A DNA stretch of 64,000 bases from Georgenia subflava (GTDB lineage Bacteria > Actinomycetota > Actinomycetes > Actinomycetales > Actinomycetaceae). The position numbers were made by a program, and so were the translations under genes. Positions 1 to 64,000 of the stretch are shown one piece after another. The DNA is taken from NCBI RefSeq assembly GCF_009193155.1, contig NZ_VUKD01000002.1, positions 558,001-622,000 on the forward strand. The letters are read 5' to 3'. How positions within the stretch are numbered: position 1 is the first letter of the stretch; each line of letters begins with the position of its first letter. The notes beneath the pieces were generated by a model. It searched no databases. It was not told the DNA's origin and saw only the letters and a list, made by a program, of their open reading frames with translations.

Positions 1-794
1 TCGACCTGCACGATCCGGAGGAGATCGACCTCCCGCGCTCCATGGCCGAGACCTTCGAAGGGAAGCCGGACGTGCAGCGGACCTACTCCCAGTACTGGGG
101 AGTCGACGGATTCACAACTGCCGAGTGGTGCCGCATCACCGCCATCTACCGCGGGTACGTCGCCATGATCGACCATCAGATCGGGCGCATTCTCGATGCC
201 CTTGAGGAATACGGCCAGACTCAGAAGACCGTCGTGGCCTTCACCGCGGATCACGGGGAGTTCACTGGCGCCCACCGGTTGAACGACAAGGGCCCAGCGA
301 TGTACGAGGACATCTACCGCATACCAGCTCTACTCCATGTCCCAGGCGAGCCAGCCAAGCGTGTCGGGGATTTCGTGACACTCCTGGACTTTCACGCGAC
401 GATCCTCGACGTTGCAGGCGCGGCCCGGGAAACTAGCCGCGGTGCGAGCCTGCTCCGTCCCGCGGAGTTCGCAGGACGGAGTGACGTCTTCGCAGAGTTC
501 CACGGGCATCACTTCGCGTACGCCCAGCGCATGATTCGCGACCGGCGCCACAAGCTCATTGTCAACCCTGAGGGACGCACTGAGTTGTACGACATGATCG
601 AGGACCCCGACGAACTCATCAACGTGATAGATGTCCCCGTCTACGCTGAGGTTGCGGATGATTTGCGCCGCCGCCTTTACCGGGAACTCGTTGCGCGCGG
701 TGACCGGTTCGCACAGTGGATTGCGATGACTCAGGGAATCGAGCCGTCCGAGAGAATCCGGCCGGAGACAGCAGTGGAGAACTTCACGAGCTGA
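1..794 (+). CDS. Sulfatase, C-terminal part (5' end outside window)
   Basis: This is the C-terminal 260 or so residues of an arylsulfatase-type enzyme, which removes sulfate esters from organic substrates. The frame is open from the first full codon at position 3, so the start and the CxPxR-type active-site motif lie outside the window. Visible sulfatase hallmarks are the metal-site motif TADHGE, the segment around HRLNDKGPAMYED, and the C-terminal YDMIEDPDELIN motif typical of the family. The gene lies 340 bases upstream of a formylglycine-generating enzyme, which in this family oxidises the active-site cysteine or serine, so the two probably work together. The substrate cannot be told from this part. 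Family assignment is firm; the specific activity is unknown. Confidence 0.9.
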   Translation, partial: DLHDPEEIDLPRSMAETFEGKPDVQRTYSQYWGVDGFTTAEWCRITAIYRGYVAMIDHQIGRILDALEEYGQTQKTVVAFTADHGEFTGAHRLNDKGPAMYEDIYRIPALLHVPGEPAKRVGDFVTLLDFHATILDVAGAARETSRGASLLRPAEFAGRSDVFAEFHGHHFAYAQRMIRDRRHKLIVNPEGRTELYDMIEDPDELINVIDVPVYAEVADDLRRRLYRELVARGDRFAQWIAMTQGIEPSERIRPETAVENFTS

Positions 795-1134
795 TCCGCG
801 TTCGCGCTTACAGGCAGAGCTTCCTGTGCGGCCTGTGGAGTTTCGACGAAGTCGCGGGATGGCACCCGGTGTCCTCCTGTAAGTATCGAGTCGCGCACAG
901 CCTCGTGGCACCGGTTGCGATTGGTGCCATCGCACGGCGCGGCTCCCCTGCGCAGCCTCCTCGAGCCAGCGCTGACCGCCGCAAGTCCGCGACTCTCCTG
1001 TAAGTGACGCAGGGAGCAAAGTCGAACGCCCACCGACCGGACGGCGTATAGCCGGCACAGGTCCCGAGATCACTGCCCAGATCAGGCGCCCCAAAAGCCG
1101 TTCAACCAAACGACAAGACGGAGGAAATGGATCG
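795..1134. other. Intergenic stretch between sulfatase and FGE genes
   Basis: I see no convincing gene here. Short open frames exist on both strands but have no family resemblance. The end of the stretch carries the ribosome binding site of the next gene, CGGAGGA at 1119-1125. The distance is long for a single operon, so a separate promoter for the downstream genes is possible. Confidence 0.5.
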
Positions 1135-2085
1135 ATGCTAAGGCAAGTTGCGACCCGGCTTGGTGCGACCACACCGTTACGCCTGTCCTCACCCTCGCGC
1201 CCGTCGTTGCCCAAGCGCGATCCGGTTGCTGCCATGAGCATGCGAGACCGGATGATCGAGCTGCCTGGCGGGTCCTTCGAGATGGGCAGCGAGGAACGGA
1301 GTGCTCGACTAGGCGACGCTGAGGGCCCGGTGCGCCAAGTCGAGGTAGACGCGCTGCTGGTAGCACCGCTAACCGTGACAAACGATGATTTCGATCGATT
1401 CGTCAAGGCAACTGGGTACCGCACTCAGGCCGAGCAGTTCGGTTGGTCATACGTCTTTCACCTCTTCGCCCGCGACATTGAGCCAGGCAAAGTACGCGGT
1501 TCGGCGCACGGAACTCCATGGTGGATCGCGGTCGACGGCGCCGACTGGTGCCATCCCGACGGGCCGCGTTCATCACTACGGAATCGTCGCGACCACCCCG
1601 TGGTGCACGTCTCACACGTTGACGCTCTCGCATACAGTTCTTGGTCGGGCACCCGCCTGCCCACAGAGCGTGAATGGGAATACGCAGCCCGTGGCGGATT
1701 GCATCGCAAACGCTATGCCTGGGGCGACGAACTCACCCCGGCCGGGAAGCACATGTGCAACATATGGCAGGGAGTATTCCCACAGATCAACACCGCCGAG
1801 GACGGCTACATCGGGACTGCACCGGCGAAGTCATTCACACCGAACGGGTACGGGCTTTACAACGTGGCAGGGAACGTGTGGGAGTGGACCGCCTCCCCTT
1901 GGGACGAAACATCCCGAAACGACGTGTGGGCTATGCGAGGCGGCTCGTATTTGTGTCACCTGTCCTACTGCGACCGATACCGGGTTGCTGCTCGGACGCG
2001 GAACACCGGCGACTCCTCATCGGGGAACGTCGGCTTCCGTATCGTCGCCAACATTGAACCCAGCGAGTTCGAAGGCGAGAGATGA
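1135..2085 (+). CDS. Formylglycine-generating enzyme (SUMF1/FGE-sulfatase family)
   Basis: This 316-residue protein belongs to the family that converts a cysteine in the sulfatase CxPxR motif to the catalytic formylglycine. The opening ELPGGSFEMGSEE and the closing GNVWEWT and SSSGNVGFR motifs are classic. The segment RGGSYLCHLSYC places Cys274 and Cys279 where genuine FGEs carry their two catalytic cysteines, which distinguishes it from EgtB/PvdO-like relatives lacking the pair. The ATG at 1135 has a good ribosome binding site 10 bases upstream; the family homology starts only near Met34, so a later start at 1234 or 1240 is an alternative. It lies downstream of a sulfatase and overlaps the next gene by ATGA, so it is very likely a dedicated maturase expressed with membrane partners. 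Confidence 0.93.
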   Translation: MLRQVATRLGATTPLRLSSPSRPSLPKRDPVAAMSMRDRMIELPGGSFEMGSEERSARLGDAEGPVRQVEVDALLVAPLTVTNDDFDRFVKATGYRTQAEQFGWSYVFHLFARDIEPGKVRGSAHGTPWWIAVDGADWCHPDGPRSSLRNRRDHPVVHVSHVDALAYSSWSGTRLPTEREWEYAARGGLHRKRYAWGDELTPAGKHMCNIWQGVFPQINTAEDGYIGTAPAKSFTPNGYGLYNVAGNVWEWTASPWDETSRNDVWAMRGGSYLCHLSYCDRYRVAARTRNTGDSSSGNVGFRIVANIEPSEFEGER

Positions 2086-2450
2086 TCCAAGCACGCTACC
2101 CACGCAGTGTCTACGGCACTGGCCAAGAGCCGGACGTCCGCTTTTCGCTCGCCAATGAGAGAACATTCCTCGCGTGGATCCGCACCTCGCTTGCCTTCGT
2201 CGCCGGGGCTGTGGCTCTGGAAGCGCTGGCCACGCCACACGACCCGACGTTACGGCTTATCGCCTCGCTGATTCTGGTAGCAACCGGAATCTCCCTGGCG
2301 GTCCAGGCATGGTTCGGCTGGACACACATTGAACGGGCGCTACGCAATCAAGAGCCGCTCCCGCCCCCAATATCAGCCCTGCCAGTCGCAATTAGCGTCG
2401 GAACCGTCGCCGGGCTAATTGGCGTGGGGCTATTCCTCACACCAGCGTGA
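2082..2450 (+). CDS. DUF202 (YidH-like) membrane protein
   Basis: This 122-residue protein has the DUF202 signature: a polar N-terminus followed by LANERTFLAWIRTSLAF and then hydrophobic segments, with about three membrane helices predicted by eye (residues near 32-55, 62-82 and 98-118). The family is of unknown function and sits in the cytoplasmic membrane. The start overlaps the stop of the FGE gene (ATGA), indicating translational coupling. A role tied to sulfatase maturation or export is inference from position only. Confidence 0.85.
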   Translation: MIQARYPRSVYGTGQEPDVRFSLANERTFLAWIRTSLAFVAGAVALEALATPHDPTLRLIASLILVATGISLAVQAWFGWTHIERALRNQEPLPPPISALPVAISVGTVAGLIGVGLFLTPA

Positions 2451-2803
2451 TCGGCGGCTTGGATACCGGTCAGCAGCCAGAACGGACGCAACTCGCTTGG
2501 CGTCGCACGGTGCTGTCGGTTATCGCTGGCACAGTCATCGCAGCTCGCTACATGGGCGGCGCTGGCAACTATGCATTAGCCCTCGTACTTCCGACGCTCG
2601 CGATCGCCAGTGCACCGCTACTCTTGTACGCCTGCTCCGTCCGATACCGTCATCTCAACGAGTGCCTGCGCGCCGACTACGACGTTGTCAAGGCCAACAA
2701 GACCGTGATGCCAGGAGGGACGCTGCTGTTCGCACTGGCCTGTATGAGCATGCTCATCAGTCTCGCCTCCGGCAGCTTCATCGTCTGCGCCGCGCTGCAA
2801 TGA
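2447..2803 (+). CDS. Second DUF202-like membrane protein
   Basis: This 118-residue protein starts at a GTG overlapping the upstream stop. It carries a shortened DUF202 pattern, with PERTQLAWRRTVLSVIAGT followed by two or three further hydrophobic stretches. It is shorter and more divergent than the preceding DUF202 protein. Tandem DUF202 pairs of one long and one short member are common in actinomycetes, and the two may form a heteromer. No enzymatic motif is visible. Last gene of the apparent operon. Confidence 0.8.
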   Translation: MIGGLDTGQQPERTQLAWRRTVLSVIAGTVIAARYMGGAGNYALALVLPTLAIASAPLLLYACSVRYRHLNECLRADYDVVKANKTVMPGGTLLFALACMSMLISLASGSFIVCAALQ

Positions 2804-3443
2804 TGATTCGCTACCTGGTTTCCATCGGTAGTCAGCACCGGCGCCGCGAAATGCCCCAAACGCATGTGGCTCATCGGCCCTTCGGAAGGGCCTAACAGCG
2901 TGGGGTCGTGCTCGTAGGCGCGGGTCGCACACAGCCGCGGGCGACGTCACCGTCCTGAACCTGGTACTTCGGGCGCTGCCGGAGAGCTCGCACCGTGGCG
3001 CTGAGCGAGTACGAGAATCGGAATGTCCGGTCATGCCGGACGTCGAGCGCTGCCTGCCCGGTGATGCTGCAGGGCTCAATTTCACGGATCTAGAACTTCC
3101 GCACAAAGCGATCGCATGGCCACTGTTTTATGCATCCGGTGCACCTCGGTCTGTCCCTGTTTTGTGGCGTTGTGGGGCACAATTGCACTAGTGCCCCATT
3201 TCTCGCTCAGGGCCTCCTACTCAAGGGGTGGCTCCTCCAATGACTACGATCGCCGACGTTCCGCCGCATTGACCCAGGCAGCGGAGCGATTCACTGAGTA
3301 GCGACCTCCGAACCCGGCAAGGTGCGGTCGACGCTCCTTACAAGCTCGCCTACCTCGCCAGCGCGGACTTCGTCGCTTGGGCGTTCCAGTAGTCGCCGGA
3401 CGAGCCGCCCGCTTAGGTACGACTCCGAGGCCGGCTTCGCCGA
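2804..3443. other. Gene-poor stretch with one palindrome
   Basis: About 640 bases without a gene I can support. Open frames on both strands lack recognisable domains. The only structure that stands out is the palindrome at 3173-3198. A very short frame starting at the ATG at 3240 ends after ten codons; the codons after a shift could extend it, so it may be a remnant. Confidence 0.45.
3173..3198. promoter_or_regulatory. Nested palindrome, possible operator
   Basis: TGGGGCAC and GTGCCCCA form perfect 8-base arms around ten bases, and the centre itself contains the perfect palindrome GCACTAGTGC at 3185-3194. Such a compact nested dyad is more like a regulator binding site than a terminator, since no T-run follows. 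The controlled gene is unclear because no confident gene starts just downstream. Confidence 0.35.
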
Positions 3444-4055
3444 TCAGCGCCGCGCGCGCTCCAGCACGATCTGCATGACCGCCGCACCGCCGTTGTCTCC
3501 TTCGGCCGTCTCAATTGCCTGCTTGAGTGCGACCGCGACATCGCCGTGCGGGCTCTTGTGCAGCGCCGTCGCGATCCTGCACCAGTCCGGCAGCAACCCA
3601 CGTTCGACGGCTGCGAGCATTGCCTCCTGTGGCCATGTCTCGACCGGGTCTGAGGGCTCGGCGTCGACGTTGCGGAACCGCAGTGAGGTCGGGACGGCCG
3701 GTGCGTTCAGCACAATCGCCCAGACCAGATCAGCGAGCAGTCGGCGAATGGTGTCCCGGATCAGGCCATCAGCGCCAGCGCCGAGCGCGAGCGTCATGAC
3801 CGTGTCGGTCGCCAGCGCCGACGGCTCGTCCCCACCTCGCGGGAATTGCCAGCACTCATCGGCGCGCGCCAGGGCGGTAGCGGAGTCCTCTACACCAGCG
3901 CGGAGGACCTCCTTCGCGAAGAGCCGGAAGTCACCGCGGTGGTTCATGACCGACAGCAGATGTCCGGTAAGGCGTTCGATGTCACACTCTGCCCCCCGTC
4001 GGTCACGTTGGACGAGCCCGCCGATTGCACCTTTCGTCTGGCCGAGGTCGCTCAT
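3444..4055 (-). CDS. Hypothetical protein, 203 residues
   Basis: I do not recognise this protein. It is soluble and mostly helical in composition, with no signal peptide, membrane segment or known catalytic motif. It follows two genes on the same strand (4715-5011 and 4107-4715) with a 51-base gap and may be the last gene of that operon. Its frame shows the strong third-position G/C bias of real genes. Confidence 0.6.
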   Translation of the reverse strand: MSDLGQTKGAIGGLVQRDRRGAECDIERLTGHLLSVMNHRGDFRLFAKEVLRAGVEDSATALARADECWQFPRGGDEPSALATDTVMTLALGAGADGLIRDTIRRLLADLVWAIVLNAPAVPTSLRFRNVDAEPSDPVETWPQEAMLAAVERGLLPDWCRIATALHKSPHGDVAVALKQAIETAEGDNGGAAVMQIVLERARR

Positions 4056-4106
4056 CGTGACCGCGGTGCCGAGGTCGACGCTGTGGTTCGCATAGCTTGC
4101 CGTTCG

Positions 4107-4715
4107 CTAGAGCCGAGAGCGGCTCATGTTTGGATTCGGTGCTGTGAACCGCCGGGCGGCTACGAGAACCCGCCCCGGCGCAACATCGATCAGGTGTAGT
4201 GGTGTCTCACCGGAGAGCCATGACGTCGGGGCGAGCCACCAACGCGCTGCCCCACGGGCAGTTAGCCCAGCCGCGGCCAAGAGTTCGTTCACGGCGCCTA
4301 CGTCGGGGCGCACCTTGCCGCCCTCGAGCTGGAACGGCTGCGGCCTGGACTCTCCCTCGAGGTCGGTGGCGATGAGGTTCTGCGACTCGCAGACGACCCA
4401 CCGGTAGCCGTCATCCCCGCCAGGGGGCGCCCAGGAGGGCGGAGCCGGTTCGATGTCGGTGATGTAACTGGTCTGCCGGTAGGTGTGGGCCCCACTGCGC
4501 AAGCCAGCGAGGACGAAGCTCGTCGGTCGACCGACGACCACCTCGGGGCGGTCGATAAGCGGCAGCGCCTCGTCGTCCCTGCGCAGCAGCACGTGAGGCT
4601 GGGCGGTCGCGGCGTACCGGACGACGGTGGAGGAGTCGAGATCCAGCAGGTACCGGCTTCCGTTCTCGGTGGTGATCAACCACTCGCCGGTCGCACCCTC
4701 GGGCAACATTTCCAT
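4107..4715 (-). CDS. Hypothetical protein, 202 residues
   Basis: The protein is unrecognised. I chose the ATG at 4715 (MEMLPEGATGEW) because it overlaps the stop of the upstream gene as TGATG; the frame stays open further upstream but that part lies inside the neighbour. The first third, with WLITTENGSRYLLDLD, reads like a small beta-rich domain that senses or binds something, and the middle contains YRWVVCESQN. There are no membrane segments. Translationally coupled to the small membrane protein upstream, so the two may act together. Confidence 0.6.
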   Translation of the reverse strand: MEMLPEGATGEWLITTENGSRYLLDLDSSTVVRYAATAQPHVLLRRDDEALPLIDRPEVVVGRPTSFVLAGLRSGAHTYRQTSYITDIEPAPPSWAPPGGDDGYRWVVCESQNLIATDLEGESRPQPFQLEGGKVRPDVGAVNELLAAAGLTARGAARWWLAPTSWLSGETPLHLIDVAPGRVLVAARRFTAPNPNMSRSRL

Positions 4716-5011
4716 CACCGGATCACCCCGAGCTCGGCGAGGGCGATAATGCCGTGCGCGACGACCAAGAGCACCAGCCCGCCAATCAATGCCAGCCAGG
4801 CGGCACTGTCGATCCGTGCATTCCAGCGCGCACGACGCTCCCGCACGCGAAGCGGGACGACCTTCGGCGGCTCCCACGGACTCGAGCCTTTCGCGGTCGC
4901 CAGCTTGGTGACCCACGGCGGCGTCTCGTGCTCACGGGCCAGGTCGCACACGATTCGCAGGCGAGCCGCTTCGACCTCTTTGTGCGTCACGCTGACCACC
5001 TTGGTCTCCAT
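4715..5011 (-). CDS. Small membrane protein, hypothetical
   Basis: About 98 residues if translation starts at METKVVSVTHKEVEAAR; the frame is open to 5119, but the upstream part does not look like protein. The last third has one clear membrane helix (WLALIGGLVLLVVAHGIIAL) near the C-terminus, preceded by an arginine-rich stretch that should face the cytoplasm. The stop overlaps the next gene. Function unknown. Confidence 0.55.
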   Translation of the reverse strand: METKVVSVTHKEVEAARLRIVCDLAREHETPPWVTKLATAKGSSPWEPPKVVPLRVRERRARWNARIDSAAWLALIGGLVLLVVAHGIIALAELGVIR

Positions 5012-5091
5012 GATGACTACGGTAGCCCGCGATGCCCGTAAGTAGCTGTGCCCTCCTGCCGTAATCGGCCGCACGTCAGTAGCCTCGCTGT

Positions 5092-5368
5092 ATGGACCAA
5101 GCCATGCGCGAGGTGACACTGACGGAGGCGCTCGCGCGCCTTCATGTGCTGGTCCACCATGTGCTGGTCCACGAGGTCGAGACGACGCGCGAGCCGATAG
5201 CCATCACCCGGAGTGGACGACGTGCTGCCGTGCTGATGGCGGCACTGGACTACTTGGGCCCTGCGGGAGAAGCTCCGCCTGATTTCGGCGGCCCACACTG
5301 GGCAGATCAACGAGGCCATTGAGCGCAGCGGCAAGGATGATGAGGTCACCGACACTGTCACCGAGTAG
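5092..5368 (+). pseudogene. Phd/YefM-type antitoxin gene, frameshifted
   Basis: The N-terminal half matches the Phd/YefM antitoxin fold: TLTEALARLHVLV, an ETTREPIAITRSGRRAAVL segment, then AALDYL. The frame then runs into unrelated residues and stops at 5322. If one base is removed from the GGG run at about 5256-5258, the protein continues in the expected style (ALREKLRLISAAHTGQINEA) and ends at a TAG at 5366-5368. There is also a 15-base duplication inside the gene. No RelE-like toxin gene follows. I read this as a decayed antitoxin, though a sequencing error in the GC run could produce the same shift. Confidence 0.65.
5143..5172 (+). repeat. 15-bp perfect tandem duplication within the antitoxin gene
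   Basis: CATGTGCTGGTCCAC occurs twice in direct succession (5143-5157 and 5158-5172). It inserts five residues (HVLVH) into the DNA-binding N-terminal half of the antitoxin, without breaking the frame. Confidence 0.9.
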
Positions 5369-5400
5369 GGGCGGCGGACGCTCTTGGACAACGACAAGGA

Positions 5401-5766
5401 GTGGTGAGTCTTGTGACTGCCGATGGTGACGGACTAGAGATCCGTGATCTCGTGCGGATCTTGAACGGGAACGTCGGCCCCACGCTCGTGCAGACGATGA
5501 CCGGGACGAAAGATCACGGCCTGCCCGCCAAGTGGGCCACGGCGGATGGGCCAATGCCCGGCTCGACCGCTGTGGAGCAGCTCAGACTGGGATACCGCGT
5601 CTGGCACCTGCTCTCCGAGGCTGAGGGGAGGAATGTTGCCCTCGCGTGGCTGGTCGGGGCGAACCATCGGCTCGGTGCCACACCGGTCTCGGCGGTTCGA
5701 GACCTGAGGAGCGCCGAGGTGATCGGCGCCGCCAGGGCTTTCATCGACGGATCAGCGCCCGCATGA
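5401..5766 (+). CDS. DUF2384/Xre-type antitoxin-like protein
   Basis: This 121-residue protein looks like a MbcA/ParS/Xre-type antitoxin. An N-terminal helical region with EIRDLVRILNGNVGPTLVQ may serve as the DNA-binding part. The C-terminal half, ALAWLVGANHRLGATPVSAV followed by GAARAFIDG, matches the toxin-binding domain pattern of one conserved tryptophan, an N-x-x-L-G core and a closing helix. In this family the partner is a RES-domain toxin encoded next door, but none is seen here, so the gene appears to be an orphan. A GTG start at 5401 or 5404 fits the frame. Assignment rests on pattern memory, not on an alignment. Confidence 0.55.
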   Translation: MVSLVTADGDGLEIRDLVRILNGNVGPTLVQTMTGTKDHGLPAKWATADGPMPGSTAVEQLRLGYRVWHLLSEAEGRNVALAWLVGANHRLGATPVSAVRDLRSAEVIGAARAFIDGSAPA

Positions 5767-5801
5767 CCGGTCCGGGAGACGTGCCATCGTGCGGCCATGC
5801 C

Positions 5802-6050
5802 ATGCCCCCGGCGGAAGGTCCTCGAGCCGCTGCCGGGTCTGCTGGCACGAACCACTATGTGCCGAACCCGAAGCTCCGCCGCGAATTGGCCGAGTTCGTC
5901 GCAGGGCACTACGCCGCTGGCCAGTCGCTGAAAGACATAGTCGAGCTTAACGACCGCTCGTGGTCGTGGGTGTGCGCAACGAACTAGACCGGCAGGGCAG
6001 CGGCTACGAAGCCAACCGGGCCTCGATGGGCCCGGAGTCAAGAGCACGAA
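5802..6050 (+). pseudogene. Frameshifted helix-turn-helix protein remnant
   Basis: The frame from the ATG at 5802 encodes YAAGQSLKDIVELNDRSWSWV, which resembles the common actinobacterial helix-turn-helix motif of small DNA-binding proteins, and then stops at 5985-5987. Family members usually continue as RNxLxxxG after the second helix; exactly this (RNELDRQGSG) appears in another frame when the extra TG at about 5969-5972 is skipped. I infer a two-base insertion that killed the gene. A natural short protein is less likely. Confidence 0.5.
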
Positions 6051-6362
6051 TGCCAGCGGACAGCGTCGTGCCGGGGAACATCATGGTCGACCCGCGTGCC
6101 GACACGATGGCTTGGTCAATTCTCGAAGAGTTCTGGGCCCGGTATCACAGGGGCAAATTGGCGGGATGCCTCATCCGTGAGGGCTCGGCGGTAGGAGATA
6201 CTCCCCTTTGCGGCACTCACCGCTTCAGGTGTCAAGCGAGCGTGCCTTCGCGATCATCGACATCATCCAGTTGCGCAAAGACCCGACGGTGGTGAGCTGG
6301 GCTGGTCCAGATGAAAACCCGTCTTTGATGCCATGCGGGGTTGAAAGACGAAGCCGCCGCCG
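6051..6362. other. Stretch without a supportable gene
   Basis: The shifted frame of the helix-turn-helix remnant stays open to 6295 but has no recognisable domain. I see no promoter, terminator or repeat of note. Confidence 0.4.
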
Positions 6363-6869
6363 TTATTGCACTCCGCGCTCAGCAAGAAGCTCGCTGAGTT
6401 CCTCGTCGGTCAGCTGCTCGATACTTGAGACCACTCTGGAGGCCCACCAGTGCTCGTTGGGATCGGCCATGCCTCCGGGGTCTGCAACATATGTCGCCCT
6501 CCTGCCCACCCGGATGATGCCTGCTTCGGTGGTCTCGCCGTCCGGGGATGAGAAGACCTTTACCAGCGGTGCCCATTGATCGTCCCACCACCCACGCGAG
6601 TGCGTCCGCGGCCCGGTCAGGCGCATCACCCTGGGAAGGCTTCGTATGTCGACGAGATAGACGGTGTCGGACTCGGATCGAATCACAAAGATGCCGCGCT
6701 CGATCCTCAGGTCGAGGCGCTCCATAGTCCGAGTATCGTGCGCCACTGCGGGTGGACCTGTAGCTGCGAGGTCGCGCAGCACCGAAGCGACCTCGGCCCG
6801 GTCCTGCGGGTCGTTCGCGGCCGCTCGGGCGTCGACCTCGGCCTGTCGCCACCATGCCTCGATCCCCAT
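6363..6869 (-). CDS. Hypothetical protein, 168 residues
   Basis: The start at 6869 (MGIEAWWRQAEVDARAAAN) is chosen because it overlaps the stop of the upstream gene as TGATG. The C-terminal part, EQLTDEELSELLAERG, is an acidic helix; the middle is probably beta-rich (FVIRSESDTVYLVDIRSL). No membrane segment or catalytic motif is apparent. It is coupled to the gene at 6869-7249, and the pair sits among decayed toxin-antitoxin fragments. Function unknown. Confidence 0.6.
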   Translation of the reverse strand: MGIEAWWRQAEVDARAAANDPQDRAEVASVLRDLAATGPPAVAHDTRTMERLDLRIERGIFVIRSESDTVYLVDIRSLPRVMRLTGPRTHSRGWWDDQWAPLVKVFSSPDGETTEAGIIRVGRRATYVADPGGMADPNEHWWASRVVSSIEQLTDEELSELLAERGVQ

Positions 6870-7249
6870 CAGGGTCTCACTGCCGGCGAACGGCGTCTTG
6901 GCGCGCCCGGTTCGAGCTCGCGCAGCCGGCGCATCAGCGGCGTTGCCTCGAGCCACTCGATCGGATCACGGGGCAGAGGCTCGGGCTCGGGCGTGCCGTA
7001 GGCGATGCTCTCGATCCGGTCACAGAGGATGTGCCGGACCATCGACCCGTGGAAGTTCTCGGCGTGGTCGAGCAAGTGCATGATGGCATTGCGTCTATAG
7101 GCATGCCCCATTGCGTCGATCGGGTGCGCAACGGCCCAGCGGTCGGTCCACATCTGCTGCTGGTAGAACACGCCGACGTGGAGGCCGTCGATTCCGAACT
7201 CGGTCAGTTGGTCGACGGAGAGATCTCGAAGGCCGCGCGGAATCTCCAT
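6869..7249 (-). CDS. Hypothetical protein, 126 residues
   Basis: Begins at MEIPRGLRDLSVDQ and contains YRRNAIMHLLDHAENFHGSM, a helical histidine-bearing segment. It lies directly downstream of a nucleotidyltransferase-like remnant and upstream of a coupled hypothetical gene. The sequence does not match a family that I recognise, although its length and helical character would allow a HEPN-like partner; no RxxxxH motif was found to support that. Confidence 0.5.
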   Translation of the reverse strand: MEIPRGLRDLSVDQLTEFGIDGLHVGVFYQQQMWTDRWAVAHPIDAMGHAYRRNAIMHLLDHAENFHGSMVRHILCDRIESIAYGTPEPEPLPRDPIEWLEATPLMRRLRELEPGAPRRRSPAVRP

Positions 7250-7334
7250 ACGGCAACTCTGCCACCGGCGACCCACGACTTGAGAAGATCGAGTGCCGCG
7301 TACTTGTACTAGCCCTCCCGGGTCCATACACATG

Positions 7335-7440
7335 CCAGCGACTGAACCGCACCAGGAGGTTGAGGTCGCCTCCGGAGTGGCCCTCACCTCGAGCGACCGA
7401 ACCGAAGGCGCGGGGGCGAGACGCTCCGTGAGCATGCAGC
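7335..7440 (-). pseudogene. MNT-type nucleotidyltransferase fragment
   Basis: On the minus strand the frame encodes ASRPRAFGSVARGE followed by GGDLNLLVRF. This is the core signature of minimal nucleotidyltransferases (GSxARGE plus DxDLLV), which act as antitoxins of HEPN toxins. One catalytic aspartate is an asparagine here (DLNLLV), and the homology ends after about 35 residues with no intact C-terminal part. I treat it as a broken fragment. Confidence 0.5.
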
Positions 7441-7608
7441 AACTGTACTTCGAGCAAGTACTTCGAGCAGGTGCGCGGCGAGTGCCTCAGACGGCAGGGG
7501 CTGACCCAACGTGTCGTCTGTGTCCATGGGGCCTTCGTGGTGGTGGGCGGCGAAGGCGCCCGCCGCTGTTTCACTATCATGTCGGGGCCTGGCCGCTAGC
7601 CTCCGTCG

Positions 7609-8388
7609 ATGAGCACCATGCCCACTTCGGTTTCGCTAGGTGGCCGCGTCGTCGTCGCCGGCGACTTGCACGGCAACCTGGGCTGGGCGACCGAGCTCGT
7701 CGACCGAGCCGCGTTTCACGGACTGAATCTCATCCTGCAACTCGGCGACTTCGGCGCGCTGTGGCCCGGTGACGGCGGCCATTTCGAGCGAAAGCTGGAC
7801 CGCCGACTCGCGGCACGCGGCGTCCACCTGGTCTTCATTGGCGGGAACCATGACGTCTGGCCGGCGCTGAAGAAACTGCCTCGACTGCGTTCTGGCTTCG
7901 GGGCGCTGACGGACCGGATCTGGTGGGCTCCGAACGGGCACCGCTTCCCCGCCGGAAACTGCACGTTTGGGGTGCTCGGCGGTGCCTACTCGATCGACCA
8001 GGACGCTCGGGAGCTACGCCTCGACTGGTGGCCCGACGAGGAGCCTACCCAGGACGAGGTCGACCTCCTCGGTGAAGAACCTCTCGATGTGCTGCTCACG
8101 CACGAGGCGCCGCTCGGTGTGCCACTGCTGTCCGGTTTCGGCCTACCGGCGGGACATCGCGCCGATCGCACCCGGGAGCTGGTCACCCAAGCGGTCAACC
8201 GGACCACGCCGTCGCTACTCATGCACGGTCACTGGCACCAGAGACGCACGCACCAGTTTGAGCGTGGCGACGGTGGCACCACCCGCGTGGAAAGCCTCGG
8301 CATGGACGGCGACAAAACCGGAGACGCCGTCATCCTCGATCTGGCGACGCTGGAGGTCGTCCCGCTGCCGCGACGTAAGCAGGACTGA
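7609..8388 (+). CDS. Calcineurin-like metallophosphoesterase
   Basis: A 259-residue member of the dinuclear metallophosphoesterase superfamily, which hydrolyses phosphomono- or diesters. All metal-binding blocks are visible in order: GDLHGN at residues 18-23, LGDFG near 45, GGNHD near 78, a THEAP segment near 165, and MHGHWH near 204. There is no signal peptide, so it should act in the cytoplasm. It stands alone between divergent hypothetical genes. Substrate unknown; relatives include phosphodiesterases and phosphatases in mobile regions. The ATG at 7618 is an alternative start. Confidence 0.88.
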   Translation: MSTMPTSVSLGGRVVVAGDLHGNLGWATELVDRAAFHGLNLILQLGDFGALWPGDGGHFERKLDRRLAARGVHLVFIGGNHDVWPALKKLPRLRSGFGALTDRIWWAPNGHRFPAGNCTFGVLGGAYSIDQDARELRLDWWPDEEPTQDEVDLLGEEPLDVLLTHEAPLGVPLLSGFGLPAGHRADRTRELVTQAVNRTTPSLLMHGHWHQRRTHQFERGDGGTTRVESLGMDGDKTGDAVILDLATLEVVPLPRRKQD

Positions 8389-8443
8389 CGGGTCCGGACG
8401 ACGGCGCTCTTGCGACACGCGCGACACTCGAACCTTCCACTCG

Positions 8444-8845
8444 CTACTGCGTCCGACGGCTGCGGTCCAAGTGCCGATCAGCAGCCGTTCGGACCTTCGA
8501 CCGCCTCTCGAAGGCCCATCCGGCCCCAAGGGTCGCTCCGACGAGCAGACCCAAAAGACTGCCAAGTGCACCCATCTCGACGGTCGGCCGAAATGCCGTG
8601 AAGGTCATCCCCAAGACTGTGCCGATTGTGAGCCAGCCACCGATTGCGCCCAAGACCCCTGCGAGGATTGGGTGCATGCCCTTGCGGCGCCCCTGCACTC
8701 GGGTGGCGGGGTTTGGGGGCAGCAGCTCTGGATGGAGAGCGGCTGGCGACGGACGAGTTTCAGCCGTCCAGTGGCTTCCCGTCCAGTAGCGCAATCCGAT
8801 GTCGCTCGCGGGGTCCGGATACCATCCACCACCCGGCGGACTCAT
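8444..8845 (-). CDS. DUF2510 membrane protein
   Basis: The 133-residue protein starts at MSPPGGGWYPDP and carries the DUF2510 pattern WYPDP...LRYWTGSHWT, a short N-terminal motif widespread in actinobacterial membrane proteins. Two membrane helices follow (near GMHPILAGVLGAIGGW and GALGSLLGLLVGATLG), and a basic tail ends the protein. The frame is open upstream to 8977 but that part lacks protein character. Function of the family is not known. Confidence 0.75.
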   Translation of the reverse strand: MSPPGGGWYPDPASDIGLRYWTGSHWTAETRPSPAALHPELLPPNPATRVQGRRKGMHPILAGVLGAIGGWLTIGTVLGMTFTAFRPTVEMGALGSLLGLLVGATLGAGWAFERRSKVRTAADRHLDRSRRTQ

Positions 8846-8921
8846 CGCCGTCGCCGAAATACGCGAGTGATATGCATACCCGTCATTATCCCAGTAGTCG
8901 TCGCAACAGTGCGCATTTCGA

Positions 8922-9140
8922 CTAGAGGGAGCCGTAGTTCCCGACCTGATCGACGCACGATTGCGCGCCCCTGGCACCGCCGGCCTCAGGGCCGTTATGG
9001 CTCATGTCGTTCGCCTCGGCCGTCCTGGAAGCGACGTGCGAGTTCACGATCGCCTCGACCGTAACAAGTGTGCCGTCTTGTGCAGCTCCGCGGTATAGCG
9101 GCCAGGAATGATACAGCGGGATCCGTCCAGCGTCTGACAT
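8922..9140 (-). CDS. Small protein coupled to the HNH nuclease gene
   Basis: A 72-residue frame whose ATG overlaps the stop of the secreted HNH nuclease gene as TGATG, the arrangement of a translationally coupled pair. The product (beginning MSDAGRIPLYHSWPLY) has no signal peptide or known motif. Because it follows a putative nuclease toxin in the way immunity genes do, an immunity role is conceivable, but that is inference. It could also be a chance frame. Confidence 0.35.
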   Translation of the reverse strand: MSDAGRIPLYHSWPLYRGAAQDGTLVTVEAIVNSHVASRTAEANDMSHNGPEAGGARGAQSCVDQVGNYGSL

Positions 9141-10522
9141 CAGCAAGTTGGTAGAAGTTCGCGGGCATAGGCGACGTCGCCGTAGGTCAGGGCGAGGTCG
9201 TACTCGTAGGTCACCTCGATGTAGGTGATCGCGTACGCACAGTGGGCTGCACTGTTGGGCGGCTGCCATTCGCCGAGGGTGCTGTCGCCCTTCGATGAGT
9301 TCGTCGGCCCATCCACGGCCAGTAGATTGTCCAAGTCGTTGTAGAACGCCCGCCGCTCAGCGTCAGTCCAAGCGTTCGCGCCCAGTCGCCACGCTGACGC
9401 GACGGCGACGACGTGGTCGATCTGAACCGCGTTGGATGTGCCGACACCCCGCACGAAGTTGATCGTCTTTCCGGTGTACGGGTCCTGGAGTGTGCCGGTC
9501 TCCACGATGCACCCGCTGGTCCCGGCACGGTGGCTGATGTTGATCAGGTCGCGGTTGAGGACACGGTTGCGGGTGTCGCACCCATTAGTGGTTGCCCACC
9601 CGGATCCGAACCGGTCTCGGTCGTACCCGCCAGCCAACGAAGTGGCGACGTCGATCCGGTCCAGTGCGGCAAGGGCCTGCGCAGCCTCGGACGACCCACC
9701 CGGACCGTCCGGCGGCTGGACAGGCGCCGGCTGGACGTCACGGCGAACTCCGAGGGAGTCGACACCGTCGCCGTTCCAGTCACCGACCATCGTGGTGTCC
9801 GTCGACCGCCCATACACGACCGTCCGGTCCGCTTCCCCGGCACGAATCTGGTTGGCGATGAAGTACTGAGCTCCGCGACGGACGGTGAAGGTGTCGAGGG
9901 TGTCGCCGTCGAAGTCGCCGACGTACACGCTGTCGCCGGGCCGCCCGTAGACGGCGACCTTGTCCGCCTTGCCGGGGGCGATTGAGTTCTTCACGTGGTA
10001 CTCGGCGCCACGGCGGACAGCGAAAGTGTCAGTGCCGTCACCGTTCCAGTCACCCACGAGGACCGCGTCACCTGCCCGCCCGTAGACGACTTCCTGGTCG
10101 GCTGGGCCACCGGTGAGTGTGTTCTTCACGTGATAGACCGGGCCGCGACGGACGGCAAGGGTGTCGCGGCCGTCACCGTTCCAGTCGCCAGCGAGGACGA
10201 TGTCACCGGGACGTCCGTAGGTGAACGTGTAGTCGGCACCACCGGTGGTGTTGGTGTTGCGGACATGGAAGGTCGCGCCGCGGCGAATCGCGAGGGTGTC
10301 GCGGCCGTCACCGTCCCAGTCACCGACGAACACCTCGTCACCTGGGCGACCGTAGGTGAACTCAACGTTCGCCTTCGTGGAGAACGTGTCTGAGAGGTAG
10401 TAGCTGCTGCCGGTGCCGCCGACCTCGCCGCCCTTCGCAGTCGCAGCCGGTGCCCCAACCAGCACACCCGCCATTGCCATGACCGTGGCGGCCGCCGCGA
10501 CCGCTCCTGCCCGTGCTCTCAC
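9140..10522 (-). CDS. Secreted repeat protein with C-terminal HNH nuclease domain
   Basis: About 460 residues from the GTG at 10522, chosen because GGGAG lies seven bases upstream; the frame is open to 10585. An N-terminal signal peptide ends near AAGAPAATA-KGG. Five repeats of roughly 48 residues follow, each with a core of the type GDWDGDGRDTLAIRRG, which resembles calcium-binding FG-GAP/VCBS blades. The last 150 residues form a DUF1524-like HNH nuclease: QIDHVVAVASAWRLGA, RRAFYNDLDNL, SSKGD and EWQPP are visible. It should act outside the cell on nucleic acid. The upstream neighbour has the same repeats but another C-terminal domain. Secreted nuclease is firm; toxin or nutrient-scavenging role is open. 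Confidence 0.82.
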   Translation of the reverse strand: MRARAGAVAAAATVMAMAGVLVGAPAATAKGGEVGGTGSSYYLSDTFSTKANVEFTYGRPGDEVFVGDWDGDGRDTLAIRRGATFHVRNTNTTGGADYTFTYGRPGDIVLAGDWNGDGRDTLAVRRGPVYHVKNTLTGGPADQEVVYGRAGDAVLVGDWNGDGTDTFAVRRGAEYHVKNSIAPGKADKVAVYGRPGDSVYVGDFDGDTLDTFTVRRGAQYFIANQIRAGEADRTVVYGRSTDTTMVGDWNGDGVDSLGVRRDVQPAPVQPPDGPGGSSEAAQALAALDRIDVATSLAGGYDRDRFGSGWATTNGCDTRNRVLNRDLINISHRAGTSGCIVETGTLQDPYTGKTINFVRGVGTSNAVQIDHVVAVASAWRLGANAWTDAERRAFYNDLDNLLAVDGPTNSSKGDSTLGEWQPPNSAAHCAYAITYIEVTYEYDLALTYGDVAYARELLPTC

Positions 10523-10543
10523 GTTCACACTCCCAAATGTTGG

Positions 10544-10575
10544 CGGCGGGGCACCCACCTGTGAGTGCCCCGCCG
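10544..10575 (-). terminator. Stem-loop between the two paralogous genes
   Basis: CGGCGGGGCAC and GTGCCCCGCCG form a perfect 11-base stem with a ten-base loop. It lies just after the stop of the Excalibur-domain gene and before the HNH gene. There is no strong T-run, as is common in high-GC genomes, so it may only partly separate the two transcripts. Confidence 0.6.
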
Positions 10576-10600
10576 TTCCGTTCACTGCTGTCCTGCCAGG

Positions 10601-11587
10601 TCAGACGTCGAAGTACGACTCGCACGCGATCCCGTCGTTGTCTGCATCAAGCCGATGGACGTCGCCGAGACCCTGGGCCTTCCAGTAGTTGAGGGTGTTC
10701 TGCGCCTCTGCCCAGGACGAGAAGTCCGGGCAGTCCAAGTCAGGCGATGACGGCCGCGGTGCATGCGGATCCGGCTCAGGCCGTTCCGGCGTTGGTGCAG
10801 GGACCGGGCGGCGAATGCCGAGCGAGTCGACGCCGTCACCGTTCCAGTCACCAACCAACGTCGTGTCGTTGACCCGCCCGTACACCACTGTCCGGTCTGC
10901 CTTGCCGGCGCGGATCGCGTTAGCGATGAAGTACTCGGCACCACGCCGGACAGCGAAGGTGTCCTTGTTGTCGCCGTTCCAGTCACCCACGTAAACGTCA
11001 TCGCCGGAGCGGCCGTAGACGGCCACCTGATCCGCCTTGCCAGGCGCAATGGAGTTCTTCACGTGGTACTCGGCACCGCGACGCACAGCGAAGGTATCTC
11101 TCCCGTTCCCGTCCCAATCACCCACCAGGACAGCGTCACCGGCCCGACCGTAGACGACCTCCTGGTCAGCCTTCCCACCGGTCAGAGAGTTCTTCACGTG
11201 GTACACCGCACCACGCCGGACGGCGAACGTGTCCGTGCCGTTTCCGTCCCAGTCGCCCACGAGGACGGTGTCGCCCGCCCGCCCGTAGGTCACGACCTTG
11301 TCGGCAGGGCCACCGGCGTTGGAGTTGCGGATGTAGAAGGTCGCACCGCGGCGCAGCGCAAGCGTATCCGTGCCGTTTCCGTCCCAATCACCTACGAAGA
11401 CCTCATCGGACTCGTGACCGTAAGTGAACTCGACGTTCGCTTTCGTGGAGAAGGTGTCGGAGAGGAAGTACTGGTTACCAGTGCCGCCGATCTCGCCGCC
11501 TTTAGCGAGGGCCGCTTGTCCGCCGGCGAGCACGGTCGTGGCTGCGAGGGCACCTGTAGCAGCGAAGGCAAGAATTTTGCGTCGCAT
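10601..11587 (-). CDS. Secreted repeat protein with C-terminal Excalibur domain
   Basis: A 328-residue secreted protein with signal peptide MRRKILAFAATGALAATTVL ending near QAALA. Five repeats with the core GDWDGNGTDTFAVRRG occupy residues 35-260 and are clearly paralogous to those of the neighbour. A proline-rich linker leads to an Excalibur domain, DCPDFSSWAEAQ...RLDADNDGIACES, a calcium-binding motif found next to extracellular nucleases and in cell-surface proteins. It likely binds calcium outside the cell. The close resemblance to the next gene indicates tandem duplication with exchange of the C-terminal module. Confidence 0.85.
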   Translation of the reverse strand: MRRKILAFAATGALAATTVLAGGQAALAKGGEIGGTGNQYFLSDTFSTKANVEFTYGHESDEVFVGDWDGNGTDTLALRRGATFYIRNSNAGGPADKVVTYGRAGDTVLVGDWDGNGTDTFAVRRGAVYHVKNSLTGGKADQEVVYGRAGDAVLVGDWDGNGRDTFAVRRGAEYHVKNSIAPGKADQVAVYGRSGDDVYVGDWNGDNKDTFAVRRGAEYFIANAIRAGKADRTVVYGRVNDTTLVGDWNGDGVDSLGIRRPVPAPTPERPEPDPHAPRPSSPDLDCPDFSSWAEAQNTLNYWKAQGLGDVHRLDADNDGIACESYFDV

Positions 11588-12039
11588 CGGTCTGATTCCT
11601 GATCTTGTGATGGGGGAGGGGTGAGCTGGCGTCTATGCCAGGCCGACACGTAGCACTCTAGGGTGCTGGCGCATCTTCCGGACGGATTCCGCATGAAGGA
11701 CGCACATGGGTCAGCGAAAGGGTGTCTGGCGCGCAAACCAAGGCGGCCGCGTTTCCGGAGGAAGGGTGTCGAGCGGGCAAGTTGCGGTATGGCAGAAGCG
11801 CTTTGATGTCGGACACTCCGCTCCGGACCCGAGCGCGCTGTAGCGTTGTCACCTATGGACTGGTAGTAGCGCGCGAGATTGGGCTCCGATCGCACACGCC
11901 CGAATATGGTCAAGATGTTCTACGTGCGCGTTCACGAAGAACTAATGCTGGGGTGCGGGACCTCCTAGAAATCATCGAGCGCCAGCGGCATTAGTCGAGC
12001 GCTTCACTGTGTCCCAACACGCGTCGACCCACGCCGCCG
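11588..12039. other. Intergenic stretch, no confident gene
   Basis: 450 bases upstream of the secreted repeat proteins. It should hold their promoter. A plus-strand frame at 11722-11994 (90 codons) has weak codon bias and no domain, so I do not call it. Confidence 0.45.
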
Positions 12040-12690
12040 CTACCAGGTGAGGATATCCAGCAGGCGCAGGTCGGTGAGCTGCGCCATCTTCCTAACGCGG
12101 TGCCGCTTTGCGACGTCGTCGGACTCATAATTCTTAACCGCCGTGCGTAACTCGCTCATCGCTCCGTTGGCCCTTGCACTGATCAGATCACGTCGAACGG
12201 CGATCCAGGTGCGCCTCCGCCACCCCAACTCAGGGTGAGTCTCATTGAGTGCCTTCGCGGCGGGCCGGTAGGCAGCCTTTACGCGCTTGTCGATGATCGG
12301 GAACGCCGCGGGATGCTTGAGGTGCAGAACCTTAGAGATCTTCGCGAAGGCAACACCTGATGGAGCGTGCTCCTCAAAGTGCCAGAACAAGTCCGTCATG
12401 GCGTCGAACAGCCCGCCTCGTTCGTTCGGATCAGCGTCTGCGAGGTCGGCTTCCTGAGCGATCCACGGCGCGTCGGCCGCCCTGTCAATGAAGTAGTCAC
12501 GCTCCGCGTGCGAGATCCGCGAGCTCACAGCATGGGTCCGAGCGATGTCCTCATTGGAGATTACGCCGTGCTCACCGCGCAATGGGTAGTCGAACCGGAT
12601 CGGAGTTTTTCGTGGGTAGCCGGCGAACCGCTTCAGCGAAGCGTTGACCGTCCACGTGGTGCCCGCAATGTTCAGGGTTGTGATCGCCAT
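12040..12690 (-). CDS. DUF6308-like hypothetical protein
   Basis: This 216-residue protein contains KISKVLHLKHPAAFPIIDKRVKAAY, a segment seen in a conserved actinobacterial family that I recall as DUF6308, whose members carry a helix-hairpin-helix-like helical region. The N-terminus begins ITTLNIAGTTW and has a conserved-looking RFDYPLRGEHG stretch. No membrane segment. The gene stands alone; function unknown. The family name is from memory and should be taken as tentative. Confidence 0.6.
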   Translation of the reverse strand: MAITTLNIAGTTWTVNASLKRFAGYPRKTPIRFDYPLRGEHGVISNEDIARTHAVSSRISHAERDYFIDRAADAPWIAQEADLADADPNERGGLFDAMTDLFWHFEEHAPSGVAFAKISKVLHLKHPAAFPIIDKRVKAAYRPAAKALNETHPELGWRRRTWIAVRRDLISARANGAMSELRTAVKNYESDDVAKRHRVRKMAQLTDLRLLDILTW

Positions 12691-12759
12691 GGCTGGAACC
12701 CTATTGGCGTTCCGGACGCCATGGACCGAGAATGACGCTCATTCATTCCACTGGCTGGT

Positions 12760-13216
12760 TCAGCCGACGTACTCGGCATCGATCCCGAGGTCGTCGAGCC
12801 AGTGCCGCTCATCCCCCCGCGAACGATGTTCTCGCCGGCGCCTTCGAGCAGCGCAAGCACGTCGTCACCGGGCTGACCACCGAGCGCCTCGACAATCGTC
12901 GGCACGTGCTCCGCGCCGACGCGGAGGCGGTACTTGTACTCGCCGTCCGCGCTCATGAACGCGGCCGAAGGCCCGGTGTCGCGCCTGGCAAAGACGAGGG
13001 TGCCCTGGCGAGGTAGGCACACACGGTCAAGGTTGGGGTCTGCCACTGCGGGCGCCCCAACGACGGCGATCGCCCGGTATGCCAATGTCCGCGGCGTGCT
13101 CGCCGGCACCTTGCCACCTCGATCGCCTTGACCGCCGCGTGGGGCGACTGCATTGCCAAGTGTTTCGACCCGCGGGTCCGAGCGAGACAGGTGGTGGCCT
13201 TCAGGTGCCGAGACAT
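12760..13216 (-). pseudogene. Hypothetical gene broken by two frame changes
   Basis: Three frames together read like one protein. The frame from 13216 gives SPHAAVKAIEVAR, the next gives PRQGTLVFARRDTGPSAAF and VEALGGQPGDDVLALLEGAG, and after a six-G run at about 12820 another frame gives DERHWLDDLGIDAEYVG and a stop at 12760-12762. Each piece has the amino-acid style of real protein only in its own segment. I infer a decayed gene; errors in homopolymers could mimic part of this. Function unknown. Confidence 0.5.
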
Positions 13217-13256
13217 GCTCGCCAGTCTGCGACCCTTGACGCCTTCGCTCGACTCG

Positions 13257-13943
13257 TCACTTTCCGGGCGGCTTTGCCGATAGTTCTGTAAGCGTCCCTT
13301 CCCGGTCCCTTCTCCACCACCGACCGGCTGCGTCTCGAAACGTCACTTCGACCAATCGTCCGCCACCAGGGTTGCCCTGTTGGTGCTCCCAGTCGGTGTG
13401 CACGTGCTGACCAGGCAGCAAGGCCGCCTCGTTCCACGTGCGCTCGACCCAATCATCCTCGTCGTGGACGAACGACGTGTAGTAGAACCGCGCGTCGAAT
13501 ACCGGCAGGGCTGAGGTATTAGCCATATGCGTCTTCACGCTATAGACATCCGTGTCGTTATTCGGTCCATCGACGAACACCTCCCGCCACGCGGCGATGT
13601 GCTGTGCTTGGTCGCGTCTACGCTCGCCCCGTTCACGACTCCACCGGAAAAGTTCAACGGCACCGAAGGTAAGAGCGACGAGAACGGCCGCGACCGTCCC
13701 GAATGCAGTCCAATAGTCGAGCGCATCGGACTGGACGATGACGTCATATACGGGGTCAGCTGGACCGACCACCGTGGATCCAGGGGATGGGGGCTGGAAG
13801 GTTTCAGTCGGGACTGGAGATGGTGTGGATGGCGGTGGGGTTGCTTCGGTGGGGCTTGGCTGAGCGGGTGGTGCACCGGGAGGTGATGTCGAGTCGGCTG
13901 GGCCGGGCACCGGTGGGACAGAAGATGACGCGGCAAGGATCAC
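13257..13943 (-). CDS. Membrane protein with proline-rich N-terminus
   Basis: About 228 residues from the GTG at 13943; a TTG at 13991 would add 16. A long proline/serine/threonine-rich segment (APPAQPSPTEATPPPS and similar) is followed by one membrane helix near YWTAFGTVAAVLVALTFGAVEL and a cytoplasmic domain of about 120 residues rich in tryptophan (RFYYTSFVHDEDDWVERTW, RWWRRDREG). This layout suggests a protein anchored in the membrane with an extended outer region. No family recognised. Confidence 0.6.
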   Translation of the reverse strand: MILAASSSVPPVPGPADSTSPPGAPPAQPSPTEATPPPSTPSPVPTETFQPPSPGSTVVGPADPVYDVIVQSDALDYWTAFGTVAAVLVALTFGAVELFRWSRERGERRRDQAQHIAAWREVFVDGPNNDTDVYSVKTHMANTSALPVFDARFYYTSFVHDEDDWVERTWNEAALLPGQHVHTDWEHQQGNPGGGRLVEVTFRDAAGRWWRRDREGTLTELSAKPPGK

Positions 13944-14269
13944 CGGCGGTACCCTATCCGGCCGAACACGGTGATGCGGCTGGCGAGCCAAGCACTAGGT
14001 TGATGGGCCTTCAGTCACGGAGCCGCGAGGATGCGCCTTCGAGCCGCGACTGGCGGAGTCGATTGCCAACCCCCGGGCTCACTGATCGAGCGCGGGGTGC
14101 CCGCATGAGGACCCCCGCGACCGCCAATCTTCGAAGAACGGACACGTCAGGGTGGAAACGTCTCAGGAGGTCAGACCTGGGTGAGACGCTTATCCCATCC
14201 CTCCCGAGTGCGGAGGGCTGACGCGCAGCGGCGCGGGATAGAGACCGCGTGGTCGATCGAGGAGTGGTT
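13944..14269. other. Intergenic stretch upstream of hsdM
   Basis: 326 bases between divergent genes. It must hold the promoters of the restriction-modification operon and of the membrane protein. I could not assign boxes. GAGGAG at 14259-14264 is the ribosome binding site for hsdM. Confidence 0.4.
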
Positions 14270-16222
14270 GTGACAGCACCCAACGCTGGATTCGTGTGGA
14301 GCATTGCCGACCTGCTGCGAGGGCCCTACAAGCCGAAGCAGTACGGCACGGTGATCCTGCCGTTCACGGTGCTGGCACGACTCGATGCCGTGCTGCGTCC
14401 GGCGAAGCAGCAGGTGCTCCAGGCGGCCGGCGAGGCCGGTGGCAAGCCAGAGATGCTCGCCCAGGCGCAGCTGCGCAAGGCTGCGGGTCAGCAGTTCTAC
14501 AACACCTCGCAGTACTCACTGCGCAACCTCGGCGACCCCGCGCAGCTGGCGGCGAACCTGAAGGACTACCTCGACGGGTTCGACCCGGAGACGCGCGAGA
14601 TCTTCGAGAAGTTCGACTTCTACGACACTATTCGCGACCTCGACGGCTTTGACCTGCTCGCGATGGTGACCAAGCGTTTCGCCGACCTCGACGTCCACCC
14701 GGACCGGGTCACCAACACCGAGATGGGCACGCTCTTCGAGGAACTCATCCGACGGTTCATGGAGTCGAGCAAAGAGACCGCGGGTGAGCACTTCACCCCG
14801 CGCGAGGTCATCAAGCTCATGGTCGAACTGCTCTTCACCGCCGACGACGAGGCCCTGAGCCAGCCGCACGTCCTGCGCCAGGTTTACGACCCCACTGCCG
14901 GAACGGGCGGCATGCTGTCCGTGGCAGATGAGTGGCTGCGCAACTTCAACCCCGACGCCAAGCTGACCCTCGCCGGACAGGAACTCAACCCCGAGTCCTA
15001 TGCGATGGCCAAGGCGGACATGCTCATCAAGGGCCAGAACGTCAACAACATCATCAACGGCGACACCCTCGTCAACGACGGCCACGAGAGCCGCACCTTC
15101 ACCTACTGCCTGTCCAACCCGCCCTTCGGCGTGGACTGGAAGGTCCAGGAGAAGGCCGTACGCGCCGAGCAGGCCCGCGGCGAGTTCGGCCGCTTCGCGC
15201 CCGGCCTGCCGCCCGTATCGGATGGCTCGATGCTCTTCCTGCTGCACCTGGTCGCGAAGATGCGGCCCAAGGCCGAGGGCGGCGGCCGTGCAGCCATTGT
15301 CCTCAACGGCTCCCCTCTCTTCACCGGCGGTGCCGGCTCCGGGCCGTCGGAGATCCGCCGGTGGCTGCTGGAGAACGACCTCGTCGAGGCGATAATCGGC
15401 CTGCCGACCGAGATGTTCTACAACACGGGTATCTCCACCTACGTCTGGGTGCTCACCAACCGGAAGCCGTCCGAGCGTGAGGGCAAGGTCCAGCTGATCG
15501 ACGCCACGTCGATGTGGGTGAAGATGCGAAAGTCCCTCGGCGCCAAGCGCCGGATGCTCTCCGAGGACGACATCGCCACGATCGTGCGGCTCTACGGCGC
15601 GTTCGAGGACGCAGACCCCAAGTTCTCCAAGGTCTACCGAAACGAGGACTTCGGCTACCGGACCATCACGGTCGAGCGCCCGCTGCGACTGAACTTCTCC
15701 GCCCACCCGTCCCGGATCGACAAGGCCCTCACAGCCAGGGCGATCGCCAAGCTCGACGGCGGCACCCTGACCGCGCTTAGGGCCGCCCTCGGCTCGGTCG
15801 ACGCCACGCCGGTCTGGACCAACCAAGCCGCCTTCGAGCAGGTTCTCGGCCCCGCGCTCGGTGCCGCAGGCGTCACGCTCAAGCCGGCGGTTCGCAAAGC
15901 CCTAATCCAGGCCCTCTCCGAGCCCGATCGGGAGGCTGAGACCGTCACCGGTGCGCGGGGACGCATCGAGCCCGACCCGTCGCTGCGCGACACCGAGAAC
16001 GTTCCCCTCGACCAGGACATCGACGCCTACTTCAACCGCGAGGTCAAGCCGCATGTCCCCGCAGCTTGGATCGACCGCGAGAAGACCAGGATCGGCTATG
16101 AAATCCCCTTCACGCGCCACTTCTACAAGTACGTCCCGCCCCGTCCGCTCGCCGAGATCGACGCCGACATCCAGCGCGTTATCGGCGAGATCGAGGACCT
16201 CTTCGCGGAGGTCAAGGCATGA
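14270..16222 (+). CDS. hsdM: Type I restriction-modification DNA methyltransferase subunit
   Basis: A 650-residue N6-adenine methyltransferase, the modification subunit of a type I system. It has the N-terminal helical HsdM domain (VWSIADLLRGPYKPKQYG), the AdoMet motif DPTAGTGGM at residues 207-215, and the catalytic NPPF at 283-286. I place the start at the GTG at 14270 with GAGGAG five bases upstream; a GTG at 14249 is in frame but has no site. The gene overlaps hsdS by four bases (ATGA), so M and S are made together for the M2S1 complex. The length is at the upper end for the family because of a C-terminal extension typical of this clade. Confidence 0.97.
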   Translation: MTAPNAGFVWSIADLLRGPYKPKQYGTVILPFTVLARLDAVLRPAKQQVLQAAGEAGGKPEMLAQAQLRKAAGQQFYNTSQYSLRNLGDPAQLAANLKDYLDGFDPETREIFEKFDFYDTIRDLDGFDLLAMVTKRFADLDVHPDRVTNTEMGTLFEELIRRFMESSKETAGEHFTPREVIKLMVELLFTADDEALSQPHVLRQVYDPTAGTGGMLSVADEWLRNFNPDAKLTLAGQELNPESYAMAKADMLIKGQNVNNIINGDTLVNDGHESRTFTYCLSNPPFGVDWKVQEKAVRAEQARGEFGRFAPGLPPVSDGSMLFLLHLVAKMRPKAEGGGRAAIVLNGSPLFTGGAGSGPSEIRRWLLENDLVEAIIGLPTEMFYNTGISTYVWVLTNRKPSEREGKVQLIDATSMWVKMRKSLGAKRRMLSEDDIATIVRLYGAFEDADPKFSKVYRNEDFGYRTITVERPLRLNFSAHPSRIDKALTARAIAKLDGGTLTALRAALGSVDATPVWTNQAAFEQVLGPALGAAGVTLKPAVRKALIQALSEPDREAETVTGARGRIEPDPSLRDTENVPLDQDIDAYFNREVKPHVPAAWIDREKTRIGYEIPFTRHFYKYVPPRPLAEIDADIQRVIGEIEDLFAEVKA

Positions 16223-17538
16223 GCGGCCCCTGCCCCGACGGGTGGCCAGTACTCCCGCTCAAGCGTGTGGCTTCGATCAAGCTCGGCAAGATGGTCCAGC
16301 CCCAGCCTGCGAACGAGGGCGATGTCGAAGCTTCGTACCTCAGGGCGGCACACGTTCAACCGGACGGCCGCATCATTGACGTCGACGACAAGACCATGTG
16401 GTTCCGCCCGGACGAGCTCGCGGAACTCGACCTGTGCTCTGGCGACGTCGTGGTCGTTGAAGGCGGTGCCGGTTACGGTCGCAGCGCCGTCCTGCAATCG
16501 GATCGTCCCGGATGGGGCTTTCAAAACTCCATCAACCGCGTTCGCGCAGGCGCCGACAAGGCCGCGGGCCGGTTCGTCAACTACGTGCTTCAGAGGTCCC
16601 TCGCCTCCGGAGAGACCGAACTGCTCGTCAACACAGCGACAATTCCGCATTTCACGGCAGAGAAAGTGGCCGAGGTCAGGGCGCCGTTCCCCGCCGTTGA
16701 GGAGCAGCGCACGATCGCCGACTTCTTAGATCGGGAGATCGGGCAGATCGACGCGATGGTCGGCTCACAGCTGCGACTCGTCGCGCTGCTGACGGAGCGT
16801 CGCAAGGCTGCTGTCCTGTATGCCGTCACGAAGGGCTTGCGTCCGAATCGAACCCTCAAGGACTCAGGCGAACTCTGGTCCGGCGATATCCCCGGTGATT
16901 GGGCGATGCGTCGGATCTCCCTGCTCTTCCGCACGATCGGTAGCGGTACGACGCCAGCGAATGAGGACCTCCTTGACGATGGCGACCACTACTGGGTCAC
17001 GACTGGAGAGCTTCGCGAATCCGTGATCACCTCAACCGAACGGTCCGTTTCGAGAGAGACGTTACTCGGCTCATCTGTGCTCCGTCTGTACGCCCCTGGC
17101 ACGCTAATCATTGCCATGTATGGCGCCACGATCGGCCGGCTCGGCGTACTTGGCGTGACTGCTTGCGTGAACCAGGCGTGCTGCGCACTTGCCGAACCGC
17201 AGGGTGGTGTCTCACCGGCGTTCGTTTATTACTCCCTGCTCGCTGTGCGGGATCACCTCATCTATCTGGCCTCAGGTGGCGGTCAGCCAAATATCAACCA
17301 GGAGAAGATCCGTTCGCTCCGGCTTCCTGTGCCCTCGCACTCTGAGCAGCTTGAAATCGTCGCCCATCTAGATGTCACGACGGCGCGCATTGACGCGATG
17401 ATCGCGAAGGCGCAGGAGTCCATTGCGCTGATGAAGGAGCGCCGGGCTGCGCTGATCAGCGCAGCGGTAACGGGTCGGCTCGACGTTCGTTCCGGGATCG
17501 AGCAGGTCGAGCGCGACCTGGAGGGAGCTCACGCATGA
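16219..17538 (+). CDS. hsdS: Type I restriction-modification specificity subunit
   Basis: This 439-residue protein recognises the bipartite DNA target. Two target-recognition domains are each followed by the conserved helical region: EEQRTIADFLDREIGQIDAM from residue 161 and SEQLEIVAHLDVTTARIDAM from residue 375. The second domain contains the GQPNINQEKIRSL motif common in HsdS. Both halves appear intact, so the predicted site is asymmetric and bipartite; its sequence cannot be predicted by reading. Overlaps hsdM at the start and hsdR at the end. Confidence 0.96.
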   Translation: MSGPCPDGWPVLPLKRVASIKLGKMVQPQPANEGDVEASYLRAAHVQPDGRIIDVDDKTMWFRPDELAELDLCSGDVVVVEGGAGYGRSAVLQSDRPGWGFQNSINRVRAGADKAAGRFVNYVLQRSLASGETELLVNTATIPHFTAEKVAEVRAPFPAVEEQRTIADFLDREIGQIDAMVGSQLRLVALLTERRKAAVLYAVTKGLRPNRTLKDSGELWSGDIPGDWAMRRISLLFRTIGSGTTPANEDLLDDGDHYWVTTGELRESVITSTERSVSRETLLGSSVLRLYAPGTLIIAMYGATIGRLGVLGVTACVNQACCALAEPQGGVSPAFVYYSLLAVRDHLIYLASGGGQPNINQEKIRSLRLPVPSHSEQLEIVAHLDVTTARIDAMIAKAQESIALMKERRAALISAAVTGRLDVRSGIEQVERDLEGAHA

Positions 17539-20500
17539 CCTCGGCCCATAAGGAGGCGACGTTCGAGACGGAGATGGCCGAGTACCTAGCCCACCAAGGG
17601 TGGCTGTACTCGCCTGATGACACCGGATACGACAAGGTTCGGGCAATCTTCCCCGCAGACATCCGCGGCTGGCTGGAGGACACCCAGCGCGAGACGTTCG
17701 AGAAGGTCGTGCGCCCGGCCGACCCGCCGGCGAAGCAGGGAAAGGACTTCGAGCGGCTGTTGGACACCATCACCGGCGTCCTGGACACCCCGCTGGACAA
17801 CGGTGGGGGCACGTTGGCGGTGCTGCGCACCTCGGTCAAGCACGTCTCGGCGAAGTTCGAGATGTGCCAGGCCAAGCCAGCCGACACGATGAACCCAGCT
17901 ACGCTTGACCGCTACGCCAAGGTTCGCCTGCGCGTGATGCGGCAGGTGCATTACTCCGTCGCGCGCCCGAACCGGTCCATCGACCTGGTGCTGTTCGTCA
18001 ACGGCATCCCGGTCGCCACTATCGAGATCAAGACCGACTTCACCCAGTCCGTCGCCCAGGGCGAGGTGCAGTACGCCCAATCCCGTCAGCCCACGGACCC
18101 GGGCAAGGATCGCAACGAGCCGCTGCTGACCTTCGGCGCCCGTGCGCTGGTCCACTTCGTCCTTACCAACAACGTGGTCTCGATGACGACAAAGCTCGCT
18201 GGCGACAAGACTGTCTTCCTGCCGTTCAATAAGGGCTACCAGGACAAGGCTGGCAATCCGCCGGACCTGACCGGCTCGGACACGGCCTACTTCTGGCGGG
18301 ACATCCTGGATCGGGACACCTGGCTGACCATCGTGACGAAGTACATGATGGTCAAGAAAGAGCGGAAGACCGACCCGGTCACCGGCAAGCCGAAGACCTC
18401 CGTCTCCATCCGCTACCCGCGGTTTCACCAACTCCAGGCCGTCGAGAAGCTGGTCGCGGCCGCCCGCGAGGAGGGCGCCGGGAGCCGGTACCTGATCGAG
18501 CACTCTGCCGGCTCGGGGAAGACCGACACCATCGCCTGGACCGCGCACCGCCTCGCCGCGCTGCACGATGCGGACAACAACAAGGTGTTCGACTCCGTCA
18601 TCGTCGTCACGGATCGCACAGTGCTCGACTACCAGATGGCGCAGGCGATGTTCCAGATCGAGCACAAGCGCTCCCAGGTCGTCTCCGTCGGCGACGAAGA
18701 CAGCCCGCATGCTGCGAAATCGACACAGCTCGTCGAGGCTCTCACTTCACGCACCCCGATCGTGGTGGTGACGATCCAGACGTTCCCCTTCGCGCTGGAA
18801 GCTATCCGCAGGTCCAAGGCGCTGGTGGGCCGCAACTTCGCAGTCATCGCCGATGAGGCGCACTCTTCCCAGACCGGGCAGACCGCCGCCAAGCTCCGTG
18901 ACGTCCTCTCCCCCGAGGAGTTCGACGCCCTGGCAGACGGCGGGGAGGTCGACACCGAGGCGATCCTGGCCGCGGAGATGACCCAGCGGGCCGCGGCGAA
19001 GAACATCTCTTACCTCGCCTTCACCGCCACCCCCAAGGGCAAGACGATGGAGCTCTTCGGCCGGCCTGACGCCCACGGCAAGCCGCAGTCGTTCCACCGG
19101 TACTCCATGAGCCAGGCCATCGACGAGGGCTTCATCCTCGACGTCCTGAAGAACTACACGCCCTACAAGGTCGCCTTCAAGCTCGTCCATGACGGCCAGG
19201 ACTACGACTCCGAGAAGGTCGACAAGTCCCGGGCACTGCAGTCTCTGATGCAGTGGGTGAGGCTGCACCCGTACAACATCAGCCAGAAGGTCAAGATCAT
19301 CGTCGAGCACTACCGAGTCAACATCGCCCACCTGCTCGACGGGCATGCCAAAGCCATGGTCGTGACCTCCTCCCGCAAGGAGGCGGTCCGGTACCAGAAG
19401 GCCCTCGAGGCCTACATCACCGAGAAGGGCTACGGCCTCAAGGCGCTGGTCGCGTTCTCAGGCACTGTCGAAGACCCTGAGACCGCCCCGGAGCCGGTGA
19501 CCGAGACGACCATGAACCCGGGCCTGCGCGGCCGGAAGGTCGCCGACGCGTTCAACGGTCCCGAATACCAGGTGCTCATCGTCGCCAACAAGTATCAGGT
19601 CGGCTTCGACCAGCCCCTCCTGTGCGCGATGTACGTCGACAAGCGACTCTCCGGCGTCATGGCCGTCCAGACCCTCTCCAGGCTAAACCGAACCCACCCC
19701 GGCAAAGACAAGGTCTACGTTCTCGACTTCGTCAACAACCCCGACGAGATCCTCGCTTCGTTCGAGCCGTACTACCGCGGCGCTTCCCTGTTGGAGAGCA
19801 CTGACCCCAATCTTGTCCACCAGGTGGCCACTAAGCTGGACCAGTCCGGGATGTACACCGACGAGGAGATCGAGGCAGCCGCTGTCGCGACCATCGCTCA
19901 GGGCAGCAACGACGCCCTCGCCTCTGCCGTCTCGCCAGCCCGGCACCGCTTCCAAGACGCCTGGCGCGATGCCCAGTTGGACGAGGACACCGAGGAGCTC
20001 GACCGGCTGGAGATGTTCCGTTCGGACCTGAACAGCTACGTCAAGGCGTATGAGTTCCTGTCCCAGATCGTCGATTACGCCGACACCGACCTGGAGAAGC
20101 GCGCGATCTTCTACCGCGCCCTCGCCCAGACCATCCGCGTCGAGGCCCGCTTCGTCGGGGTGGACCTCTCCGCGGTCGTGATGACCCACCACCGCATCTC
20201 CACCGACGGTGCCGCGACCATCGAGCTGGAGAAGTCCGAGACCACCCCGCTGAACCCGCTTACGGCCCTCGGCGGCGGCCAGCTCCGCGAGTCGGACGGC
20301 GCTGGGTGGGAGGAGATCCTCGATCACATCAACACCATCTTCGCCGGCACCGACCTGGCCGAGGAGGACCGCATCGCGGCGATCGAGCATACGCTGCTGA
20401 AGTCCAAGCGCAACGATGACCTCGTGGAGAAGGCCAAGCACAACACCGACTCTGACTTCTACGGCGCCGACGACGAGGTGCTCGGCTCGTTCCTCGACTC

Positions 20501-20639
20501 TGCCCTCGAGGCGCAGAAGAGCTACGGCGAGGCCATGGAGGTGCTGTTCAAGGATGCCAGCCGCGACAGCCTGATGGCGATTCTGAAGCGGATCCAGTAC
20601 CGCCGGTGGCTCACTGACGAGCTCAAGAAGACGGCATGA
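17535..20639 (+). CDS. hsdR: Type I restriction endonuclease/translocase subunit
   Basis: The 1034-residue R subunit cleaves DNA after ATP-driven translocation. The nuclease domain shows Asp150 and Glu164-x-Lys166 (VATIEIKTDF) as the PD-(D/E)XK site. The helicase motor has Walker A HSAGSGKTD (residues 323-331), the DEAH box at 440-443, and motif III in FTATPKGKT. A C-terminal helical region follows for contact with the methylase. The whole hsdM-hsdS-hsdR set is intact with four-base overlaps, so the system should be functional. It protects against unmodified foreign DNA. Confidence 0.97.
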   Translation: MTSAHKEATFETEMAEYLAHQGWLYSPDDTGYDKVRAIFPADIRGWLEDTQRETFEKVVRPADPPAKQGKDFERLLDTITGVLDTPLDNGGGTLAVLRTSVKHVSAKFEMCQAKPADTMNPATLDRYAKVRLRVMRQVHYSVARPNRSIDLVLFVNGIPVATIEIKTDFTQSVAQGEVQYAQSRQPTDPGKDRNEPLLTFGARALVHFVLTNNVVSMTTKLAGDKTVFLPFNKGYQDKAGNPPDLTGSDTAYFWRDILDRDTWLTIVTKYMMVKKERKTDPVTGKPKTSVSIRYPRFHQLQAVEKLVAAAREEGAGSRYLIEHSAGSGKTDTIAWTAHRLAALHDADNNKVFDSVIVVTDRTVLDYQMAQAMFQIEHKRSQVVSVGDEDSPHAAKSTQLVEALTSRTPIVVVTIQTFPFALEAIRRSKALVGRNFAVIADEAHSSQTGQTAAKLRDVLSPEEFDALADGGEVDTEAILAAEMTQRAAAKNISYLAFTATPKGKTMELFGRPDAHGKPQSFHRYSMSQAIDEGFILDVLKNYTPYKVAFKLVHDGQDYDSEKVDKSRALQSLMQWVRLHPYNISQKVKIIVEHYRVNIAHLLDGHAKAMVVTSSRKEAVRYQKALEAYITEKGYGLKALVAFSGTVEDPETAPEPVTETTMNPGLRGRKVADAFNGPEYQVLIVANKYQVGFDQPLLCAMYVDKRLSGVMAVQTLSRLNRTHPGKDKVYVLDFVNNPDEILASFEPYYRGASLLESTDPNLVHQVATKLDQSGMYTDEEIEAAAVATIAQGSNDALASAVSPARHRFQDAWRDAQLDEDTEELDRLEMFRSDLNSYVKAYEFLSQIVDYADTDLEKRAIFYRALAQTIRVEARFVGVDLSAVVMTHHRISTDGAATIELEKSETTPLNPLTALGGGQLRESDGAGWEEILDHINTIFAGTDLAEEDRIAAIEHTLLKSKRNDDLVEKAKHNTDSDFYGADDEVLGSFLDSALEAQKSYGEAMEVLFKDASRDSLMAILKRIQYRRWLTDELKKTA

Positions 20640-21051
20640 CAGAGGCACCCGTGAAAGGACGTACGGCAGTTGCTCGCGCCGCGCGCGACGACGCGAACCT
20701 TGAAAGCAGAGGCTGGATAGAGCTGGACGCCTCCCTGGTGGACTAGATGCTCGAGTGCTCACGGGAGGAGGGCTAGACGCCGATCGTCTTCTTCAACACC
20801 CAGTAGGGCTGCGAGGTCGGTGGAGATGCCATTGGCGACCTCGCCGGCCAGCACGGCTACACATGCGCACTCGACAAGCGAAGGCACGACGCTAGGGCCG
20901 TGCCGTACGGGCCCACGTCCGCGACGCCAAGGCTTTGGAGATTGCGATGTGGCTGTCGCGGCCCGCCGAAGACTAACTGACACCGGCGCGCCCGAGCAGG
21001 TAGCGGCATCCAACAAGGGCGCACAGTGCCGCCCATCTCTACGCTGTTGTC
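20640..21051. other. Stretch between hsdR and the recombinase-like gene
   Basis: About 410 bases. Short open frames on both strands show no family resemblance. No inverted repeat that would mark a transposon end was seen, though an end could lie here given the mobility genes that follow. Confidence 0.4.
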
Positions 21052-21936
21052 ATGCACACGCGATGGGGCTACGTGCGGGTAGACAGCGTTGTTCCGGCTG
21101 AGCCACAGCTCAAGGCTCTCAGAGGGTTAGTCCAAGAGATGTTTGTCGATGACGACGGCGATTGGCCGTCGGGCCGGCACGAATGGCAGAACCTGCTGCG
21201 TCGGGTTCCTCCCGGCAGCACCGTCTATGTCTGGCGTGGTGACCGTCTCGGAGCGACATTCCCGGAGATCGCGACCGCCATACACAGCCTTCGAGAGCGG
21301 GGGGTCTCATTACGGTCGATCGTCGACGAGATCGACCCGTTCGGTGAAGGGCTGGTACGGCTCTCTCAGATGGCAGCTCAGGACCAGGTTGCTCTTGCTC
21401 ATCCGAACGGCGCCATCGGCGCTAACGCCGAGGATGTAGAGTTTCACAAGGCGCAGGCGGTGGCGATGTTGATCGCGCTCAAGGGGTGGCCGGTAGAAAA
21501 GGCGGGCCAGGTGGTGGGATGGCCCCGATCCACCGCTTATCGCAAGTTGCTGGGGTACCACATCTCTTCGCATGCCCTTCATGCCCGCCACAAGCACAGC
21601 ACTGCTCGCCGACGAAGGGTGGTCGGCCCCGCTCGAGACCACGCCCTCGCAACGATCAACCGCGTGGTGACAGCAGTCGAGTCGAGTGCGCCTGGGCTAC
21701 GAGCGACGCTCGCCACCCTCGGACCGTACGCGCGGTTCCCCGCTGACGCTCGCCTGCACGGCGAACGCACTCGACGCTGGGTGCAAGTTGGCGTCCACGG
21801 TCCCTCTCTAGACCTTACGGACGCGCCCATCTACCGGCTTCAAATCTGGGACGAGACCGAAGAGGTCGGGACGCTCCTCACGACGGACGTGGGAGTCCTC
21901 GAGCAGGCAGTCCGCTTCTTCACGAGGTGCAGGTGA
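21052..21936 (+). CDS. Serine-recombinase-like protein lacking the catalytic serine
   Basis: The 294-residue protein aligns by eye with the resolvase catalytic domain over residues 5-110: WGYVRVDS at the start, RHEWQNLLRRV, VYVWRGDRLGA, and LRERGVSLRSI. A helix-turn-helix follows near residues 146-168 (PVEKAGQVVGWPRSTAYRKL), as in resolvases. However, the position of the nucleophilic serine (GYxRVS) is Asp11, and the second arginine of DRLGR is Ala68. So strand cleavage is unlikely and a binding or regulatory role is more plausible. The last 120 residues are an extra domain of unknown kind. It lies 312 bases upstream of the TnsA-like gene on the same strand, where some Tn5053-type elements carry an active resolvase. 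Confidence 0.7.
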   Translation: MHTRWGYVRVDSVVPAEPQLKALRGLVQEMFVDDDGDWPSGRHEWQNLLRRVPPGSTVYVWRGDRLGATFPEIATAIHSLRERGVSLRSIVDEIDPFGEGLVRLSQMAAQDQVALAHPNGAIGANAEDVEFHKAQAVAMLIALKGWPVEKAGQVVGWPRSTAYRKLLGYHISSHALHARHKHSTARRRRVVGPARDHALATINRVVTAVESSAPGLRATLATLGPYARFPADARLHGERTRRWVQVGVHGPSLDLTDAPIYRLQIWDETEEVGTLLTTDVGVLEQAVRFFTRCR

Positions 21937-22248
21937 CCGCGAGTACGGGCCAGCTCGCCGCTGTGCCTAAGTCAAACGGTGTGAAGTGCTGGCTTCAACT
22001 TGCCATCTCATGTTTGGCACCTGTAGTGCGTAGCAGCCCTCGAAGGCACGTGGATTCAGCGACGAGAAACTGCCGCGGTATGGGGATGCGACGTCTCGTG
22101 AGACGCCAAGAGCGGTGTGTTCTCGTGCTATTTGACGCCTTCGTGAGACGGCGGGCGGGACAGTGGGCCGTGCGACGCTGGAGTTCCTGAGCCAACCGTC
22201 GCGAAGAGGCGGTCCATGGGAGGGAGCAGTGATGTTCCATAGACCAAT
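21937..22248. other. Intergenic stretch upstream of the transposition module
   Basis: 312 bases without a gene. It contains a hairpin and a short repeated motif described separately. A promoter for the transposition genes would be expected here. Confidence 0.45.
22092..22150. repeat. Repeated TCGTGAGACG motif with palindrome
   Basis: TCGTGAGACG occurs at 22096-22105 and again at 22141-22150, 45 bases apart. The first copy is the right half of the palindrome CGTCTCGTGAGACG (22092-22105), and the second is preceded by GACGCCT, which gives a weaker dyad. Spaced copies of a short motif upstream of transposition genes could be protein-binding sites, but two copies are too few to claim a transposon end. 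Confidence 0.35.
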
Positions 22249-23175
22249 GTGCATTCACGACCGCGGCTGGTGCCAGCTCCGAGGCGACGGTTCCGGCACC
22301 GTCTTCCCACGGCAGCGGGGCGAGGTGCATTACCTGCCGACGCCCGTCGCGATAAGGGCGCGGTGGTCGGTCGGGAGTACGGTGTGGGTGCCAAGGCCGC
22401 TCGCTTAACGAGCGCAGAATCGCGACTGCCCGCGATCGAGTGGGAGGACTGGGATCGCGGGAAGTTGGGGCCAGTTCCTCTGACCCGCGCAATGGCACGC
22501 GGGTTGCGGCCGGATGCACTCGCGCCAGCGAGGACGCCTAGCGCGGAGTCGTGGAAGATCAACAGGCCGGGGATCGCCTGGTGTGACAGCACCAGGCAGT
22601 TGGTGGAGTGCGAGAGCGGCCTGGAGATGCTGGTCGTCCACCAGCTCGACTTCGAGGGAGGGCTACTCTCGATCGCCACGCAGCCCTTCCGCCTGCACAT
22701 GGCCGTTTCGGCCATAGGGGAGTCATCCGTGGTCCGGCACGTCCCGGACTTCTTTGTCACCATGGCCGACGGCAGTCGAGTGGTGATCGATGTTCACCGG
22801 GTCTACCGGCCGGCGGGAGAGCGATCGCGCGAGGTGTTCGATGCCACCGGAGGCCTATGCGACGCGATCGGATGGAAATACCGCCTCATCACGGAACCCT
22901 CTGGACACTACCGGCAGAACCTGCTCTTCATCTCCGGTTACCGGGCACGCCCACCCCACGCCGAGCAGGTCCTCACCACGGCAGTGACCGTCCTGGCAGC
23001 CGGACCGATGGCGTGGCGGACCCTGGTCGATGCCGTTGCGTTATCGAGCGGCGTACACGCCGCTCTCGTACTGCCCTGCTTCTTCCACGGGATCTTGGTC
23101 AGGATGCTGAAGGTTCCCATGGAGCAACCGTTCAGCGCTGCCATGCCAGTCAGCTCGGCCGAAGGTGCGGTATGA
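22249..23175 (+). CDS. TnsA-like transposase endonuclease subunit
   Basis: This protein matches the TnsA-like family that cuts the 5' strand at Tn7-type transposon ends together with a TnsB-like transposase. The conserved core runs from about residue 100: GIAWCDSTRQLVECESGLEM, ATQPFRL, RHVPDFFV and VVIDVHR. Candidate catalytic residues are Glu122 and Asp167; the Q-x-K seen in E. coli TnsA is replaced by Asp181-Val-His183, a variation I recall in actinobacterial members. The true start is uncertain: the first 60 or so residues of the frame do not look like the family, so translation may begin nearer 22400. The gene leads a four-gene module. Confidence 0.8.
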   Translation: MHSRPRLVPAPRRRFRHRLPTAAGRGALPADARRDKGAVVGREYGVGAKAARLTSAESRLPAIEWEDWDRGKLGPVPLTRAMARGLRPDALAPARTPSAESWKINRPGIAWCDSTRQLVECESGLEMLVVHQLDFEGGLLSIATQPFRLHMAVSAIGESSVVRHVPDFFVTMADGSRVVIDVHRVYRPAGERSREVFDATGGLCDAIGWKYRLITEPSGHYRQNLLFISGYRARPPHAEQVLTTAVTVLAAGPMAWRTLVDAVALSSGVHAALVLPCFFHGILVRMLKVPMEQPFSAAMPVSSAEGAV

Positions 23176-23329
23176 CGTACTCAGCCAGCCCGCCAGTGTC
23201 GTCAGTGGGACAACGGAATGGCGCGTCGTGCGCCTGTAGACCCACCGCGGGTGGCGCTGGGCCTACCGTGCGGTTATCGGTCCCGGCAAGACGGCACCAA
23301 CGTCGCCCCACGGTCCGAGAGAGGCGCCC

Positions 23330-25693
23330 ATGGCTGTGACGGCGAGGCCACGACCACTTGGCCCGAAGCAACTCATTGGGATCGGTACTCGACTCGATTA
23401 CGACGGTCGTGACTGGATCGTTGTGGGCATGGAACAAGCGTTCCTACTGTGCCGCTCAGACGTCAAACTGGCGCGCATCGACCTCAATGAAGTCCTCCTC
23501 CACGCAACCATTCGAGACGGGTCGGCAGACGGCCGCGATGAAGCGTCGTCTGGCCCATCATTTGAACCGTTCACAGTCTCCCCTCACGCAGCAGCACGGA
23601 CGGCAGCGCCGAAGCTCCGCTGTGTGTACCTCCTGCTGACGGGATACCCAGACGGGCTCGCCCGAGAGGACGAAACCCCCGACCCGGAGGTCGGCCCGGG
23701 CACGGGGCGGCCGCTGACTGAACGCGTCTTGACATTGGCCGCCCGCGAGGGGAAAGGGGCATCAAGTATTTTCCGGTGGCTGAAGGAGTTCCGAGAATTG
23801 GGTCCGTCGGGATTGGTTGACCGGCGGTCAGTGCGCATACATCAGCCACTGGGCAATTGCCCCCGCGAGGTTGCTGAAGTGATTTGGCAAGTGCTCGACC
23901 GTGAAACCCAACGTTCTAGACATACGAGCAAGTCACTCGTCAATGAGATAAACGAGACGCTTAATGAACGCTACGGCGACAAAGTCCCGCATGTCAGTGA
24001 GCGTTCGATGATGCGCCACATCAAGACGCTAGATGAAGAGTTCCACCGCCACCTGGCGAAGAAGACCCTGCGGAGCAATCGTTCGCGACCGCCGACCCCG
24101 TTCCACAGTCTGGTGGTCTCGCGACCGTTCGAGGTCGTCGAGATCGACTCGACCCCGTTGGACGTACTTGCGCTCAGCCCGGTAGATGGTTCTCCGATCT
24201 CGGTGTGGTTGACGGTTGCCTTGGACGTATACACACGACTGGTCGTTGCCTGGCGCATCACCACCAAAGATCCCAAGGGCTTGGACGCGGCGCTTCTGCT
24301 CTACGACATGCTGATGCCCAAGCGCTGGCGTCCAGAGTGGGGAGAACAAGCGCGGTGGCGATACGGCATACCAGAATCCCTCGTTCTCGGCGACGCCGCT
24401 AGGGGACCTCTCGCGGGCGTCCCGTTTGGCAGTCCGAGCAGAATCTCCCTCGACAACGGGTCGATCTACGTCTCCGACGTGATGTACGCGGCGTGTGTCC
24501 GCCTGGGTATCGACCTGCATTTCGCACGCAAGGGGAGACCGACCGACAAGCCTCACGTGGAGCGATTCTTCGGCACTGTCAAGACGGGCCTGATCCAGTA
24601 CCTGCCGGGTTACTCCGGTGCCTCTGTTTCCGACCGTGGAACGACGGCCAATGTGGAGGATGAGGCGTACCTGCTACCGGAAGAGATCGGTGATGCCTTT
24701 GCCTGTTGGGTGGCGGTGCAGTACCACAACACTCCCCACAATGGTCTCCCGCTGCGTCCCGGCACATCGCGCGTTCTTACCCCGAATGAGGCATACGACC
24801 GCGCCATCGCTATCACCGGCTTCTATGCCGTGCCAGCCTCGCCCACGCTCGCAATCGAGCTGTTGCCTGGTGCGGCGCGACAAGTGACCAAGCAAGGGGT
24901 CGAGATCTTTGGCTTGCACTACGACTCCGAGCAGCTTGAGCCCTACCGGGAACAGTTGAGCCCTTACCCCGATCACGCCGGTAAGTGGCCGATCAGGTAC
25001 GACCCACGGGACCTCTCCGGACTCTGGTTCTTTGAACCCGACTACCTCGACCCCGCTCACGGCGCATGGACGCGCGTCCCGTGCAAGAGCGGGGCCTGGC
25101 TCCAGCCCTTCGCAGATATCGAACTGGAATGGGTCAAGAAAAGAGTGTCTGATGCCGGCTACAAGTTGCGCCGGTCGGGGACGGAGGCACTCGTCCTGGA
25201 GCAGATGCGCAGCTATCTCCGCCGCATCTCCCGTGGGCAGCCCGAGGACGGACGCGAAGCGAAGGTCGCTGCCATTGGACGCGATCGTGTTCGGCTGGCT
25301 TTCGCCCACCGGGTCGATGTCGAGGGGGCGCTGATGGTCGAGTCGGGGCGAAGGGTCTTCCTAGAGCCGGGCGAGGGCACGGCCAGTGGGAGGCTCGGTC
25401 CCTCCCAGGAACGAGTTGAGGGAGACCGGCCCGCACTCGCCCCCGAAGGTGGATGGGCGCCCGCCACCGCAGACGGGAACGCCGCCGAGCTTGATGCGGG
25501 GCGCCACCAAGAGACTGAATCTGGCACCGGCGAAGGGGGACGGCCGAAGCCCGAGCGCAAGGGGGAAGAAGACGAAGACGGTGCAAACACCTCGGATGAT
25601 GCCGTGTACCGGATGTCCCCTGACGCCTTCTTCGCCGCCGTCCACGAAACCCCTGCGAGCACGTCTCCGATCGGACGGGCGGGCTCGAGGTGA
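23330..25693 (+). CDS. TnsB-like DDE transposase
   Basis: The 787-residue transposase joins the 3' ends of the element to target DNA. After N-terminal DNA-binding helices (GASSIFRWLKEFRELGPSGL is a helix-turn-helix) comes an integrase/rve core with the catalytic triad Asp273 (VVEIDSTP), Asp375 (SLDNGS) and Glu411 (KPHVERFFG); the last two are 35 residues apart, as in DD(35)E enzymes. A Mu-type beta-barrel follows (about 500-600). The long charged tail, rich in glycine, glutamate and proline (residues about 690-760), would suit the TnsC contact known for TnsB. It begins at an ATG at 23330 and overlaps the ATPase gene by GTGA. The gap of 154 bases to the TnsA-like gene is free of genes. Confidence 0.93.
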   Translation: MAVTARPRPLGPKQLIGIGTRLDYDGRDWIVVGMEQAFLLCRSDVKLARIDLNEVLLHATIRDGSADGRDEASSGPSFEPFTVSPHAAARTAAPKLRCVYLLLTGYPDGLAREDETPDPEVGPGTGRPLTERVLTLAAREGKGASSIFRWLKEFRELGPSGLVDRRSVRIHQPLGNCPREVAEVIWQVLDRETQRSRHTSKSLVNEINETLNERYGDKVPHVSERSMMRHIKTLDEEFHRHLAKKTLRSNRSRPPTPFHSLVVSRPFEVVEIDSTPLDVLALSPVDGSPISVWLTVALDVYTRLVVAWRITTKDPKGLDAALLLYDMLMPKRWRPEWGEQARWRYGIPESLVLGDAARGPLAGVPFGSPSRISLDNGSIYVSDVMYAACVRLGIDLHFARKGRPTDKPHVERFFGTVKTGLIQYLPGYSGASVSDRGTTANVEDEAYLLPEEIGDAFACWVAVQYHNTPHNGLPLRPGTSRVLTPNEAYDRAIAITGFYAVPASPTLAIELLPGAARQVTKQGVEIFGLHYDSEQLEPYREQLSPYPDHAGKWPIRYDPRDLSGLWFFEPDYLDPAHGAWTRVPCKSGAWLQPFADIELEWVKKRVSDAGYKLRRSGTEALVLEQMRSYLRRISRGQPEDGREAKVAAIGRDRVRLAFAHRVDVEGALMVESGRRVFLEPGEGTASGRLGPSQERVEGDRPALAPEGGWAPATADGNAAELDAGRHQETESGTGEGGRPKPERKGEEDEDGANTSDDAVYRMSPDAFFAAVHETPASTSPIGRAGSR

Positions 25694-26922
25694 GCGCCTA
25701 CGACCTCGAAAGAATCACAGGGCTTGTGAGTGGCGCCCCGCACCGGCACAGCGCCATGACGAAGTACGGCTGGCGGCAGTACGTGCAAGGACTAAACATT
25801 CAACCGCCCCGGTTTTCGAGGGACCGCTACGAGGCCATGACGGACGACGAGCGCGAGAGGTACGACGGCATGCGCTTCGCCTACACGCACGGGCTCACGA
25901 ACCTGAAGACTCCCCAGCTGCTTAACGCGCACAGGGCCTTGTCCACGTGCTATGCGGAGTTAGCGGGCGCAAGTTCGACCGCCCGCTGCGGGGTCGTCAT
26001 CTCCGGAGAGGCGTTCGTCGGAAAGTCCACAGCGATGATGAGCTGGGGCCGTCGCGTGGAGCTGGCGCTGCGAAAGCAAAGAAGTCTCCCACTACCGGAC
26101 GACCCGGCCGCCGCACCTCCTCGCGTCCCGAGCCACGACGGGGACAGCACCGGAGAGTACCTGCCAGTCGCCTACGCCGCGGTCGGGATATCCGTCGGCG
26201 CCACGGTGCGTAACCTCATACGCTTCTACAACCCCGAACTGCCCAACAAAAGTCGCGGCGATATAGACGCGACCATCGCGCTCGTCTGTAGGTACATCAA
26301 GGACTGCCAAACCGCTGTCGTCCTCGTCGATCAGCTGCACGAGATCAGTCACGCCGTCCGGGGCCCCGCCGAAACGTCCGAAGTGCTCAAGGCTCTCACC
26401 GACCGCTCTCCCAGCACGATGTTCGCGGCCGCAGCGATCGGCATCGACGAACTTAAGATCTTTACCGATGGCTACACCGAGCTGGAGAGAAACCTCGGTC
26501 AGACCGGAGGCCGCTTCAGCTTGCATCAGATGAACACCTACAACATTCACGACGAGGATGGGATGTCGAACTGGCAGGAGTTTCTCCTCACCGTCGACAG
26601 GGATCTGATGCTTATGCGTTCTGCACCTGGCGACCTCCTCAAGCACGCGGACTACATCTTCGACCGCACCGCCGGGGTCACCGGCGCGGTAATGCAACTC
26701 GTCCGCACAGCCGCCGGCATTTCCATCCTGAACCACGATGAGCGCATCACCCAGCGGCTTATGGGCGAGGTCGATCTTTCTTACTTCGCCGAAGTCCAGG
26801 CTGGCCGCACGAACCGAACACGCCCGGAGCGCAGTTCATCACGTGCACCAGCACGCGCGCGGAGCCGGAAGCCACGGGGCGCCAGTCTTCTAGCAACCAA
26901 GCCCGCCAATCCCCGATCATGA
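25690..26922 (+). CDS. TnsC/TniB-like AAA ATPase
   Basis: A 410-residue AAA+ ATPase that in Tn7-type systems links target choice to the transposase. Walker A is GEAFVGKST at residues 106-114 and Walker B is VVLVDQLHE with Asp214. The N-terminal half includes SAMTKYGWRQYVQG-like sequence typical of TniB proteins, and the C-terminal tail is basic and disordered (RPERSSSRAPARARSR), where TnsA- or TnsB-binding segments usually lie. The start GTG overlaps the tnsB-like stop and the end overlaps the TniQ start, so the proteins are made in fixed ratio. Confidence 0.92.
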   Translation: MSAYDLERITGLVSGAPHRHSAMTKYGWRQYVQGLNIQPPRFSRDRYEAMTDDERERYDGMRFAYTHGLTNLKTPQLLNAHRALSTCYAELAGASSTARCGVVISGEAFVGKSTAMMSWGRRVELALRKQRSLPLPDDPAAAPPRVPSHDGDSTGEYLPVAYAAVGISVGATVRNLIRFYNPELPNKSRGDIDATIALVCRYIKDCQTAVVLVDQLHEISHAVRGPAETSEVLKALTDRSPSTMFAAAAIGIDELKIFTDGYTELERNLGQTGGRFSLHQMNTYNIHDEDGMSNWQEFLLTVDRDLMLMRSAPGDLLKHADYIFDRTAGVTGAVMQLVRTAAGISILNHDERITQRLMGEVDLSYFAEVQAGRTNRTRPERSSSRAPARARSRKPRGASLLATKPANPRS

Positions 26923-28763
26923 CAGGGACATTCGCGCTCATGCCGCGGCTGTACGTTGGAGAATGCTTCACGTCGTGGATCAGCAGAATTGCGGCCGCGA
27001 ACGCCTGCCCAACTACATGGGTGACCGACCACTTCGGCCTGACTACAGGCAAAGCGCGGCGCCTTCGCGGCTATGGGGTCTACCTTGACGACAACCAAGT
27101 CAGGAGGATCGCCTCCGTCACGGGAACCGACGAGGCAGACATACGGAGGTCGCTTCAAACCACATGGATCGGAGGGCCTGCCACCGGATCGACAAAAAGC
27201 GGTAGGGATATCACGAACGACGCCCAACAGTTCGCAAACCAGAATTGGTTATACACGAACGCATCGAACTACTGCCCACAATGCCTAGCCGAGTCCAACG
27301 GCGTCGTCATGCTGGACTGGACACTCCCTTGGGTTTTCGCCTGCCTTGCCCACGGACGACTCTTGCTCGGACACTGTCCCGGTTGCCGTCGCCGTTCATT
27401 CCCCGCGATGAGTTCCGATCGTCGGCCCCCTTATCCTGCGACGGTTCCGGTCCCGGGATTTTGCATGAACCGCAGTGACCGGAAACTGAAACCCTGCATG
27501 CAGAATCTGGGGAGCGTCGAGCCCGGGCTACAGCTGCCGCCCCACCTGCTCGACCTGCAGGCTCGGATCCTCGACGCCAAGGCCACGCGGTCCCGCTCCT
27601 GGTGGAGCGACCTCACCATGTTGTCCAGGTACGCGCTCCTTACCCTTCCGACCGGAGCTCCCAGGGAACTGGCCACAGGACGGGTACCAGCCGCCATCGA
27701 AGGCGCATGGGACTCGACGTGCGCCGAACGGGATCGGCTTCGCAGAGAACGACGTGCGAAGGTGCCAGGGGCCCTCTACCGCCCTCCTGCGGAAACGTAC
27801 CGACTTGCGCGCGTGCCACCCGCCGATACAGCGCTCATGGCAGCGACTACGCTCTTGGCATACAGTGCATTGACGAATGAACGCGCGCTGGTCACCTTCG
27901 TGGACCTCGCCAGACAAGACACGACACGGCTATCCGAGAGGAAGCTGCGGATCTACGGGGCGACGCCCGAACTGAGCCGCCGCACCGCAACCGCGGTGGA
28001 GGAACTCCGGTACGGGAGAAGTTTGGACTACGGGCGGCTGCGGCCAACGCAGCCGAAGCTGTTGTGGAACGCCGCCAACGTTCCGCCGCTGCTATGGGCT
28101 GATTTGTTCGAAAAGCACCTCGCGCCTCTAGTGGTCGATATGCCGATTAGTACGACCGCCATGCGGAGGTTCGCTTCCATTGCCTTGTACCGGGAGCGGA
28201 CGCAATGCCTCTGGTCAGAGGCGACCGCGCACTTCTTTGACGACGTCTTCCGAAATCGGACTCTAGCTTTTGGAGTTCGGTACCACGTCGCCGCAGGATT
28301 CGGGGTCGCGCGCCTCCATGAGATCCTCAACGCAATAGACCGAGTCTCGGAGGAACTCAACTCTGACGGTCGCATCGACGCATACCCGACGATGCGGGCA
28401 GCTGCTACTGAGGCGTTCGCCGAACCAGTGACTGCTGATGTCTTCCAGTTCGTCGCAAACGGTGCTCAACGGGCAACCGTACCGCGGTGCCGGTGGGCCG
28501 CAGTGTGGGCATGGACAATGGTTGCCTCTGACCACCTTCTGAACGCGCCCGCCTGGACGAACGGTCGCACACGGAATGAACGTGACAACTACCTTATTTG
28601 GGTTAAGCGTGCACCGACGCCCGTGCTTGAGGCTCTGCAGGAATGGGCACAGCTTGAAGCCTTGAAATTCCAAGAGCGGGGCGGCTTAGCGGTCCGCGGG
28701 TGTGAGGGCGAGAAGGCGCACCGGACCTTCGGGTCGGATGGGGCTTCGACGTCTCGCGGTTAG
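26919..28763 (+). CDS. tniQ: TniQ-family target-selection protein
   Basis: The 614-residue protein has the TniQ N-terminal domain: PRLYVGECFTSWISRIA, helix-turn-helix-like segments, and zinc-binding cysteines and histidines at Cys119-x2-Cys122, Cys142-x2-His145 and Cys153-x2-Cys156 (YCPQCL, FACLAHGR, HCPGC). Known TniQ proteins pass target information to the ATPase, either alone through DNA binding, as TnsD, or through a CRISPR effector. The length is closer to TnsD than to the short CRISPR-linked TniQ, which suggests direct DNA recognition by the C-terminal part (about 300-600). No Cas gene or CRISPR array lies in this window. The start overlaps the ATPase gene. Confidence 0.9.
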   Translation: MTGTFALMPRLYVGECFTSWISRIAAANACPTTWVTDHFGLTTGKARRLRGYGVYLDDNQVRRIASVTGTDEADIRRSLQTTWIGGPATGSTKSGRDITNDAQQFANQNWLYTNASNYCPQCLAESNGVVMLDWTLPWVFACLAHGRLLLGHCPGCRRRSFPAMSSDRRPPYPATVPVPGFCMNRSDRKLKPCMQNLGSVEPGLQLPPHLLDLQARILDAKATRSRSWWSDLTMLSRYALLTLPTGAPRELATGRVPAAIEGAWDSTCAERDRLRRERRAKVPGALYRPPAETYRLARVPPADTALMAATTLLAYSALTNERALVTFVDLARQDTTRLSERKLRIYGATPELSRRTATAVEELRYGRSLDYGRLRPTQPKLLWNAANVPPLLWADLFEKHLAPLVVDMPISTTAMRRFASIALYRERTQCLWSEATAHFFDDVFRNRTLAFGVRYHVAAGFGVARLHEILNAIDRVSEELNSDGRIDAYPTMRAAATEAFAEPVTADVFQFVANGAQRATVPRCRWAAVWAWTMVASDHLLNAPAWTNGRTRNERDNYLIWVKRAPTPVLEALQEWAQLEALKFQERGGLAVRGCEGEKAHRTFGSDGASTSRG

Positions 28764-29548
28764 CCCAGGCAGCGCATCTTGTCGAAGTTCCAGGAGACCT
28801 CGTCGGCCTTATTGCTGGGATCTTCCAGCACCTCGAATGCGGTGTCACCAGGTTTCAAGCCACCGGTGGTTGCAGTGGCGCTGCCGATCACGACGCCGCT
28901 ACTGCTCAGCGAAACCTCGAGGTATACGCCGTCGGGGCAGCCGAGTTCGGCGTAGACGTACGCGCCAACACAGGTGAACCTCTCGCACACAAACTCACCA
29001 GCCTCCGCAGCGCGGACATAGATGTTGCCCGACTCGATAGCCATCCAGGCACCGTCATCCCGGGCGGCCATCTGCGCGTCCATGGCCCGTGCCGCCGCAA
29101 CCTGGTCGGACTCCATCCAGTCACGATCGAGGGTTTCAAGCCCAGCCCAGGCAGCATCGAACAGGGCGGTGTGCTCAGAACACAGGATCGCCCCGTGCTT
29201 CATCTGCGCACGCAGGATCGCCCAGGCGTAGTCGACCAGCATCGAGTCTCCAACGGAGAGGTCGCCCTGGTCGGCAGATTCGCAGTAGTTGAGGCCCTGC
29301 TTGATGGCGGTGTGGGGTTTCCAGCCACGACCTTCGGGGGTGTTGCCGACGAGTTCGAGACTGCTGGTCATGAAGGCGTCGAGGTAGGCGCTCTCCTGCT
29401 CGCTCAGGTCGTCACCCCACCGGCTCACCGGCGGGGCGGTGGTCGCTGGCGAGGTGGGGGAGGTGGCGGCGATGCTTGTACAGCTGGTGATTAGCAGTAG
29501 CAGGAAGGCGGTGATGGCTGTGGCGGCGCGGCGGGAGGGCACGGTCAT
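28760..29548 (-). CDS. Putative lipoprotein, hypothetical
   Basis: A 262-residue exported protein. The N-terminus is a lipoprotein signal: basic start, hydrophobic AFLLLLITSC with the lipid-attachment Cys23, then a Ser/Thr/Pro-rich linker. The mature part is acidic and holds several cysteines (NYCESADQG, CSEHTAL, CERFTCVGAY, MRCLG) that may form disulfides outside the membrane. No known family. It converges on tniQ, overlapping its 3' end by four bases, so it could be cargo of the element or the edge of the flanking DNA. Confidence 0.75.
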   Translation of the reverse strand: MTVPSRRAATAITAFLLLLITSCTSIAATSPTSPATTAPPVSRWGDDLSEQESAYLDAFMTSSLELVGNTPEGRGWKPHTAIKQGLNYCESADQGDLSVGDSMLVDYAWAILRAQMKHGAILCSEHTALFDAAWAGLETLDRDWMESDQVAAARAMDAQMAARDDGAWMAIESGNIYVRAAEAGEFVCERFTCVGAYVYAELGCPDGVYLEVSLSSSGVVIGSATATTGGLKPGDTAFEVLEDPSNKADEVSWNFDKMRCLG

Positions 29549-29658
29549 AGTTTGCCTTCGGGTGGGGAGGGGGCAGGCACGTTTGGGTTGGGCCCTTCAC
29601 TTGTGAAGTAGCCATCCGGGTCGCACAGCTACCGAGGTCTCAGTGTCGCGCCACGGTG

Positions 29659-32600
29659 TCACGGCATGCCTCTGCTGGGTCGGCGGTAGTCGATGCTGAG
29701 GTGCACGACGCACACCTGCGCGTCGTTCCGCGCGAGCTCCGACGCCTGAGTGCCGAGCTTGGCCTCGACGATCTGGCGGTCGAGTGACGCCAGCGCTCCC
29801 CGACGTAAATCGGTGACGTCGGTCCAGCTATTCAGGTCGGGCCAGAGAACTATGAAGATCCCGTCGTTGGCGGCGGCATCGCGCATATAGCGCCCGACGA
29901 GCTGGTCGCGCATGGCCGTCAGAAGCTCGGGATTCCACGCCCCCTTGACCTCGATCGGTAGCGACAGGCGGCCCGTCGCGGGTCCGCCAACGGGAGCGGC
30001 GTCGACGAGTAGATCGGTGCGCTCGCCGATGCCGCTGGGCCGGTTGCGCCGGACCTGCACCTCACGATTGACGATCACGCCGCGGGCGATCAGGATGCGG
30101 TGAAGCTCGTTCGCCAGGTAGTCCGAGATCTCGTCCTCGGACTTCGGCCGCCCCGCGTGGGTGTCCCACAGGTAGTGCGACTCGGGCGTAGCGCCGGTCA
30201 GCCGTGACTGAACATCCTCGAGCCCGGACACGACCGCCGCGGTGAGACCGGCCACGTCGTTGACGACGACCGCCCGCCGGTTGCTCCCGAGGCGGAGCAG
30301 GTGCGACAGCCGTGTGGGTGCCCAGCTATTGCGCAGCAGCGCTGCTTCGGCGCTCGCCAGCGTACGCAGGAGCCACCGGTCGCTCGGCAGTGCCGCCACG
30401 ATCGCTCGGATTGCGGCGACCGCCTCCGGCGACCCTTCGTCCTGCAGCCGGCTCAACAACTTGTCGCGCCACTGTCCTATCTGCTCTCGAGGTCCGACCC
30501 AGTGGACGTCGTCGAACTTCGGGTCGGACTCCGGCGGGAACTTCGCGCGCAGCCACAGGTAGATATCGGCCAGGACTGCCGCTGACACGTGATCCATCCG
30601 CTCGAAGCCGCGAACCGTCAGCGACCGTCCGAACACCTGCTCTGCGACCGTAAGGTCAGACTCGAATGCGGCGGCGACCGCGGGCCAGCTCCGCTCGAGA
30701 TCGCGGTCGAGGAGCGTCCTCGCCGCCAACTGACGCCGGTCGACGTCAGACGGGTCCTCCAACCACTCCAGCAGCAACTCACGCTGCAGGTTTAGGTCGT
30801 GATTGGAGAGCGTGGTGATGAGCTCTTCCCGCGGATCTGCGTCTGCGGACCGAGCCAGCGACAGATACTTGGCCGCGACGGAGTCGTCCCACAGGTAACC
30901 GGCTTCGTTCGCTGCGAATGGTCTATTCCCGGCCGCCACGACGGCGCCCACCCGCGTCAGCAGGGCGCGGCGTGCAACGTCATGCGCTTCTGGACCGGCG
31001 AGCTCGAAGAGCTGCGCCTTGTCGTCCCAGGAGGCGCCGTTCACCGATGCCGTTGACCAGCAGGCGAGGACCGGCGCCCACTCGATCCACGCGGACGTGG
31101 GGAGCCGGTGAAGGCGTTCGGGTGCCACTCTTAGCAGCAGGACCATCGCCCGGTACCCAGCCTCCGCCGGGTGATAGAGAATCTCCGGCTGGTGGAGCCA
31201 CTCCTCGGGCTGGCAATGGTGGGACCGCAGGTAGCGATCGGCAGCATCGACGAGACGCTCGCGCAGCCCCTCGCTCAGAGTTGGCCACCGCTGCATACCT
31301 ACGACATCGGGGTCGAACTCGGCACCAAAATGCTTCGAGCCCGGCGCGACGGTCAGCAACCGGGTGCTGTACCAGAACCCCATTGCCTCGCCCGCGTCGA
31401 ACCGCACGAGCAACTTCGCGATCTGCTCGTTGAGGTCGTCAATGCTGTCTGTGCTCGCTAGCTGTGGGCGGCGGAACGCCTTCCATGACCGACGCATCTC
31501 GTCGGCCTCAGGCGAGTCGAGCGCGACCGGCTCCACCCACGCGTGCACGAGGTCAACGTAAAGAGGGTGCTCGGGTGACATGGCCAGCACGAGGTCACGG
31601 TGTTCCGGTATCCCGACGTCGTACGTCCATCGGAACAGCGAACGCACGGCATCCCGTATCTCGCCGCCGACCTGCGCGTACAACTCGGCAAGCCACGCGA
31701 GGTCGTCGGCGCGCACGATGCCGAACGAGTCGAAGCCGTCACCTAAAAGTTGATGCTGCGCCACCCTGTTCGTCGGGTCCGCCGCAAGCACCGCGGCCGC
31801 GACGGCCCGTCGCAGCACCGCGTCGGAAAACGGGTCCTCGCGTTCGTCGCGGCGGAAATCCTCGAACAGCAGACCGCCATGGTGCTTAACCCGGGCCAGA
31901 ACGACCTGGGTGAGCGCGTCAACGACAAGGCGATCCGCCCCTCTCGATGCGGCCAGCGTCAGGACACGGTTCGCGAGGGCACCGAAGATGTGGTCATCGA
32001 CCGGGACGTCGAGATCATCGAGGATCCACCGGAGACCGGCGTCGATGTCAGCCTCTTCGATGCCTTCGCGGAAGCTGTCGAGGAACATCGCGTAGGAGCC
32101 GAAATAGTTTCGCTGGCGACGCGACGTCAGCACGGAGAAGACCTCCGCATTGGACATCGCCTGCGGCCAAGACGCGAGCAGCGAGACTCCCTTTAGGTCG
32201 TCCGCCGGATCTTCGCCGATCGTGACGGTACCGAGCGCGAGTGGGCGCAGCACCGCTGTCCGGAGAGAATCCGGCAGCCGTGTCAGGGCCCAGCCGGCCG
32301 CAACGCGGTCGTGCGTCTCGGCGGTGATGTCCATGACGATCGCAGCTAGGTCGTCGTGCAACTCGGTGGCGGCGCACTCATCGGCCAGTTCAATCGCCAG
32401 TCGGCGGCGGTCAGCGTCGGTGTCGTACAGATGTGGGCGAAGCTGCGCGGCGATGTCGTGGTGCCGAAGCGCGCGATAGGACCGTTCCCACGGCGCTGCG
32501 GTGAGCGTGCTCGCAACAGAGAAGAGCCCGTCGATCACGGCGGCACGCAGGCTGTCTCCCGGCAGTTCCACCTCGCCCTGGAACGCCGCCGGATCGGCTG

Positions 32601-33810
32601 CGATGAGGAACTCGAACCGGTCCGGTGCGATCGCGACCGTCCAGGCCGCGGCCAGGCGGGTCTGCGGCCAGCACCGGCCATCGGGACCCAGGAACAACGG
32701 CCGTACCTGCGCCGCCGATAGATCGTTGGCGACCACCCACTCGGCAGCGAGGAAGTCGGCGAATGTCGCATGGGCCCAGCCGAGACGCTGTCCACCCCGG
32801 CTCGTGAAAAGCCCTGTCCGTGCCGCCTCGAGCACCAAGGAGACGGTGACGTCCACCGACCCCATGGGAGACGGTTCGGAGCCCCCGGCGAGATGCTCGA
32901 CGGCGATGTCTTCGCCGCCGGCGTCAATCTCAGGGCCGGTCCAGAGCGCGGAAGCGCCACCGAAGACCGTCGCCGCAGCGATGCGGCGAGCGACCGCGAC
33001 GCGCGTATCGAGCGGAACGTCACCGCCCAGCCCAGCGTCGAGGCGGGCAGCATTCTGCTCCGCACAGAGGGAGCGGACCCCGGCGGCGTACAATGCGGCG
33101 CCCTGCTCGGGCAGCCTCCCTGACTGGCCGAAGCTGCGGGCAAGGAATCGCAACGTCAGAGGCCGCGCCGCGAGTGGGCCGGCGCCGGCCCGCGCAACCT
33201 CGTCGAGAAGTCGGGACGGATCGCACCAAAGGGCCGCGATCGCCGATGCATCGACTCGGCGAAGGGGCAGGATCTCGACGACGTGAACCGCCCCGAAAAG
33301 CTCCGTCAGCGACTGCTCGAGGCCCGCCGGCCAGTCCGCCGTTCGGCAGGCGATGCGCAGGAACAGCCGGTCGTACGGGAGCCGGCGGACACAGTCGGCA
33401 ATGATCGCGCCGATCTGCGGAACGCGAGCCCGTGCCTCGTCCAGCGAGTCAAGGACTAGACACAGCTGATAGGACCCAACGGACCAGGCGAGGATCGACG
33501 GGTCGTCGAACACTTCGCGCACCAGTCGGTCCTCGGAGCCGTAAGACGCGAGGTCGAAGGACACGACCGGCACCCCGCTGGCAGCCAATCGAGCCGGCGC
33601 GGCGACCGCGGTCGACTTGCCCGCCCCGGGCTCTCCGAGCAGCACCAGACATCGATGCTCGCGGAACTCATCGACGCGCACCGCGGCTGGGTTCGCAGAC
33701 TGCGTGCCGAGCCAGGTCGCGTCGGGGTCTCGGAGGAAGCCGTCATCATCGACCGAGTAAGCGCCGTCGCGTGGGCACCAGAAGCGCTCCACGCTCGCAG
33801 CAGCCGACAC
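29659..33810 (-). CDS. NACHT-type NTPase with C-terminal PD-(D/E)XK nuclease
   Basis: A large protein of about 1383 residues from the GTG at 33810, chosen because AGGGAG lies just upstream; the frame is open to 34119. The N-terminal part has Walker A GEPGAGKST (residues 59-67) and a NACHT-style Walker B LVLDSLDEA (118-126). A long middle region of alpha-helical repeats follows (about 350-1150). Near the end, ERTDLLVDA and LPIEVKGAW give Asp1266, Glu1287 and Lys1289, the D...E-x-K pattern of PD-(D/E)XK nucleases. NACHT proteins with attached nucleases are known antiphage sensors that cut DNA when a phage trigger is bound; here the nuclease is at the C-terminal end instead of the usual N-terminal position of Avs proteins. 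Antiviral role is inference from architecture and from the neighbouring defence genes. Confidence 0.78.
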   Translation of the reverse strand: MSAAASVERFWCPRDGAYSVDDDGFLRDPDATWLGTQSANPAAVRVDEFREHRCLVLLGEPGAGKSTAVAAPARLAASGVPVVSFDLASYGSEDRLVREVFDDPSILAWSVGSYQLCLVLDSLDEARARVPQIGAIIADCVRRLPYDRLFLRIACRTADWPAGLEQSLTELFGAVHVVEILPLRRVDASAIAALWCDPSRLLDEVARAGAGPLAARPLTLRFLARSFGQSGRLPEQGAALYAAGVRSLCAEQNAARLDAGLGGDVPLDTRVAVARRIAAATVFGGASALWTGPEIDAGGEDIAVEHLAGGSEPSPMGSVDVTVSLVLEAARTGLFTSRGGQRLGWAHATFADFLAAEWVVANDLSAAQVRPLFLGPDGRCWPQTRLAAAWTVAIAPDRFEFLIAADPAAFQGEVELPGDSLRAAVIDGLFSVASTLTAAPWERSYRALRHHDIAAQLRPHLYDTDADRRRLAIELADECAATELHDDLAAIVMDITAETHDRVAAGWALTRLPDSLRTAVLRPLALGTVTIGEDPADDLKGVSLLASWPQAMSNAEVFSVLTSRRQRNYFGSYAMFLDSFREGIEEADIDAGLRWILDDLDVPVDDHIFGALANRVLTLAASRGADRLVVDALTQVVLARVKHHGGLLFEDFRRDEREDPFSDAVLRRAVAAAVLAADPTNRVAQHQLLGDGFDSFGIVRADDLAWLAELYAQVGGEIRDAVRSLFRWTYDVGIPEHRDLVLAMSPEHPLYVDLVHAWVEPVALDSPEADEMRRSWKAFRRPQLASTDSIDDLNEQIAKLLVRFDAGEAMGFWYSTRLLTVAPGSKHFGAEFDPDVVGMQRWPTLSEGLRERLVDAADRYLRSHHCQPEEWLHQPEILYHPAEAGYRAMVLLLRVAPERLHRLPTSAWIEWAPVLACWSTASVNGASWDDKAQLFELAGPEAHDVARRALLTRVGAVVAAGNRPFAANEAGYLWDDSVAAKYLSLARSADADPREELITTLSNHDLNLQRELLLEWLEDPSDVDRRQLAARTLLDRDLERSWPAVAAAFESDLTVAEQVFGRSLTVRGFERMDHVSAAVLADIYLWLRAKFPPESDPKFDDVHWVGPREQIGQWRDKLLSRLQDEGSPEAVAAIRAIVAALPSDRWLLRTLASAEAALLRNSWAPTRLSHLLRLGSNRRAVVVNDVAGLTAAVVSGLEDVQSRLTGATPESHYLWDTHAGRPKSEDEISDYLANELHRILIARGVIVNREVQVRRNRPSGIGERTDLLVDAAPVGGPATGRLSLPIEVKGAWNPELLTAMRDQLVGRYMRDAAANDGIFIVLWPDLNSWTDVTDLRRGALASLDRQIVEAKLGTQASELARNDAQVCVVHLSIDYRRPSRGMP

Positions 33811-34300
33811 GGATCTCCCTGCAGACAGGTATTCAAACCGCCAACGGCAGATCCAATCACAGTGCGACGGAAATGACGACGAGTCGGCGCAGAGACCGCC
33901 CCAGGGACTGCCACGGCGGCCCGCAACGAAAACCGGTTCAGGGTCACCGCGCCAAGGCCCTGGGGAACCACACCGACTTGCCTCCTCAGCGTGAACCGGC
34001 AGACGATTACCCGTAGCAGTGGCCGAGATACAACGTAGAGATGGCTCACGTCTAGCCAGCGCGCACGCTCTCATATTCACGGGCAACTCCTTGGGCGTCG
34101 CCCCCACGTCGTCCGGCAACGCTGCAGGTCAGTGGTTCCCCGCACTCCCTCTTCTATTGGCAGCCGACATCTTCGCGATCTTCCCCGGCCTCGCCGTATT
34201 GGCGGTGGGCCTGTGAGCCGGCCGGCACCAGCGCCGACGACGCCTCGGCTGTCCCGTCCCGACGAACCCGAACCGCCTCAGCACTCCGGAGGAAAGACCC
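33811..34300. other. Island-to-tad junction region
   Basis: About 490 bases between the divergent NTPase gene and the Flp-like gene. A plus-strand frame ending at 34216 encodes FPALPLLLAADIFAIFPGLAVLAVGL-type hydrophobic sequence in its last 30 codons, which resembles the C-terminus of a TadC/T2SSF-type membrane protein; the 5' part of such a gene is missing. The boundary between acquired and native DNA probably lies near 34.1 kb. GGAGGAAAG at 34289-34297 is the ribosome binding site of the next gene. Confidence 0.4.
34127..34216 (+). pseudogene. Possible 3' remnant of a TadC-like membrane gene
   Basis: The 30 codons before the TGA at 34214-34216 encode one hydrophobic helix ending AVLAVGL. 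In tad loci of actinomycetes the gene ahead of the Flp pilin is a T2SSF-type membrane protein with such an end. No 5' part exists upstream, where the NTPase region begins. The evidence is only hydrophobicity and position, so the call is weak. Confidence 0.3.
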
Positions 34301-34501
34301 ATGTTGACCACCCTGCTCACACTCCTCGCCGCCCGACTCCTCCCACCAGACGCCCTCGAGGACCCGGAGCGCGGAGACGTGCCGGGCTGGGTGCTGGTGA
34401 CGCTGATGACAGCAGGTCTGGTGATCGCGATCTGGGCTCTCGCCGGGCCGGCGCTGGCCGAGGTCTTCGAGACGGCCATGAACCGGGTGCTCACCTTCTG
34501 A
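34301..34501 (+). CDS. Flp/DUF4244-like pilin subunit
   Basis: A 66-residue protein with one hydrophobic helix (PGWVLVTLMTAGLVIAIWAL) after a short charged leader containing LEDPERGDV. This is the pattern of the DUF4244/Flp-type small pilins of actinobacterial tad loci, in which the prepilin is cut near the start of the helix. A strong ribosome binding site, GGAGGAAAG, precedes the ATG. It heads a run of TadE- and TadG-like genes and would be the main structural subunit of a Flp pilus. Confidence 0.75.
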   Translation: MLTTLLTLLAARLLPPDALEDPERGDVPGWVLVTLMTAGLVIAIWALAGPALAEVFETAMNRVLTF

Positions 34502-34551
34502 GGTGGACGGCCGACGGCGGTGGGAGACCTCCCACGAGCCCAGGAGCGGCG

Positions 34552-35019
34552 GTGGGTCGCTCCCGTCGGGCAGCTGTGGAGACGGTGCTGACCGCCCGCG
34601 TGCGGCCACGGTGGCAGGCGCTCCGCGCCGAGGCCGAGCGGGGCTCCGCCGTCGTGGACTTCGTGCTCGTCTCGATCCTGGTCGTGGTGCTCGTGATGGC
34701 GCTCGTCCAGCTCACCCTGGCCCTGCACGTGCGGAACACTCTCATCGACGCAGCCTCCGAGGGGGCTCGCCTCGGGGCCCTCGTCGGTTCCAGCCCTGCC
34801 GACGGCGCCGAGCGGACTCGTGAGCTGATCGGCCTGACGATCTCGCCGCGCTACGCCGACCGCGTCTCCGCGAGGACCGTCCAGCGCGGGGACCTCACTC
34901 TCGTGCGCATCGAGGTCCACGCCCCGCTCCCCGTGATCGGGCTGCTCGGCCCGTCGGCCGTCGTCTCGGTCAACGGCCACGCGGTGGTCGAGGAACAGCT
35001 CGTGGACCAGGTGCCGTGA
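34552..35019 (+). CDS. TadE-like pilus protein
   Basis: 155 residues from the GTG at 34552, selected because AGGAG lies five bases upstream. The N-terminal segment EAERGSAVVDFVLVSILVVV is the typical TadE pseudopilin motif (G-S-A-V-V-E/D-F followed by a membrane helix). The rest is an exported domain of about 100 residues. TadE-like minor pilins are processed by TadV and help initiate pilus assembly. The stop overlaps the next gene. Confidence 0.85.
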   Translation: MGRSRRAAVETVLTARVRPRWQALRAEAERGSAVVDFVLVSILVVVLVMALVQLTLALHVRNTLIDAASEGARLGALVGSSPADGAERTRELIGLTISPRYADRVSARTVQRGDLTLVRIEVHAPLPVIGLLGPSAVVSVNGHAVVEEQLVDQVP

Positions 35020-35516
35020 TCGCCGTCCTGCACTGTGCGCCGCGCGTGCGTTCGGCGATCGGAGCCCGCATCCGGGACCTGACCGACACGCGCGACCGCG
35101 GCAGCGCCGTCGTGGAGTTCCTCGGCGTGAGCCTGCTCCTCCTCGTTCCCGCCCTCTACCTCGTCCTGACACTCTCCAGGGTCCAGGCCGCCTCCTTCGC
35201 CGCCGAGGGGGCCGCGCGCGAGGCAGGGCGGATCGTGGCCCAGGCGCAGTCCCTCGAAGAGGCCACGGTCGGGGCCGAGGCCGCCGTCGAGCTCGCCTTC
35301 GGAGACCAGGGCTTCGACGTCGACGGCGCGGACCTGCTGCGCGCCGAGTGCTCCGCCGAGCCGTGCCTGACCCCCGGTGCGCAGGTGCTCGTCGAGGTGG
35401 CGACCGAGGTGCCGCTACCTCTCGTGCCGTCGTTCCTCACCGACGCGGTGCCGGCGCACGTCCCGGTCAGCGCGAGTCACCTCGTCGTGGTGCCGGAGTT
35501 CCGGGAGGCGCCGTGA
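35016..35516 (+). CDS. Second TadE/TadF-like pilus protein
   Basis: A 166-residue protein with DRGSAVVEFLGVSLLLLVPA, the TadE motif, followed by an exported domain with two cysteines (RAECSAEPC) that may pair. It begins at a GTG overlapping the TadE stop. Two consecutive TadE-like genes are usual in actinobacterial tad clusters, where the second corresponds to TadF. Part of the same transcription unit. Confidence 0.85.
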   Translation: MIAVLHCAPRVRSAIGARIRDLTDTRDRGSAVVEFLGVSLLLLVPALYLVLTLSRVQAASFAAEGAAREAGRIVAQAQSLEEATVGAEAAVELAFGDQGFDVDGADLLRAECSAEPCLTPGAQVLVEVATEVPLPLVPSFLTDAVPAHVPVSASHLVVVPEFREAP

Positions 35517-36034
35517 GCGGGCAGACCCGCAGCTGGGCTCGGCACGGGTGGGGCGGGGGCCGGAGGATGCGTGACCCCGAAGAGGGGCAGATCATGCTGC
35601 TGACGCTGGCCTTCACGTCCCTGGTGATCGCGCTCGTCCTGGTGGTCGCCAGCGCATCGGCCGTCCACATCGAGCGCAAGCGGCTCCTCGCGCTGGCCGA
35701 TGCGGTTGCGGCCGACGCGGCCGATGCCGTCGACGAGGCCACCTACTACGGGACTGGCCACGAGGCTGGGGCTGACCCGGACGGCCCGACCCGGCTCCCG
35801 CTCTCGGACGCCTCGGTGAGAGCCGCGGTCGAGGATTACCTCGCTGCCGCCCCGGCGCCGGTGACCGGCGAGTTCGCCCGGCTCCGGGTGGCCGAACCGA
35901 CCGGGACGCCGGACGGGACGACCGCCGAGGTCACCCTGACGGCGCTCGCACGGCCGGCGCTCGTGCCGTGGGTGCTCGTGCCGTGGAGCGACGGGATCAC
36001 CCTGCGGGTCACCTCGAACGCACGAGCCGGCTGA
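35513..36034 (+). CDS. TadG-like pilus assembly protein
   Basis: 173 residues from the GTG at 35513, overlapping the upstream stop. The N-terminal EEGQIMLLTLAFTSLVIALVLVV is the short TadG-like segment (G-Q-x-x-x-hydrophobic helix); the frame continues into a domain of 120 residues outside the membrane. It lacks the von Willebrand domain of long TadG proteins, which is normal for the Rv3660c-neighbour type in actinomycetes. Last gene of the remaining tad cluster. Confidence 0.8.
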   Translation: MSGQTRSWARHGWGGGRRMRDPEEGQIMLLTLAFTSLVIALVLVVASASAVHIERKRLLALADAVAADAADAVDEATYYGTGHEAGADPDGPTRLPLSDASVRAAVEDYLAAAPAPVTGEFARLRVAEPTGTPDGTTAEVTLTALARPALVPWVLVPWSDGITLRVTSNARAG

Positions 36035-36051
36035 ACGGGACGGGGTGCGCC

Positions 36052-36165
36052 GAGCCTGCATGCGCTCGCGGGGGAGCGCGCTCGTCGAGCCTGCACGCGC
36101 GTGCAGGGGAGCCCACTCGCTGAGCCTGCACGCACCCGTGGGTGACCGCGCTCGCCGAGCCGCTG
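36052..36165. repeat. 35-bp tandem repeat after the TadG-like gene
   Basis: GAGCCTGCA starts at 36052, 36087 and 36122, with a partial fourth unit from 36157, giving a period of 35. The units are imperfect but share GCGCTCG-type ends. The repeat begins shortly after the stop codon and may echo the gene's last codons (GAGCCGGCTGA). It covers the space before the convergent gene. Confidence 0.75.
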
Positions 36166-36228
36166 CTTGGGTCTCGGGCGGTACTGCGCCGGCCGAGCCG
36201 TCGCCCCTCGACAGGCCGGCCGGAGCTG

Positions 36229-36732
36229 TCAGGCGGCGACCGACGCCTTGCGACGGCTCTCGTTGCGCCCGCGCGGTCCCCGCGGGGAGCGGCCGGCCGG
36301 GCGGGTCGAGCCCGGCTGGAGCGGACGGCCCTGCAGCACGTCGGACTCCTCGCCGGCGAGGTGCGGCGCCGTCTCGGCCTCGCGGTCCAGGACCCGGGTG
36401 CGCCGGGCGGCCACGCGGGCCCGCGCCGCCGCCATGGCCTCGCGGCGCTTGGCGACCTGGCGGCGCAGGATCATCACCAGGGCCAGGCGGCGCAGCGACA
36501 GCAGCGCGAGCACGCCGATGGCGATCCAGATGAGGTTGGCGACAGCGGACGGCCACGCGCCGCTGCTCGCGGAGCTCAGACCCACCGCCATGGCGCCGAC
36601 GACGTTCAGCCCCTGATAACGCACCGAGACCGCCTCGAGGCGCCCGCGGGTGAGCAGGGCGTAGGCGATCAGCTGCGCGAGGACACCGACCCACCCGAGG
36701 GTGGCGATCACGGTGAGCAGGACGTCGTTCAT
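36229..36732 (-). CDS. CBU_0592-like membrane protein
   Basis: 167 residues from the ATG at 36732. Three hydrophobic segments lie in the first 85 residues (LLTVIATLGWVGVLAQLIAY, NVVGAMAVGLSSASSGAW, and LIWIAIGVLALLSL), the layout of small membrane proteins annotated CBU_0592-like. A basic cytoplasmic tail of 80 residues is rich in Arg/Ala, longer than usual for the family. It is divergent from the LysR gene, with 72 bases between the starts, so that regulator may control it. Confidence 0.7.
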   Translation of the reverse strand: MNDVLLTVIATLGWVGVLAQLIAYALLTRGRLEAVSVRYQGLNVVGAMAVGLSSASSGAWPSAVANLIWIAIGVLALLSLRRLALVMILRRQVAKRREAMAAARARVAARRTRVLDREAETAPHLAGEESDVLQGRPLQPGSTRPAGRSPRGPRGRNESRRKASVAA

Positions 36733-36738
36733 AGACAC

Positions 36739-36754
36739 AATCGTGCGGCCGATT
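36739..36754. promoter_or_regulatory. Palindrome in the LysR divergent promoter region
   Basis: AATCG and CGATT flank six bases in the space between the membrane gene and the LysR gene. LysR-type proteins commonly bind interrupted dyads near their divergent promoter, so this is a candidate operator. Alternative boxes cannot be ruled out. Confidence 0.4.
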
Positions 36755-36804
36755 CTCGTAAAGATCAATCGAAGGTTTGAGCATCCGGTATACAGTTCTG
36801 CTTC

Positions 36805-37707
36805 ATGGAGATCGACCCACGCCGACTTGGTTTTCTCTTGGCCGTGAGCAGGGCTGGAGGTGTCCTGGCGGCCGCCGACACGCTGCGGATCAGCCCTTCT
36901 GCCGTGTCTCAGCAAATAGCGCGTCTGGAGGCCGAGGCCGGCGTCCGGGTGCTCGACCGGCAGCCGACCGGAGCCACGCTGACACCCGCCGGCAAGCTCC
37001 TCGCCGAGACGGCCGAGCGCATCGAGTCGGAGGTGGGGGAGACCCGTCGCGCGCTCGCCGCCCTGGAGGGGGACATCTCCGGCGTCGTGGTGGTCGGTGC
37101 CTTCCAGACCGCCATCCGCGCCGTCCTCGTCCCCCTGCTCGCCGAGCTCGAGCAGACCCTGCCCGGCGTGGAGCTCGTGGTGCACGAGGTCGTCGAGGAG
37201 CACGGTCGCCGCGCGCTGCGCCGCGGCGAGCTCGACCTGCTCGTCATCGAGCACGACATCGCCGCGCCCCCGGCTCCGCAGGGCACGCGGGACGTGCCGT
37301 TCCTCGACGAGCCGTGGGTCGTCGTCCTCCCGGCCACGGACCCCGAGCCCACCTCTCTCCTGGACCTGGTCGACAGCACCTGGCTCAGGCCGGAGCCCGG
37401 CGGCGCGGCCGACCGGGCGATGGCGCGGCTCGCGACCGAGCTGTCCTTCACCCCCCGGACCGTCCACCGCTACCTCGACTTCGACGTCGCCCTGTCCATG
37501 GTCGCCGCCGGCCTCGGCAACGCTCTGCTGCCCTCCCTGGCGCTACGGCGCCACCTGCCCGAGAACGTGCAGTGGGCCGCCATGCCGGGGCTGGGCACCC
37601 GGCGCCTATTCATTCGCCACCGGGCGACCCGGAACGAGCCGCGTGCCGCCACCCTCGCGGTCCTCGAGCAGATGGTCGCGGTCGCCGCGGGCCTGGAGCC
37701 GACGTAA
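36805..37707 (+). CDS. LysR-family transcriptional regulator
   Basis: A 300-residue regulator with an N-terminal winged helix (residues 8-65; VLAAADTLRISPSAVSQQIA is the helix-turn-helix) and a C-terminal substrate-binding domain that starts near GDISGVVVVGAF. The domain order and length are standard for the family. The effector is unknown. It is divergent to a membrane gene, the usual arrangement for a LysR target. Confidence 0.93.
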   Translation: MEIDPRRLGFLLAVSRAGGVLAAADTLRISPSAVSQQIARLEAEAGVRVLDRQPTGATLTPAGKLLAETAERIESEVGETRRALAALEGDISGVVVVGAFQTAIRAVLVPLLAELEQTLPGVELVVHEVVEEHGRRALRRGELDLLVIEHDIAAPPAPQGTRDVPFLDEPWVVVLPATDPEPTSLLDLVDSTWLRPEPGGAADRAMARLATELSFTPRTVHRYLDFDVALSMVAAGLGNALLPSLALRRHLPENVQWAAMPGLGTRRLFIRHRATRNEPRAATLAVLEQMVAVAAGLEPT

Positions 37708-37823
37708 CGCCCAGCCGGCCGGCGTGACCTCCCTCACCCCTTCGGGTTGACTCGCCCGGAATTCGGCCAAGGGCCACCCCGGTCCCCGGAGGCGGCCGGA
37801 CCCAGCGGTGCCACGATTGCCGC

Positions 37824-39035
37824 GTGAGCTTCCCGGCGACAGCCCGCCCCCGCTTCTCGTTCGTGCTGCTCCTCGGCTCGATGGCGGCACTGCCGGCCGT
37901 CACCACCGACCTCTACCTGCCCTCGCTCCCGGTGGTCGCCGCAGAGCTGGACACCTCCGACGCGCTGGTACAGGCAACCATCACCGGGGTCCTTCTCGGC
38001 GGCGCGATCGGCCAGCTGCTCGTCGGCCCGCTCTCCGACAGGTACGGGCGCAAGGCTCCGGTGATGGTCGGTGTCGCACTGCACGTGATCGCATCGGTGC
38101 TGTGCATGCTCACGCCGGGCATCTGGCCGCTCATCGTCCTGCGGGTGGTCCAAGGCGTCGGCAACGCCGCCGCCACGGTGTGCGCGATGGCGGTCATCCG
38201 CGACCGCTACAGCGGTGCCGGCGCCTCCATCCTGATGTCCCGGCTCATGCTCGTCATCGGCGTCGCCCCGCTGCTCGCCCCGACCGCCGGCGGCCTCATC
38301 GCCGGCCTGTGGGGCTGGCGGGCCACCTTCGCCGTGCTCGCCGTCCTGGGGCTGGCCCTCATGGTCGTCGTGCACCGGTCCATGCCCGAGACGCTGCCGC
38401 CCGAGCGGCGGCGGCCGGAGGGACTCGTCGGGGCGCTGAGGGGATACCGGGTCCTGCTGGGCGACGGGCGCTTCCTGGCCCTCGCCCTCCTGCCCGGCCT
38501 CGGCATGGGCGCGCTCATGAGCTACGTGGCCGGTTCGCCGTTCGTGCTGCAGCAGGAGTACGGACTCACCGAGAGCCAGTTCGCGCTGGTGTTCGCGGTC
38601 AACGGTGCCGGGCTCGTGCTCGGCGCACAGGTCAACGCCTCCCTCGTGCGCCGCTTCGCGCCCGTCTCCGTCGTTCGGGTCGCCATCCCGGTGGCGGCCC
38701 TGATGGCGGTGACTCTGCTCGCGCTGATGGTGGCCGACGTCGGTGGGCTGCTCGCGCTGCTCGTCCCGCTGTGGCTCCTGCTCGCCGTCAACTCCGTGGT
38801 CCCGCCCAACGCCTCCGCGCTCGCGCTGACCCGGCACGGTGAGCGGGCCGGTGCTGCCGCCGCGATGATCGGGGCGTTCCAGGCGGGCGTCGCGGGTCTG
38901 GTCAGCCCGCTGGTCGGCGTGCTGGGCGGGGACGCCGTCGCGATGGCCGTGGTGATCCTCGGTGCCGTCCTGGCTGCCCTGGCCGTTCTCGCGATCGCCA
39001 CCCCGGCCTACCGGCGCGGGGGCTGGGTGGACTGA
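37824..39035 (+). CDS. Bcr/CflA-family MFS exporter
   Basis: A 403-residue major facilitator transporter. The first helix block SFVLLLGSMAALPAVTTDLYLPSLP and the signature GPLSDRYGRKAP identify the 12-helix Bcr/CflA drug:proton antiporters (bicyclomycin and chloramphenicol type). It sits in the cytoplasmic membrane and would export small hydrophobic compounds. The start is a GTG at 37824. It follows the LysR gene on the same strand, 117 bases away, but no operon signal joins them. Confidence 0.92.
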   Translation: MSFPATARPRFSFVLLLGSMAALPAVTTDLYLPSLPVVAAELDTSDALVQATITGVLLGGAIGQLLVGPLSDRYGRKAPVMVGVALHVIASVLCMLTPGIWPLIVLRVVQGVGNAAATVCAMAVIRDRYSGAGASILMSRLMLVIGVAPLLAPTAGGLIAGLWGWRATFAVLAVLGLALMVVVHRSMPETLPPERRRPEGLVGALRGYRVLLGDGRFLALALLPGLGMGALMSYVAGSPFVLQQEYGLTESQFALVFAVNGAGLVLGAQVNASLVRRFAPVSVVRVAIPVAALMAVTLLALMVADVGGLLALLVPLWLLLAVNSVVPPNASALALTRHGERAGAAAAMIGAFQAGVAGLVSPLVGVLGGDAVAMAVVILGAVLAALAVLAIATPAYRRGGWVD

Positions 39036-39062
39036 GGGCCGGGCCGGGCGGGCCGCGGTCCC

Positions 39063-39147
39063 GGGCGTGGCGGGCCCGGCCGGGCGTGGCGGGCCCGGCC
39101 GGTCTGGCGGGCCTGGCCGGTCTGGCGGGCCTGGCCCGTCTGGCAGG
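39063..39147. repeat. 18-19-bp GC-rich tandem repeat
   Basis: Four and a half copies follow the MFS gene: two of GGGCGTGGCGGGCCCGGCC (39063-39100) and two of GGTCTGGCGGGCCTGGCC (39101-39136), ending in a partial TCTGGCAGG. It lies between the MFS stop and the prfB start and could form alternative hairpins, as each unit is nearly self-complementary around GGGCCC. Confidence 0.85.
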
Positions 39148-39245
39148 CAGGAGGTCGGGGGCGTCGGAGCGGCTTGTCGTCGGCGCTGGGCGGCGAGCAT
39201 GACGGCCGACGCAGCCCTAGGCGCGATCGCGTAACCTTGCCGATC

Positions 39246-40367
39246 GTGGCCACCGACTTCTCCCAAGAGATCCAGCACCTGCGCTCCACCTACGAGTCCA
39301 TCCGCGCCGTGACGGACCCCGAGGCGCTACGGGCCACCATCGCCGACCTCTCAGAGAAGGCCTCCGCCCCGAACCTCTGGGACGACCCCGACGCCGCCCA
39401 GGTGGTCACCTCCCAGCTCTCGCACGCCCAGGCCGAGCTCAACCGGGTGGAGAAGATGGGCGAGCGGATCGAGGACCTCGCGGCACTCGTCGAGCTCGGC
39501 CAGGAGGAGGACGGCGCGGACGCGGACGCCTTCATGGAGGACGCCGAGGCCGAGCTGACCGCCATCCGCAAGGCGCTCAGCGAGCTCGAGGTCCGCACCC
39601 TGCTCGCCGGCGAGTACGACCAGCGCGAGGCCGTCGTCTCCATCCGCGCCGGGGCCGGCGGCGTCGACGCCGCCGACTTCGCCGAGATGCTCATGCGCAT
39701 GTACCTGCGCTGGGCGGAGCGCAACGGCTATCCCACCCAGGTGCTCGACACGTCCTACGCCGAGGAGGCCGGGCTGAAGTCCGTCACCTTCGAGGTCAAG
39801 GCGCCCTACGCCTACGGCACGCTGTCCGTCGAGGCCGGCACCCACCGCCTCGTGCGTATCTCGCCGTTCGACAACCAGGGCCGGCGGCAGACGTCCTTCG
39901 CCGCCGTCGAGGTCATCCCGCTCATCGAGCAGACCGACAGCATCGACATCCCCGAGCACGAGATCAAGGTCGACGTCTTCCGGTCCTCCGGCCCCGGCGG
40001 GCAGTCCGTCAACACGACCGACTCCGCGGTGCGGATGACCCACATCCCGACCGGGATCGTCGTCTCGATGCAGAACGAGAAGTCCCAGATCCAGAACCGT
40101 GCGGCCGCGCTGCGCGTGCTGCAGTCCCGCCTGCTGCTGGTCCGCCAGGAGGAGGAGAACGCCGCCAAGAAGGCGCTCGCCGGCGACGTCAAGGGCGCCT
40201 GGGGCGACCAGATGCGCTCCTACGTCCTGCAGCCGTACCAGATGGTCAAGGACCTGCGCACCGAGCACGAGTCCGGCAACCCCTCGTCCGTGTTCGACGG
40301 CGAGATCGACGACTTCATCGACGCAGGCATCCGCTGGCGCAAGAACGAGCAGAACGCCGCCGACTGA
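39246..40367 (+). CDS. prfB: Peptide chain release factor 2
   Basis: A 373-residue RF2 that ends translation at UGA and UAA. It has the stop-codon recognition motif SPF (RISPFDNQG) and the catalytic GGQ in [13 protein letters not shown]. The start is the GTG at 39246 ([10 protein letters not shown]); there is no in-frame stop for the programmed frameshift found in many bacterial prfB genes. ftsE follows after 112 bases, a common order in actinomycetes. Confidence 0.97.
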
Positions 40368-40479
40368 CCTGTTGTGGCGGCGCGCCCGCGGCGTGTCGGC
40401 GGCTGCCCGGGGCGCCGGCGTGCCTAACCTCGGGGTGGCCAGGTTTGCCCTTCCCCCATTGCCGAGACTGGCCGCCACG

Positions 40480-41169
40480 ATGATCAGATTCGAGAACGTC
40501 TCCAAGGTCTACGCCCGCGGCGCGCGCCCGGCGCTGGACCAGGTGAGCATGGAGGTCGAGCGCGGCGAGTTCGTCTTCCTCGTCGGTGCCTCGGGCTCCG
40601 GCAAGTCCACCTTCCTCCGGCTCGTCCTGCGCGAGGAGCGCCCGACGTCGGGCCAGATCTTCGCCCTCGGCCGGGACCTCGCCCAGCTCTCCCGCTGGAA
40701 GGTCCCGCACCTGCGCCGCCAGATCGGCACCGTGTTCCAGGACTTCCGGCTGCTGCCCAACAAGAACGTCTTCGAGAACGTCGCGATCGCGCTGCAGGTC
40801 ATCGGCAAGCCGCGCCACCACATCCTCACCACGGTGCCGGAGACCCTCGAGCTCGTGGGACTGGACGGCAAGGAGAAGCGACTGCCGCACGAGCTCTCCG
40901 GCGGCGAGCAGCAGCGCGTGGCCATCGCCCGGGCCATGGTCAACCGGCCGCAGGTGCTGCTCGCGGACGAGCCCACGGGCAACCTCGACCCCACCACCTC
41001 GATAGGCATCATGCGACTGCTCGACCGCATCAACCGCACCGGCACCACCATCGTCATGGCCACCCACGACGACGAGATCGTCGACCAGATGCGCAAGCGC
41101 GTCGTCGAGCTCGCCAACGGCACCATGGTGCGCGACCAGTCCCGCGGCGTCTACGGCGCGGGCCGGTAG
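40480..41169 (+). CDS. ftsE: Cell division ATP-binding protein FtsE
   Basis: A 229-residue ABC ATPase with Walker [10 protein letters not shown], signature LSGGEQQR and Walker [13 protein letters not shown]-loop sequence [10 protein letters not shown] is typical of FtsE. With FtsX it forms a complex that does not transport but transmits ATP hydrolysis to extracellular cell-wall hydrolases at division. ftsX follows after nine bases, and the next gene encodes a likely hydrolase partner. Confidence 0.97.
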
Positions 41170-41178
41170 GGGGCAGCC

Positions 41179-42093
41179 GTGCGACTTCGCTTCGTCCTGT
41201 CCCAGACCGGCCAGGGTCTGTCCCGCAACCTGGCCATGACGATCTCGGTCATCCTCGTCACCTTCGTGTCGCTGACCTTCGTCGGTGCCGCGGCCCTGCT
41301 GCAGGTCCAGATCGGCAACCTCAAGAACGACTGGTACGACCGCGTCGAGGTCTCGGCCTTCATGTGCCCGCAGAACTCCGCGACGCCGGCCTGCGCGGGT
41401 GGTGAGGCCACCGCCGAGCAGATCGACGAGATCGGCGCGCTGCTCGAGTCCGACGCCATGGCGCCCTACGTCGACGAGATCTACGTCGAGTCCAAGGAGG
41501 CGGCCTACGAGGCGTTCCAGGAGCAGATGGAGGACACCGTCTGGGCCCAGTCGCTCACCGTGGAGCAGATGCAGGTCTCCTACCGCGTGAAGCTCGTCGA
41601 CCCCGAGCAGTACCAGATCGTCGCCGACGAGCTCGAGGGCCGGCCCGGTGTCGAGGTGGTCGTCGACCAGCGCGAGCAGCTCGAGCCGCTCTTCCTGATC
41701 CTCAACCGCACCACCCTGCTGTCGGTGGGCCTGGCGGGCGTCATGATCGTCACCGCCGTCCTGCTGATCACCACCACCATCCGGCTCTCCGCCATGTCGC
41801 GGCGCCGCGAGACCGGCATCATGCGGCTCGTCGGCGCCTCGAACTTCTTCATCCAGCTGCCCTTCATGCTCGAGGGCGCCATCGCCGCGCTGATCGGTGC
41901 CGGGCTCGCGGTCGGCGGGCTCTTCCTCGGGGTGAAGTACCTGATCGAGGGCTGGCTCGCGGGGGAGACCCCCTGGGTGCAGTTCGTCGACACCGCCGAC
42001 GTGTGGTCGGTGGCGCCCTTCCTCGTCCTGGCGGCCATCGTGCTGGCCGGCATCAGCTCGATCGTGACCCTCGGCCGCTACACGAAGGTATGA
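41179..42093 (+). CDS. ftsX: Cell division protein FtsX
   Basis: A 304-residue membrane protein with an N-terminal helix (AMTISVILVTFVSLTFVG), a large outer loop of about 140 residues with two cysteines (MCPQNSATPACAG), and three C-terminal helices. The REThGIMRLVGAS-like segment (RRRETGIMRLVGAS) on the inner face is the FtsE contact. The outer loop recruits a coiled-coil peptidoglycan hydrolase activator, and such a gene is next. The start is the GTG at 41179. Confidence 0.96.
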   Translation: MRLRFVLSQTGQGLSRNLAMTISVILVTFVSLTFVGAAALLQVQIGNLKNDWYDRVEVSAFMCPQNSATPACAGGEATAEQIDEIGALLESDAMAPYVDEIYVESKEAAYEAFQEQMEDTVWAQSLTVEQMQVSYRVKLVDPEQYQIVADELEGRPGVEVVVDQREQLEPLFLILNRTTLLSVGLAGVMIVTAVLLITTTIRLSAMSRRRETGIMRLVGASNFFIQLPFMLEGAIAALIGAGLAVGGLFLGVKYLIEGWLAGETPWVQFVDTADVWSVAPFLVLAAIVLAGISSIVTLGRYTKV

Positions 42094-42094
42094 C

Positions 42095-43486
42095 GTGAGC
42101 ACCAACCTCGCCCCTGCCCGCAGGACGTCCCGCAGATTCCGCGGGGCGGTGGCCGCCGCGCTCGTCGCGCTCAGCCTGACGGCGGTCGGGACCGTCGCGC
42201 AGGCGGACGAGCGGGACGACCTCGTGCGTGAGCAGGAGCAGAACAAGGCCGAGCGCGAGAAGCTGCAGTCGACCCTCGAGGGCGTGGACACCGAGCTCGC
42301 CGAGACGTACCTGGCGCTCGAGGACGCCAAGACCCAGCTGCCGATCGCCCAGGAGGCGCTCGCCGCCGCCGAGGAGGCGCTTGCCGCCGCCGAGCGCAAG
42401 CAGGAGCAGGTGGCCGGCCGCCTGGACCTCGCCGAGGCGGAGGCGGCCTCGCTGGAGACGGCGATCGCCGAGGGGGAGCAGGAGATCGACACCACCCGCT
42501 CGGCCATGGGCGAGCTGGCGCGCAGCACCTACCGGGGCGACAATGCCGTCAACACGCTCACAGTCGTCCTCGACGCGTCCTCCACCGACGACTTCCTCAA
42601 GAGCTACGCCGTCATGGAGTCCGCGGTCCGCTCGCAGACGCAGGTTCTCGAGGACCTGCAGACCGCTGCCGCCGTCACACGCAACCAGCGCGAGCGTCAG
42701 GTGGCGGTGACGGAGCGGATCGGCGAGCTCAAGGTCGAGGCCGACAACGCCGTCGTCGCGGCCGACGAGGCCCGGGCGGCCGCGGCGGAGCACAAGACAG
42801 AGATCGAGCAGATCCAGGCCGACATGACGGTCCTCGCCGACAAGCTCGAAGAGCAGAAGGTCCAGTACAGCGGCCAGCTCGCCGAGCTCGAGGCCGACAA
42901 CGCCGAGCTCGCCCGGGAGATCGCCGCCATCGACGAGGCGAACCGCAAGGCCGAGGAGGAGCGCCGCCGCAAGGCCGCCGAGGCCGAGCGTCAGCGGCTC
43001 GAGCGCGAACGTGCGGCAGCGTCCCGGGGCGACGCCCGGCCCGCACCGCCGGCCCCCGCCCCGCCCTCGAGCAACGGGCTGCTGCGCCGGCCGGTGCCCA
43101 CCCTGTACGTGACGTCCTCCTACGGCTACCGGGTCTACCCGATCACCGGCGGGTGGTTCATGCACAACGGGGTGGACCTGCGCTCCGCGTGCGGAAACCC
43201 GCAGCACGCGTCGGCCGGCGGGACGGTGATCTCAACGAAGCCGCCGTGGGCCACGGGCACCAGCGGCAACCAGGTGATGATCAACCACGGAGTCCTGGGC
43301 GGGAGCTCCTACATCACCGTCTACAACCACCTCACCCGCTTCGCGGTGAGCCCGGGCCAGCACGTCTCCCAGGGACAGGTCATCGGCTACACCGGCGCCA
43401 CCGGCAACGTCACCGGCTGCCACGTGCACTTCGAGGTGTGGAAGAACGGCTCGACCATCGACCCGATGGGCATGCCCGGCTTTTGA
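42095..43486 (+). CDS. Exported coiled-coil M23 peptidase (EnvC/RipC-type)
   Basis: A 463-residue exported protein. After a signal peptide ending near AVGTVAQA, a long coiled coil runs from about residue 35 to 300 (rich in E, A, K, Q, R), then a proline-rich linker and a LytM/M23 domain with HNGVDLRSACG and CHVHFEVW as the zinc-binding motifs. The catalytic H-x3-D and HxH are present, so it may cut peptidoglycan cross-bridges itself. In known systems FtsEX controls such a coiled-coil protein at the septum; the one-base gap after ftsX supports this. A strong terminator closes the unit. Confidence 0.92.
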   Translation: MSTNLAPARRTSRRFRGAVAAALVALSLTAVGTVAQADERDDLVREQEQNKAEREKLQSTLEGVDTELAETYLALEDAKTQLPIAQEALAAAEEALAAAERKQEQVAGRLDLAEAEAASLETAIAEGEQEIDTTRSAMGELARSTYRGDNAVNTLTVVLDASSTDDFLKSYAVMESAVRSQTQVLEDLQTAAAVTRNQRERQVAVTERIGELKVEADNAVVAADEARAAAAEHKTEIEQIQADMTVLADKLEEQKVQYSGQLAELEADNAELAREIAAIDEANRKAEEERRRKAAEAERQRLERERAAASRGDARPAPPAPAPPSSNGLLRRPVPTLYVTSSYGYRVYPITGGWFMHNGVDLRSACGNPQHASAGGTVISTKPPWATGTSGNQVMINHGVLGGSSYITVYNHLTRFAVSPGQHVSQGQVIGYTGATGNVTGCHVHFEVWKNGSTIDPMGMPGF

Positions 43487-43487
43487 G

Positions 43488-43547
43488 CCGCACAGCGACA
43501 AGACCCCCGCCCGGTGTGAACCGGGCGGGGGTCTTGTCGCTGTGCGG
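43488..43547. terminator. 28-bp perfect stem-loop terminator
   Basis: A perfect 28-base stem (43488-43515 and 43520-43547) with loop GTGA. It lies between the ends of two convergent genes, so it can stop transcription from both sides. The GACCCCCGCCCGG core makes it extremely stable. Confidence 0.93.
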
Positions 43548-43557
43548 GTGCGGCCGG

Positions 43558-44874
43558 TCAGCCGTGCAGCTCGTGGTTCGCGCGCTGGGCGAGCTTCTCC
43601 TTGGTGGACCACAGCCCGGCCGAGGGCGTGGAGATGTAGAAGACCTCCTCGCCGTCGTCCATGGTGTTCCAGCCGTCCTTCATCACGGCCGGGTCGTAGC
43701 GCCGCAGCGCATCCTGGAGGTCCATGTACTGGTAGCCGACCGACTCGATCTCTTCCTTGGAGAGCTTGCCGGGCGCGTACGTGATGGTGAAGCGGCCCTC
43801 GGAGGAGCCGTGCACGAGGTGCGCGGTGCCGTGCGGGATGTCCTGCATGTCCGCCTCGGTCTTGTACAGCTCGAGGACCTCGTCCTTGCTGATGTAGCCG
43901 TACTTGCGGATGAGCGCGTCGACCTCGGGCTGTTCGCCGAAGCGCTCCACCCCGGGTGCGATCACGAGCAGCTCGCCGCCGTCGGCCATCGCCATGCGCG
44001 TGCGGTAGACGGCCTTGTTCGCCACCCAGGTGGCACGGAACTCGTCCTCCTGCATGACGGCGACGATCTTCTTGACGGGCTCGTCGAAGGTGGTGAAGTT
44101 CTGCTCGCCGCTGGCCCTGGCCGCTGCGAGGTAGGTCTCGAGGTCGTCACCGACGTAGACACCGGTGTGCGCGAGCTTGGCGTCGTCGTCGTAGTCCATG
44201 ACCACCTGGAAGTACACGTCCGGCAGGTCGGCGAGGAAGTGGTCCTCCGCGTAGTTGAAGCACGCCCGCACCGGGGTGACCAGGTTGCCCAGGTTGTTCT
44301 CGATGCCGTAGACCGCCGAGGCCATGTGCGAGGAGCCGATCAGCCGCTTGCCGCCCAGGCCGATGAAGTAGTTCTTGTTGTGGTTGGCGAACCCCAGGAC
44401 CTCGTGGGGCACCACGTGGCCGACGTGGACGATGAGGTCCCACTGCTCGGTCACGGTCATGGTGTTGAGGTCGACCGGCATCTCCCAGTCGACGGCGCCG
44501 CCGGTCATCTCCTTGACGTACTCCGCGGGCACCGTGCCCACGTTCGTCACGCCGCCCTTCCAGTCGTGGGCGTGGATCCGCTCCTCCGGGATGGACCCGA
44601 ACATCCAGCGGTTGTCCTCCGGGGTGTGCGGCACGTGCTGCCCCAGCGTCGGGATGACGTGCACCTCCGCGCCGGCGTCGTCCAGCAGCTGGTAGAAGCG
44701 CTCGGTGATCCAGCCGGAGCCGGAGTGGGCGCGGGTGATGTCCGGCGGGAGCAGCAGGACGCGCTTGAGCTCGGCGATGCCGAGCCGCTCCTTGGCCTCG
44801 TCCAGGGTCCGCTGGACCATCTCCTCGATCTCGGGCCGGCTGATGAATCGGGCTTCGCGCTGGAACCAGGTCAT
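43558..44874 (-). CDS. LarA-family (DUF2088) nickel-dependent racemase-like protein
   Basis: A 438-residue member of the LarA family, in which lactate racemase and several other racemases use a nickel-pincer cofactor to move a hydride at alpha-hydroxyacids. The N-terminal LLPPDITRAHSGSG motif and the GHVVPHEVLGFANHNKNYFIG segment, with its histidines and lysine, correspond to the conserved cofactor and substrate site. No larB, larC or larE gene is in the window, so the cofactor must be made from genes elsewhere or the substrate differs. The start is the ATG at 44874 (MTWFQREARF). The exact activity is not set. Confidence 0.85.
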   Translation of the reverse strand: MTWFQREARFISRPEIEEMVQRTLDEAKERLGIAELKRVLLLPPDITRAHSGSGWITERFYQLLDDAGAEVHVIPTLGQHVPHTPEDNRWMFGSIPEERIHAHDWKGGVTNVGTVPAEYVKEMTGGAVDWEMPVDLNTMTVTEQWDLIVHVGHVVPHEVLGFANHNKNYFIGLGGKRLIGSSHMASAVYGIENNLGNLVTPVRACFNYAEDHFLADLPDVYFQVVMDYDDDAKLAHTGVYVGDDLETYLAAARASGEQNFTTFDEPVKKIVAVMQEDEFRATWVANKAVYRTRMAMADGGELLVIAPGVERFGEQPEVDALIRKYGYISKDEVLELYKTEADMQDIPHGTAHLVHGSSEGRFTITYAPGKLSKEEIESVGYQYMDLQDALRRYDPAVMKDGWNTMDDGEEVFYISTPSAGLWSTKEKLAQRANHELHG

Positions 44875-45116
44875 GCCGCCAAGATAGTGCGCCGCGCACC
44901 GGCCGGGATAGCGGTGGCATCCGGTTGCCGGAGGTTTCCTCGCCCGAGAGCCGCCCGCAACCGGTCGGGCGTCCCGGCGCGGCGGCCCGAGCCTGTGTCC
45001 GCCGTCCGGAAAACCGGTCGATCCGCCCACCGGCGCTGGCATAGGCTGGAGGGTCGGCACGACCAGGTCGTGCTCCGCCGTGCGCACCGTGCGCCGGTGC
45101 GGACGTAAGGGAGGTC

Positions 45117-45650
45117 GTGGCGGTGGCTGGCACGAAGGCACCTGGGGCGAAGAAGCCCACCCCCGGGCAGCGGGCCAAGGCCGAGGCCGACGCGCGCAAG
45201 GTCGTCGCGCGCAACAAGAAGGCCCGTCACGACTACCACATCGACGCCACCTACGAGGCGGGCCTGTCCCTGACGGGCACCGAGGTCAAGGCGCTGCGCA
45301 TGGGCCGCGCGTCGCTCGTCGAGGGCTGGATCGAGATCGACCGCCACCACGAGGCCTGGCTGCACAACGTCCACATCCCCGAGTACTCCCAAGGGTCGTG
45401 GACGAACCACGGCCCCCGGCGCAAGCGCAAGCTCCTCCTGCACCGGGAGGAGATCGAGAAGCTCGCCGTGAAGTCGCGGGAGAAGGGGCACACGATCGTG
45501 CCGCTCGAGCTGTACTTCATCAGGGGGCGGGCCAAGGTCGAGATCGCCCTCGCCCGGGGCAAGCAGGAGTGGGACAAGCGCCGGACCCTGCGGGAGAAGC
45601 AGGACGAACGAGAGGCGCAGCGCGCGATGAGCCTGCGCAAGCATCTCTGA
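45117..45650 (+). CDS. smpB: SsrA-binding protein
   Basis: A 177-residue SmpB that binds tmRNA and brings it to stalled ribosomes. The conserved [30 protein letters not shown] block, here at residues 30-60, and the basic C-terminal tail that fills the decoding centre ([15 protein letters not shown]) are visible. It begins at the GTG at 45117, with a long basic leader of 25 residues before the core. The partner tmRNA gene is 4.8 kb downstream on the same strand. Confidence 0.97.
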
Positions 45651-45668
45651 GCCTGCGCGGATACCTCG
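45629..45668. repeat. 20-bp tandem repeat across the smpB stop codon
   Basis: GAGCCTGCGC occurs at 45629-45638, inside the last codons of smpB, and again at 45649-45658, just past the stop, within similar 20-base units. The following 80 bases consist of loose repeats of GCCCGAGC. It appears that the end of the gene has been copied downstream. Confidence 0.7.
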
Positions 45669-45837
45669 CGGCCGAGCCGAGCCCGAGCGCGAGCCCGAGC
45701 GCGGCCCGAGCCGAGTCCGTGCCCGAGCCCGATTCCGAGCGGGTGACGGCACCGCAAAGGCCCCGGCCGGCATCCGGTCCTCGTCGGTCCGATAGGTTCG
45801 GTGGGGCTGAGCCCGCACCGCCGACGGGGGAGTACAG

Positions 45838-47787
45838 ATGGTCCGCACGGTCCGCTCGACGACGTGGGCTCTCGCCCTCGTCCTGACGGCCCTGCTCCTC
45901 GCGGTCCTGAGCGCAGCCCCTGCGCGGGCCGACGACGAGCAGGCCGGACGCATCTCCCGACTGGACGTCACCGCCGAGCTCACCCCGGAGGGTGGGAGCG
46001 CAGACGTGGTGGTCGAGCTCGATCTCGACCTGGGCGAGGAGGAGGCGCACGGACCGTTCCTCGTCCTCGCCGAGCTCCAGGAGATCGTCGGCGACCCCGA
46101 CCACTACCGACGGCTGACGGTCGGTGACGTCACCGCCACCTCCACCACCGGGGCGCCGGACGCCCTGCGCGTCGAGCGCGAGGACGGTGCGGTCCAGCTC
46201 TACGTCGGCGACGAGGACGTCGAGATCACCGGGCTGCACACCTACCGCATCACCTACACGGTGGACGGACTGATCAACCCCGACGTCGACGGTACCGACG
46301 AGCTGTTCTGGAACGTCGTGGCGCCCGGTGGCTTCGAGCTCGTCCTCAGCGACGTCTCGGTCACCGTTGCCGGACCGCCCGGCGCGATCGACGCCGCGTG
46401 CTACGTCGGTGCCACCGGATCCACCCACGAGTGCGACTCGAGTGTCGCGTCGGAGGCGGCTGCCCACCGGTTCTCGCAGGACCGGCTGGACCCCGGCGAA
46501 GGGTTGACCGTCGTACTCGGCTGGCCCGCCGGCACGTTCACCGGCGCCGAGCGGGAGCTGGTCGCGCGCCGGACCTTCGCGAACACCGTCCAGCTGACGC
46601 CACTGACGGGCGCGCTCGCCGGGGGCGCCACGCTGCTCGGTGCCGGCGCGGCGGTCGCCGTCGCCTCGCGCCGGGGACGCGACGAGGCCTACCTCGGGCT
46701 GACCCCCGGACTCGTGCCGGCCGGCGGCGCCGCGGGCCAGGTCGGCAGGCGCAGCCGGCGCGACCCGGTCGCAGTACGGTTCACGCCACCCGACGGCGTC
46801 CGGCCGGGCGAGGTGGGCACCCTCGCCGACGAGGTGGCGGACCCGCACGACGTCGCAGCGACCATCGTGGACCTGGCGGTGCGTGGCTACCTCCGCATCG
46901 AGGAGGTCGTGAGCGGCGGCGACGACGAGAGGGTCGACGACGTCGGCGGTGACGAGCGGGGCGACGGGGCCGGCGGTGACGAGCAGGGCGACGGCGGCGG
47001 CGGTGACGAGCAGGGCGACGGCGACAAGGACTGGCGGCTGGTGCGGCTGCGCGAGGACCTCGGCCAGCTCGAGGAGTACGAGCGAGGTCTGCTCGAGCGC
47101 ATCTTCGCCGACGGCCCGTCGGTCCTGATGACCGACCTCGCCGACACCTACGCCCTGACGATGTCCACCGCTCAGCGCGACCTGTACCGCACCGTCACCG
47201 ATCGTCGCTGGTTCCGCGGCGATCCGCAGCGGGTGCGCCGTCGCTGGCTGGGACGGGGGGCCGGCCTGCTCGCGCTCGGCGCCGTCGCCACGATCGTCCT
47301 GCTCGTCCTGCATGCGCCGGTCATCCTCGGGGTGCCGCCGATCGTCGTCGGGGTTGTCGTCATGGTCGCCTCGTCCGCCGCCCCGGCCCGCACGGCCGCC
47401 GGCACCGCGGTCCTGGCCCAGGCACTCGGCTTCCGCCAGTACCTCGCGACCGCGGAGGCCGAGCAGATCCGCTTCGAGGAGGGGGAGGACCTGTTCTCGC
47501 GGTACCTGCCCTACGCGATGGTCTTCGGGCTCGCGGACCGATGGGCCGGCGTCTTCGCCGAGCTCGCCCGGCACGGCCGCGACGTCCCCGAGCCGGACTG
47601 GTACGTAGGCACGGTGACGGCCGCCGCCCTGTGGAGCAGGCCCGAGACGTTCGGCGAGACGGTCGGTGCCTTCGCCGACACCGCCACGACGGCCGTGACA
47701 TCGGCCTCGGGCGGAGCGGGCGGCGCGTCCGGCTTCAGCGGGTCCGTGGGCGGCGGCGTCGGTGGCATGGGCGGCGGGAGCTGGTAG
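45838..47787 (+). CDS. DUF2207 membrane protein
   Basis: A 649-residue protein with a signal peptide ending near PARA-DDEQ, an exported beta-rich domain of about 200 residues (residues 40-240, ISRLDVTAELTPEGGSADVV onwards), a membrane helix near 260, a cytoplasmic domain (300-470) and a pair of helices near 480-520, ending in a glycine-rich tail (GGGVGGMGGGSW). This is the DUF2207 family, of unknown function. A short acidic repeat (GGDEQGDGG) is inserted in the cytoplasmic domain. Start chosen at the ATG at 45838. Confidence 0.88.
   Translation: MVRTVRSTTWALALVLTALLLAVLSAAPARADDEQAGRISRLDVTAELTPEGGSADVVVELDLDLGEEEAHGPFLVLAELQEIVGDPDHYRRLTVGDVTATSTTGAPDALRVEREDGAVQLYVGDEDVEITGLHTYRITYTVDGLINPDVDGTDELFWNVVAPGGFELVLSDVSVTVAGPPGAIDAACYVGATGSTHECDSSVASEAAAHRFSQDRLDPGEGLTVVLGWPAGTFTGAERELVARRTFANTVQLTPLTGALAGGATLLGAGAAVAVASRRGRDEAYLGLTPGLVPAGGAAGQVGRRSRRDPVAVRFTPPDGVRPGEVGTLADEVADPHDVAATIVDLAVRGYLRIEEVVSGGDDERVDDVGGDERGDGAGGDEQGDGGGGDEQGDGDKDWRLVRLREDLGQLEEYERGLLERIFADGPSVLMTDLADTYALTMSTAQRDLYRTVTDRRWFRGDPQRVRRRWLGRGAGLLALGAVATIVLLVLHAPVILGVPPIVVGVVVMVASSAAPARTAAGTAVLAQALGFRQYLATAEAEQIRFEEGEDLFSRYLPYAMVFGLADRWAGVFAELARHGRDVPEPDWYVGTVTAAALWSRPETFGETVGAFADTATTAVTSASGGAGGASGFSGSVGGGVGGMGGGSW
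46945..47025 (+). repeat. 27-bp coding repeat, three copies
   Basis: Three units of 27 bases (starting 46945, 46972 and 46999) encode GGDERGDGA, GGDEQGDGG and GGDEQGDGD. Slippage of this block would change the length of the acidic linker in the DUF2207 protein without breaking the frame. Confidence 0.9.
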
Positions 47788-47800
47788 GTAGGGTCGGACC

Positions 47801-48592
47801 ATGGTTCTCATCGGTGCCCACGTCGACCAGCTGGACCCCGTCGCCGAGGCGAAGGCCCGCGGCGCGGACCTCGCCCAGATCTTCCTGGGTGACCCCCAGG
47901 GCTGGAAGGGGGCCGAGGTCGCCTACCCCGGCGGGGCCGAGGCCCTGCGGCAGGCGGCGGCTGCGGCCGGCATCGGTCTGTACGTGCACGCGCCGTACGT
48001 CATCAACGTGGCGACGACGAACAACCGGATCCGGATCCCGAGCCGGAAGCTGCTGCAGCAGACCGTGACGGGCGCGGCCGAGATCGGTGCCCTCGGCGTG
48101 ATCGTCCACGGCGGGCACGTGCTCAAGGACGACGACCCCGAGAAGGGCTTCGACAACTGGCGCAAGGCCATCGACGGGCTGGAGATGCCCGTGCCGGTGC
48201 TGATCGAGAACACCGCGGGCGGGACAAAGGCGATGGCACGCGGCGTCGAGAAGCTGACCCGGCTGTGGGAGTCGGTGCTGGCCGCCGACGGAGGCGCCGA
48301 CGTCGGACTGTGCCTGGACACCTGCCACGCCTGGGCAGGCGGGGAGCAGCTGGCCGGGCTGGTCGAGCGAGTGCGTCAGGCCACCGGCCGGGTCGACCTG
48401 GTCCACGTCAACGACAGCCAGGGCGCCTTCGACTCCGGGGCGGACCGCCATGCCAACCTCGGCTCCGGCACGCTCCCGCCGGAGGCGATGGTCGACGTCG
48501 TCCGCGAGGCCGGGACGGCGGCGATCGTCGAGACCCCGGGCGGCGCCACCGAGCAGGGCGCCGACATCGCCTGGCTGCGCGAGCGCCTCTGA
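47801..48592 (+). CDS. nfo: Deoxyribonuclease IV (endonuclease IV)
   Basis: A 263-residue TIM-barrel AP endonuclease that cuts next to abasic sites in base excision repair. Metal-binding segments GAHVD (residue 6 onward), YVHAPYVIN, IVHGGHV, IENTAG, CLDTCHAWAGG, VHVNDS and DRHANLGSG are present in the order of the family. The start codon is 13 bases after the DUF2207 stop, so the two may be co-transcribed. Confidence 0.95.
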   Translation: MVLIGAHVDQLDPVAEAKARGADLAQIFLGDPQGWKGAEVAYPGGAEALRQAAAAAGIGLYVHAPYVINVATTNNRIRIPSRKLLQQTVTGAAEIGALGVIVHGGHVLKDDDPEKGFDNWRKAIDGLEMPVPVLIENTAGGTKAMARGVEKLTRLWESVLAADGGADVGLCLDTCHAWAGGEQLAGLVERVRQATGRVDLVHVNDSQGAFDSGADRHANLGSGTLPPEAMVDVVREAGTAAIVETPGGATEQGADIAWLRERL

Positions 48593-48729
48593 CCCACGCG
48601 GTCCGCCACCGGGTCGTCGCACGGGATCGGCGCCCCGGCGCCCGGCGTGCTGCGGTGCTCGGCATCCGCATGCGGGCACGAACGGGCGGGGTTACCGTGA
48701 CGACTCACGCACGCAATCGGAGGTCTGTC

Positions 48730-49164
48730 ATGGGTCTGCCCGTCAAGCTTCGTCATGTACCCGCCCGACTCGCCGCCGGTGCCTTCATCCTGAACTCCGG
48801 ACTGGGCAAGCGCGGGCTTCCGGACGAGGCGGCGGCCGGTCTGCAGGGCATGGCCGCGAACGCGTTCCCGCAGCTGAAGGAGATGTCCCCCAAGGACTTC
48901 GGCAAGCTCATCTCCACCGCCGAGATCACCCTCGGCGCCGCGCTGCTCGTCCCGCTCGTGCCGACCTGGCTCGCCGCGCTCGGTCTCGGCGGCTTCGCGA
49001 GCTCCTTGCTGTACATGTACACCCGCACGCCCGGCCTGACCGAGGAGGGCTCGAGCGTGAAGCCCACCCAGGAGGGCACCGGGATCGCGAAGGACGTGTT
49101 CATGCTCGGCATCGCCGGCACGCTCCTGTTGGACGAGCTCACGTCCCGCAAGCCGTCCGCCTGA
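48730..49164 (+). CDS. DoxX-like membrane protein
   Basis: A 144-residue membrane protein with four hydrophobic segments, near LRHVPARLAAGAFILNSGLG, ISTAEITLGAALLVPLV, LAALGLGGFASSLLYMY and AKDVFMLGIAGTLLLDEL. This resembles DoxX-type proteins. No charged catalytic motif. A GGAGG at 48720-48724 precedes the start. Function unknown. Confidence 0.75.
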   Translation: MGLPVKLRHVPARLAAGAFILNSGLGKRGLPDEAAAGLQGMAANAFPQLKEMSPKDFGKLISTAEITLGAALLVPLVPTWLAALGLGGFASSLLYMYTRTPGLTEEGSSVKPTQEGTGIAKDVFMLGIAGTLLLDELTSRKPSA

Positions 49165-49207
49165 GCCGGCCGGGAAGCACCGCACGGCTCCGTGCGTTCG
49201 CACCATC

Positions 49208-50269
49208 ATGGAACTGGGTATCTACACCTTCGGCGACCTCGACGACCGGCCCACCGCCGAGCCGACCTCGCCGGGGCGTCGCATCAACGAGATCCTCGAG
49301 CGGGTGCGGCTGGCTGAGGACGTCGGCCTCGACTACGCGGGCATCGGGGAGCACCACCGGCCCGACTACGCGATCTCCGCGCCGGCCACGGTCATCGCCG
49401 CCGCGCTGGCCCAGACCGAACGGATCCACGTGGGCTCCGCGGTCACCGTGCTGTCCACCGAGGACCCCGTGCGCGTGTTCCAGCAGTTCGCCACCATGGA
49501 CCAGTACTCCGGAGGGCGCGTGGAGCTGCTCGCCGGCCGCGGCTCCTTCATCGAGTCCTTCCCGCTGTACGGCGCGAGCCTGGAGGACTACGACGAGCTC
49601 TACGAGGAGAAGCTCGACCTGCTCCTGACACTGGACTCCGGCAACCCGGTCACCTGGTCCGGCAAGCACCGCCCGCCCCTGCGGGACGCGCAGATCCTGC
49701 CGCGCCCCACGGACAAGCCGGATCTCGGCGAGCACCTGCGCATCGGTGTCGCCACCGGTGGGTCCCCGGCGTCTTCGGTCCGGGCGGGCAAGCTCGGGCT
49801 GCCGATCAACTACGCCGTCATCGGCGGCGAGCCGAGACGGTTCGCCCCGCTGGCCGAGCTCTACCGCCGCGCCCACGCCGAGGCCGGCCACCCGGCGGCG
49901 ACGCGCCGCGTCGAGGTCTCCGTGCACGGCTTCTTGGCCGAGACCGACGCCGAGGCGCTGGAGTTCTTCTACCCGTATCAGCTCGACGCCGGCACCAAGA
50001 TCGCCCGTGAGCGCGGCTTCGCGCTGCCCAACCGGATCTCCTACGAGATGCAGTCCGGCCGCCACGGCGCCTACGTCATCGGCTCGCCGGAGACCGTCGC
50101 CGAGAAGATCGTGCTGCTGCACACCTCGCTCGGGCACGACCGGCAGAACTTCCAGATGGACGTCTCCGGGGTGCCGCAGCGCGAGTCCCTGCGCGCCATC
50201 GAGCTGCTGGGCCGGGTGAAGGAGCTGGTCGATGCCGAGCTCGCCCCCGAGACCACCGGCCACGCGTAA
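49208..50269 (+). CDS. LLM-class flavin-dependent oxidoreductase
   Basis: A 353-residue luciferase-like monooxygenase with a TIM-barrel flavin fold. The ELGIYTFGDLDDRPT start, DYAGIGEHHRPDYAISAPA and GRVELLAGRGSFIESFPLYG are typical of the F420- or FMN-dependent members found in actinomycetes. Substrate unknown. The gene stands alone ahead of the tmRNA gene, and its 3' end is copied downstream as a tandem repeat. Confidence 0.9.
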   Translation: MELGIYTFGDLDDRPTAEPTSPGRRINEILERVRLAEDVGLDYAGIGEHHRPDYAISAPATVIAAALAQTERIHVGSAVTVLSTEDPVRVFQQFATMDQYSGGRVELLAGRGSFIESFPLYGASLEDYDELYEEKLDLLLTLDSGNPVTWSGKHRPPLRDAQILPRPTDKPDLGEHLRIGVATGGSPASSVRAGKLGLPINYAVIGGEPRRFAPLAELYRRAHAEAGHPAATRRVEVSVHGFLAETDAEALEFFYPYQLDAGTKIARERGFALPNRISYEMQSGRHGAYVIGSPETVAEKIVLLHTSLGHDRQNFQMDVSGVPQRESLRAIELLGRVKELVDAELAPETTGHA

Positions 50270-50340
50270 GGCGCGCGGTGCGCCGAGGCCAGCGGCCACG
50301 CGTGACGCGTGCGGGCGCGCCGAGGCTGCCAGCCACGCGC
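50257..50340. repeat. 36-37-bp tandem repeat across the oxidoreductase stop codon
   Basis: CGGCCACGCGT starts at 50257 (last codons of the oxidoreductase), 50293, and as CAGCCACGCGC at 50330. The spacer GCGCGCGGTGCGCCGAGG is also repeated. The unit therefore includes the gene end and the stop codon. Confidence 0.8.
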
Positions 50341-50478
50341 ATGACCGCTGCGCCGCCCGCGCCCGTGACCCACGTCGCCCGTCGTCGTCGGGAATGAACG
50401 TGCCACGGGGCTGGTTGACCACGTAGCATGGACACAACCGGCCGGACCCGTCAGGGCGAGACCGGGGACAACTGCACA

Positions 50479-50846
50479 GGGGATGATCGGTTTCGACGAT
50501 GGTCGTCGTTCCAGGAGAAGCGGGTCGAGGATGCAGAGTCATCTCGTCAACGCTCTCTGCAAACCAATAGGTGCCGATTCCAAGCGCACCGACTTCGCCC
50601 TCGCCGCCTGAGCGAGTTCCGAAGTCCGTCAGCCTGAGCTAGCTTCCGACTCAGTTCCTGGCGTCATCTAGGAAGCCACTGCTCGCCACCCTCGTTGCCG
50701 GGGTGTCGGGGACTTCTAGGTAACTGAGCCCGTCAGCGACTTGTCTGCGTGATCGCTGGGGCCGAGAAAATCAGCAGCAGACTGCACCCGGAGAAGCCCT
50801 GGTTCCACGCCGTCGGACGCGGGTTCGATTCCCGCCATCTCCACCA
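50479..50846 (+). ncRNA. ssrA: Transfer-messenger RNA (tmRNA)
   Basis: A 368-base RNA that rescues stalled ribosomes with SmpB. Its 5' GGGGATG pairs with CATCTCC near the 3' end to make the tRNA-like acceptor stem, GGTTCGATTCCC gives the T-arm, and the gene ends in encoded CCA. The tag frame begins with GCC at 50573 and encodes ADSKRTDFALAA before the TGA at 50609-50611, a proteolysis tag ending in the usual LAA. A perfect terminator hairpin follows. No integrase is adjacent, so it does not appear to be used as an attachment site here. Confidence 0.97.
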
Positions 50847-50854
50847 TCACCCCA

Positions 50855-50891
50855 GCAGCAAGGCCGCCCTCGGCGAGGGCGGCCTTGCTGC
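50855..50891. terminator. 16-bp perfect stem-loop after ssrA
   Basis: GCAGCAAGGCCGCCCT and its complement (50876-50891) flank the loop CGGCG. It lies between the end of ssrA and the end of the convergent Uma2 gene and should act for both. Confidence 0.93.
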
Positions 50892-50900
50892 GTCCCGGGA

Positions 50901-51461
50901 TCAGGCCGGGGGAAGCACGAGCTCCTGCGGGACGACCCGCACAGGGAACGGCACGGCGATGTCGGCCGCCTCGGTCCCCGTGGCCGTGGCGGCGGTGCGG
51001 AACGCTCCGTCGACCAGGTCGAGCGCCTCGATCGAGGGCTGCGCCGGGTCGACCAGCCAGTACGACCCCACGCCGGCGTCCTCGTACTTCGACCGCTTGA
51101 GCACCTGGTCCTTGCGCCTGGTCGACGGGGAGAGCACCTCGACAGCCAGCGCCATCGGGGCACTCACGTTCTTCACGCCCACGTCCTCGTTGCGCATCAC
51201 CAGCAGGTCCGGCTGGAGCGAGGTGCGTCGGTCGGGACGCCAGTCCACGGGTGCGAAAAACACCTCGAACCCCGCAGGGCACGCCGCCCGCAGCAGGAGG
51301 TACAGGTTGCCGATCGCGCGCTGGTGAACCATCACCGGAGCCGGGGTCACCAGCAGCAACCCGTCGAGCAGCTCGTACTGCAGGCCGTCGTCCGGGAGTC
51401 GGTCGAGGTCGTCGACCGTCCAGTCCCGCGACTCACGGGGCATCACCGTCATGATGGCCAT
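50901..51461 (-). CDS. Uma2-family PD-(D/E)XK nuclease-like protein
   Basis: A 186-residue protein of the Uma2 family. DDLDRLPDDGLQYELLDGLL at the start, LQPDLLVM and ALAVEVLSPSTRRKD give the D...E-x-(V/L)-x-S site of the family's restriction-endonuclease-like fold, in which the usual lysine sits further along (RKDQVLK). YWLVDPAQPSIEAL follows. Start at the ATG at 51461, which has GGGAGG five bases upstream. Uma2 genes are abundant in cyanobacteria and actinomycetes but their role is not known. Confidence 0.88.
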   Translation of the reverse strand: MAIMTVMPRESRDWTVDDLDRLPDDGLQYELLDGLLLVTPAPVMVHQRAIGNLYLLLRAACPAGFEVFFAPVDWRPDRRTSLQPDLLVMRNEDVGVKNVSAPMALAVEVLSPSTRRKDQVLKRSKYEDAGVGSYWLVDPAQPSIEALDLVDGAFRTAATATGTEAADIAVPFPVRVVPQELVLPPA

Positions 51462-51648
51462 GGTCCTCCCTCGGCCGGCTCGTGTCACCGGTACACATCC
51501 CGCCAATGTCCTGCTGCTCGCCCGACTGCGCCGCGGTCATCCACAGCCACGTTCGTCCGAGGAATCCGCCACGGGCCGGCGAGGTCACACCGCTCACGAC
51601 GGCGGACGCGTGCTCCCGCACGCCAGTCACCGTCGGAGAATGGGAACC

Positions 51649-52680
51649 ATGAGCAGAGCACGAGGCTTCACCTCCGACAACGCGTCCGGCGCCCACCCCG
51701 CCGTCCTCGCCGCCATCGCCGACGCCAACTCCGGGCACGTGCCCTCCTACGGCGCGGACCCGCTCACGGCCGCCCTCGACGAGCGGGCGGCCGAGGTCTT
51801 CGGCGACGACGCGCGGATCTTCCCCGTCTTCAACGGCACGGGCGCCAACGTCGTCGCCGTCCAGGCGCTCCTGCAGCGATGGGATGCCGTCGTCGCGACC
51901 GACGAGTCGCACATGGTCAACGACGAGTCCACGGCCCCGCAGCTCGTCGGCGGCACGCGCATCCTCACCGTCGCCTCCCGCGGCGGCAAGCTCACCACCG
52001 ACGTGATCGCGCCGGTGTTCGACGGCTACGACGGCACGGTCCACCACGCGCGGCCGGCGGCGGTCTCCCTGGCGCAGAGCACCGAGCTGGGCACCACCTA
52101 CTCCGTGGCCGAGCTCAGTGCTATCACCCACCTCGCCCACACACGTGGTGCGCGCGTGCACCTCGACGGCGCCCGTCTCGCCAACGCCGCCGCCCGGCTC
52201 GGCACCACCCTGCGCGCGCTCACCACGGACGTCGGGGTCGACGTGCTCTCCTTCGGCGCCACCAAGAACGGCACCCTCTTCGGCGACGCCGTCGTCACGC
52301 TCCAACCCGAGCTCGCCGAGCCGGTGGACCGGCTGCGCAAGGCCTCCACCCAGCTGGCGTCGAAGATGCGCTTCGTCTCCGCCCAGCTCCTCGCCCTTCT
52401 CGGCGACGACCTGTGGCGGGAGAACGCCCGCCGCGCCAACGCCGCCGCCGACCTGCTCGCCGCCCGCCTGCGCGGGCTCGGGGTCACCCCGGTCCACCCG
52501 GTCGAGGCCAACGCCGTGTTCATCCCCGTCCCGCCGGAGAGGCTGCCCGCCGTGGTGGCCGCGGCACCTGTCCTGGCCTGGGACCGCACGGCCGGCGTCG
52601 TGCGCGCGGTCGCCTCCTTCGACACCACAGAGGAGGACGTGGACGCGCTCGTCGCCGAGCTTGCCCGGCACCTCGGCTGA
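51649..52680 (+). CDS. Threonine aldolase-like PLP enzyme
   Basis: A 343-residue PLP-dependent lyase of the beta-eliminating/threonine aldolase family, which splits threonine or allo-threonine into glycine and acetaldehyde. Motifs: SDNASGAHPAVLAAI, FPVFNGTGANVVA, DESHMVNDES, HLDGARLANAAA and the PLP-lysine in SFGATKNGT. The start is the ATG at 51649, nine bases after GGAGA. It is divergent from the Uma2 gene and shares a 187-base promoter region. Confidence 0.93.
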   Translation: MSRARGFTSDNASGAHPAVLAAIADANSGHVPSYGADPLTAALDERAAEVFGDDARIFPVFNGTGANVVAVQALLQRWDAVVATDESHMVNDESTAPQLVGGTRILTVASRGGKLTTDVIAPVFDGYDGTVHHARPAAVSLAQSTELGTTYSVAELSAITHLAHTRGARVHLDGARLANAAARLGTTLRALTTDVGVDVLSFGATKNGTLFGDAVVTLQPELAEPVDRLRKASTQLASKMRFVSAQLLALLGDDLWRENARRANAAADLLAARLRGLGVTPVHPVEANAVFIPVPPERLPAVVAAAPVLAWDRTAGVVRAVASFDTTEEDVDALVAELARHLG

Positions 52681-52751
52681 GCTGGTGCCGTTCACCGCCG
52701 CGTCAGGCCCCGCCTCTGGCACGCTGACGCCATGACTCGGGCGGTGCACCG

Positions 52752-54128
52752 GTGCTGAGACCGGGCGAGACGCGGTTCGTGCGTTCGGGCGAGGTGGACA
52801 TCGCCTACCAGGTGGTCGGGGCGGGGCAGCGCGACGTCGTCGTCGGTATCGGCTGGGTCTCCCACCTGGAGCTGCTGTGGGAGCTGCCCGAGTCGGTGCA
52901 CTTCCTCGAGCGCCTCGCCGGCCTCGGCCGCCTGATCCTGTACGACGCCCGCGGCACGGGTCTGTCCGACCGGCCGGGCGGCGCACCGGAGGTCCACGAC
53001 CTCGTCCCCGACCTCGTCGCCGTCCTCGATGCCGCCGGCAGCACCCGCGCCGTCGTCGTCGGCTGGCTCGACAAGGCCGCGCTGGCCCTCGCGCTCGCGG
53101 CCACCCATCCCGAGCGGGTCGAGGCACTGGTCCTCGGCGAGCCGATGGCGAGCACCGTCGCGCGCCCCGGCCACCCCGACGGGCTCGAGCCCGCCGTGCT
53201 CGAGACCCTCGCCTCGGCGGTCGAGTCCGGCTCGTGGGGAACCGGTGCGCTCCTGCCGTGGATCGCGCCGTCGGTCGCCGACGAGCCCCGCATCGCCGCG
53301 TGGTGGCGCCGCTGGGAGCGCATGTCGGCCACCCCCAACACGGCGGCCGGCCTGCTGCGGCTCCTGCTCGACGTGGACGTGCGCGCGCTCCTGCCCCGGG
53401 TGCGGGCGCGGACCCTGCTGATCCACCGCGCCGGGACCGCGCTGGTCCCGGCCGCAGCCGTGCGGTGGCTCGCCGACGCGCTCCCGGACGCCCGCTACAC
53501 GGAGCTCGAGGGGACTGACCTGGCCGCGTTCTTCGGTGACACGGACACCCTCATGGACGAGATCGAGGACTTCGTCTCGGGCACCCGCACGGGCGCGGAC
53601 GTCGACCGGGCCCTGGCCACCATGCTCGTCACCGACCTCGTCGGCTCCACCGCGCAGGCCGCGGCCCTCGGCGACCGGCGCTGGCGCGAGCTGCTGGACT
53701 GGCACCACCAGGAGGTCCGGCGTCTGCTCGCCCGGTACGGCGGGACCGAGATCGACACCGCGGGGGACGGGTTCCTCGCCGTCTTCGACCTGCCCAGCCG
53801 GGCGATCTCCTGCGCCCTGGCGCTCTCGGACCACCTGGCGGGCCACCGCCTCGGCGTCCGGGCGGGGCTCCACACCGGCGAGGTCGTCCGGGCCGGCACG
53901 GCCGTCCGCGGGGTCGCCGTGCACGTCGCGGCGCGGGTCGCCGCCCTCGGCGGGGCGGGGGAGGTGCTGGTCAGCGGCACCGTCCGGGACCTCGTGCTGG
54001 GCTCCGGCGTCATGCTGACGCCCCGCGGCACCCACGAGCTGCACGGGGTGCCGGGCACCTGGGAGGTTCTCGAGGCCGCCCGCACCGGCGTGCGTGTTCC
54101 GGCCGTGGACGGTCCGGTGACCCGATAG
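52752..54128 (+). CDS. Hydrolase-like domain fused to class III nucleotide cyclase
   Basis: A 458-residue two-domain protein. Residues 10-270 resemble an alpha/beta hydrolase (GETRFVRSGEVDIAYQVVG, LYDARGTGLSDRP), but the nucleophile elbow GxSxG is changed to GWLDK at 104-108, so hydrolase activity is doubtful. Residues 285-450 form a class III adenylyl/guanylyl cyclase with metal aspartates Asp295 (VTDLVGST) and Asp339 (TAGDGFLAVF) and the RxGLHTGEV segment. The degenerate hydrolase may act as a ligand sensor for the cyclase. The start is a GTG at 52752. Similar fusions are known in actinomycetes. Confidence 0.85.
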   Translation: MLRPGETRFVRSGEVDIAYQVVGAGQRDVVVGIGWVSHLELLWELPESVHFLERLAGLGRLILYDARGTGLSDRPGGAPEVHDLVPDLVAVLDAAGSTRAVVVGWLDKAALALALAATHPERVEALVLGEPMASTVARPGHPDGLEPAVLETLASAVESGSWGTGALLPWIAPSVADEPRIAAWWRRWERMSATPNTAAGLLRLLLDVDVRALLPRVRARTLLIHRAGTALVPAAAVRWLADALPDARYTELEGTDLAAFFGDTDTLMDEIEDFVSGTRTGADVDRALATMLVTDLVGSTAQAAALGDRRWRELLDWHHQEVRRLLARYGGTEIDTAGDGFLAVFDLPSRAISCALALSDHLAGHRLGVRAGLHTGEVVRAGTAVRGVAVHVAARVAALGGAGEVLVSGTVRDLVLGSGVMLTPRGTHELHGVPGTWEVLEAARTGVRVPAVDGPVTR

Positions 54129-54204
54129 CATCCGGCCAGGTCGGAGGCGCTCCGGCCGCCAAGGTCGGTGGTTCCCGACCGTCGCCTGCCCCAGGAGCAC
54201 CGGC

Positions 54205-55341
54205 ATGACAGCGCTCGCGATCGACACCTCCGGCCTGCGCAAGACCTACCGGGGCCACGGTGGCCGGCGCGTGGGTGTGGAGGGCCTCGACCTGAAGGTC
54301 CCCGCCGGCGGCGTCCACGGCTTCCTCGGTCCCAACGGGTCGGGCAAGACCACCACGATCCGGATGCTCCTCGGGCTGATCCGTGCGGACGCCGGCACCA
54401 TGAGGATCTTCGACCACGAGGTGCCCCGGCAGCTCCCCGAGGTCATCGGGCGCGTCGGGGCGATCGTGGAGTCGCCGAAGTTCTTCCCCACGTTCACCGG
54501 ACGCAAGAACCTCTCCCTGCTCGCCGAGGCCATCGGCGCCCCCCGCTCGAGCGTGCCCGAGGTGCTCGAGGCCACCGGCCTGACCGCGCGCGCCGGTGAC
54601 CGCTACAAGGGCTACTCCCTCGGCATGAAGCAGCGCCTCGCGATCGCCGCGACGCTCCTGAAGTCCCCGGACCTGCTGATCTTCGACGAGCCGACCAACG
54701 GGCTCGACCCCGCAGGAATCCGGGAGATCCGCGACACCATGCGCCGCCTGGGCGACGAGGGCCGCACCGTCCTGGTCTCGAGCCACATCCTCGCCGAGGT
54801 CGAGCAGGTCGCGGACACCGTCTCCATCATCGGCCGTGGGCGCCTGCTGGCGTCCGGCCCGGTGGCCGAGGTCATCGGCGAGCGAGGCATCACCGCGGTG
54901 CGGGTGGGGGTCGCCGACCCGCAGGCGGCCACCGAGGTGCTCACGGCCGCCGGCCTGCGGGTGCGCGCCGACGGGCCGATCCTGCGGGTGCGTGGCACGG
55001 ACGACCCGGCGCGGATCACCTACCTGCTCGCCCAGCGTGAGCTGTACGTCCACGAGCTGGCCCCGGTGCGGGCCGACCTGGAGTCGGTGTTCCTGGACCT
55101 GACGTCCGGCGAGGGGCTCGGCGAGGCGTCGGCGCCGCGCAACGGGCGCCACGCCGACGGCGCGGGCGCCGGCGGCGCCGACGCCCGTGCGGCTGCCCCC
55201 GACGTGCACGCCGGTGGTACGGCCGGCAGTGGTACGGCCGGCGCTGGTGCGGCCGCCGTCGGGGTGGCTGCCCCACCCCAGGACCCGCCAGGCACCCCGT
55301 GGGGAACCGGCGACGCCCCGGACGGCGGTGCGGTCCGATGA
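54205..55341 (+). CDS. ABC transporter ATP-binding protein
   Basis: A 378-residue ATPase with Walker A GPNGSGKTT, signature YSLGMKQRLAIA and Walker B LLIFDEPTNGLDP, of the DrrA/ABC-2 type. It powers export with the permease encoded by the overlapping next gene. A low-complexity tail of about 70 residues after residue 305 (alanine- and glycine-rich, with AGSGTAGAG) is unusual for the family and is probably disordered. The substrate is not known. Confidence 0.92.
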   Translation: MTALAIDTSGLRKTYRGHGGRRVGVEGLDLKVPAGGVHGFLGPNGSGKTTTIRMLLGLIRADAGTMRIFDHEVPRQLPEVIGRVGAIVESPKFFPTFTGRKNLSLLAEAIGAPRSSVPEVLEATGLTARAGDRYKGYSLGMKQRLAIAATLLKSPDLLIFDEPTNGLDPAGIREIRDTMRRLGDEGRTVLVSSHILAEVEQVADTVSIIGRGRLLASGPVAEVIGERGITAVRVGVADPQAATEVLTAAGLRVRADGPILRVRGTDDPARITYLLAQRELYVHELAPVRADLESVFLDLTSGEGLGEASAPRNGRHADGAGAGGADARAAAPDVHAGGTAGSGTAGAGAAAVGVAAPPQDPPGTPWGTGDAPDGGAVR

Positions 55342-56327
55342 TGCGACTGTCCCGCGTGGAGCTGCGCCGGCTGTTCTCGCGCCGGCTCGTCGTGCTGGCG
55401 ATGATCGGTGGGCTGGTCGTGTCCGCCCTCTTCCTCGTGGGGGTGTGGCAGTCCTCGCAGCCCATGTCCGCCGCGGACCTGGAGCGTGCCGAGGCCGAGT
55501 ACGAGCGCCAGCTGGCCGACTGGGAGGAGAACGGCGAGGAGTGGGTCGCCCAGTGCCTGGAGGACGAGGCGCGTGAGGCCGAGCTCACCGGCACGGACGT
55601 CGACTTCGGCTGCGAGCAGATGGAGCCGCAGCGGGAGTGGTTCATCTGGGAGTCCCCGCCCATGGAGGACTCGTTCCCCATGGTGCTCGCCGGTCAGTCC
55701 TACCTGCTGGTGGCGCTAGCGCTGCTCGTCGGCGCGACGTTCACCGCGGCGGAGATGAGCACTGGTTCGATCAGCAGCTGGCTGACGTTCGAGCCGCGAC
55801 GGCTCCGGGTCTACGCCTCCAAGGTGCTCGCCACGGGGCTGGGGGTCGTGCCCGTGGCCGTGCTCGCGGTCGCGATCCTGGTGACCGGCGGCTGGGTGAT
55901 CGCCCGCAGCTTCGGTCTCGCGGGCTCGATGGACGGCTCGGCGTGGTCGTCCCTCGCGGCGATGGCGCTGCGGATCCTCGTCCTCGTCGTCCTCGCCGCC
56001 ATGGTCGGCTCGGCGCTCGGCGTCCTGCTGCGGCACACCGCGGCGGTCCTCGGCGTCGTCGTCGGCTACGTCGTGGTCGTCGAGACGATGTTCGCCGGCG
56101 CCCTCGGCCGGTTCCAGCCGTGGCTGGTGGCCAGGAACATCGAGGGCTGGGTCAACCACGGGACCGTCTACTACGTGCCGGAGTGCACCACCGACTCCTC
56201 CGGGACGATGTGCGACTACGTGGAACGCAGCCTCAGCTTCGGGCACAGCACCGCGTACGTCCTGATCTCCGCGGCGGTCGTCGTGGTGGTCGGGGCGCTC
56301 GTGTTCCGCCGTCGCGACGCCGCCTGA
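55338..56327 (+). CDS. ABC-2 type transporter permease
   Basis: A 329-residue integral membrane protein with an N-terminal helix (RLVVLAMIGGLVVSALFLVG), a charged outer segment of about 90 residues with two cysteines, and five further helices (for example LVALALLVGATFT and ALRILVLVVLAAMVGSALGV). It overlaps the ATPase gene by four bases. Together they form an exporter of the ABC-2 class. Start at the ATG at 55338; the next ATG, directly after it, is also possible. Confidence 0.9.
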   Translation: MMRLSRVELRRLFSRRLVVLAMIGGLVVSALFLVGVWQSSQPMSAADLERAEAEYERQLADWEENGEEWVAQCLEDEAREAELTGTDVDFGCEQMEPQREWFIWESPPMEDSFPMVLAGQSYLLVALALLVGATFTAAEMSTGSISSWLTFEPRRLRVYASKVLATGLGVVPVAVLAVAILVTGGWVIARSFGLAGSMDGSAWSSLAAMALRILVLVVLAAMVGSALGVLLRHTAAVLGVVVGYVVVVETMFAGALGRFQPWLVARNIEGWVNHGTVYYVPECTTDSSGTMCDYVERSLSFGHSTAYVLISAAVVVVVGALVFRRRDAA

Positions 56328-56362
56328 CGGCTGCGCGGCGGCCGGCGCGTAGCGTGTGCGGC

Positions 56363-57724
56363 ATGGGCACCCAGGAACTCTGGCCGGAGCTGGTCCCCGG
56401 CGGCGCCCCGGAGGTTCCGGTGACCGGGCCGCGACGGTGGTGGGCGGGCCCGCTCGATGTCGAGGGCCTGGTCGTCGCCGCCGTGCGCAGCTGCGCCGCC
56501 GCGGCGGCGGCGCTCGGGGCCGAGCGCGGGGCACCGGTCGAGCTGTCGGTGGACGTCCGGGACGTGGCCGCGGCGGTCGAGTCCTTCCGGCACCTGCGCG
56601 TCGACGGCCGGACCGCTGTCGGCTTCGCGCCGCTCTCGCGGTTCTTCCCGACGGCGGACCGCTGGGTCCGCTTCCACGCCAACTACCCCCACCACCGCGC
56701 CGCGCTCCTGGCGGCGCTCGACGTGCCCGACGACGACGGCGCCGACCTGCCGGACCGCGTGGCGGCCGTGGTCGCCGCGATGCCGGCGGAGCCGCTCGAG
56801 GCCCGGGTGCGGGAACGGGGCGGCGTCGCGGCCGCCCTGCGCACGCCGCAGGAGTGGCTCGCGCACGCGCAGGGCCACGCCGTCGCGCAGGCACCGCTCG
56901 TGCAGCACGGCCTCGACCGGGTCGCAGGCGGCACGGCCGCGCTGCCCCGCGGCGCCGCCCTGCCGATGTCCGGGCTGCGGGTGCTCGACCTGACCCGGGT
57001 GATCGCCGGCCCGACCGCCACCCGCATGCTCGGCGCACTCGGTGCGGACGTGCTGCGGATCGACCCGCCCGACAACCCTGAGCTGCTCGACCAGTACCTC
57101 GACACCGGGTTCGCGAAGCGTTCCGCCGCGGCCGACCTGCACGACCCGGCCGAGCGCGACCGCATCGAGCAGCTCCTGCCGAGGGCAGACCTGGTCCTCA
57201 GCTCCTACCGGCCCGGAGCGCTCGCGCGTCTGGGCCTCGACGCGGCCGCCCTGCGCGAGCGGCACCCGCACCTCGTGGTGGTCGAGCTGTCGGCCTGGGG
57301 GACCGTCGGTCCCTGGGGGCGCGAGCGCGGCTTCGACTCCATCGTGCAGGTGGCCACCGGCATCGCCCACCGCTACGGGACGGACGACGAGAGCTGGCGG
57401 CCCGGTGCGCTGCCGGTCCAGGCGCTCGACCACGCGGCCGGCTACCTCGCGGCCGCCACCGCCATGCGGTCCCTCACCCGGCGCGAGCAGGACGGCGGGG
57501 CCTCGGCCCGCATCAGTCTCGCCCGGGTCGCCCACGAGCTCCTCCGCCTGCCGGTCCCGACCGGACCCGCCGAGCACGAACGGCCTCCCGTCCGCACCGC
57601 GACGGTGCCGTCGGCGTACGGCCCCGTCGAGCACGTGCCCCCGCCGCTCGGCGTGGGAGGCCGGCCGCTGGGCTTCCCCGGCCCGCCCCAGCCCTACGCG
57701 GGCGCCGCGCCCGTCTGGCTCTGA
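56363..57724 (+). CDS. CaiB/BaiF (class III) CoA transferase
   Basis: A 453-residue CoA transferase of family III, which moves CoA between acyl groups. The conserved second half has LRVLDLTRVIAGPTATRMLGALGADVLRIDPP, the region that in active enzymes is followed by the catalytic aspartate, and HPHLVVVELSAWG. The first 200 residues are poorly conserved. The enzyme may act in carnitine, bile-acid or oxalate-like metabolism, but substrate is unknown. Start at the ATG at 56363. Confidence 0.85.
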   Translation: MGTQELWPELVPGGAPEVPVTGPRRWWAGPLDVEGLVVAAVRSCAAAAAALGAERGAPVELSVDVRDVAAAVESFRHLRVDGRTAVGFAPLSRFFPTADRWVRFHANYPHHRAALLAALDVPDDDGADLPDRVAAVVAAMPAEPLEARVRERGGVAAALRTPQEWLAHAQGHAVAQAPLVQHGLDRVAGGTAALPRGAALPMSGLRVLDLTRVIAGPTATRMLGALGADVLRIDPPDNPELLDQYLDTGFAKRSAAADLHDPAERDRIEQLLPRADLVLSSYRPGALARLGLDAAALRERHPHLVVVELSAWGTVGPWGRERGFDSIVQVATGIAHRYGTDDESWRPGALPVQALDHAAGYLAAATAMRSLTRREQDGGASARISLARVAHELLRLPVPTGPAEHERPPVRTATVPSAYGPVEHVPPPLGVGGRPLGFPGPPQPYAGAAPVWL

Positions 57725-57791
57725 GGGACTGGGACACACCGACGCCCGGCACCTCTGCCGTGTACGGCTCCCGGGCCGCGATGATGTGTCC

Positions 57792-58775
57792 ATGAGCGCG
57801 GTGGTGGGGGTCGACCTCGGCGGGACCAAGACGGCCGCCGCGGTCGTCGACCCCGAGGGCCGGGTCGGACCCGTGCGGACCGTGCCGACACCCGCGCACG
57901 CCGGCCCCGAGGCGATCCTCGACGCCGTCGCCGAGCTCGTGCGCACGGTCGCCGTCGACGCCCCGGCCGCCGTCCGCGCCGTGGGGGTGGGCACGGCGGG
58001 CGTCGTCGACGTCACCACCGGCACCATCGTCTCGGCCACCGACGCGATCACCGGCTGGACAGGGACCGCCGTGGCCGCCGGCCTGCGGCGCCGGCTGACG
58101 GCCACCCTCGGCGAGGTACCGGTGTTCGTCGAGAACGACGTCGACGCCCACGCGGCGGGCGAGGCGTGGCTCGGGGCCGGCGCCGGGCGGGACATCGTCC
58201 TCATGGTCGCCGTCGGCACCGGCGTCGGCGGGGCAGTGGTCCTCGACGGCCGGCCGCTGCGTGGCGCGCACCACGTGGCCGGAGAGATCGGCCACGTGCC
58301 CACCCCCGGTGCGGAGGGGCTGCGCTGCACGTGCGGACGGACGGGGCACCTCGAGGCCCTCGGTGCCGGACCAGCCCTGCACCGGCACTACCTTGCCCTG
58401 GGCGGCGACCCGGCCAGCCCGGACACCCGGGACGTGGTCGCCCGTGCCGGAGGCGGTGACGAGCTCGCCGCGCGTGCCGTCCGTGAGTCGGCGGCCGCCG
58501 TCGGCCGGGCCGCCGCCGCCGTCGTCACCGTCCTCGACCCGGCCGTCGTCGTCGTCGGCGGCGGGATGGCCGGCGCCGGGCCCATGTGGTGGACGGCGAT
58601 GGAGGAGTCCCTGCGCGCGGAGCTCATCGCGCCGCTCGCCGACCTGCCGGTCGTGCCGGCGGCACTGGGCGGCTCGGCCGCCGTCGTCGGCGCCGCGCGC
58701 GGGGCCTGGCAGCTCCTGGCGGTCACCGAGCAGCAGCCCGTCCCGGCCGCCGGCCGGGGGAGAGGGAGAGAGTGA
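57792..58775 (+). CDS. ROK-family sugar kinase
   Basis: A 327-residue ROK kinase. It has the ATP-binding GVDLGGTKTAAAVVD, the ENDVDAHAAGEAWLGAG segment with the catalytic aspartate, VAVGTGVGGAVV, and the zinc-binding CTCGRTGHLEALG with His in EIGHV. The next gene, overlapping by four bases, encodes N-acylmannosamine-6-phosphate epimerase, so an N-acetylmannosamine kinase role (NanK) is likely; glucokinase activity cannot be excluded. Confidence 0.88.
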   Translation: MSAVVGVDLGGTKTAAAVVDPEGRVGPVRTVPTPAHAGPEAILDAVAELVRTVAVDAPAAVRAVGVGTAGVVDVTTGTIVSATDAITGWTGTAVAAGLRRRLTATLGEVPVFVENDVDAHAAGEAWLGAGAGRDIVLMVAVGTGVGGAVVLDGRPLRGAHHVAGEIGHVPTPGAEGLRCTCGRTGHLEALGAGPALHRHYLALGGDPASPDTRDVVARAGGGDELAARAVRESAAAVGRAAAAVVTVLDPAVVVVGGGMAGAGPMWWTAMEESLRAELIAPLADLPVVPAALGGSAAVVGAARGAWQLLAVTEQQPVPAAGRGRGRE

Positions 58776-59446
58776 ACCCCATCATCGAGAGCCTGCGCGG
58801 CACGCTCGTCGTCTCGTGCCAGGCCTACCCGGGCGAGCCCATGCGGGACCCGCGCACCATGGCGCAGGTGGCTGCCGCCGTCGTCGCCGGCGGTGCGGCT
58901 GCCGTGCGCGCCCAGGGCATCGCGGACATCCGGCAGGTCGTCGCAACGGTCGACGTGCCCGTCATCGGCCTGTGGAAGGACGGTGACGACGGCGTGTTCA
59001 TCACCCCCACGCTCGACCACGCCGTCGCCGTCGCCGAGGCGGGGGCGCACGTCGTCGCCCTGGACGGCACCCGACGGCCGCGGCCCGACGGGCGCACCCT
59101 CGCGCAGACCGTCGCCGGGCTGCGCGAGCGCGCGGACGCCCTCGTCATGGCCGACTGCGGCTCCCTCGACGACGCCCTGGCCGCGCAGGACGCCGGCGTG
59201 GACATCCTCGGCACGACCCTGTCCGGGTACAGCGGCGAGCGGCCGCGCACGGACGGCCCGGACCTCGAGCTCGTCGACCAGCTGGTCGCCTCCTGCACGC
59301 TCCCGGTGATGGTGGAGGGGCGGGTGCACACCCCTGCCCAGGCCGCCGAGGCGCTGGCGCACGGGGCCTTCGCGGTCTGCGTGGGCACCGCCATCACCCA
59401 CCCGACGACGATCACCGGCTGGTTCGCCGACGCCCTGGTGCGCTGA
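58772..59446 (+). CDS. nanE: N-acylglucosamine-6-phosphate 2-epimerase
   Basis: A 224-residue TIM-barrel epimerase that turns N-acetylmannosamine-6-phosphate into N-acetylglucosamine-6-phosphate. LVVSCQAYPGEPMRDP near the N-terminus, AAAVRAQGIADI, IGLWKDGDDGVFITPT, VMADCGSLDDA, GTTLSGYSG and VMVEGRVHTPAQA are family hallmarks; the catalytic lysine and glutamate lie in GLWKD and VEGR. The start is a GTG overlapping the kinase gene. Together they feed amino sugars, and a nagB gene 2 kb further completes the path to fructose-6-phosphate. Confidence 0.95.
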   Translation: MNPIIESLRGTLVVSCQAYPGEPMRDPRTMAQVAAAVVAGGAAAVRAQGIADIRQVVATVDVPVIGLWKDGDDGVFITPTLDHAVAVAEAGAHVVALDGTRRPRPDGRTLAQTVAGLRERADALVMADCGSLDDALAAQDAGVDILGTTLSGYSGERPRTDGPDLELVDQLVASCTLPVMVEGRVHTPAQAAEALAHGAFAVCVGTAITHPTTITGWFADALVR

Positions 59447-59460
59447 CGTCGCCAGGGCCG

Positions 59461-59578
59461 CCGCTACCAGCGGGCGTTGACCGGTGCCGGGACGCCGCAA
59501 CGTCCTGCCGCTACCAGCGGCCGTGGACCTGTGCCGGGACGCCGCAACGTCCCGCCGCTACCAGCGGGCGTGTACCTG
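59461..59578. repeat. 47-bp tandem repeat across the aldo/keto reductase stop codon
   Basis: CCGCTACCAGCGG starts at 59461, 59508 and 59555, with a period of 47; the third copy is the end of the aldo/keto reductase gene (the CTA at 59558-59560 is its stop on the minus strand). The units are about 90 percent identical by eye. Thus the last 20 bases of the gene and the bases beyond have been copied twice downstream. Confidence 0.88.
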
Positions 59579-60553
59579 CTCGCGGATCCGCTCGTCGTAG
59601 AGGCGCTCGACGGCGACCAGCAGCTCCTCGCCCAGCTCGGGCAGCTCGGCCGCCGCGGCGTTGGCACGCGCCTGCTCGGCGGAGCGTGCGCCCGGGATGA
59701 CGGTGGTGACACCCTCCTGCTGGACGACCCACCGCAGCGCCACCTGCGCGGGCGTCGCACCGGCGGGCCCGAGCTCCGCGGCCATCTCGGTGAACGCCGC
59801 GGCCGCGTCGACGCCCGTGGCGAAGTCGACGCCGGAGAAGGTCTCGCCGATGTCGAAGCTCTCGCCGTGGCGGTTGTACGTGCGGTGGTCGGTCTCGGCG
59901 AACGTGCTCTCGCGGGTGTAGCGGCCGGCGAGCAGTCCCGAGGCGACCGGCACCCGGGCGATGATGCCCACCCCGGCCTCGGCCGCGGCCGGCAGCACCT
60001 GCTCCAGCGGCTTGCGCCGGAACGCGTTGAGGACGATCTGGACGCTCACCGGGTGCAGCGACTCGATGGCGTCCAGTGCCTGGTCGCACGTCTCCACGCT
60101 CACGCCGTAGGCGGCGATGCGCTCCTCCGCGACCAGCGTCTCCAGCGCGTCGGACACCTCCGGGCTGGTCAGCACGGCCGACGGCGGGCAGTGGAGCTGC
60201 ACCAGGTCCAGCCGGTCCACCCCCAGGTTGGCGCGCGACCGGTCCGTCCACGCCCGGAAGGCCTCGAGCCGGTAGCTCTCGGGGACCTGCTCGACCCGGC
60301 GACCCATCTTCGTCGCCACCGTCAGGTCGGCGCCCGGGTTCTGCCCGAGGAAGGCTCCGATGAGCTGCTCGCTGCGGCCGTCCCCGTAGACGTCGGCGGT
60401 GTCGAGGAAGGTGACGCCGGAGTCGACGGCTGCGGCGAGCACCCCCATCGCCTGGCTCTCGTCGACCTCGCCCCACTCCGTGCCGAGCTGCCAGGTCCCC
60501 AGCCCGACCACCGAGACCTGCCGGCCCGTCCCGCCGAGCGTGCGCTCCTCCAT
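59558..60553 (-). CDS. Aldo/keto reductase
   Basis: A 331-residue TIM-barrel oxidoreductase of the AKR superfamily, which reduces carbonyl compounds with NADPH. FLDTADVYGDGRSEQLIGAF carries the catalytic Asp and Tyr, LTVATKMGRR the Lys and LVQLHCPPS the His of the tetrad, and TVIPGARSAEQARANAAA forms the NADP-binding end. Start at the ATG at 60553, with GAGGAGG eight bases upstream; an ATG 33 bases further upstream is possible. Relatives include pyridoxal reductase and sugar dehydrogenases; no neighbour reveals the substrate. Confidence 0.93.
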   Translation of the reverse strand: MEERTLGGTGRQVSVVGLGTWQLGTEWGEVDESQAMGVLAAAVDSGVTFLDTADVYGDGRSEQLIGAFLGQNPGADLTVATKMGRRVEQVPESYRLEAFRAWTDRSRANLGVDRLDLVQLHCPPSAVLTSPEVSDALETLVAEERIAAYGVSVETCDQALDAIESLHPVSVQIVLNAFRRKPLEQVLPAAAEAGVGIIARVPVASGLLAGRYTRESTFAETDHRTYNRHGESFDIGETFSGVDFATGVDAAAAFTEMAAELGPAGATPAQVALRWVVQQEGVTTVIPGARSAEQARANAAAAELPELGEELLVAVERLYDERIREQVHARW

Positions 60554-60916
60554 GCCGTCCGCCTCCTCACTCTCGCGTCGGTCCATCCTGCCCGTTCCCG
60601 GCGGTGGTGGCAGGACCGGCGCTCCCGGAACACCGGACCCCGTTGCGGCTTTGGTGAGGATTCGGTGCGCCAGCTGCACCGATTCCTCACCAAGGAAGCT
60701 CAGCCGTTGTGGGCACATGCGCGGCCACGCCAGAGACTGTGACAGATGTGACTGACGAGGCTGTGGTTACTCCGTATCGGCGTCGCACGGGGCAGGAACC
60801 GCGCAGACACGCGGAAAATCGGCGCGTTAGATGCGACAACGGCACCCGCGTGTGCGTAATGTCGGCGCAGCGGCACCGGCAACAGGTGCCCGGAACCGAA
60901 CGATGAGAGGGATTTC
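60554..60916. other. Intergenic stretch upstream of the HU gene
   Basis: 363 bases between the divergent aldo/keto reductase and HU genes. It carries a long hairpin (60651-60693), described separately, and must contain the promoters for both. GAGAGGG at 60904-60910 is the ribosome binding site for the HU gene. No gene is seen. Confidence 0.55.
60651..60693. promoter_or_regulatory. 18-bp inverted repeat
   Basis: TTGGTGAGGATTCGGTGC and GCACCGATTCCTCACCAA are complementary except for one pair, around a seven-base loop. There is no T-run and no gene end next to it, so it is unlikely to be a terminator. It may be a regulator site for one of the divergent genes, or a copy of an intergenic repeat family. 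Confidence 0.6.
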
Positions 60917-61198
60917 ATGTCCGTCAACCGCACCGAGCTCGTCGCCGCCGTCGCCGAGCGTTCCTCGCTCACCAAGACCCAGGCCGACGCTGCGCTGTCG
61001 GCTCTCCAGGAGGTCCTCGTGGACTCCCTCGGCAAGGGCGAGGCCGTCAAGGTCACCGGTCTGCTGAGCGTGGAGCGTGTCGAGCGCGCCGCCCGCACCG
61101 GCCGCAACCCCCGCACCGGTGAGGAGATCCAGATCCCCGCCGGCTACGGCGTCAAGATCTCCGCCGGCTCGGCCCTGAAGAAGGCCGTCGCCAAGTGA
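60917..61198 (+). CDS. hup: HU-family DNA-binding protein
   Basis: A 93-residue histone-like protein that bends and compacts DNA. It has the HU fold: NRTELVAAVAERSSLTKTQADAA, then the beta-arm with GRNPRTGEEIQIPAGYGVKI, and the AKKAV-type end (SALKKAVAK). It lacks the long lysine-rich tail of mycobacterial HupB and is therefore of the short HupA-like type. A perfect terminator follows. Confidence 0.96.
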   Translation: MSVNRTELVAAVAERSSLTKTQADAALSALQEVLVDSLGKGEAVKVTGLLSVERVERAARTGRNPRTGEEIQIPAGYGVKISAGSALKKAVAK

Positions 61199-61220
61199 CG
61201 ATGCGCTGAGCGCACCGCGG

Positions 61221-61252
61221 AGCGGGCAGGACCGACGCCGGTCCTGCCCGCT
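61221..61252 (+). terminator. 13-bp stem-loop after the HU gene
   Basis: AGCGGGCAGGACC and GGTCCTGCCCGCT are perfectly complementary around GACGCC, 22 bases after the stop of the HU gene. Followed by TCGTGCG, not a T-run. Confidence 0.88.
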
Positions 61253-61327
61253 TCGTGCGTCTGCACGCGTCGGCCCGCGGCTGCCTGCCCGCATCGTGCG
61301 TCCGCACGGGTCGGCCCGCGGCCGCCG
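61246..61327. repeat. 41-bp imperfect tandem repeat downstream of the HU gene
   Basis: GCCCGCTTCGTGCGTCTGCA and GCCCGCATCGTGCGTCCGCA begin at 61246 and 61287; the shared tail TCGGCCCGCGG gives two 41-base units with few differences. The first unit overlaps the right arm of the terminator. Confidence 0.85.
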
Positions 61328-61425
61328 GCTCCGGTGGGACGCGGCCCGTCGCGCCGTCGCCGTGCCGTTAGGGTGAGCGGCGGCGGCCCGGCCCGCGGCC
61401 GTGCGGACACCAAGGAGGGAACCTC

Positions 61426-62211
61426 GTGGAGGTCGTCATCCAGCCCGACGCCGGCGCCATCGCGACGCTGGTGGCCGACGAGATCGAGCGGCTCCTCGCG
61501 GCGCGGCCGGACGCCGTGCTCGGGCTCGCCACCGGGTCCAGCCCGCTGGCGATCTACGACGAGCTCGTCCGCCGACACGAGGCCGGCCGGATCTCCTTCG
61601 CCCGCGCCCGAGCCTTCATGCTCGACGAGTACGTGGGCCTGCCGGACGCGCATCCCGAGCGGTACCGCAACGTCATCGACCGCGAGATCGCCGGGCGGGT
61701 CGACTTCGCGCCCGGGGCGGTGCAGGGGCCGGACGGCAACGCCGAGGACCTCGTCGGCGCGTGCGCCGCGTACGAGCAGGCCATCGCCGACGCCGGCGGA
61801 GTGGACCTGCAGATCCTGGGGATCGGCACGGACGGGCACATCGCGTTCAACGAGCCGGGCTCCTCCCTGGGCTCGCGCACGCGGATCAAGACGCTCACCT
61901 CCCAGACCCGGCTCGACAACGCCCGCTTCTTCGACGACGACGTCGACGCGGTCCCGGTCCACTGCGTCACCCAGGGCCTGGCGACCATCATGTCTGCCCG
62001 GCACCTGGTGCTCGTGGCCACCGGGTCGGCCAAGGCCGAGGCGGTGCATCACCTCGTGGAGGGGTCGGTGAGCGCCATGTGGCCGGCCACGATCATGCAG
62101 CACCACCCGCGCGCCACGGTGCTCGTGGACCCCGCAGCGGCCTCGCGCCTGCAGCTCGGCGACTACTACCGCGAGGTCTTCGCCGCCAAGCCGGCGTGGC
62201 AGGGCATCTGA
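61426..62211 (+). CDS. nagB: Glucosamine-6-phosphate deaminase
   Basis: A 261-residue enzyme that converts glucosamine-6-phosphate to fructose-6-phosphate and ammonia. Conserved segments: GLATGSSPLAIYDELV, FMLDEYVGLP, LGIGTDGHIAFNEPGSS with the active-site histidine, and TQGLATIMSARH. It starts at a GTG at 61426 with AAGGAGGG just upstream. It is the last step of amino-sugar use and works with the nanE and kinase genes to its left. No nagA is in the window. Confidence 0.97.
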   Translation: MEVVIQPDAGAIATLVADEIERLLAARPDAVLGLATGSSPLAIYDELVRRHEAGRISFARARAFMLDEYVGLPDAHPERYRNVIDREIAGRVDFAPGAVQGPDGNAEDLVGACAAYEQAIADAGGVDLQILGIGTDGHIAFNEPGSSLGSRTRIKTLTSQTRLDNARFFDDDVDAVPVHCVTQGLATIMSARHLVLVATGSAKAEAVHHLVEGSVSAMWPATIMQHHPRATVLVDPAAASRLQLGDYYREVFAAKPAWQGI

Positions 62212-62260
62212 CCCGCGTCGCGCACGACCACCACCGACGACGTCTGCTTAGACTGGTCGC

Positions 62261-62623
62261 ATGAGCTCGACGACCCCCGACGGCCCCGCCGGTCCGCAGC
62301 AGCCCGCCTCCCCGTCCGGCCCCGCCGGCGGCACCGGTGTGCTCGAGCGCGAGGAGCTGCGCGAGCAGGTGTCCCCGGGGGACGACGAGCGTTACGCGCA
62401 CTACGTCCGCAAGGACAAGATCACGGCGTCGGCGGTCTCCGGCCAGCCGGTGATCGCCCTGTGCGGCAAGGTCTGGACACCCGGTCGCGACCCCAAGAAG
62501 TACCCCGTGTGCCCCACCTGCAAGGCCATCTACGAGGGCATGAACGAAGGCGCCGGGTCCGGCAAGGGCCGCGGCTGGCCCTTCGGCCGCAAGGGCGGCG
62601 ACGCCTCGGGAAGCGGGGAGTGA
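62261..62623 (+). CDS. DUF3039 protein
   Basis: A 120-residue small protein of an actinobacteria-specific family of unknown function. After a disordered proline-rich start, the conserved part is DDERYAHYVRKDKITASAVS, ALCGKVWTPGRDPKKYPVCPTC with three cysteines that may bind zinc, and KAIYEGM. The gene overlaps the helicase gene that follows by GTGA, and this pair is commonly found together in actinomycetes, so a joint role in nucleic-acid metabolism is possible. Confidence 0.92.
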   Translation: MSSTTPDGPAGPQQPASPSGPAGGTGVLEREELREQVSPGDDERYAHYVRKDKITASAVSGQPVIALCGKVWTPGRDPKKYPVCPTCKAIYEGMNEGAGSGKGRGWPFGRKGGDASGSGE

Positions 62624-64000
62624 CCGCCCCGCACCAGCGCCGGTCGTCGCCGACCCACCCTGCCGGGCCCGCAGCCGTCTCCACGGTCGCGGCCGAGCAG
62701 CTGCCGCCCGCCTACCCGGCGCGCGCGGCGTGGGGGACGGCCTCGCGGCTGCGCGCCTGGCAGGCCGAGGCGCTGGAGACCTACCTCACCACCGAGCCTC
62801 GTGACTTCCTCGCCGTCGCCACCCCCGGCGCCGGCAAGACCACCTTCGCCCTGCGCATCGCCACCGAGCTCCTCGCCCGCGGCGTCGTGCGCCGCATCGC
62901 CGTCGTGTGTCCCACGGAGCACCTCAAGAGCCAGTGGGCCGACGCGGCCGGCCGGGTCGGCGTGCACCTCGACCCCAGCTTCAAGAACTCTCAGGGGCGG
63001 CACGGCGCCGGCTTCGACGGGGTGGCGCTGACGTACGCCCAGGTGGCGGCCAACGCCGCGCTGCACCGCGCCCGCACCACCGCCGAGCCGACGCTCGTGA
63101 TCCTCGACGAGGTCCACCACGGCGGCGACGCCCTGAGCTGGGGCGACGCGGTGCGCGAGGCGTTCGAGCCGGCCCGCCGGCGGCTGTCCCTGACCGGCAC
63201 CCCGTTCCGTTCGGACACCGCCGCGATCCCGTTCGTGGAGTACGCCCGGGACTCCGACGGGATCCGCCGCTCCCGCGCTGACTACTCCTACAACTACGGC
63301 GACGCCCTGCGCGACGGCGTCGTCCGTCCCGTGATCTTCCTCAGCTACTCCGGCCAGATGCGCTGGCGCACCAAGGCCGGCGACGAGGTCTCCGCGACCC
63401 TCGGCGAGCCGCTGACCAAGGACATGACCGCCCAGGCGTGGCGCACCGCCCTCGACCCCAAGGGGGAGTGGGTCCCGCAGGTCCTCGCGGCGGCCGACCA
63501 GCGCCTCAGCGAGGTGCGGCGCAGCGTCCCCGACGCCGGCGGCCTGGTCATCGCCACCGACCAGAGCGCCGCTCGCGCCTACGCGAAGATCCTCGGTCAG
63601 ATCACCGGCGAGCCGGCCGTGACGGTCCTGTCCGACGACGACGGCGCCTCGGCCCGCATCGAGGAGTTCGCCGCCGGGGAGCAGCGCTGGATGGTCGCGG
63701 TGCGGATGGTCTCCGAGGGTGTGGACGTGCCCCGGCTCGCGGTCGGTGTGTACGCTACCGCGACGGCCACGCCCCTGTTCTTCGCCCAGGCGGTCGGCCG
63801 GTTCGTCCGGGCGCGCCGGCGCGGCGAGACCGCCTCGGTGTTCCTGCCCTCGGTCGGCCACCTGCTCGGCCTGGCGAACGAGCTCGAGATCGAGCGCGAC
63901 CACGCGCTGGACCGGGTGCTCACCGCCGAGGAGAAGGGGACCTTCTTCACGCCCGAGGACAACCTGCTCGCCCAGGCCAACCGCAGCGAGCAGGCGAGCG
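62620..64000 (+). CDS. DEAD/DEAH-type helicase, 5' part (cut by window end)
   Basis: The first 460 residues of a superfamily 2 helicase; the frame runs off the window. Walker A ATPGAGKTT begins at residue 67 (Thr68, Lys73), the DEVHH box is at 163-167, motif III is LTGTPF, and the helicase C domain has EGVDVPRLAVGVYAT and QAVGRFVRARR as motifs V and VI. Start is the GTG at 62620, overlapping the DUF3039 stop. This is the conserved actinobacterial helicase of the DUF3039 neighbourhood, with a role in DNA or RNA unwinding not defined here. Confidence 0.93.
   Translation, partial: MTAPHQRRSSPTHPAGPAAVSTVAAEQLPPAYPARAAWGTASRLRAWQAEALETYLTTEPRDFLAVATPGAGKTTFALRIATELLARGVVRRIAVVCPTEHLKSQWADAAGRVGVHLDPSFKNSQGRHGAGFDGVALTYAQVAANAALHRARTTAEPTLVILDEVHHGGDALSWGDAVREAFEPARRRLSLTGTPFRSDTAAIPFVEYARDSDGIRRSRADYSYNYGDALRDGVVRPVIFLSYSGQMRWRTKAGDEVSATLGEPLTKDMTAQAWRTALDPKGEWVPQVLAAADQRLSEVRRSVPDAGGLVIATDQSAARAYAKILGQITGEPAVTVLSDDDGASARIEEFAAGEQRWMVAVRMVSEGVDVPRLAVGVYATATATPLFFAQAVGRFVRARRRGETASVFLPSVGHLLGLANELEIERDHALDRVLTAEEKGTFFTPEDNLLAQANRSEQAS

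Follow-up and report, generated by a model that had tools for sequence, protein, structure and literature searches.

Five neighboring open reading frames (ORFs) in the genome of Georgenia subflava encode a recombinase-like protein, a TnsA-like nuclease, a TnsB-like transposase, a TnsC-like ATPase, and a long TniQ, and they raise the question of whether this module belongs to a transposon that has moved into the chromosome, where such a transposon would end, and which protein would have chosen its target. A sequence-only reading of the window (the whole stretch of 64,000 nucleotides analyzed here) had placed these five ORFs correctly and had proposed a mobile, Tn7-like element. The results described below point with good probability to a 42.2-kb Tn7-like transposon of an actinobacterial, TnsA-bearing branch, which would be moved by TnsABC and directed to the 3′ end of a tadC-like pilus gene by the long TniQ.

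The ends were mapped by aligning 60 kb of own sequence to the left of the window and the same region of eight other genomes of the genus. The left flank aligns up to window-relative position -8028 in all eight, and the right flank picks up at 34164-34170 in six of them and at 34286 in the other two (L023 and L025). When the own flanks are joined, a single alignment spans the junction in each of the eight genomes; that is, all of them carry an empty site, whose junction shares TCTTC with the flanks of the element. The transposon is 42,197 bp long, with its left end 8,027 bases before the window and its right end at window position 34169 (Table 1). At the left junction, the flanking sequence GGTCCTCTTC is followed by the element sequence TGTCGGTTGCCAGC, and at the right junction the element sequence TTGGCAGCCGACA is followed by the flanking sequence TCTTCGCGATC. 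The inverted termini of 12 bp, TGTCGGYTGCCA, abut the duplicated bases exactly. This 12-mer has three copies in the 4.32-Mb genome, two of which are the element ends; the third (C6:156127, L094), considered as a further element end, appears by eye unlike the two ends beyond the 12 bases, and we treat it as a chance occurrence. The G+C content per 2-kb step is 0.61-0.68 within the element versus 0.72-0.73 outside. The proposed mobility thus holds insofar as an insertion has taken place. The comparison of flanks and the search for terminal repeats with a 5-base duplication, both suggested along with that proposal, yielded eight relatives without the module and the TCTTC duplication next to inverted termini; because the site is empty in all eight other genomes, the genus does not carry the module as a fixed element.

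Table 1. Features of the element and its target. Positions are those of the window unless L005 is named; base 0 is the last base before the window.
Feature	Position	Strand	Remark
Transposon, part inside the window	1..34169	.	empty-site comparison with 8 relatives
Transposon start	-8027 (= G000:C4:549973 = L005 position 11973)		
Left terminal inverted repeat TGTCGGTTGCCA	L005:11973-11984		partner of TGTCGGCTGCCA
Right terminal inverted repeat TGTCGGCTGCCA	34158..34169	-	
Left copy of TCTTC duplication	immediately before L005:11973		
Right copy of 5-bp target duplication TCTTC	34170..34174	+	
tadC-like gene body	L005:11082-11972		
Displaced 3′ end of tadC-like gene (AIFPGLAVLAVGL and stop)	34175..34216	+	
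Sulfatase start, NMT1-type ABC transporter, AGE epimerase, ROK regulator	L005:12660-20000		cargo upstream of window
Sulfatase gene end	1..794	+	cargo; gene start upstream of window
FGE-type sulfatase-modifying enzyme	1135-2085	+	cargo
Two adjacent proteins with FG-GAP-like repeats	9140..11587	-	one sub-cut-off Pfam match, other by eye
Type I restriction-modification hsdM-hsdS-hsdR	14249..20639	+	cargo
Serine-recombinase homologue	21052..21936	+	predicted dead (Ser to Asp); HTH and C-terminal extension of about 105 residues
tnsA (subfamily NF033179)	22249..23175	+	Glu and Asp present, His at the usual Lys position
tnsB, DDE transposase	23330..25693	+	all three acidic residues kept
tnsC, AAA+ ATPase	25690..26922	+	Walker A normal, Walker B D-Q
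tniQ, 614 residues	26919..28763	+	TniQ domain 7-149 and long C-terminal region
NACHT protein	29659..34119	-	resembles antiphage EruA/HyoA, far below model cut-offs

A 5-bp target duplication and 5′-TGT termini are defining features of Tn7-like transposons, Tn7 itself included, and both are found here. Furthermore, TnsB, with a DDE core and a Mu-transpos_C domain, adjoins TnsC and TniQ. The tns operon is internal, with about 30 kb (cargo) to one end and 5.4 kb beyond tniQ to the other. In Tn7, the target-side end is by convention the end faced by the upstream side of tnsA; here this side faces the target gene, a Tn7-like orientation with the 30 kb of cargo in between. The internal position of the operon could also mean that the outer ends, 42 kb apart, are those of another element and that the tns module is its cargo, and a 19-bp direct repeat (17/19) at 22080 and 28738, flanking the module, might be taken in the same way. 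Such an arrangement is very improbable: all called ORFs of the element were scanned with Pfam and none is another transposase, the TGT/ACA termini and the 5-bp duplication presumably fit TnsB, and by our own estimate the value for any repeat pair of this kind in 11.4 kb is about 0.4. The repeat pattern, derived from both copies, gave two matches in one of 100 shuffles. A 14-bp palindrome, CGTCTCGTGAGACG, upstream of tnsA (22092) was not significant (20 of 100 shuffles). Tn7-like transposons have arrays of TnsB sites at both ends; here, such arrays, when both ends are scored, are matched by 27% of 150 random pairs and do not go beyond chance; for single ends compared with 200 random ones, the values are 3.5% for the left end, a weak signal, and 98% for the right end.

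In the proposed mechanism, TnsB would pair the two TGTCGG ends and join them to the target, and TnsA would cut the other strands, which would make the movement cut-and-paste provided that TnsA works with its His substitution. TnsC would connect TnsA and TnsB to the target. Selection of the site would fall to the long TniQ, which would act in the manner of TnsD and recognize the conserved 3′ coding end of the tadC-like gene. The genes are arranged as had been described, with overlaps of 4 bases each between tnsB and tnsC and between tnsC and tniQ, and tnsA and tnsB are separated by a gap of 154 bases. TnsA is assigned to NF033179 (TnsA_like_Actin; 124 bits, cut-off 110), while its score with the Pfam TnsA model, 22.4, is below the cut-off of 26.5. 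At the position corresponding to a catalytic Lys of Tn7 TnsA it has His; among 20 relatives, 16 have Lys, three Arg, and one Pro. TnsB matches Mu-transpos_C (1.7e-9) and, below its cut-off, rve (7.7e-7). The AAA match of TnsC is weak (0.022), and its identity comes from tblastn matches to genes after tnsB in related operons. The Walker B motif of TnsC ends in Gln, compared with DD in 10 and DE in five of 15 relatives, none with Gln. According to a review passage, a change of the Walker-B glutamate renders Tn7 hyperactive but compromises other systems (PMC11406308).

With no Lys at the usual position of TnsA and no Walker-B acid in TnsC, the transposition machine may be altered or inactive. Indeed, these two substitutions, together with the Ser to Asp change in the recombinase and a right end with no detectable TnsB array, could reflect an element in decay, whose TnsA and resolvase are crippled and which is restricted to replicative movement at best, or has become immobile. 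We consider this state unlikely, if less so than the other alternatives discussed here, as the tns ORFs are open with their 4-base overlaps, the DDE residues of TnsB are intact, and the insertion is clean, with its duplication and empty sites.

TnsB has matches in 16 of 396 genomes of the order at E ≤1e-50 (own genome included), with identity of at most 35%. Other genomes of the class, as well as named actinobacterial plasmids, carry tnsABC operons with a TnsB of about 27-35% identity, and tniQ is often part of these operons. Within the genus, only one genome (G006) has distant TnsB-like genes, 31 and 36% identical over part of the protein and located elsewhere in its chromosome. A TnsB tree was made from 23 rows, consisting of the own protein, 18 from TnsA-bearing operons (15 from genomes of the same class and three from named actinobacterial plasmids, all with tnsA), and four that we labeled as Tn5053-type, an authentic Tn7 TnsB not being among them. 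The own TnsB joins the 18 TnsA-bearing rows (100/100), apart from the four Tn5053-type rows, and is the earliest branch of the resulting 19 (92/88, a support below the strict threshold). The gene order had been read as a mix of Tn7 and Tn5053 layouts, a view that this family placement, which had itself been advised, does not sustain; in the TnsA-bearing group the genes usually run tnsA-tnsB-tnsC, frequently with tniQ. Both the TnsB grouping and the NF033179 type of TnsA place the element in the actinobacterial TnsA-bearing branch.

The element shares with Tn7 (TnsABCDE, attTn7 at glmS) the TnsABC proteins, a TniQ/TnsD-type protein, and insertion at a conserved 3′ gene end, but differs in its target, in the location of the insertion within the coding sequence, and in its remote sequence. 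With Tn5053/Tn402 it shares homologues of TniA, TniB, and TniQ and a gene of serine-resolvase type; however, it is not a member of that family, having TnsA, a resolvase predicted to be dead, a TnsB in a separate clade, and a chromosomal gene as target. It is not a CRISPR-associated transposon either: as the earlier reading had noted for the neighborhood, Cas families are absent from the scanned ORFs of the element, which also has no CRISPR-like array, and the genome has no Cas1. Resolvase type apart, the element looks like a member of the actinobacteria-dominated second TnsB clade, as far as its sequence can be set against the portion of the paper describing that clade (Benler et al., 2021; PMC8649781). 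TnsB, TnsC, TniQ, and defense cargo are alike, here joined by a TnsA belonging to the actinobacterial subfamily of NCBIfam. In contrast, the recombinase is of the serine type, while the same portion pairs clade 2 almost exclusively with tyrosine resolvases (Benler et al., 2021; PMC8649781), and the internal tns operon, the His of TnsA, and the Gln of TnsC are further differences; the own TnsB also branches outside the other 18 compared. Altogether, this TnsABC-TniQ element is ordinary in kind and unusual in details, namely the recombinase, the TnsA His, and the TnsC Gln.

The target is not glmS but the third gene of a tadA-tadB-tadC-like operon (T2SSE, T2SSF, and T2SSF in Pfam; the tad names are assigned here). 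The insertion point is 13 codons upstream of the stop of the tadC-like gene, and the T2SSF domain stays whole. Mean column identity over nine genomes is 0.91 in the 60 bp immediately before the junction, versus 0.84 for the median window; with rank 74 among 887 windows, this is a well conserved stretch. Across the left junction, the tadC-like frame runs 11 codons into the element and encodes CRLPAAVRVGQ before a stop, in place of AIFPGLAVLAVGL and its stop. In a test with 35,996 random tails of comparable length, 0.4% do as well as the substitute tail when scored against the own native one; the figures are 0.05% against the tail found in four of the eight relatives and 0.08% against the best of four tails. 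A stop at the distance seen for the substitute tail occurs in only about 11% of frames. This likeness between the element-encoded and native tails, a single case assessed post hoc, is suggestive. One insertion of this element is known. A search of 396 genomes for an interrupted tadC, with a pattern requiring this tadC motif together with TGT at a single fixed position, returned the own genome only, and no tadC match was found in 33 loci around related elements, the ends of which were not delimited.

The TniQ domain (E = 1.9e-18) is followed by about 465 residues, and TniQ has a single copy in the whole genome. In dual loci, TniQ/TnsD proteins of more than 400 residues were taken to suggest direct target selection, with the caution that for some proteins this is difficult to predict, according to the part of the study at hand (Faure et al., PMC10293859). 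TnsE was not found among the ORFs of the element by Pfam; a genome search for TnsE_C also gave no match and shows nothing, because the same search was silent in the controls. Target choice by TniQ alone, the only selector of a known type found, is plausible, as the earlier reading had implied. We infer that the insertion was the work of the present TnsABC-TniQ set and that the tadC sequence is what TniQ recognizes. Matches to TniQ occur in two of 213 genomes of the family (E 1e-8) and in four of 394 of the class (E 1e-12), the own genome included in both counts, with identity of at most 33% over part of the protein. Thirty-one plasmid records match, none covering 80%, and no phage record does. 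Pattern scans of genome contigs for close relatives gave 95 stretches for TniQ and 65 for TnsB, none confirmed. Predicted structures were too poor for use (mean pLDDT of 34 for TniQ and 41.5 for the recombinase).

The recombinase gene, an intact ORF of 294 residues upstream of tnsA, encodes a serine-resolvase domain (PF00239, E 2e-8). Its description as degenerate proved apt: in an alignment with five ordinary resolvases, Asp replaces the Ser of YARVS/YTRVS, a position that we take to be the catalytic residue, DRLGR has become DRLGA with the loss of an Arg, and the ERELIxER helix is missing. The protein is therefore predicted to be dead for recombination, while its HTH region is retained, with an HTH-like match below the Pfam cut-off. 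Its C-terminal part has, besides the own genome, one weak match in 296 genomes (a 61-residue frame with an internal stop) and no match in plasmids. One plasmid record (H71) aligns with the whole protein up to residue 265 at 26%. Among the matches listed, plasmid relatives are mostly named recombinase family protein, and one of two loci fetched, on a Microbacterium plasmid, adjoins a Mu-type transposase and an ATPase.

An open frame with an HTH-like match, a lost catalytic Ser, and an added C-terminal domain without known relatives may indicate that the dead recombinase now binds DNA to select the target or assists TniQ. A precedent is described in the consulted part of the work on Tn6022, in which TnsF, an inactive tyrosine-recombinase homologue, accompanies TniQ (PMC10293859). 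The analogy is only a possible one, since TnsF is tyrosine-type and in an operon with a short TniQ, whereas the present protein is serine-type and encoded outside the operon of a long TniQ; elements that have an additional selector are characterized there by a small TniQ (PMC10293859). Moreover, the gene lies 312 bases from tnsA with no overlap, and when the 33 loci surrounding related tns operons were compared with it, nothing matched except two ordinary resolvases, both in one locus (L079). A role of the recombinase in target selection is thus improbable. Equally doubtful is a broader reading, in which the tadC 3′ end is a new home site, the dead recombinase acts in target selection or end binding as a serine-type counterpart of TnsF, and the left end was shaped to encode CRLPAAVRVGQ for AIFPGLAVLAVGL, leaving the pilus gene usable. 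Benler et al. (2021; PMC8649781) noted serine resolvases scattered among tnsA-bearing elements, with no support for a role in replicative transposition, and stated that no transposon of the actinobacteria-dominated clade had been characterized by experiment. With its ends mapped exactly, a duplication, eight empty sites, and a complete TnsABC-TniQ set, the present element is a ready test case for a single long TniQ homing to a pilus gene, and for dead recombinases being co-opted by Tn7-like elements more than once.

The cargo includes a sulfatase/ABC-transport cluster, restriction-modification genes, the gene for a NACHT protein near the right end, and those for two proteins with FG-GAP-like repeats. 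No PADLOC family matched the NACHT protein. Of the two adjacent proteins with FG-GAP-like repeats, one has a GmrSD_C nuclease domain and the other an Excalibur domain.

The cargo of the element includes genes for sulfatase and ABC transport, namely those for a ROK regulator, an NMT1-type ABC transporter, an AGE epimerase, a sulfatase and an FGE-type enzyme. The cluster looks as if it serves to import and degrade a sulfated sugar. A 370-residue protein encoded in it gave no hit in a Pfam search. A study on Tn7-like transposons (Benler et al., 2021; PMC8649781) nowhere uses the word "sulfatase" in its main text. FG-GAP-like repeats appear to be common to two adjacent proteins that look secreted, and each carries a further domain at its C-terminus, GmrSD_C nuclease in one and Excalibur in the other. 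In the type I restriction genes, third-codon G+C is about 0.90 in hsdM and hsdR, whereas it is 0.73 in hsdS and also lower in the remaining cargo, a hint that parts of the element have different origins.

In the NACHT protein, residues 145–708 resemble the antiphage protein EruA and residues 1157–1465 resemble HyoA, each with a score far under the cut-off of the respective model. The long region ahead of the NTPase suggests that the true start lies further downstream than called.

Coordinates of the features (L005, own sequence left of the window)
Feature	Position	Length
Putative sulfated-sugar cargo cluster	L005:12660-20000 and window 1-2085	
Two adjacent secreted-looking proteins	window 9140-11587	
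hsdM, hsdR and hsdS	window 14249-20639	
Direct repeat, two copies	window 22080-22098 and 28738-28756	19 bp
NACHT protein	window 29659-34119	1486 residues
Host tmRNA gene	window 50479-50846	

The tns operon is bracketed by two direct repeat copies agreeing at 17 of 19 bases, one just upstream of tnsA, where it overlaps the palindrome CGTCTCGTGAGACG, and the other at the end of tniQ. The repeat is possibly due to chance, though its place around the operon is curious.

While this element has a single TniQ, some related ones (loci L053, L055/L056 and L063) have at least two TniQ matches around tnsABC. In L018 and other large plasmid records from actinobacteria, for example Kitasatospora and Streptomyces longwoodensis, several related transposase genes are located less than about 15 kb from one end of the record, as if such elements gather near the ends of linear replicons; among these plasmids, linearity is established for the Kitasatospora record only.

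Outside the element, the host tmRNA gene encodes the tag ADSKRTDFALAA.
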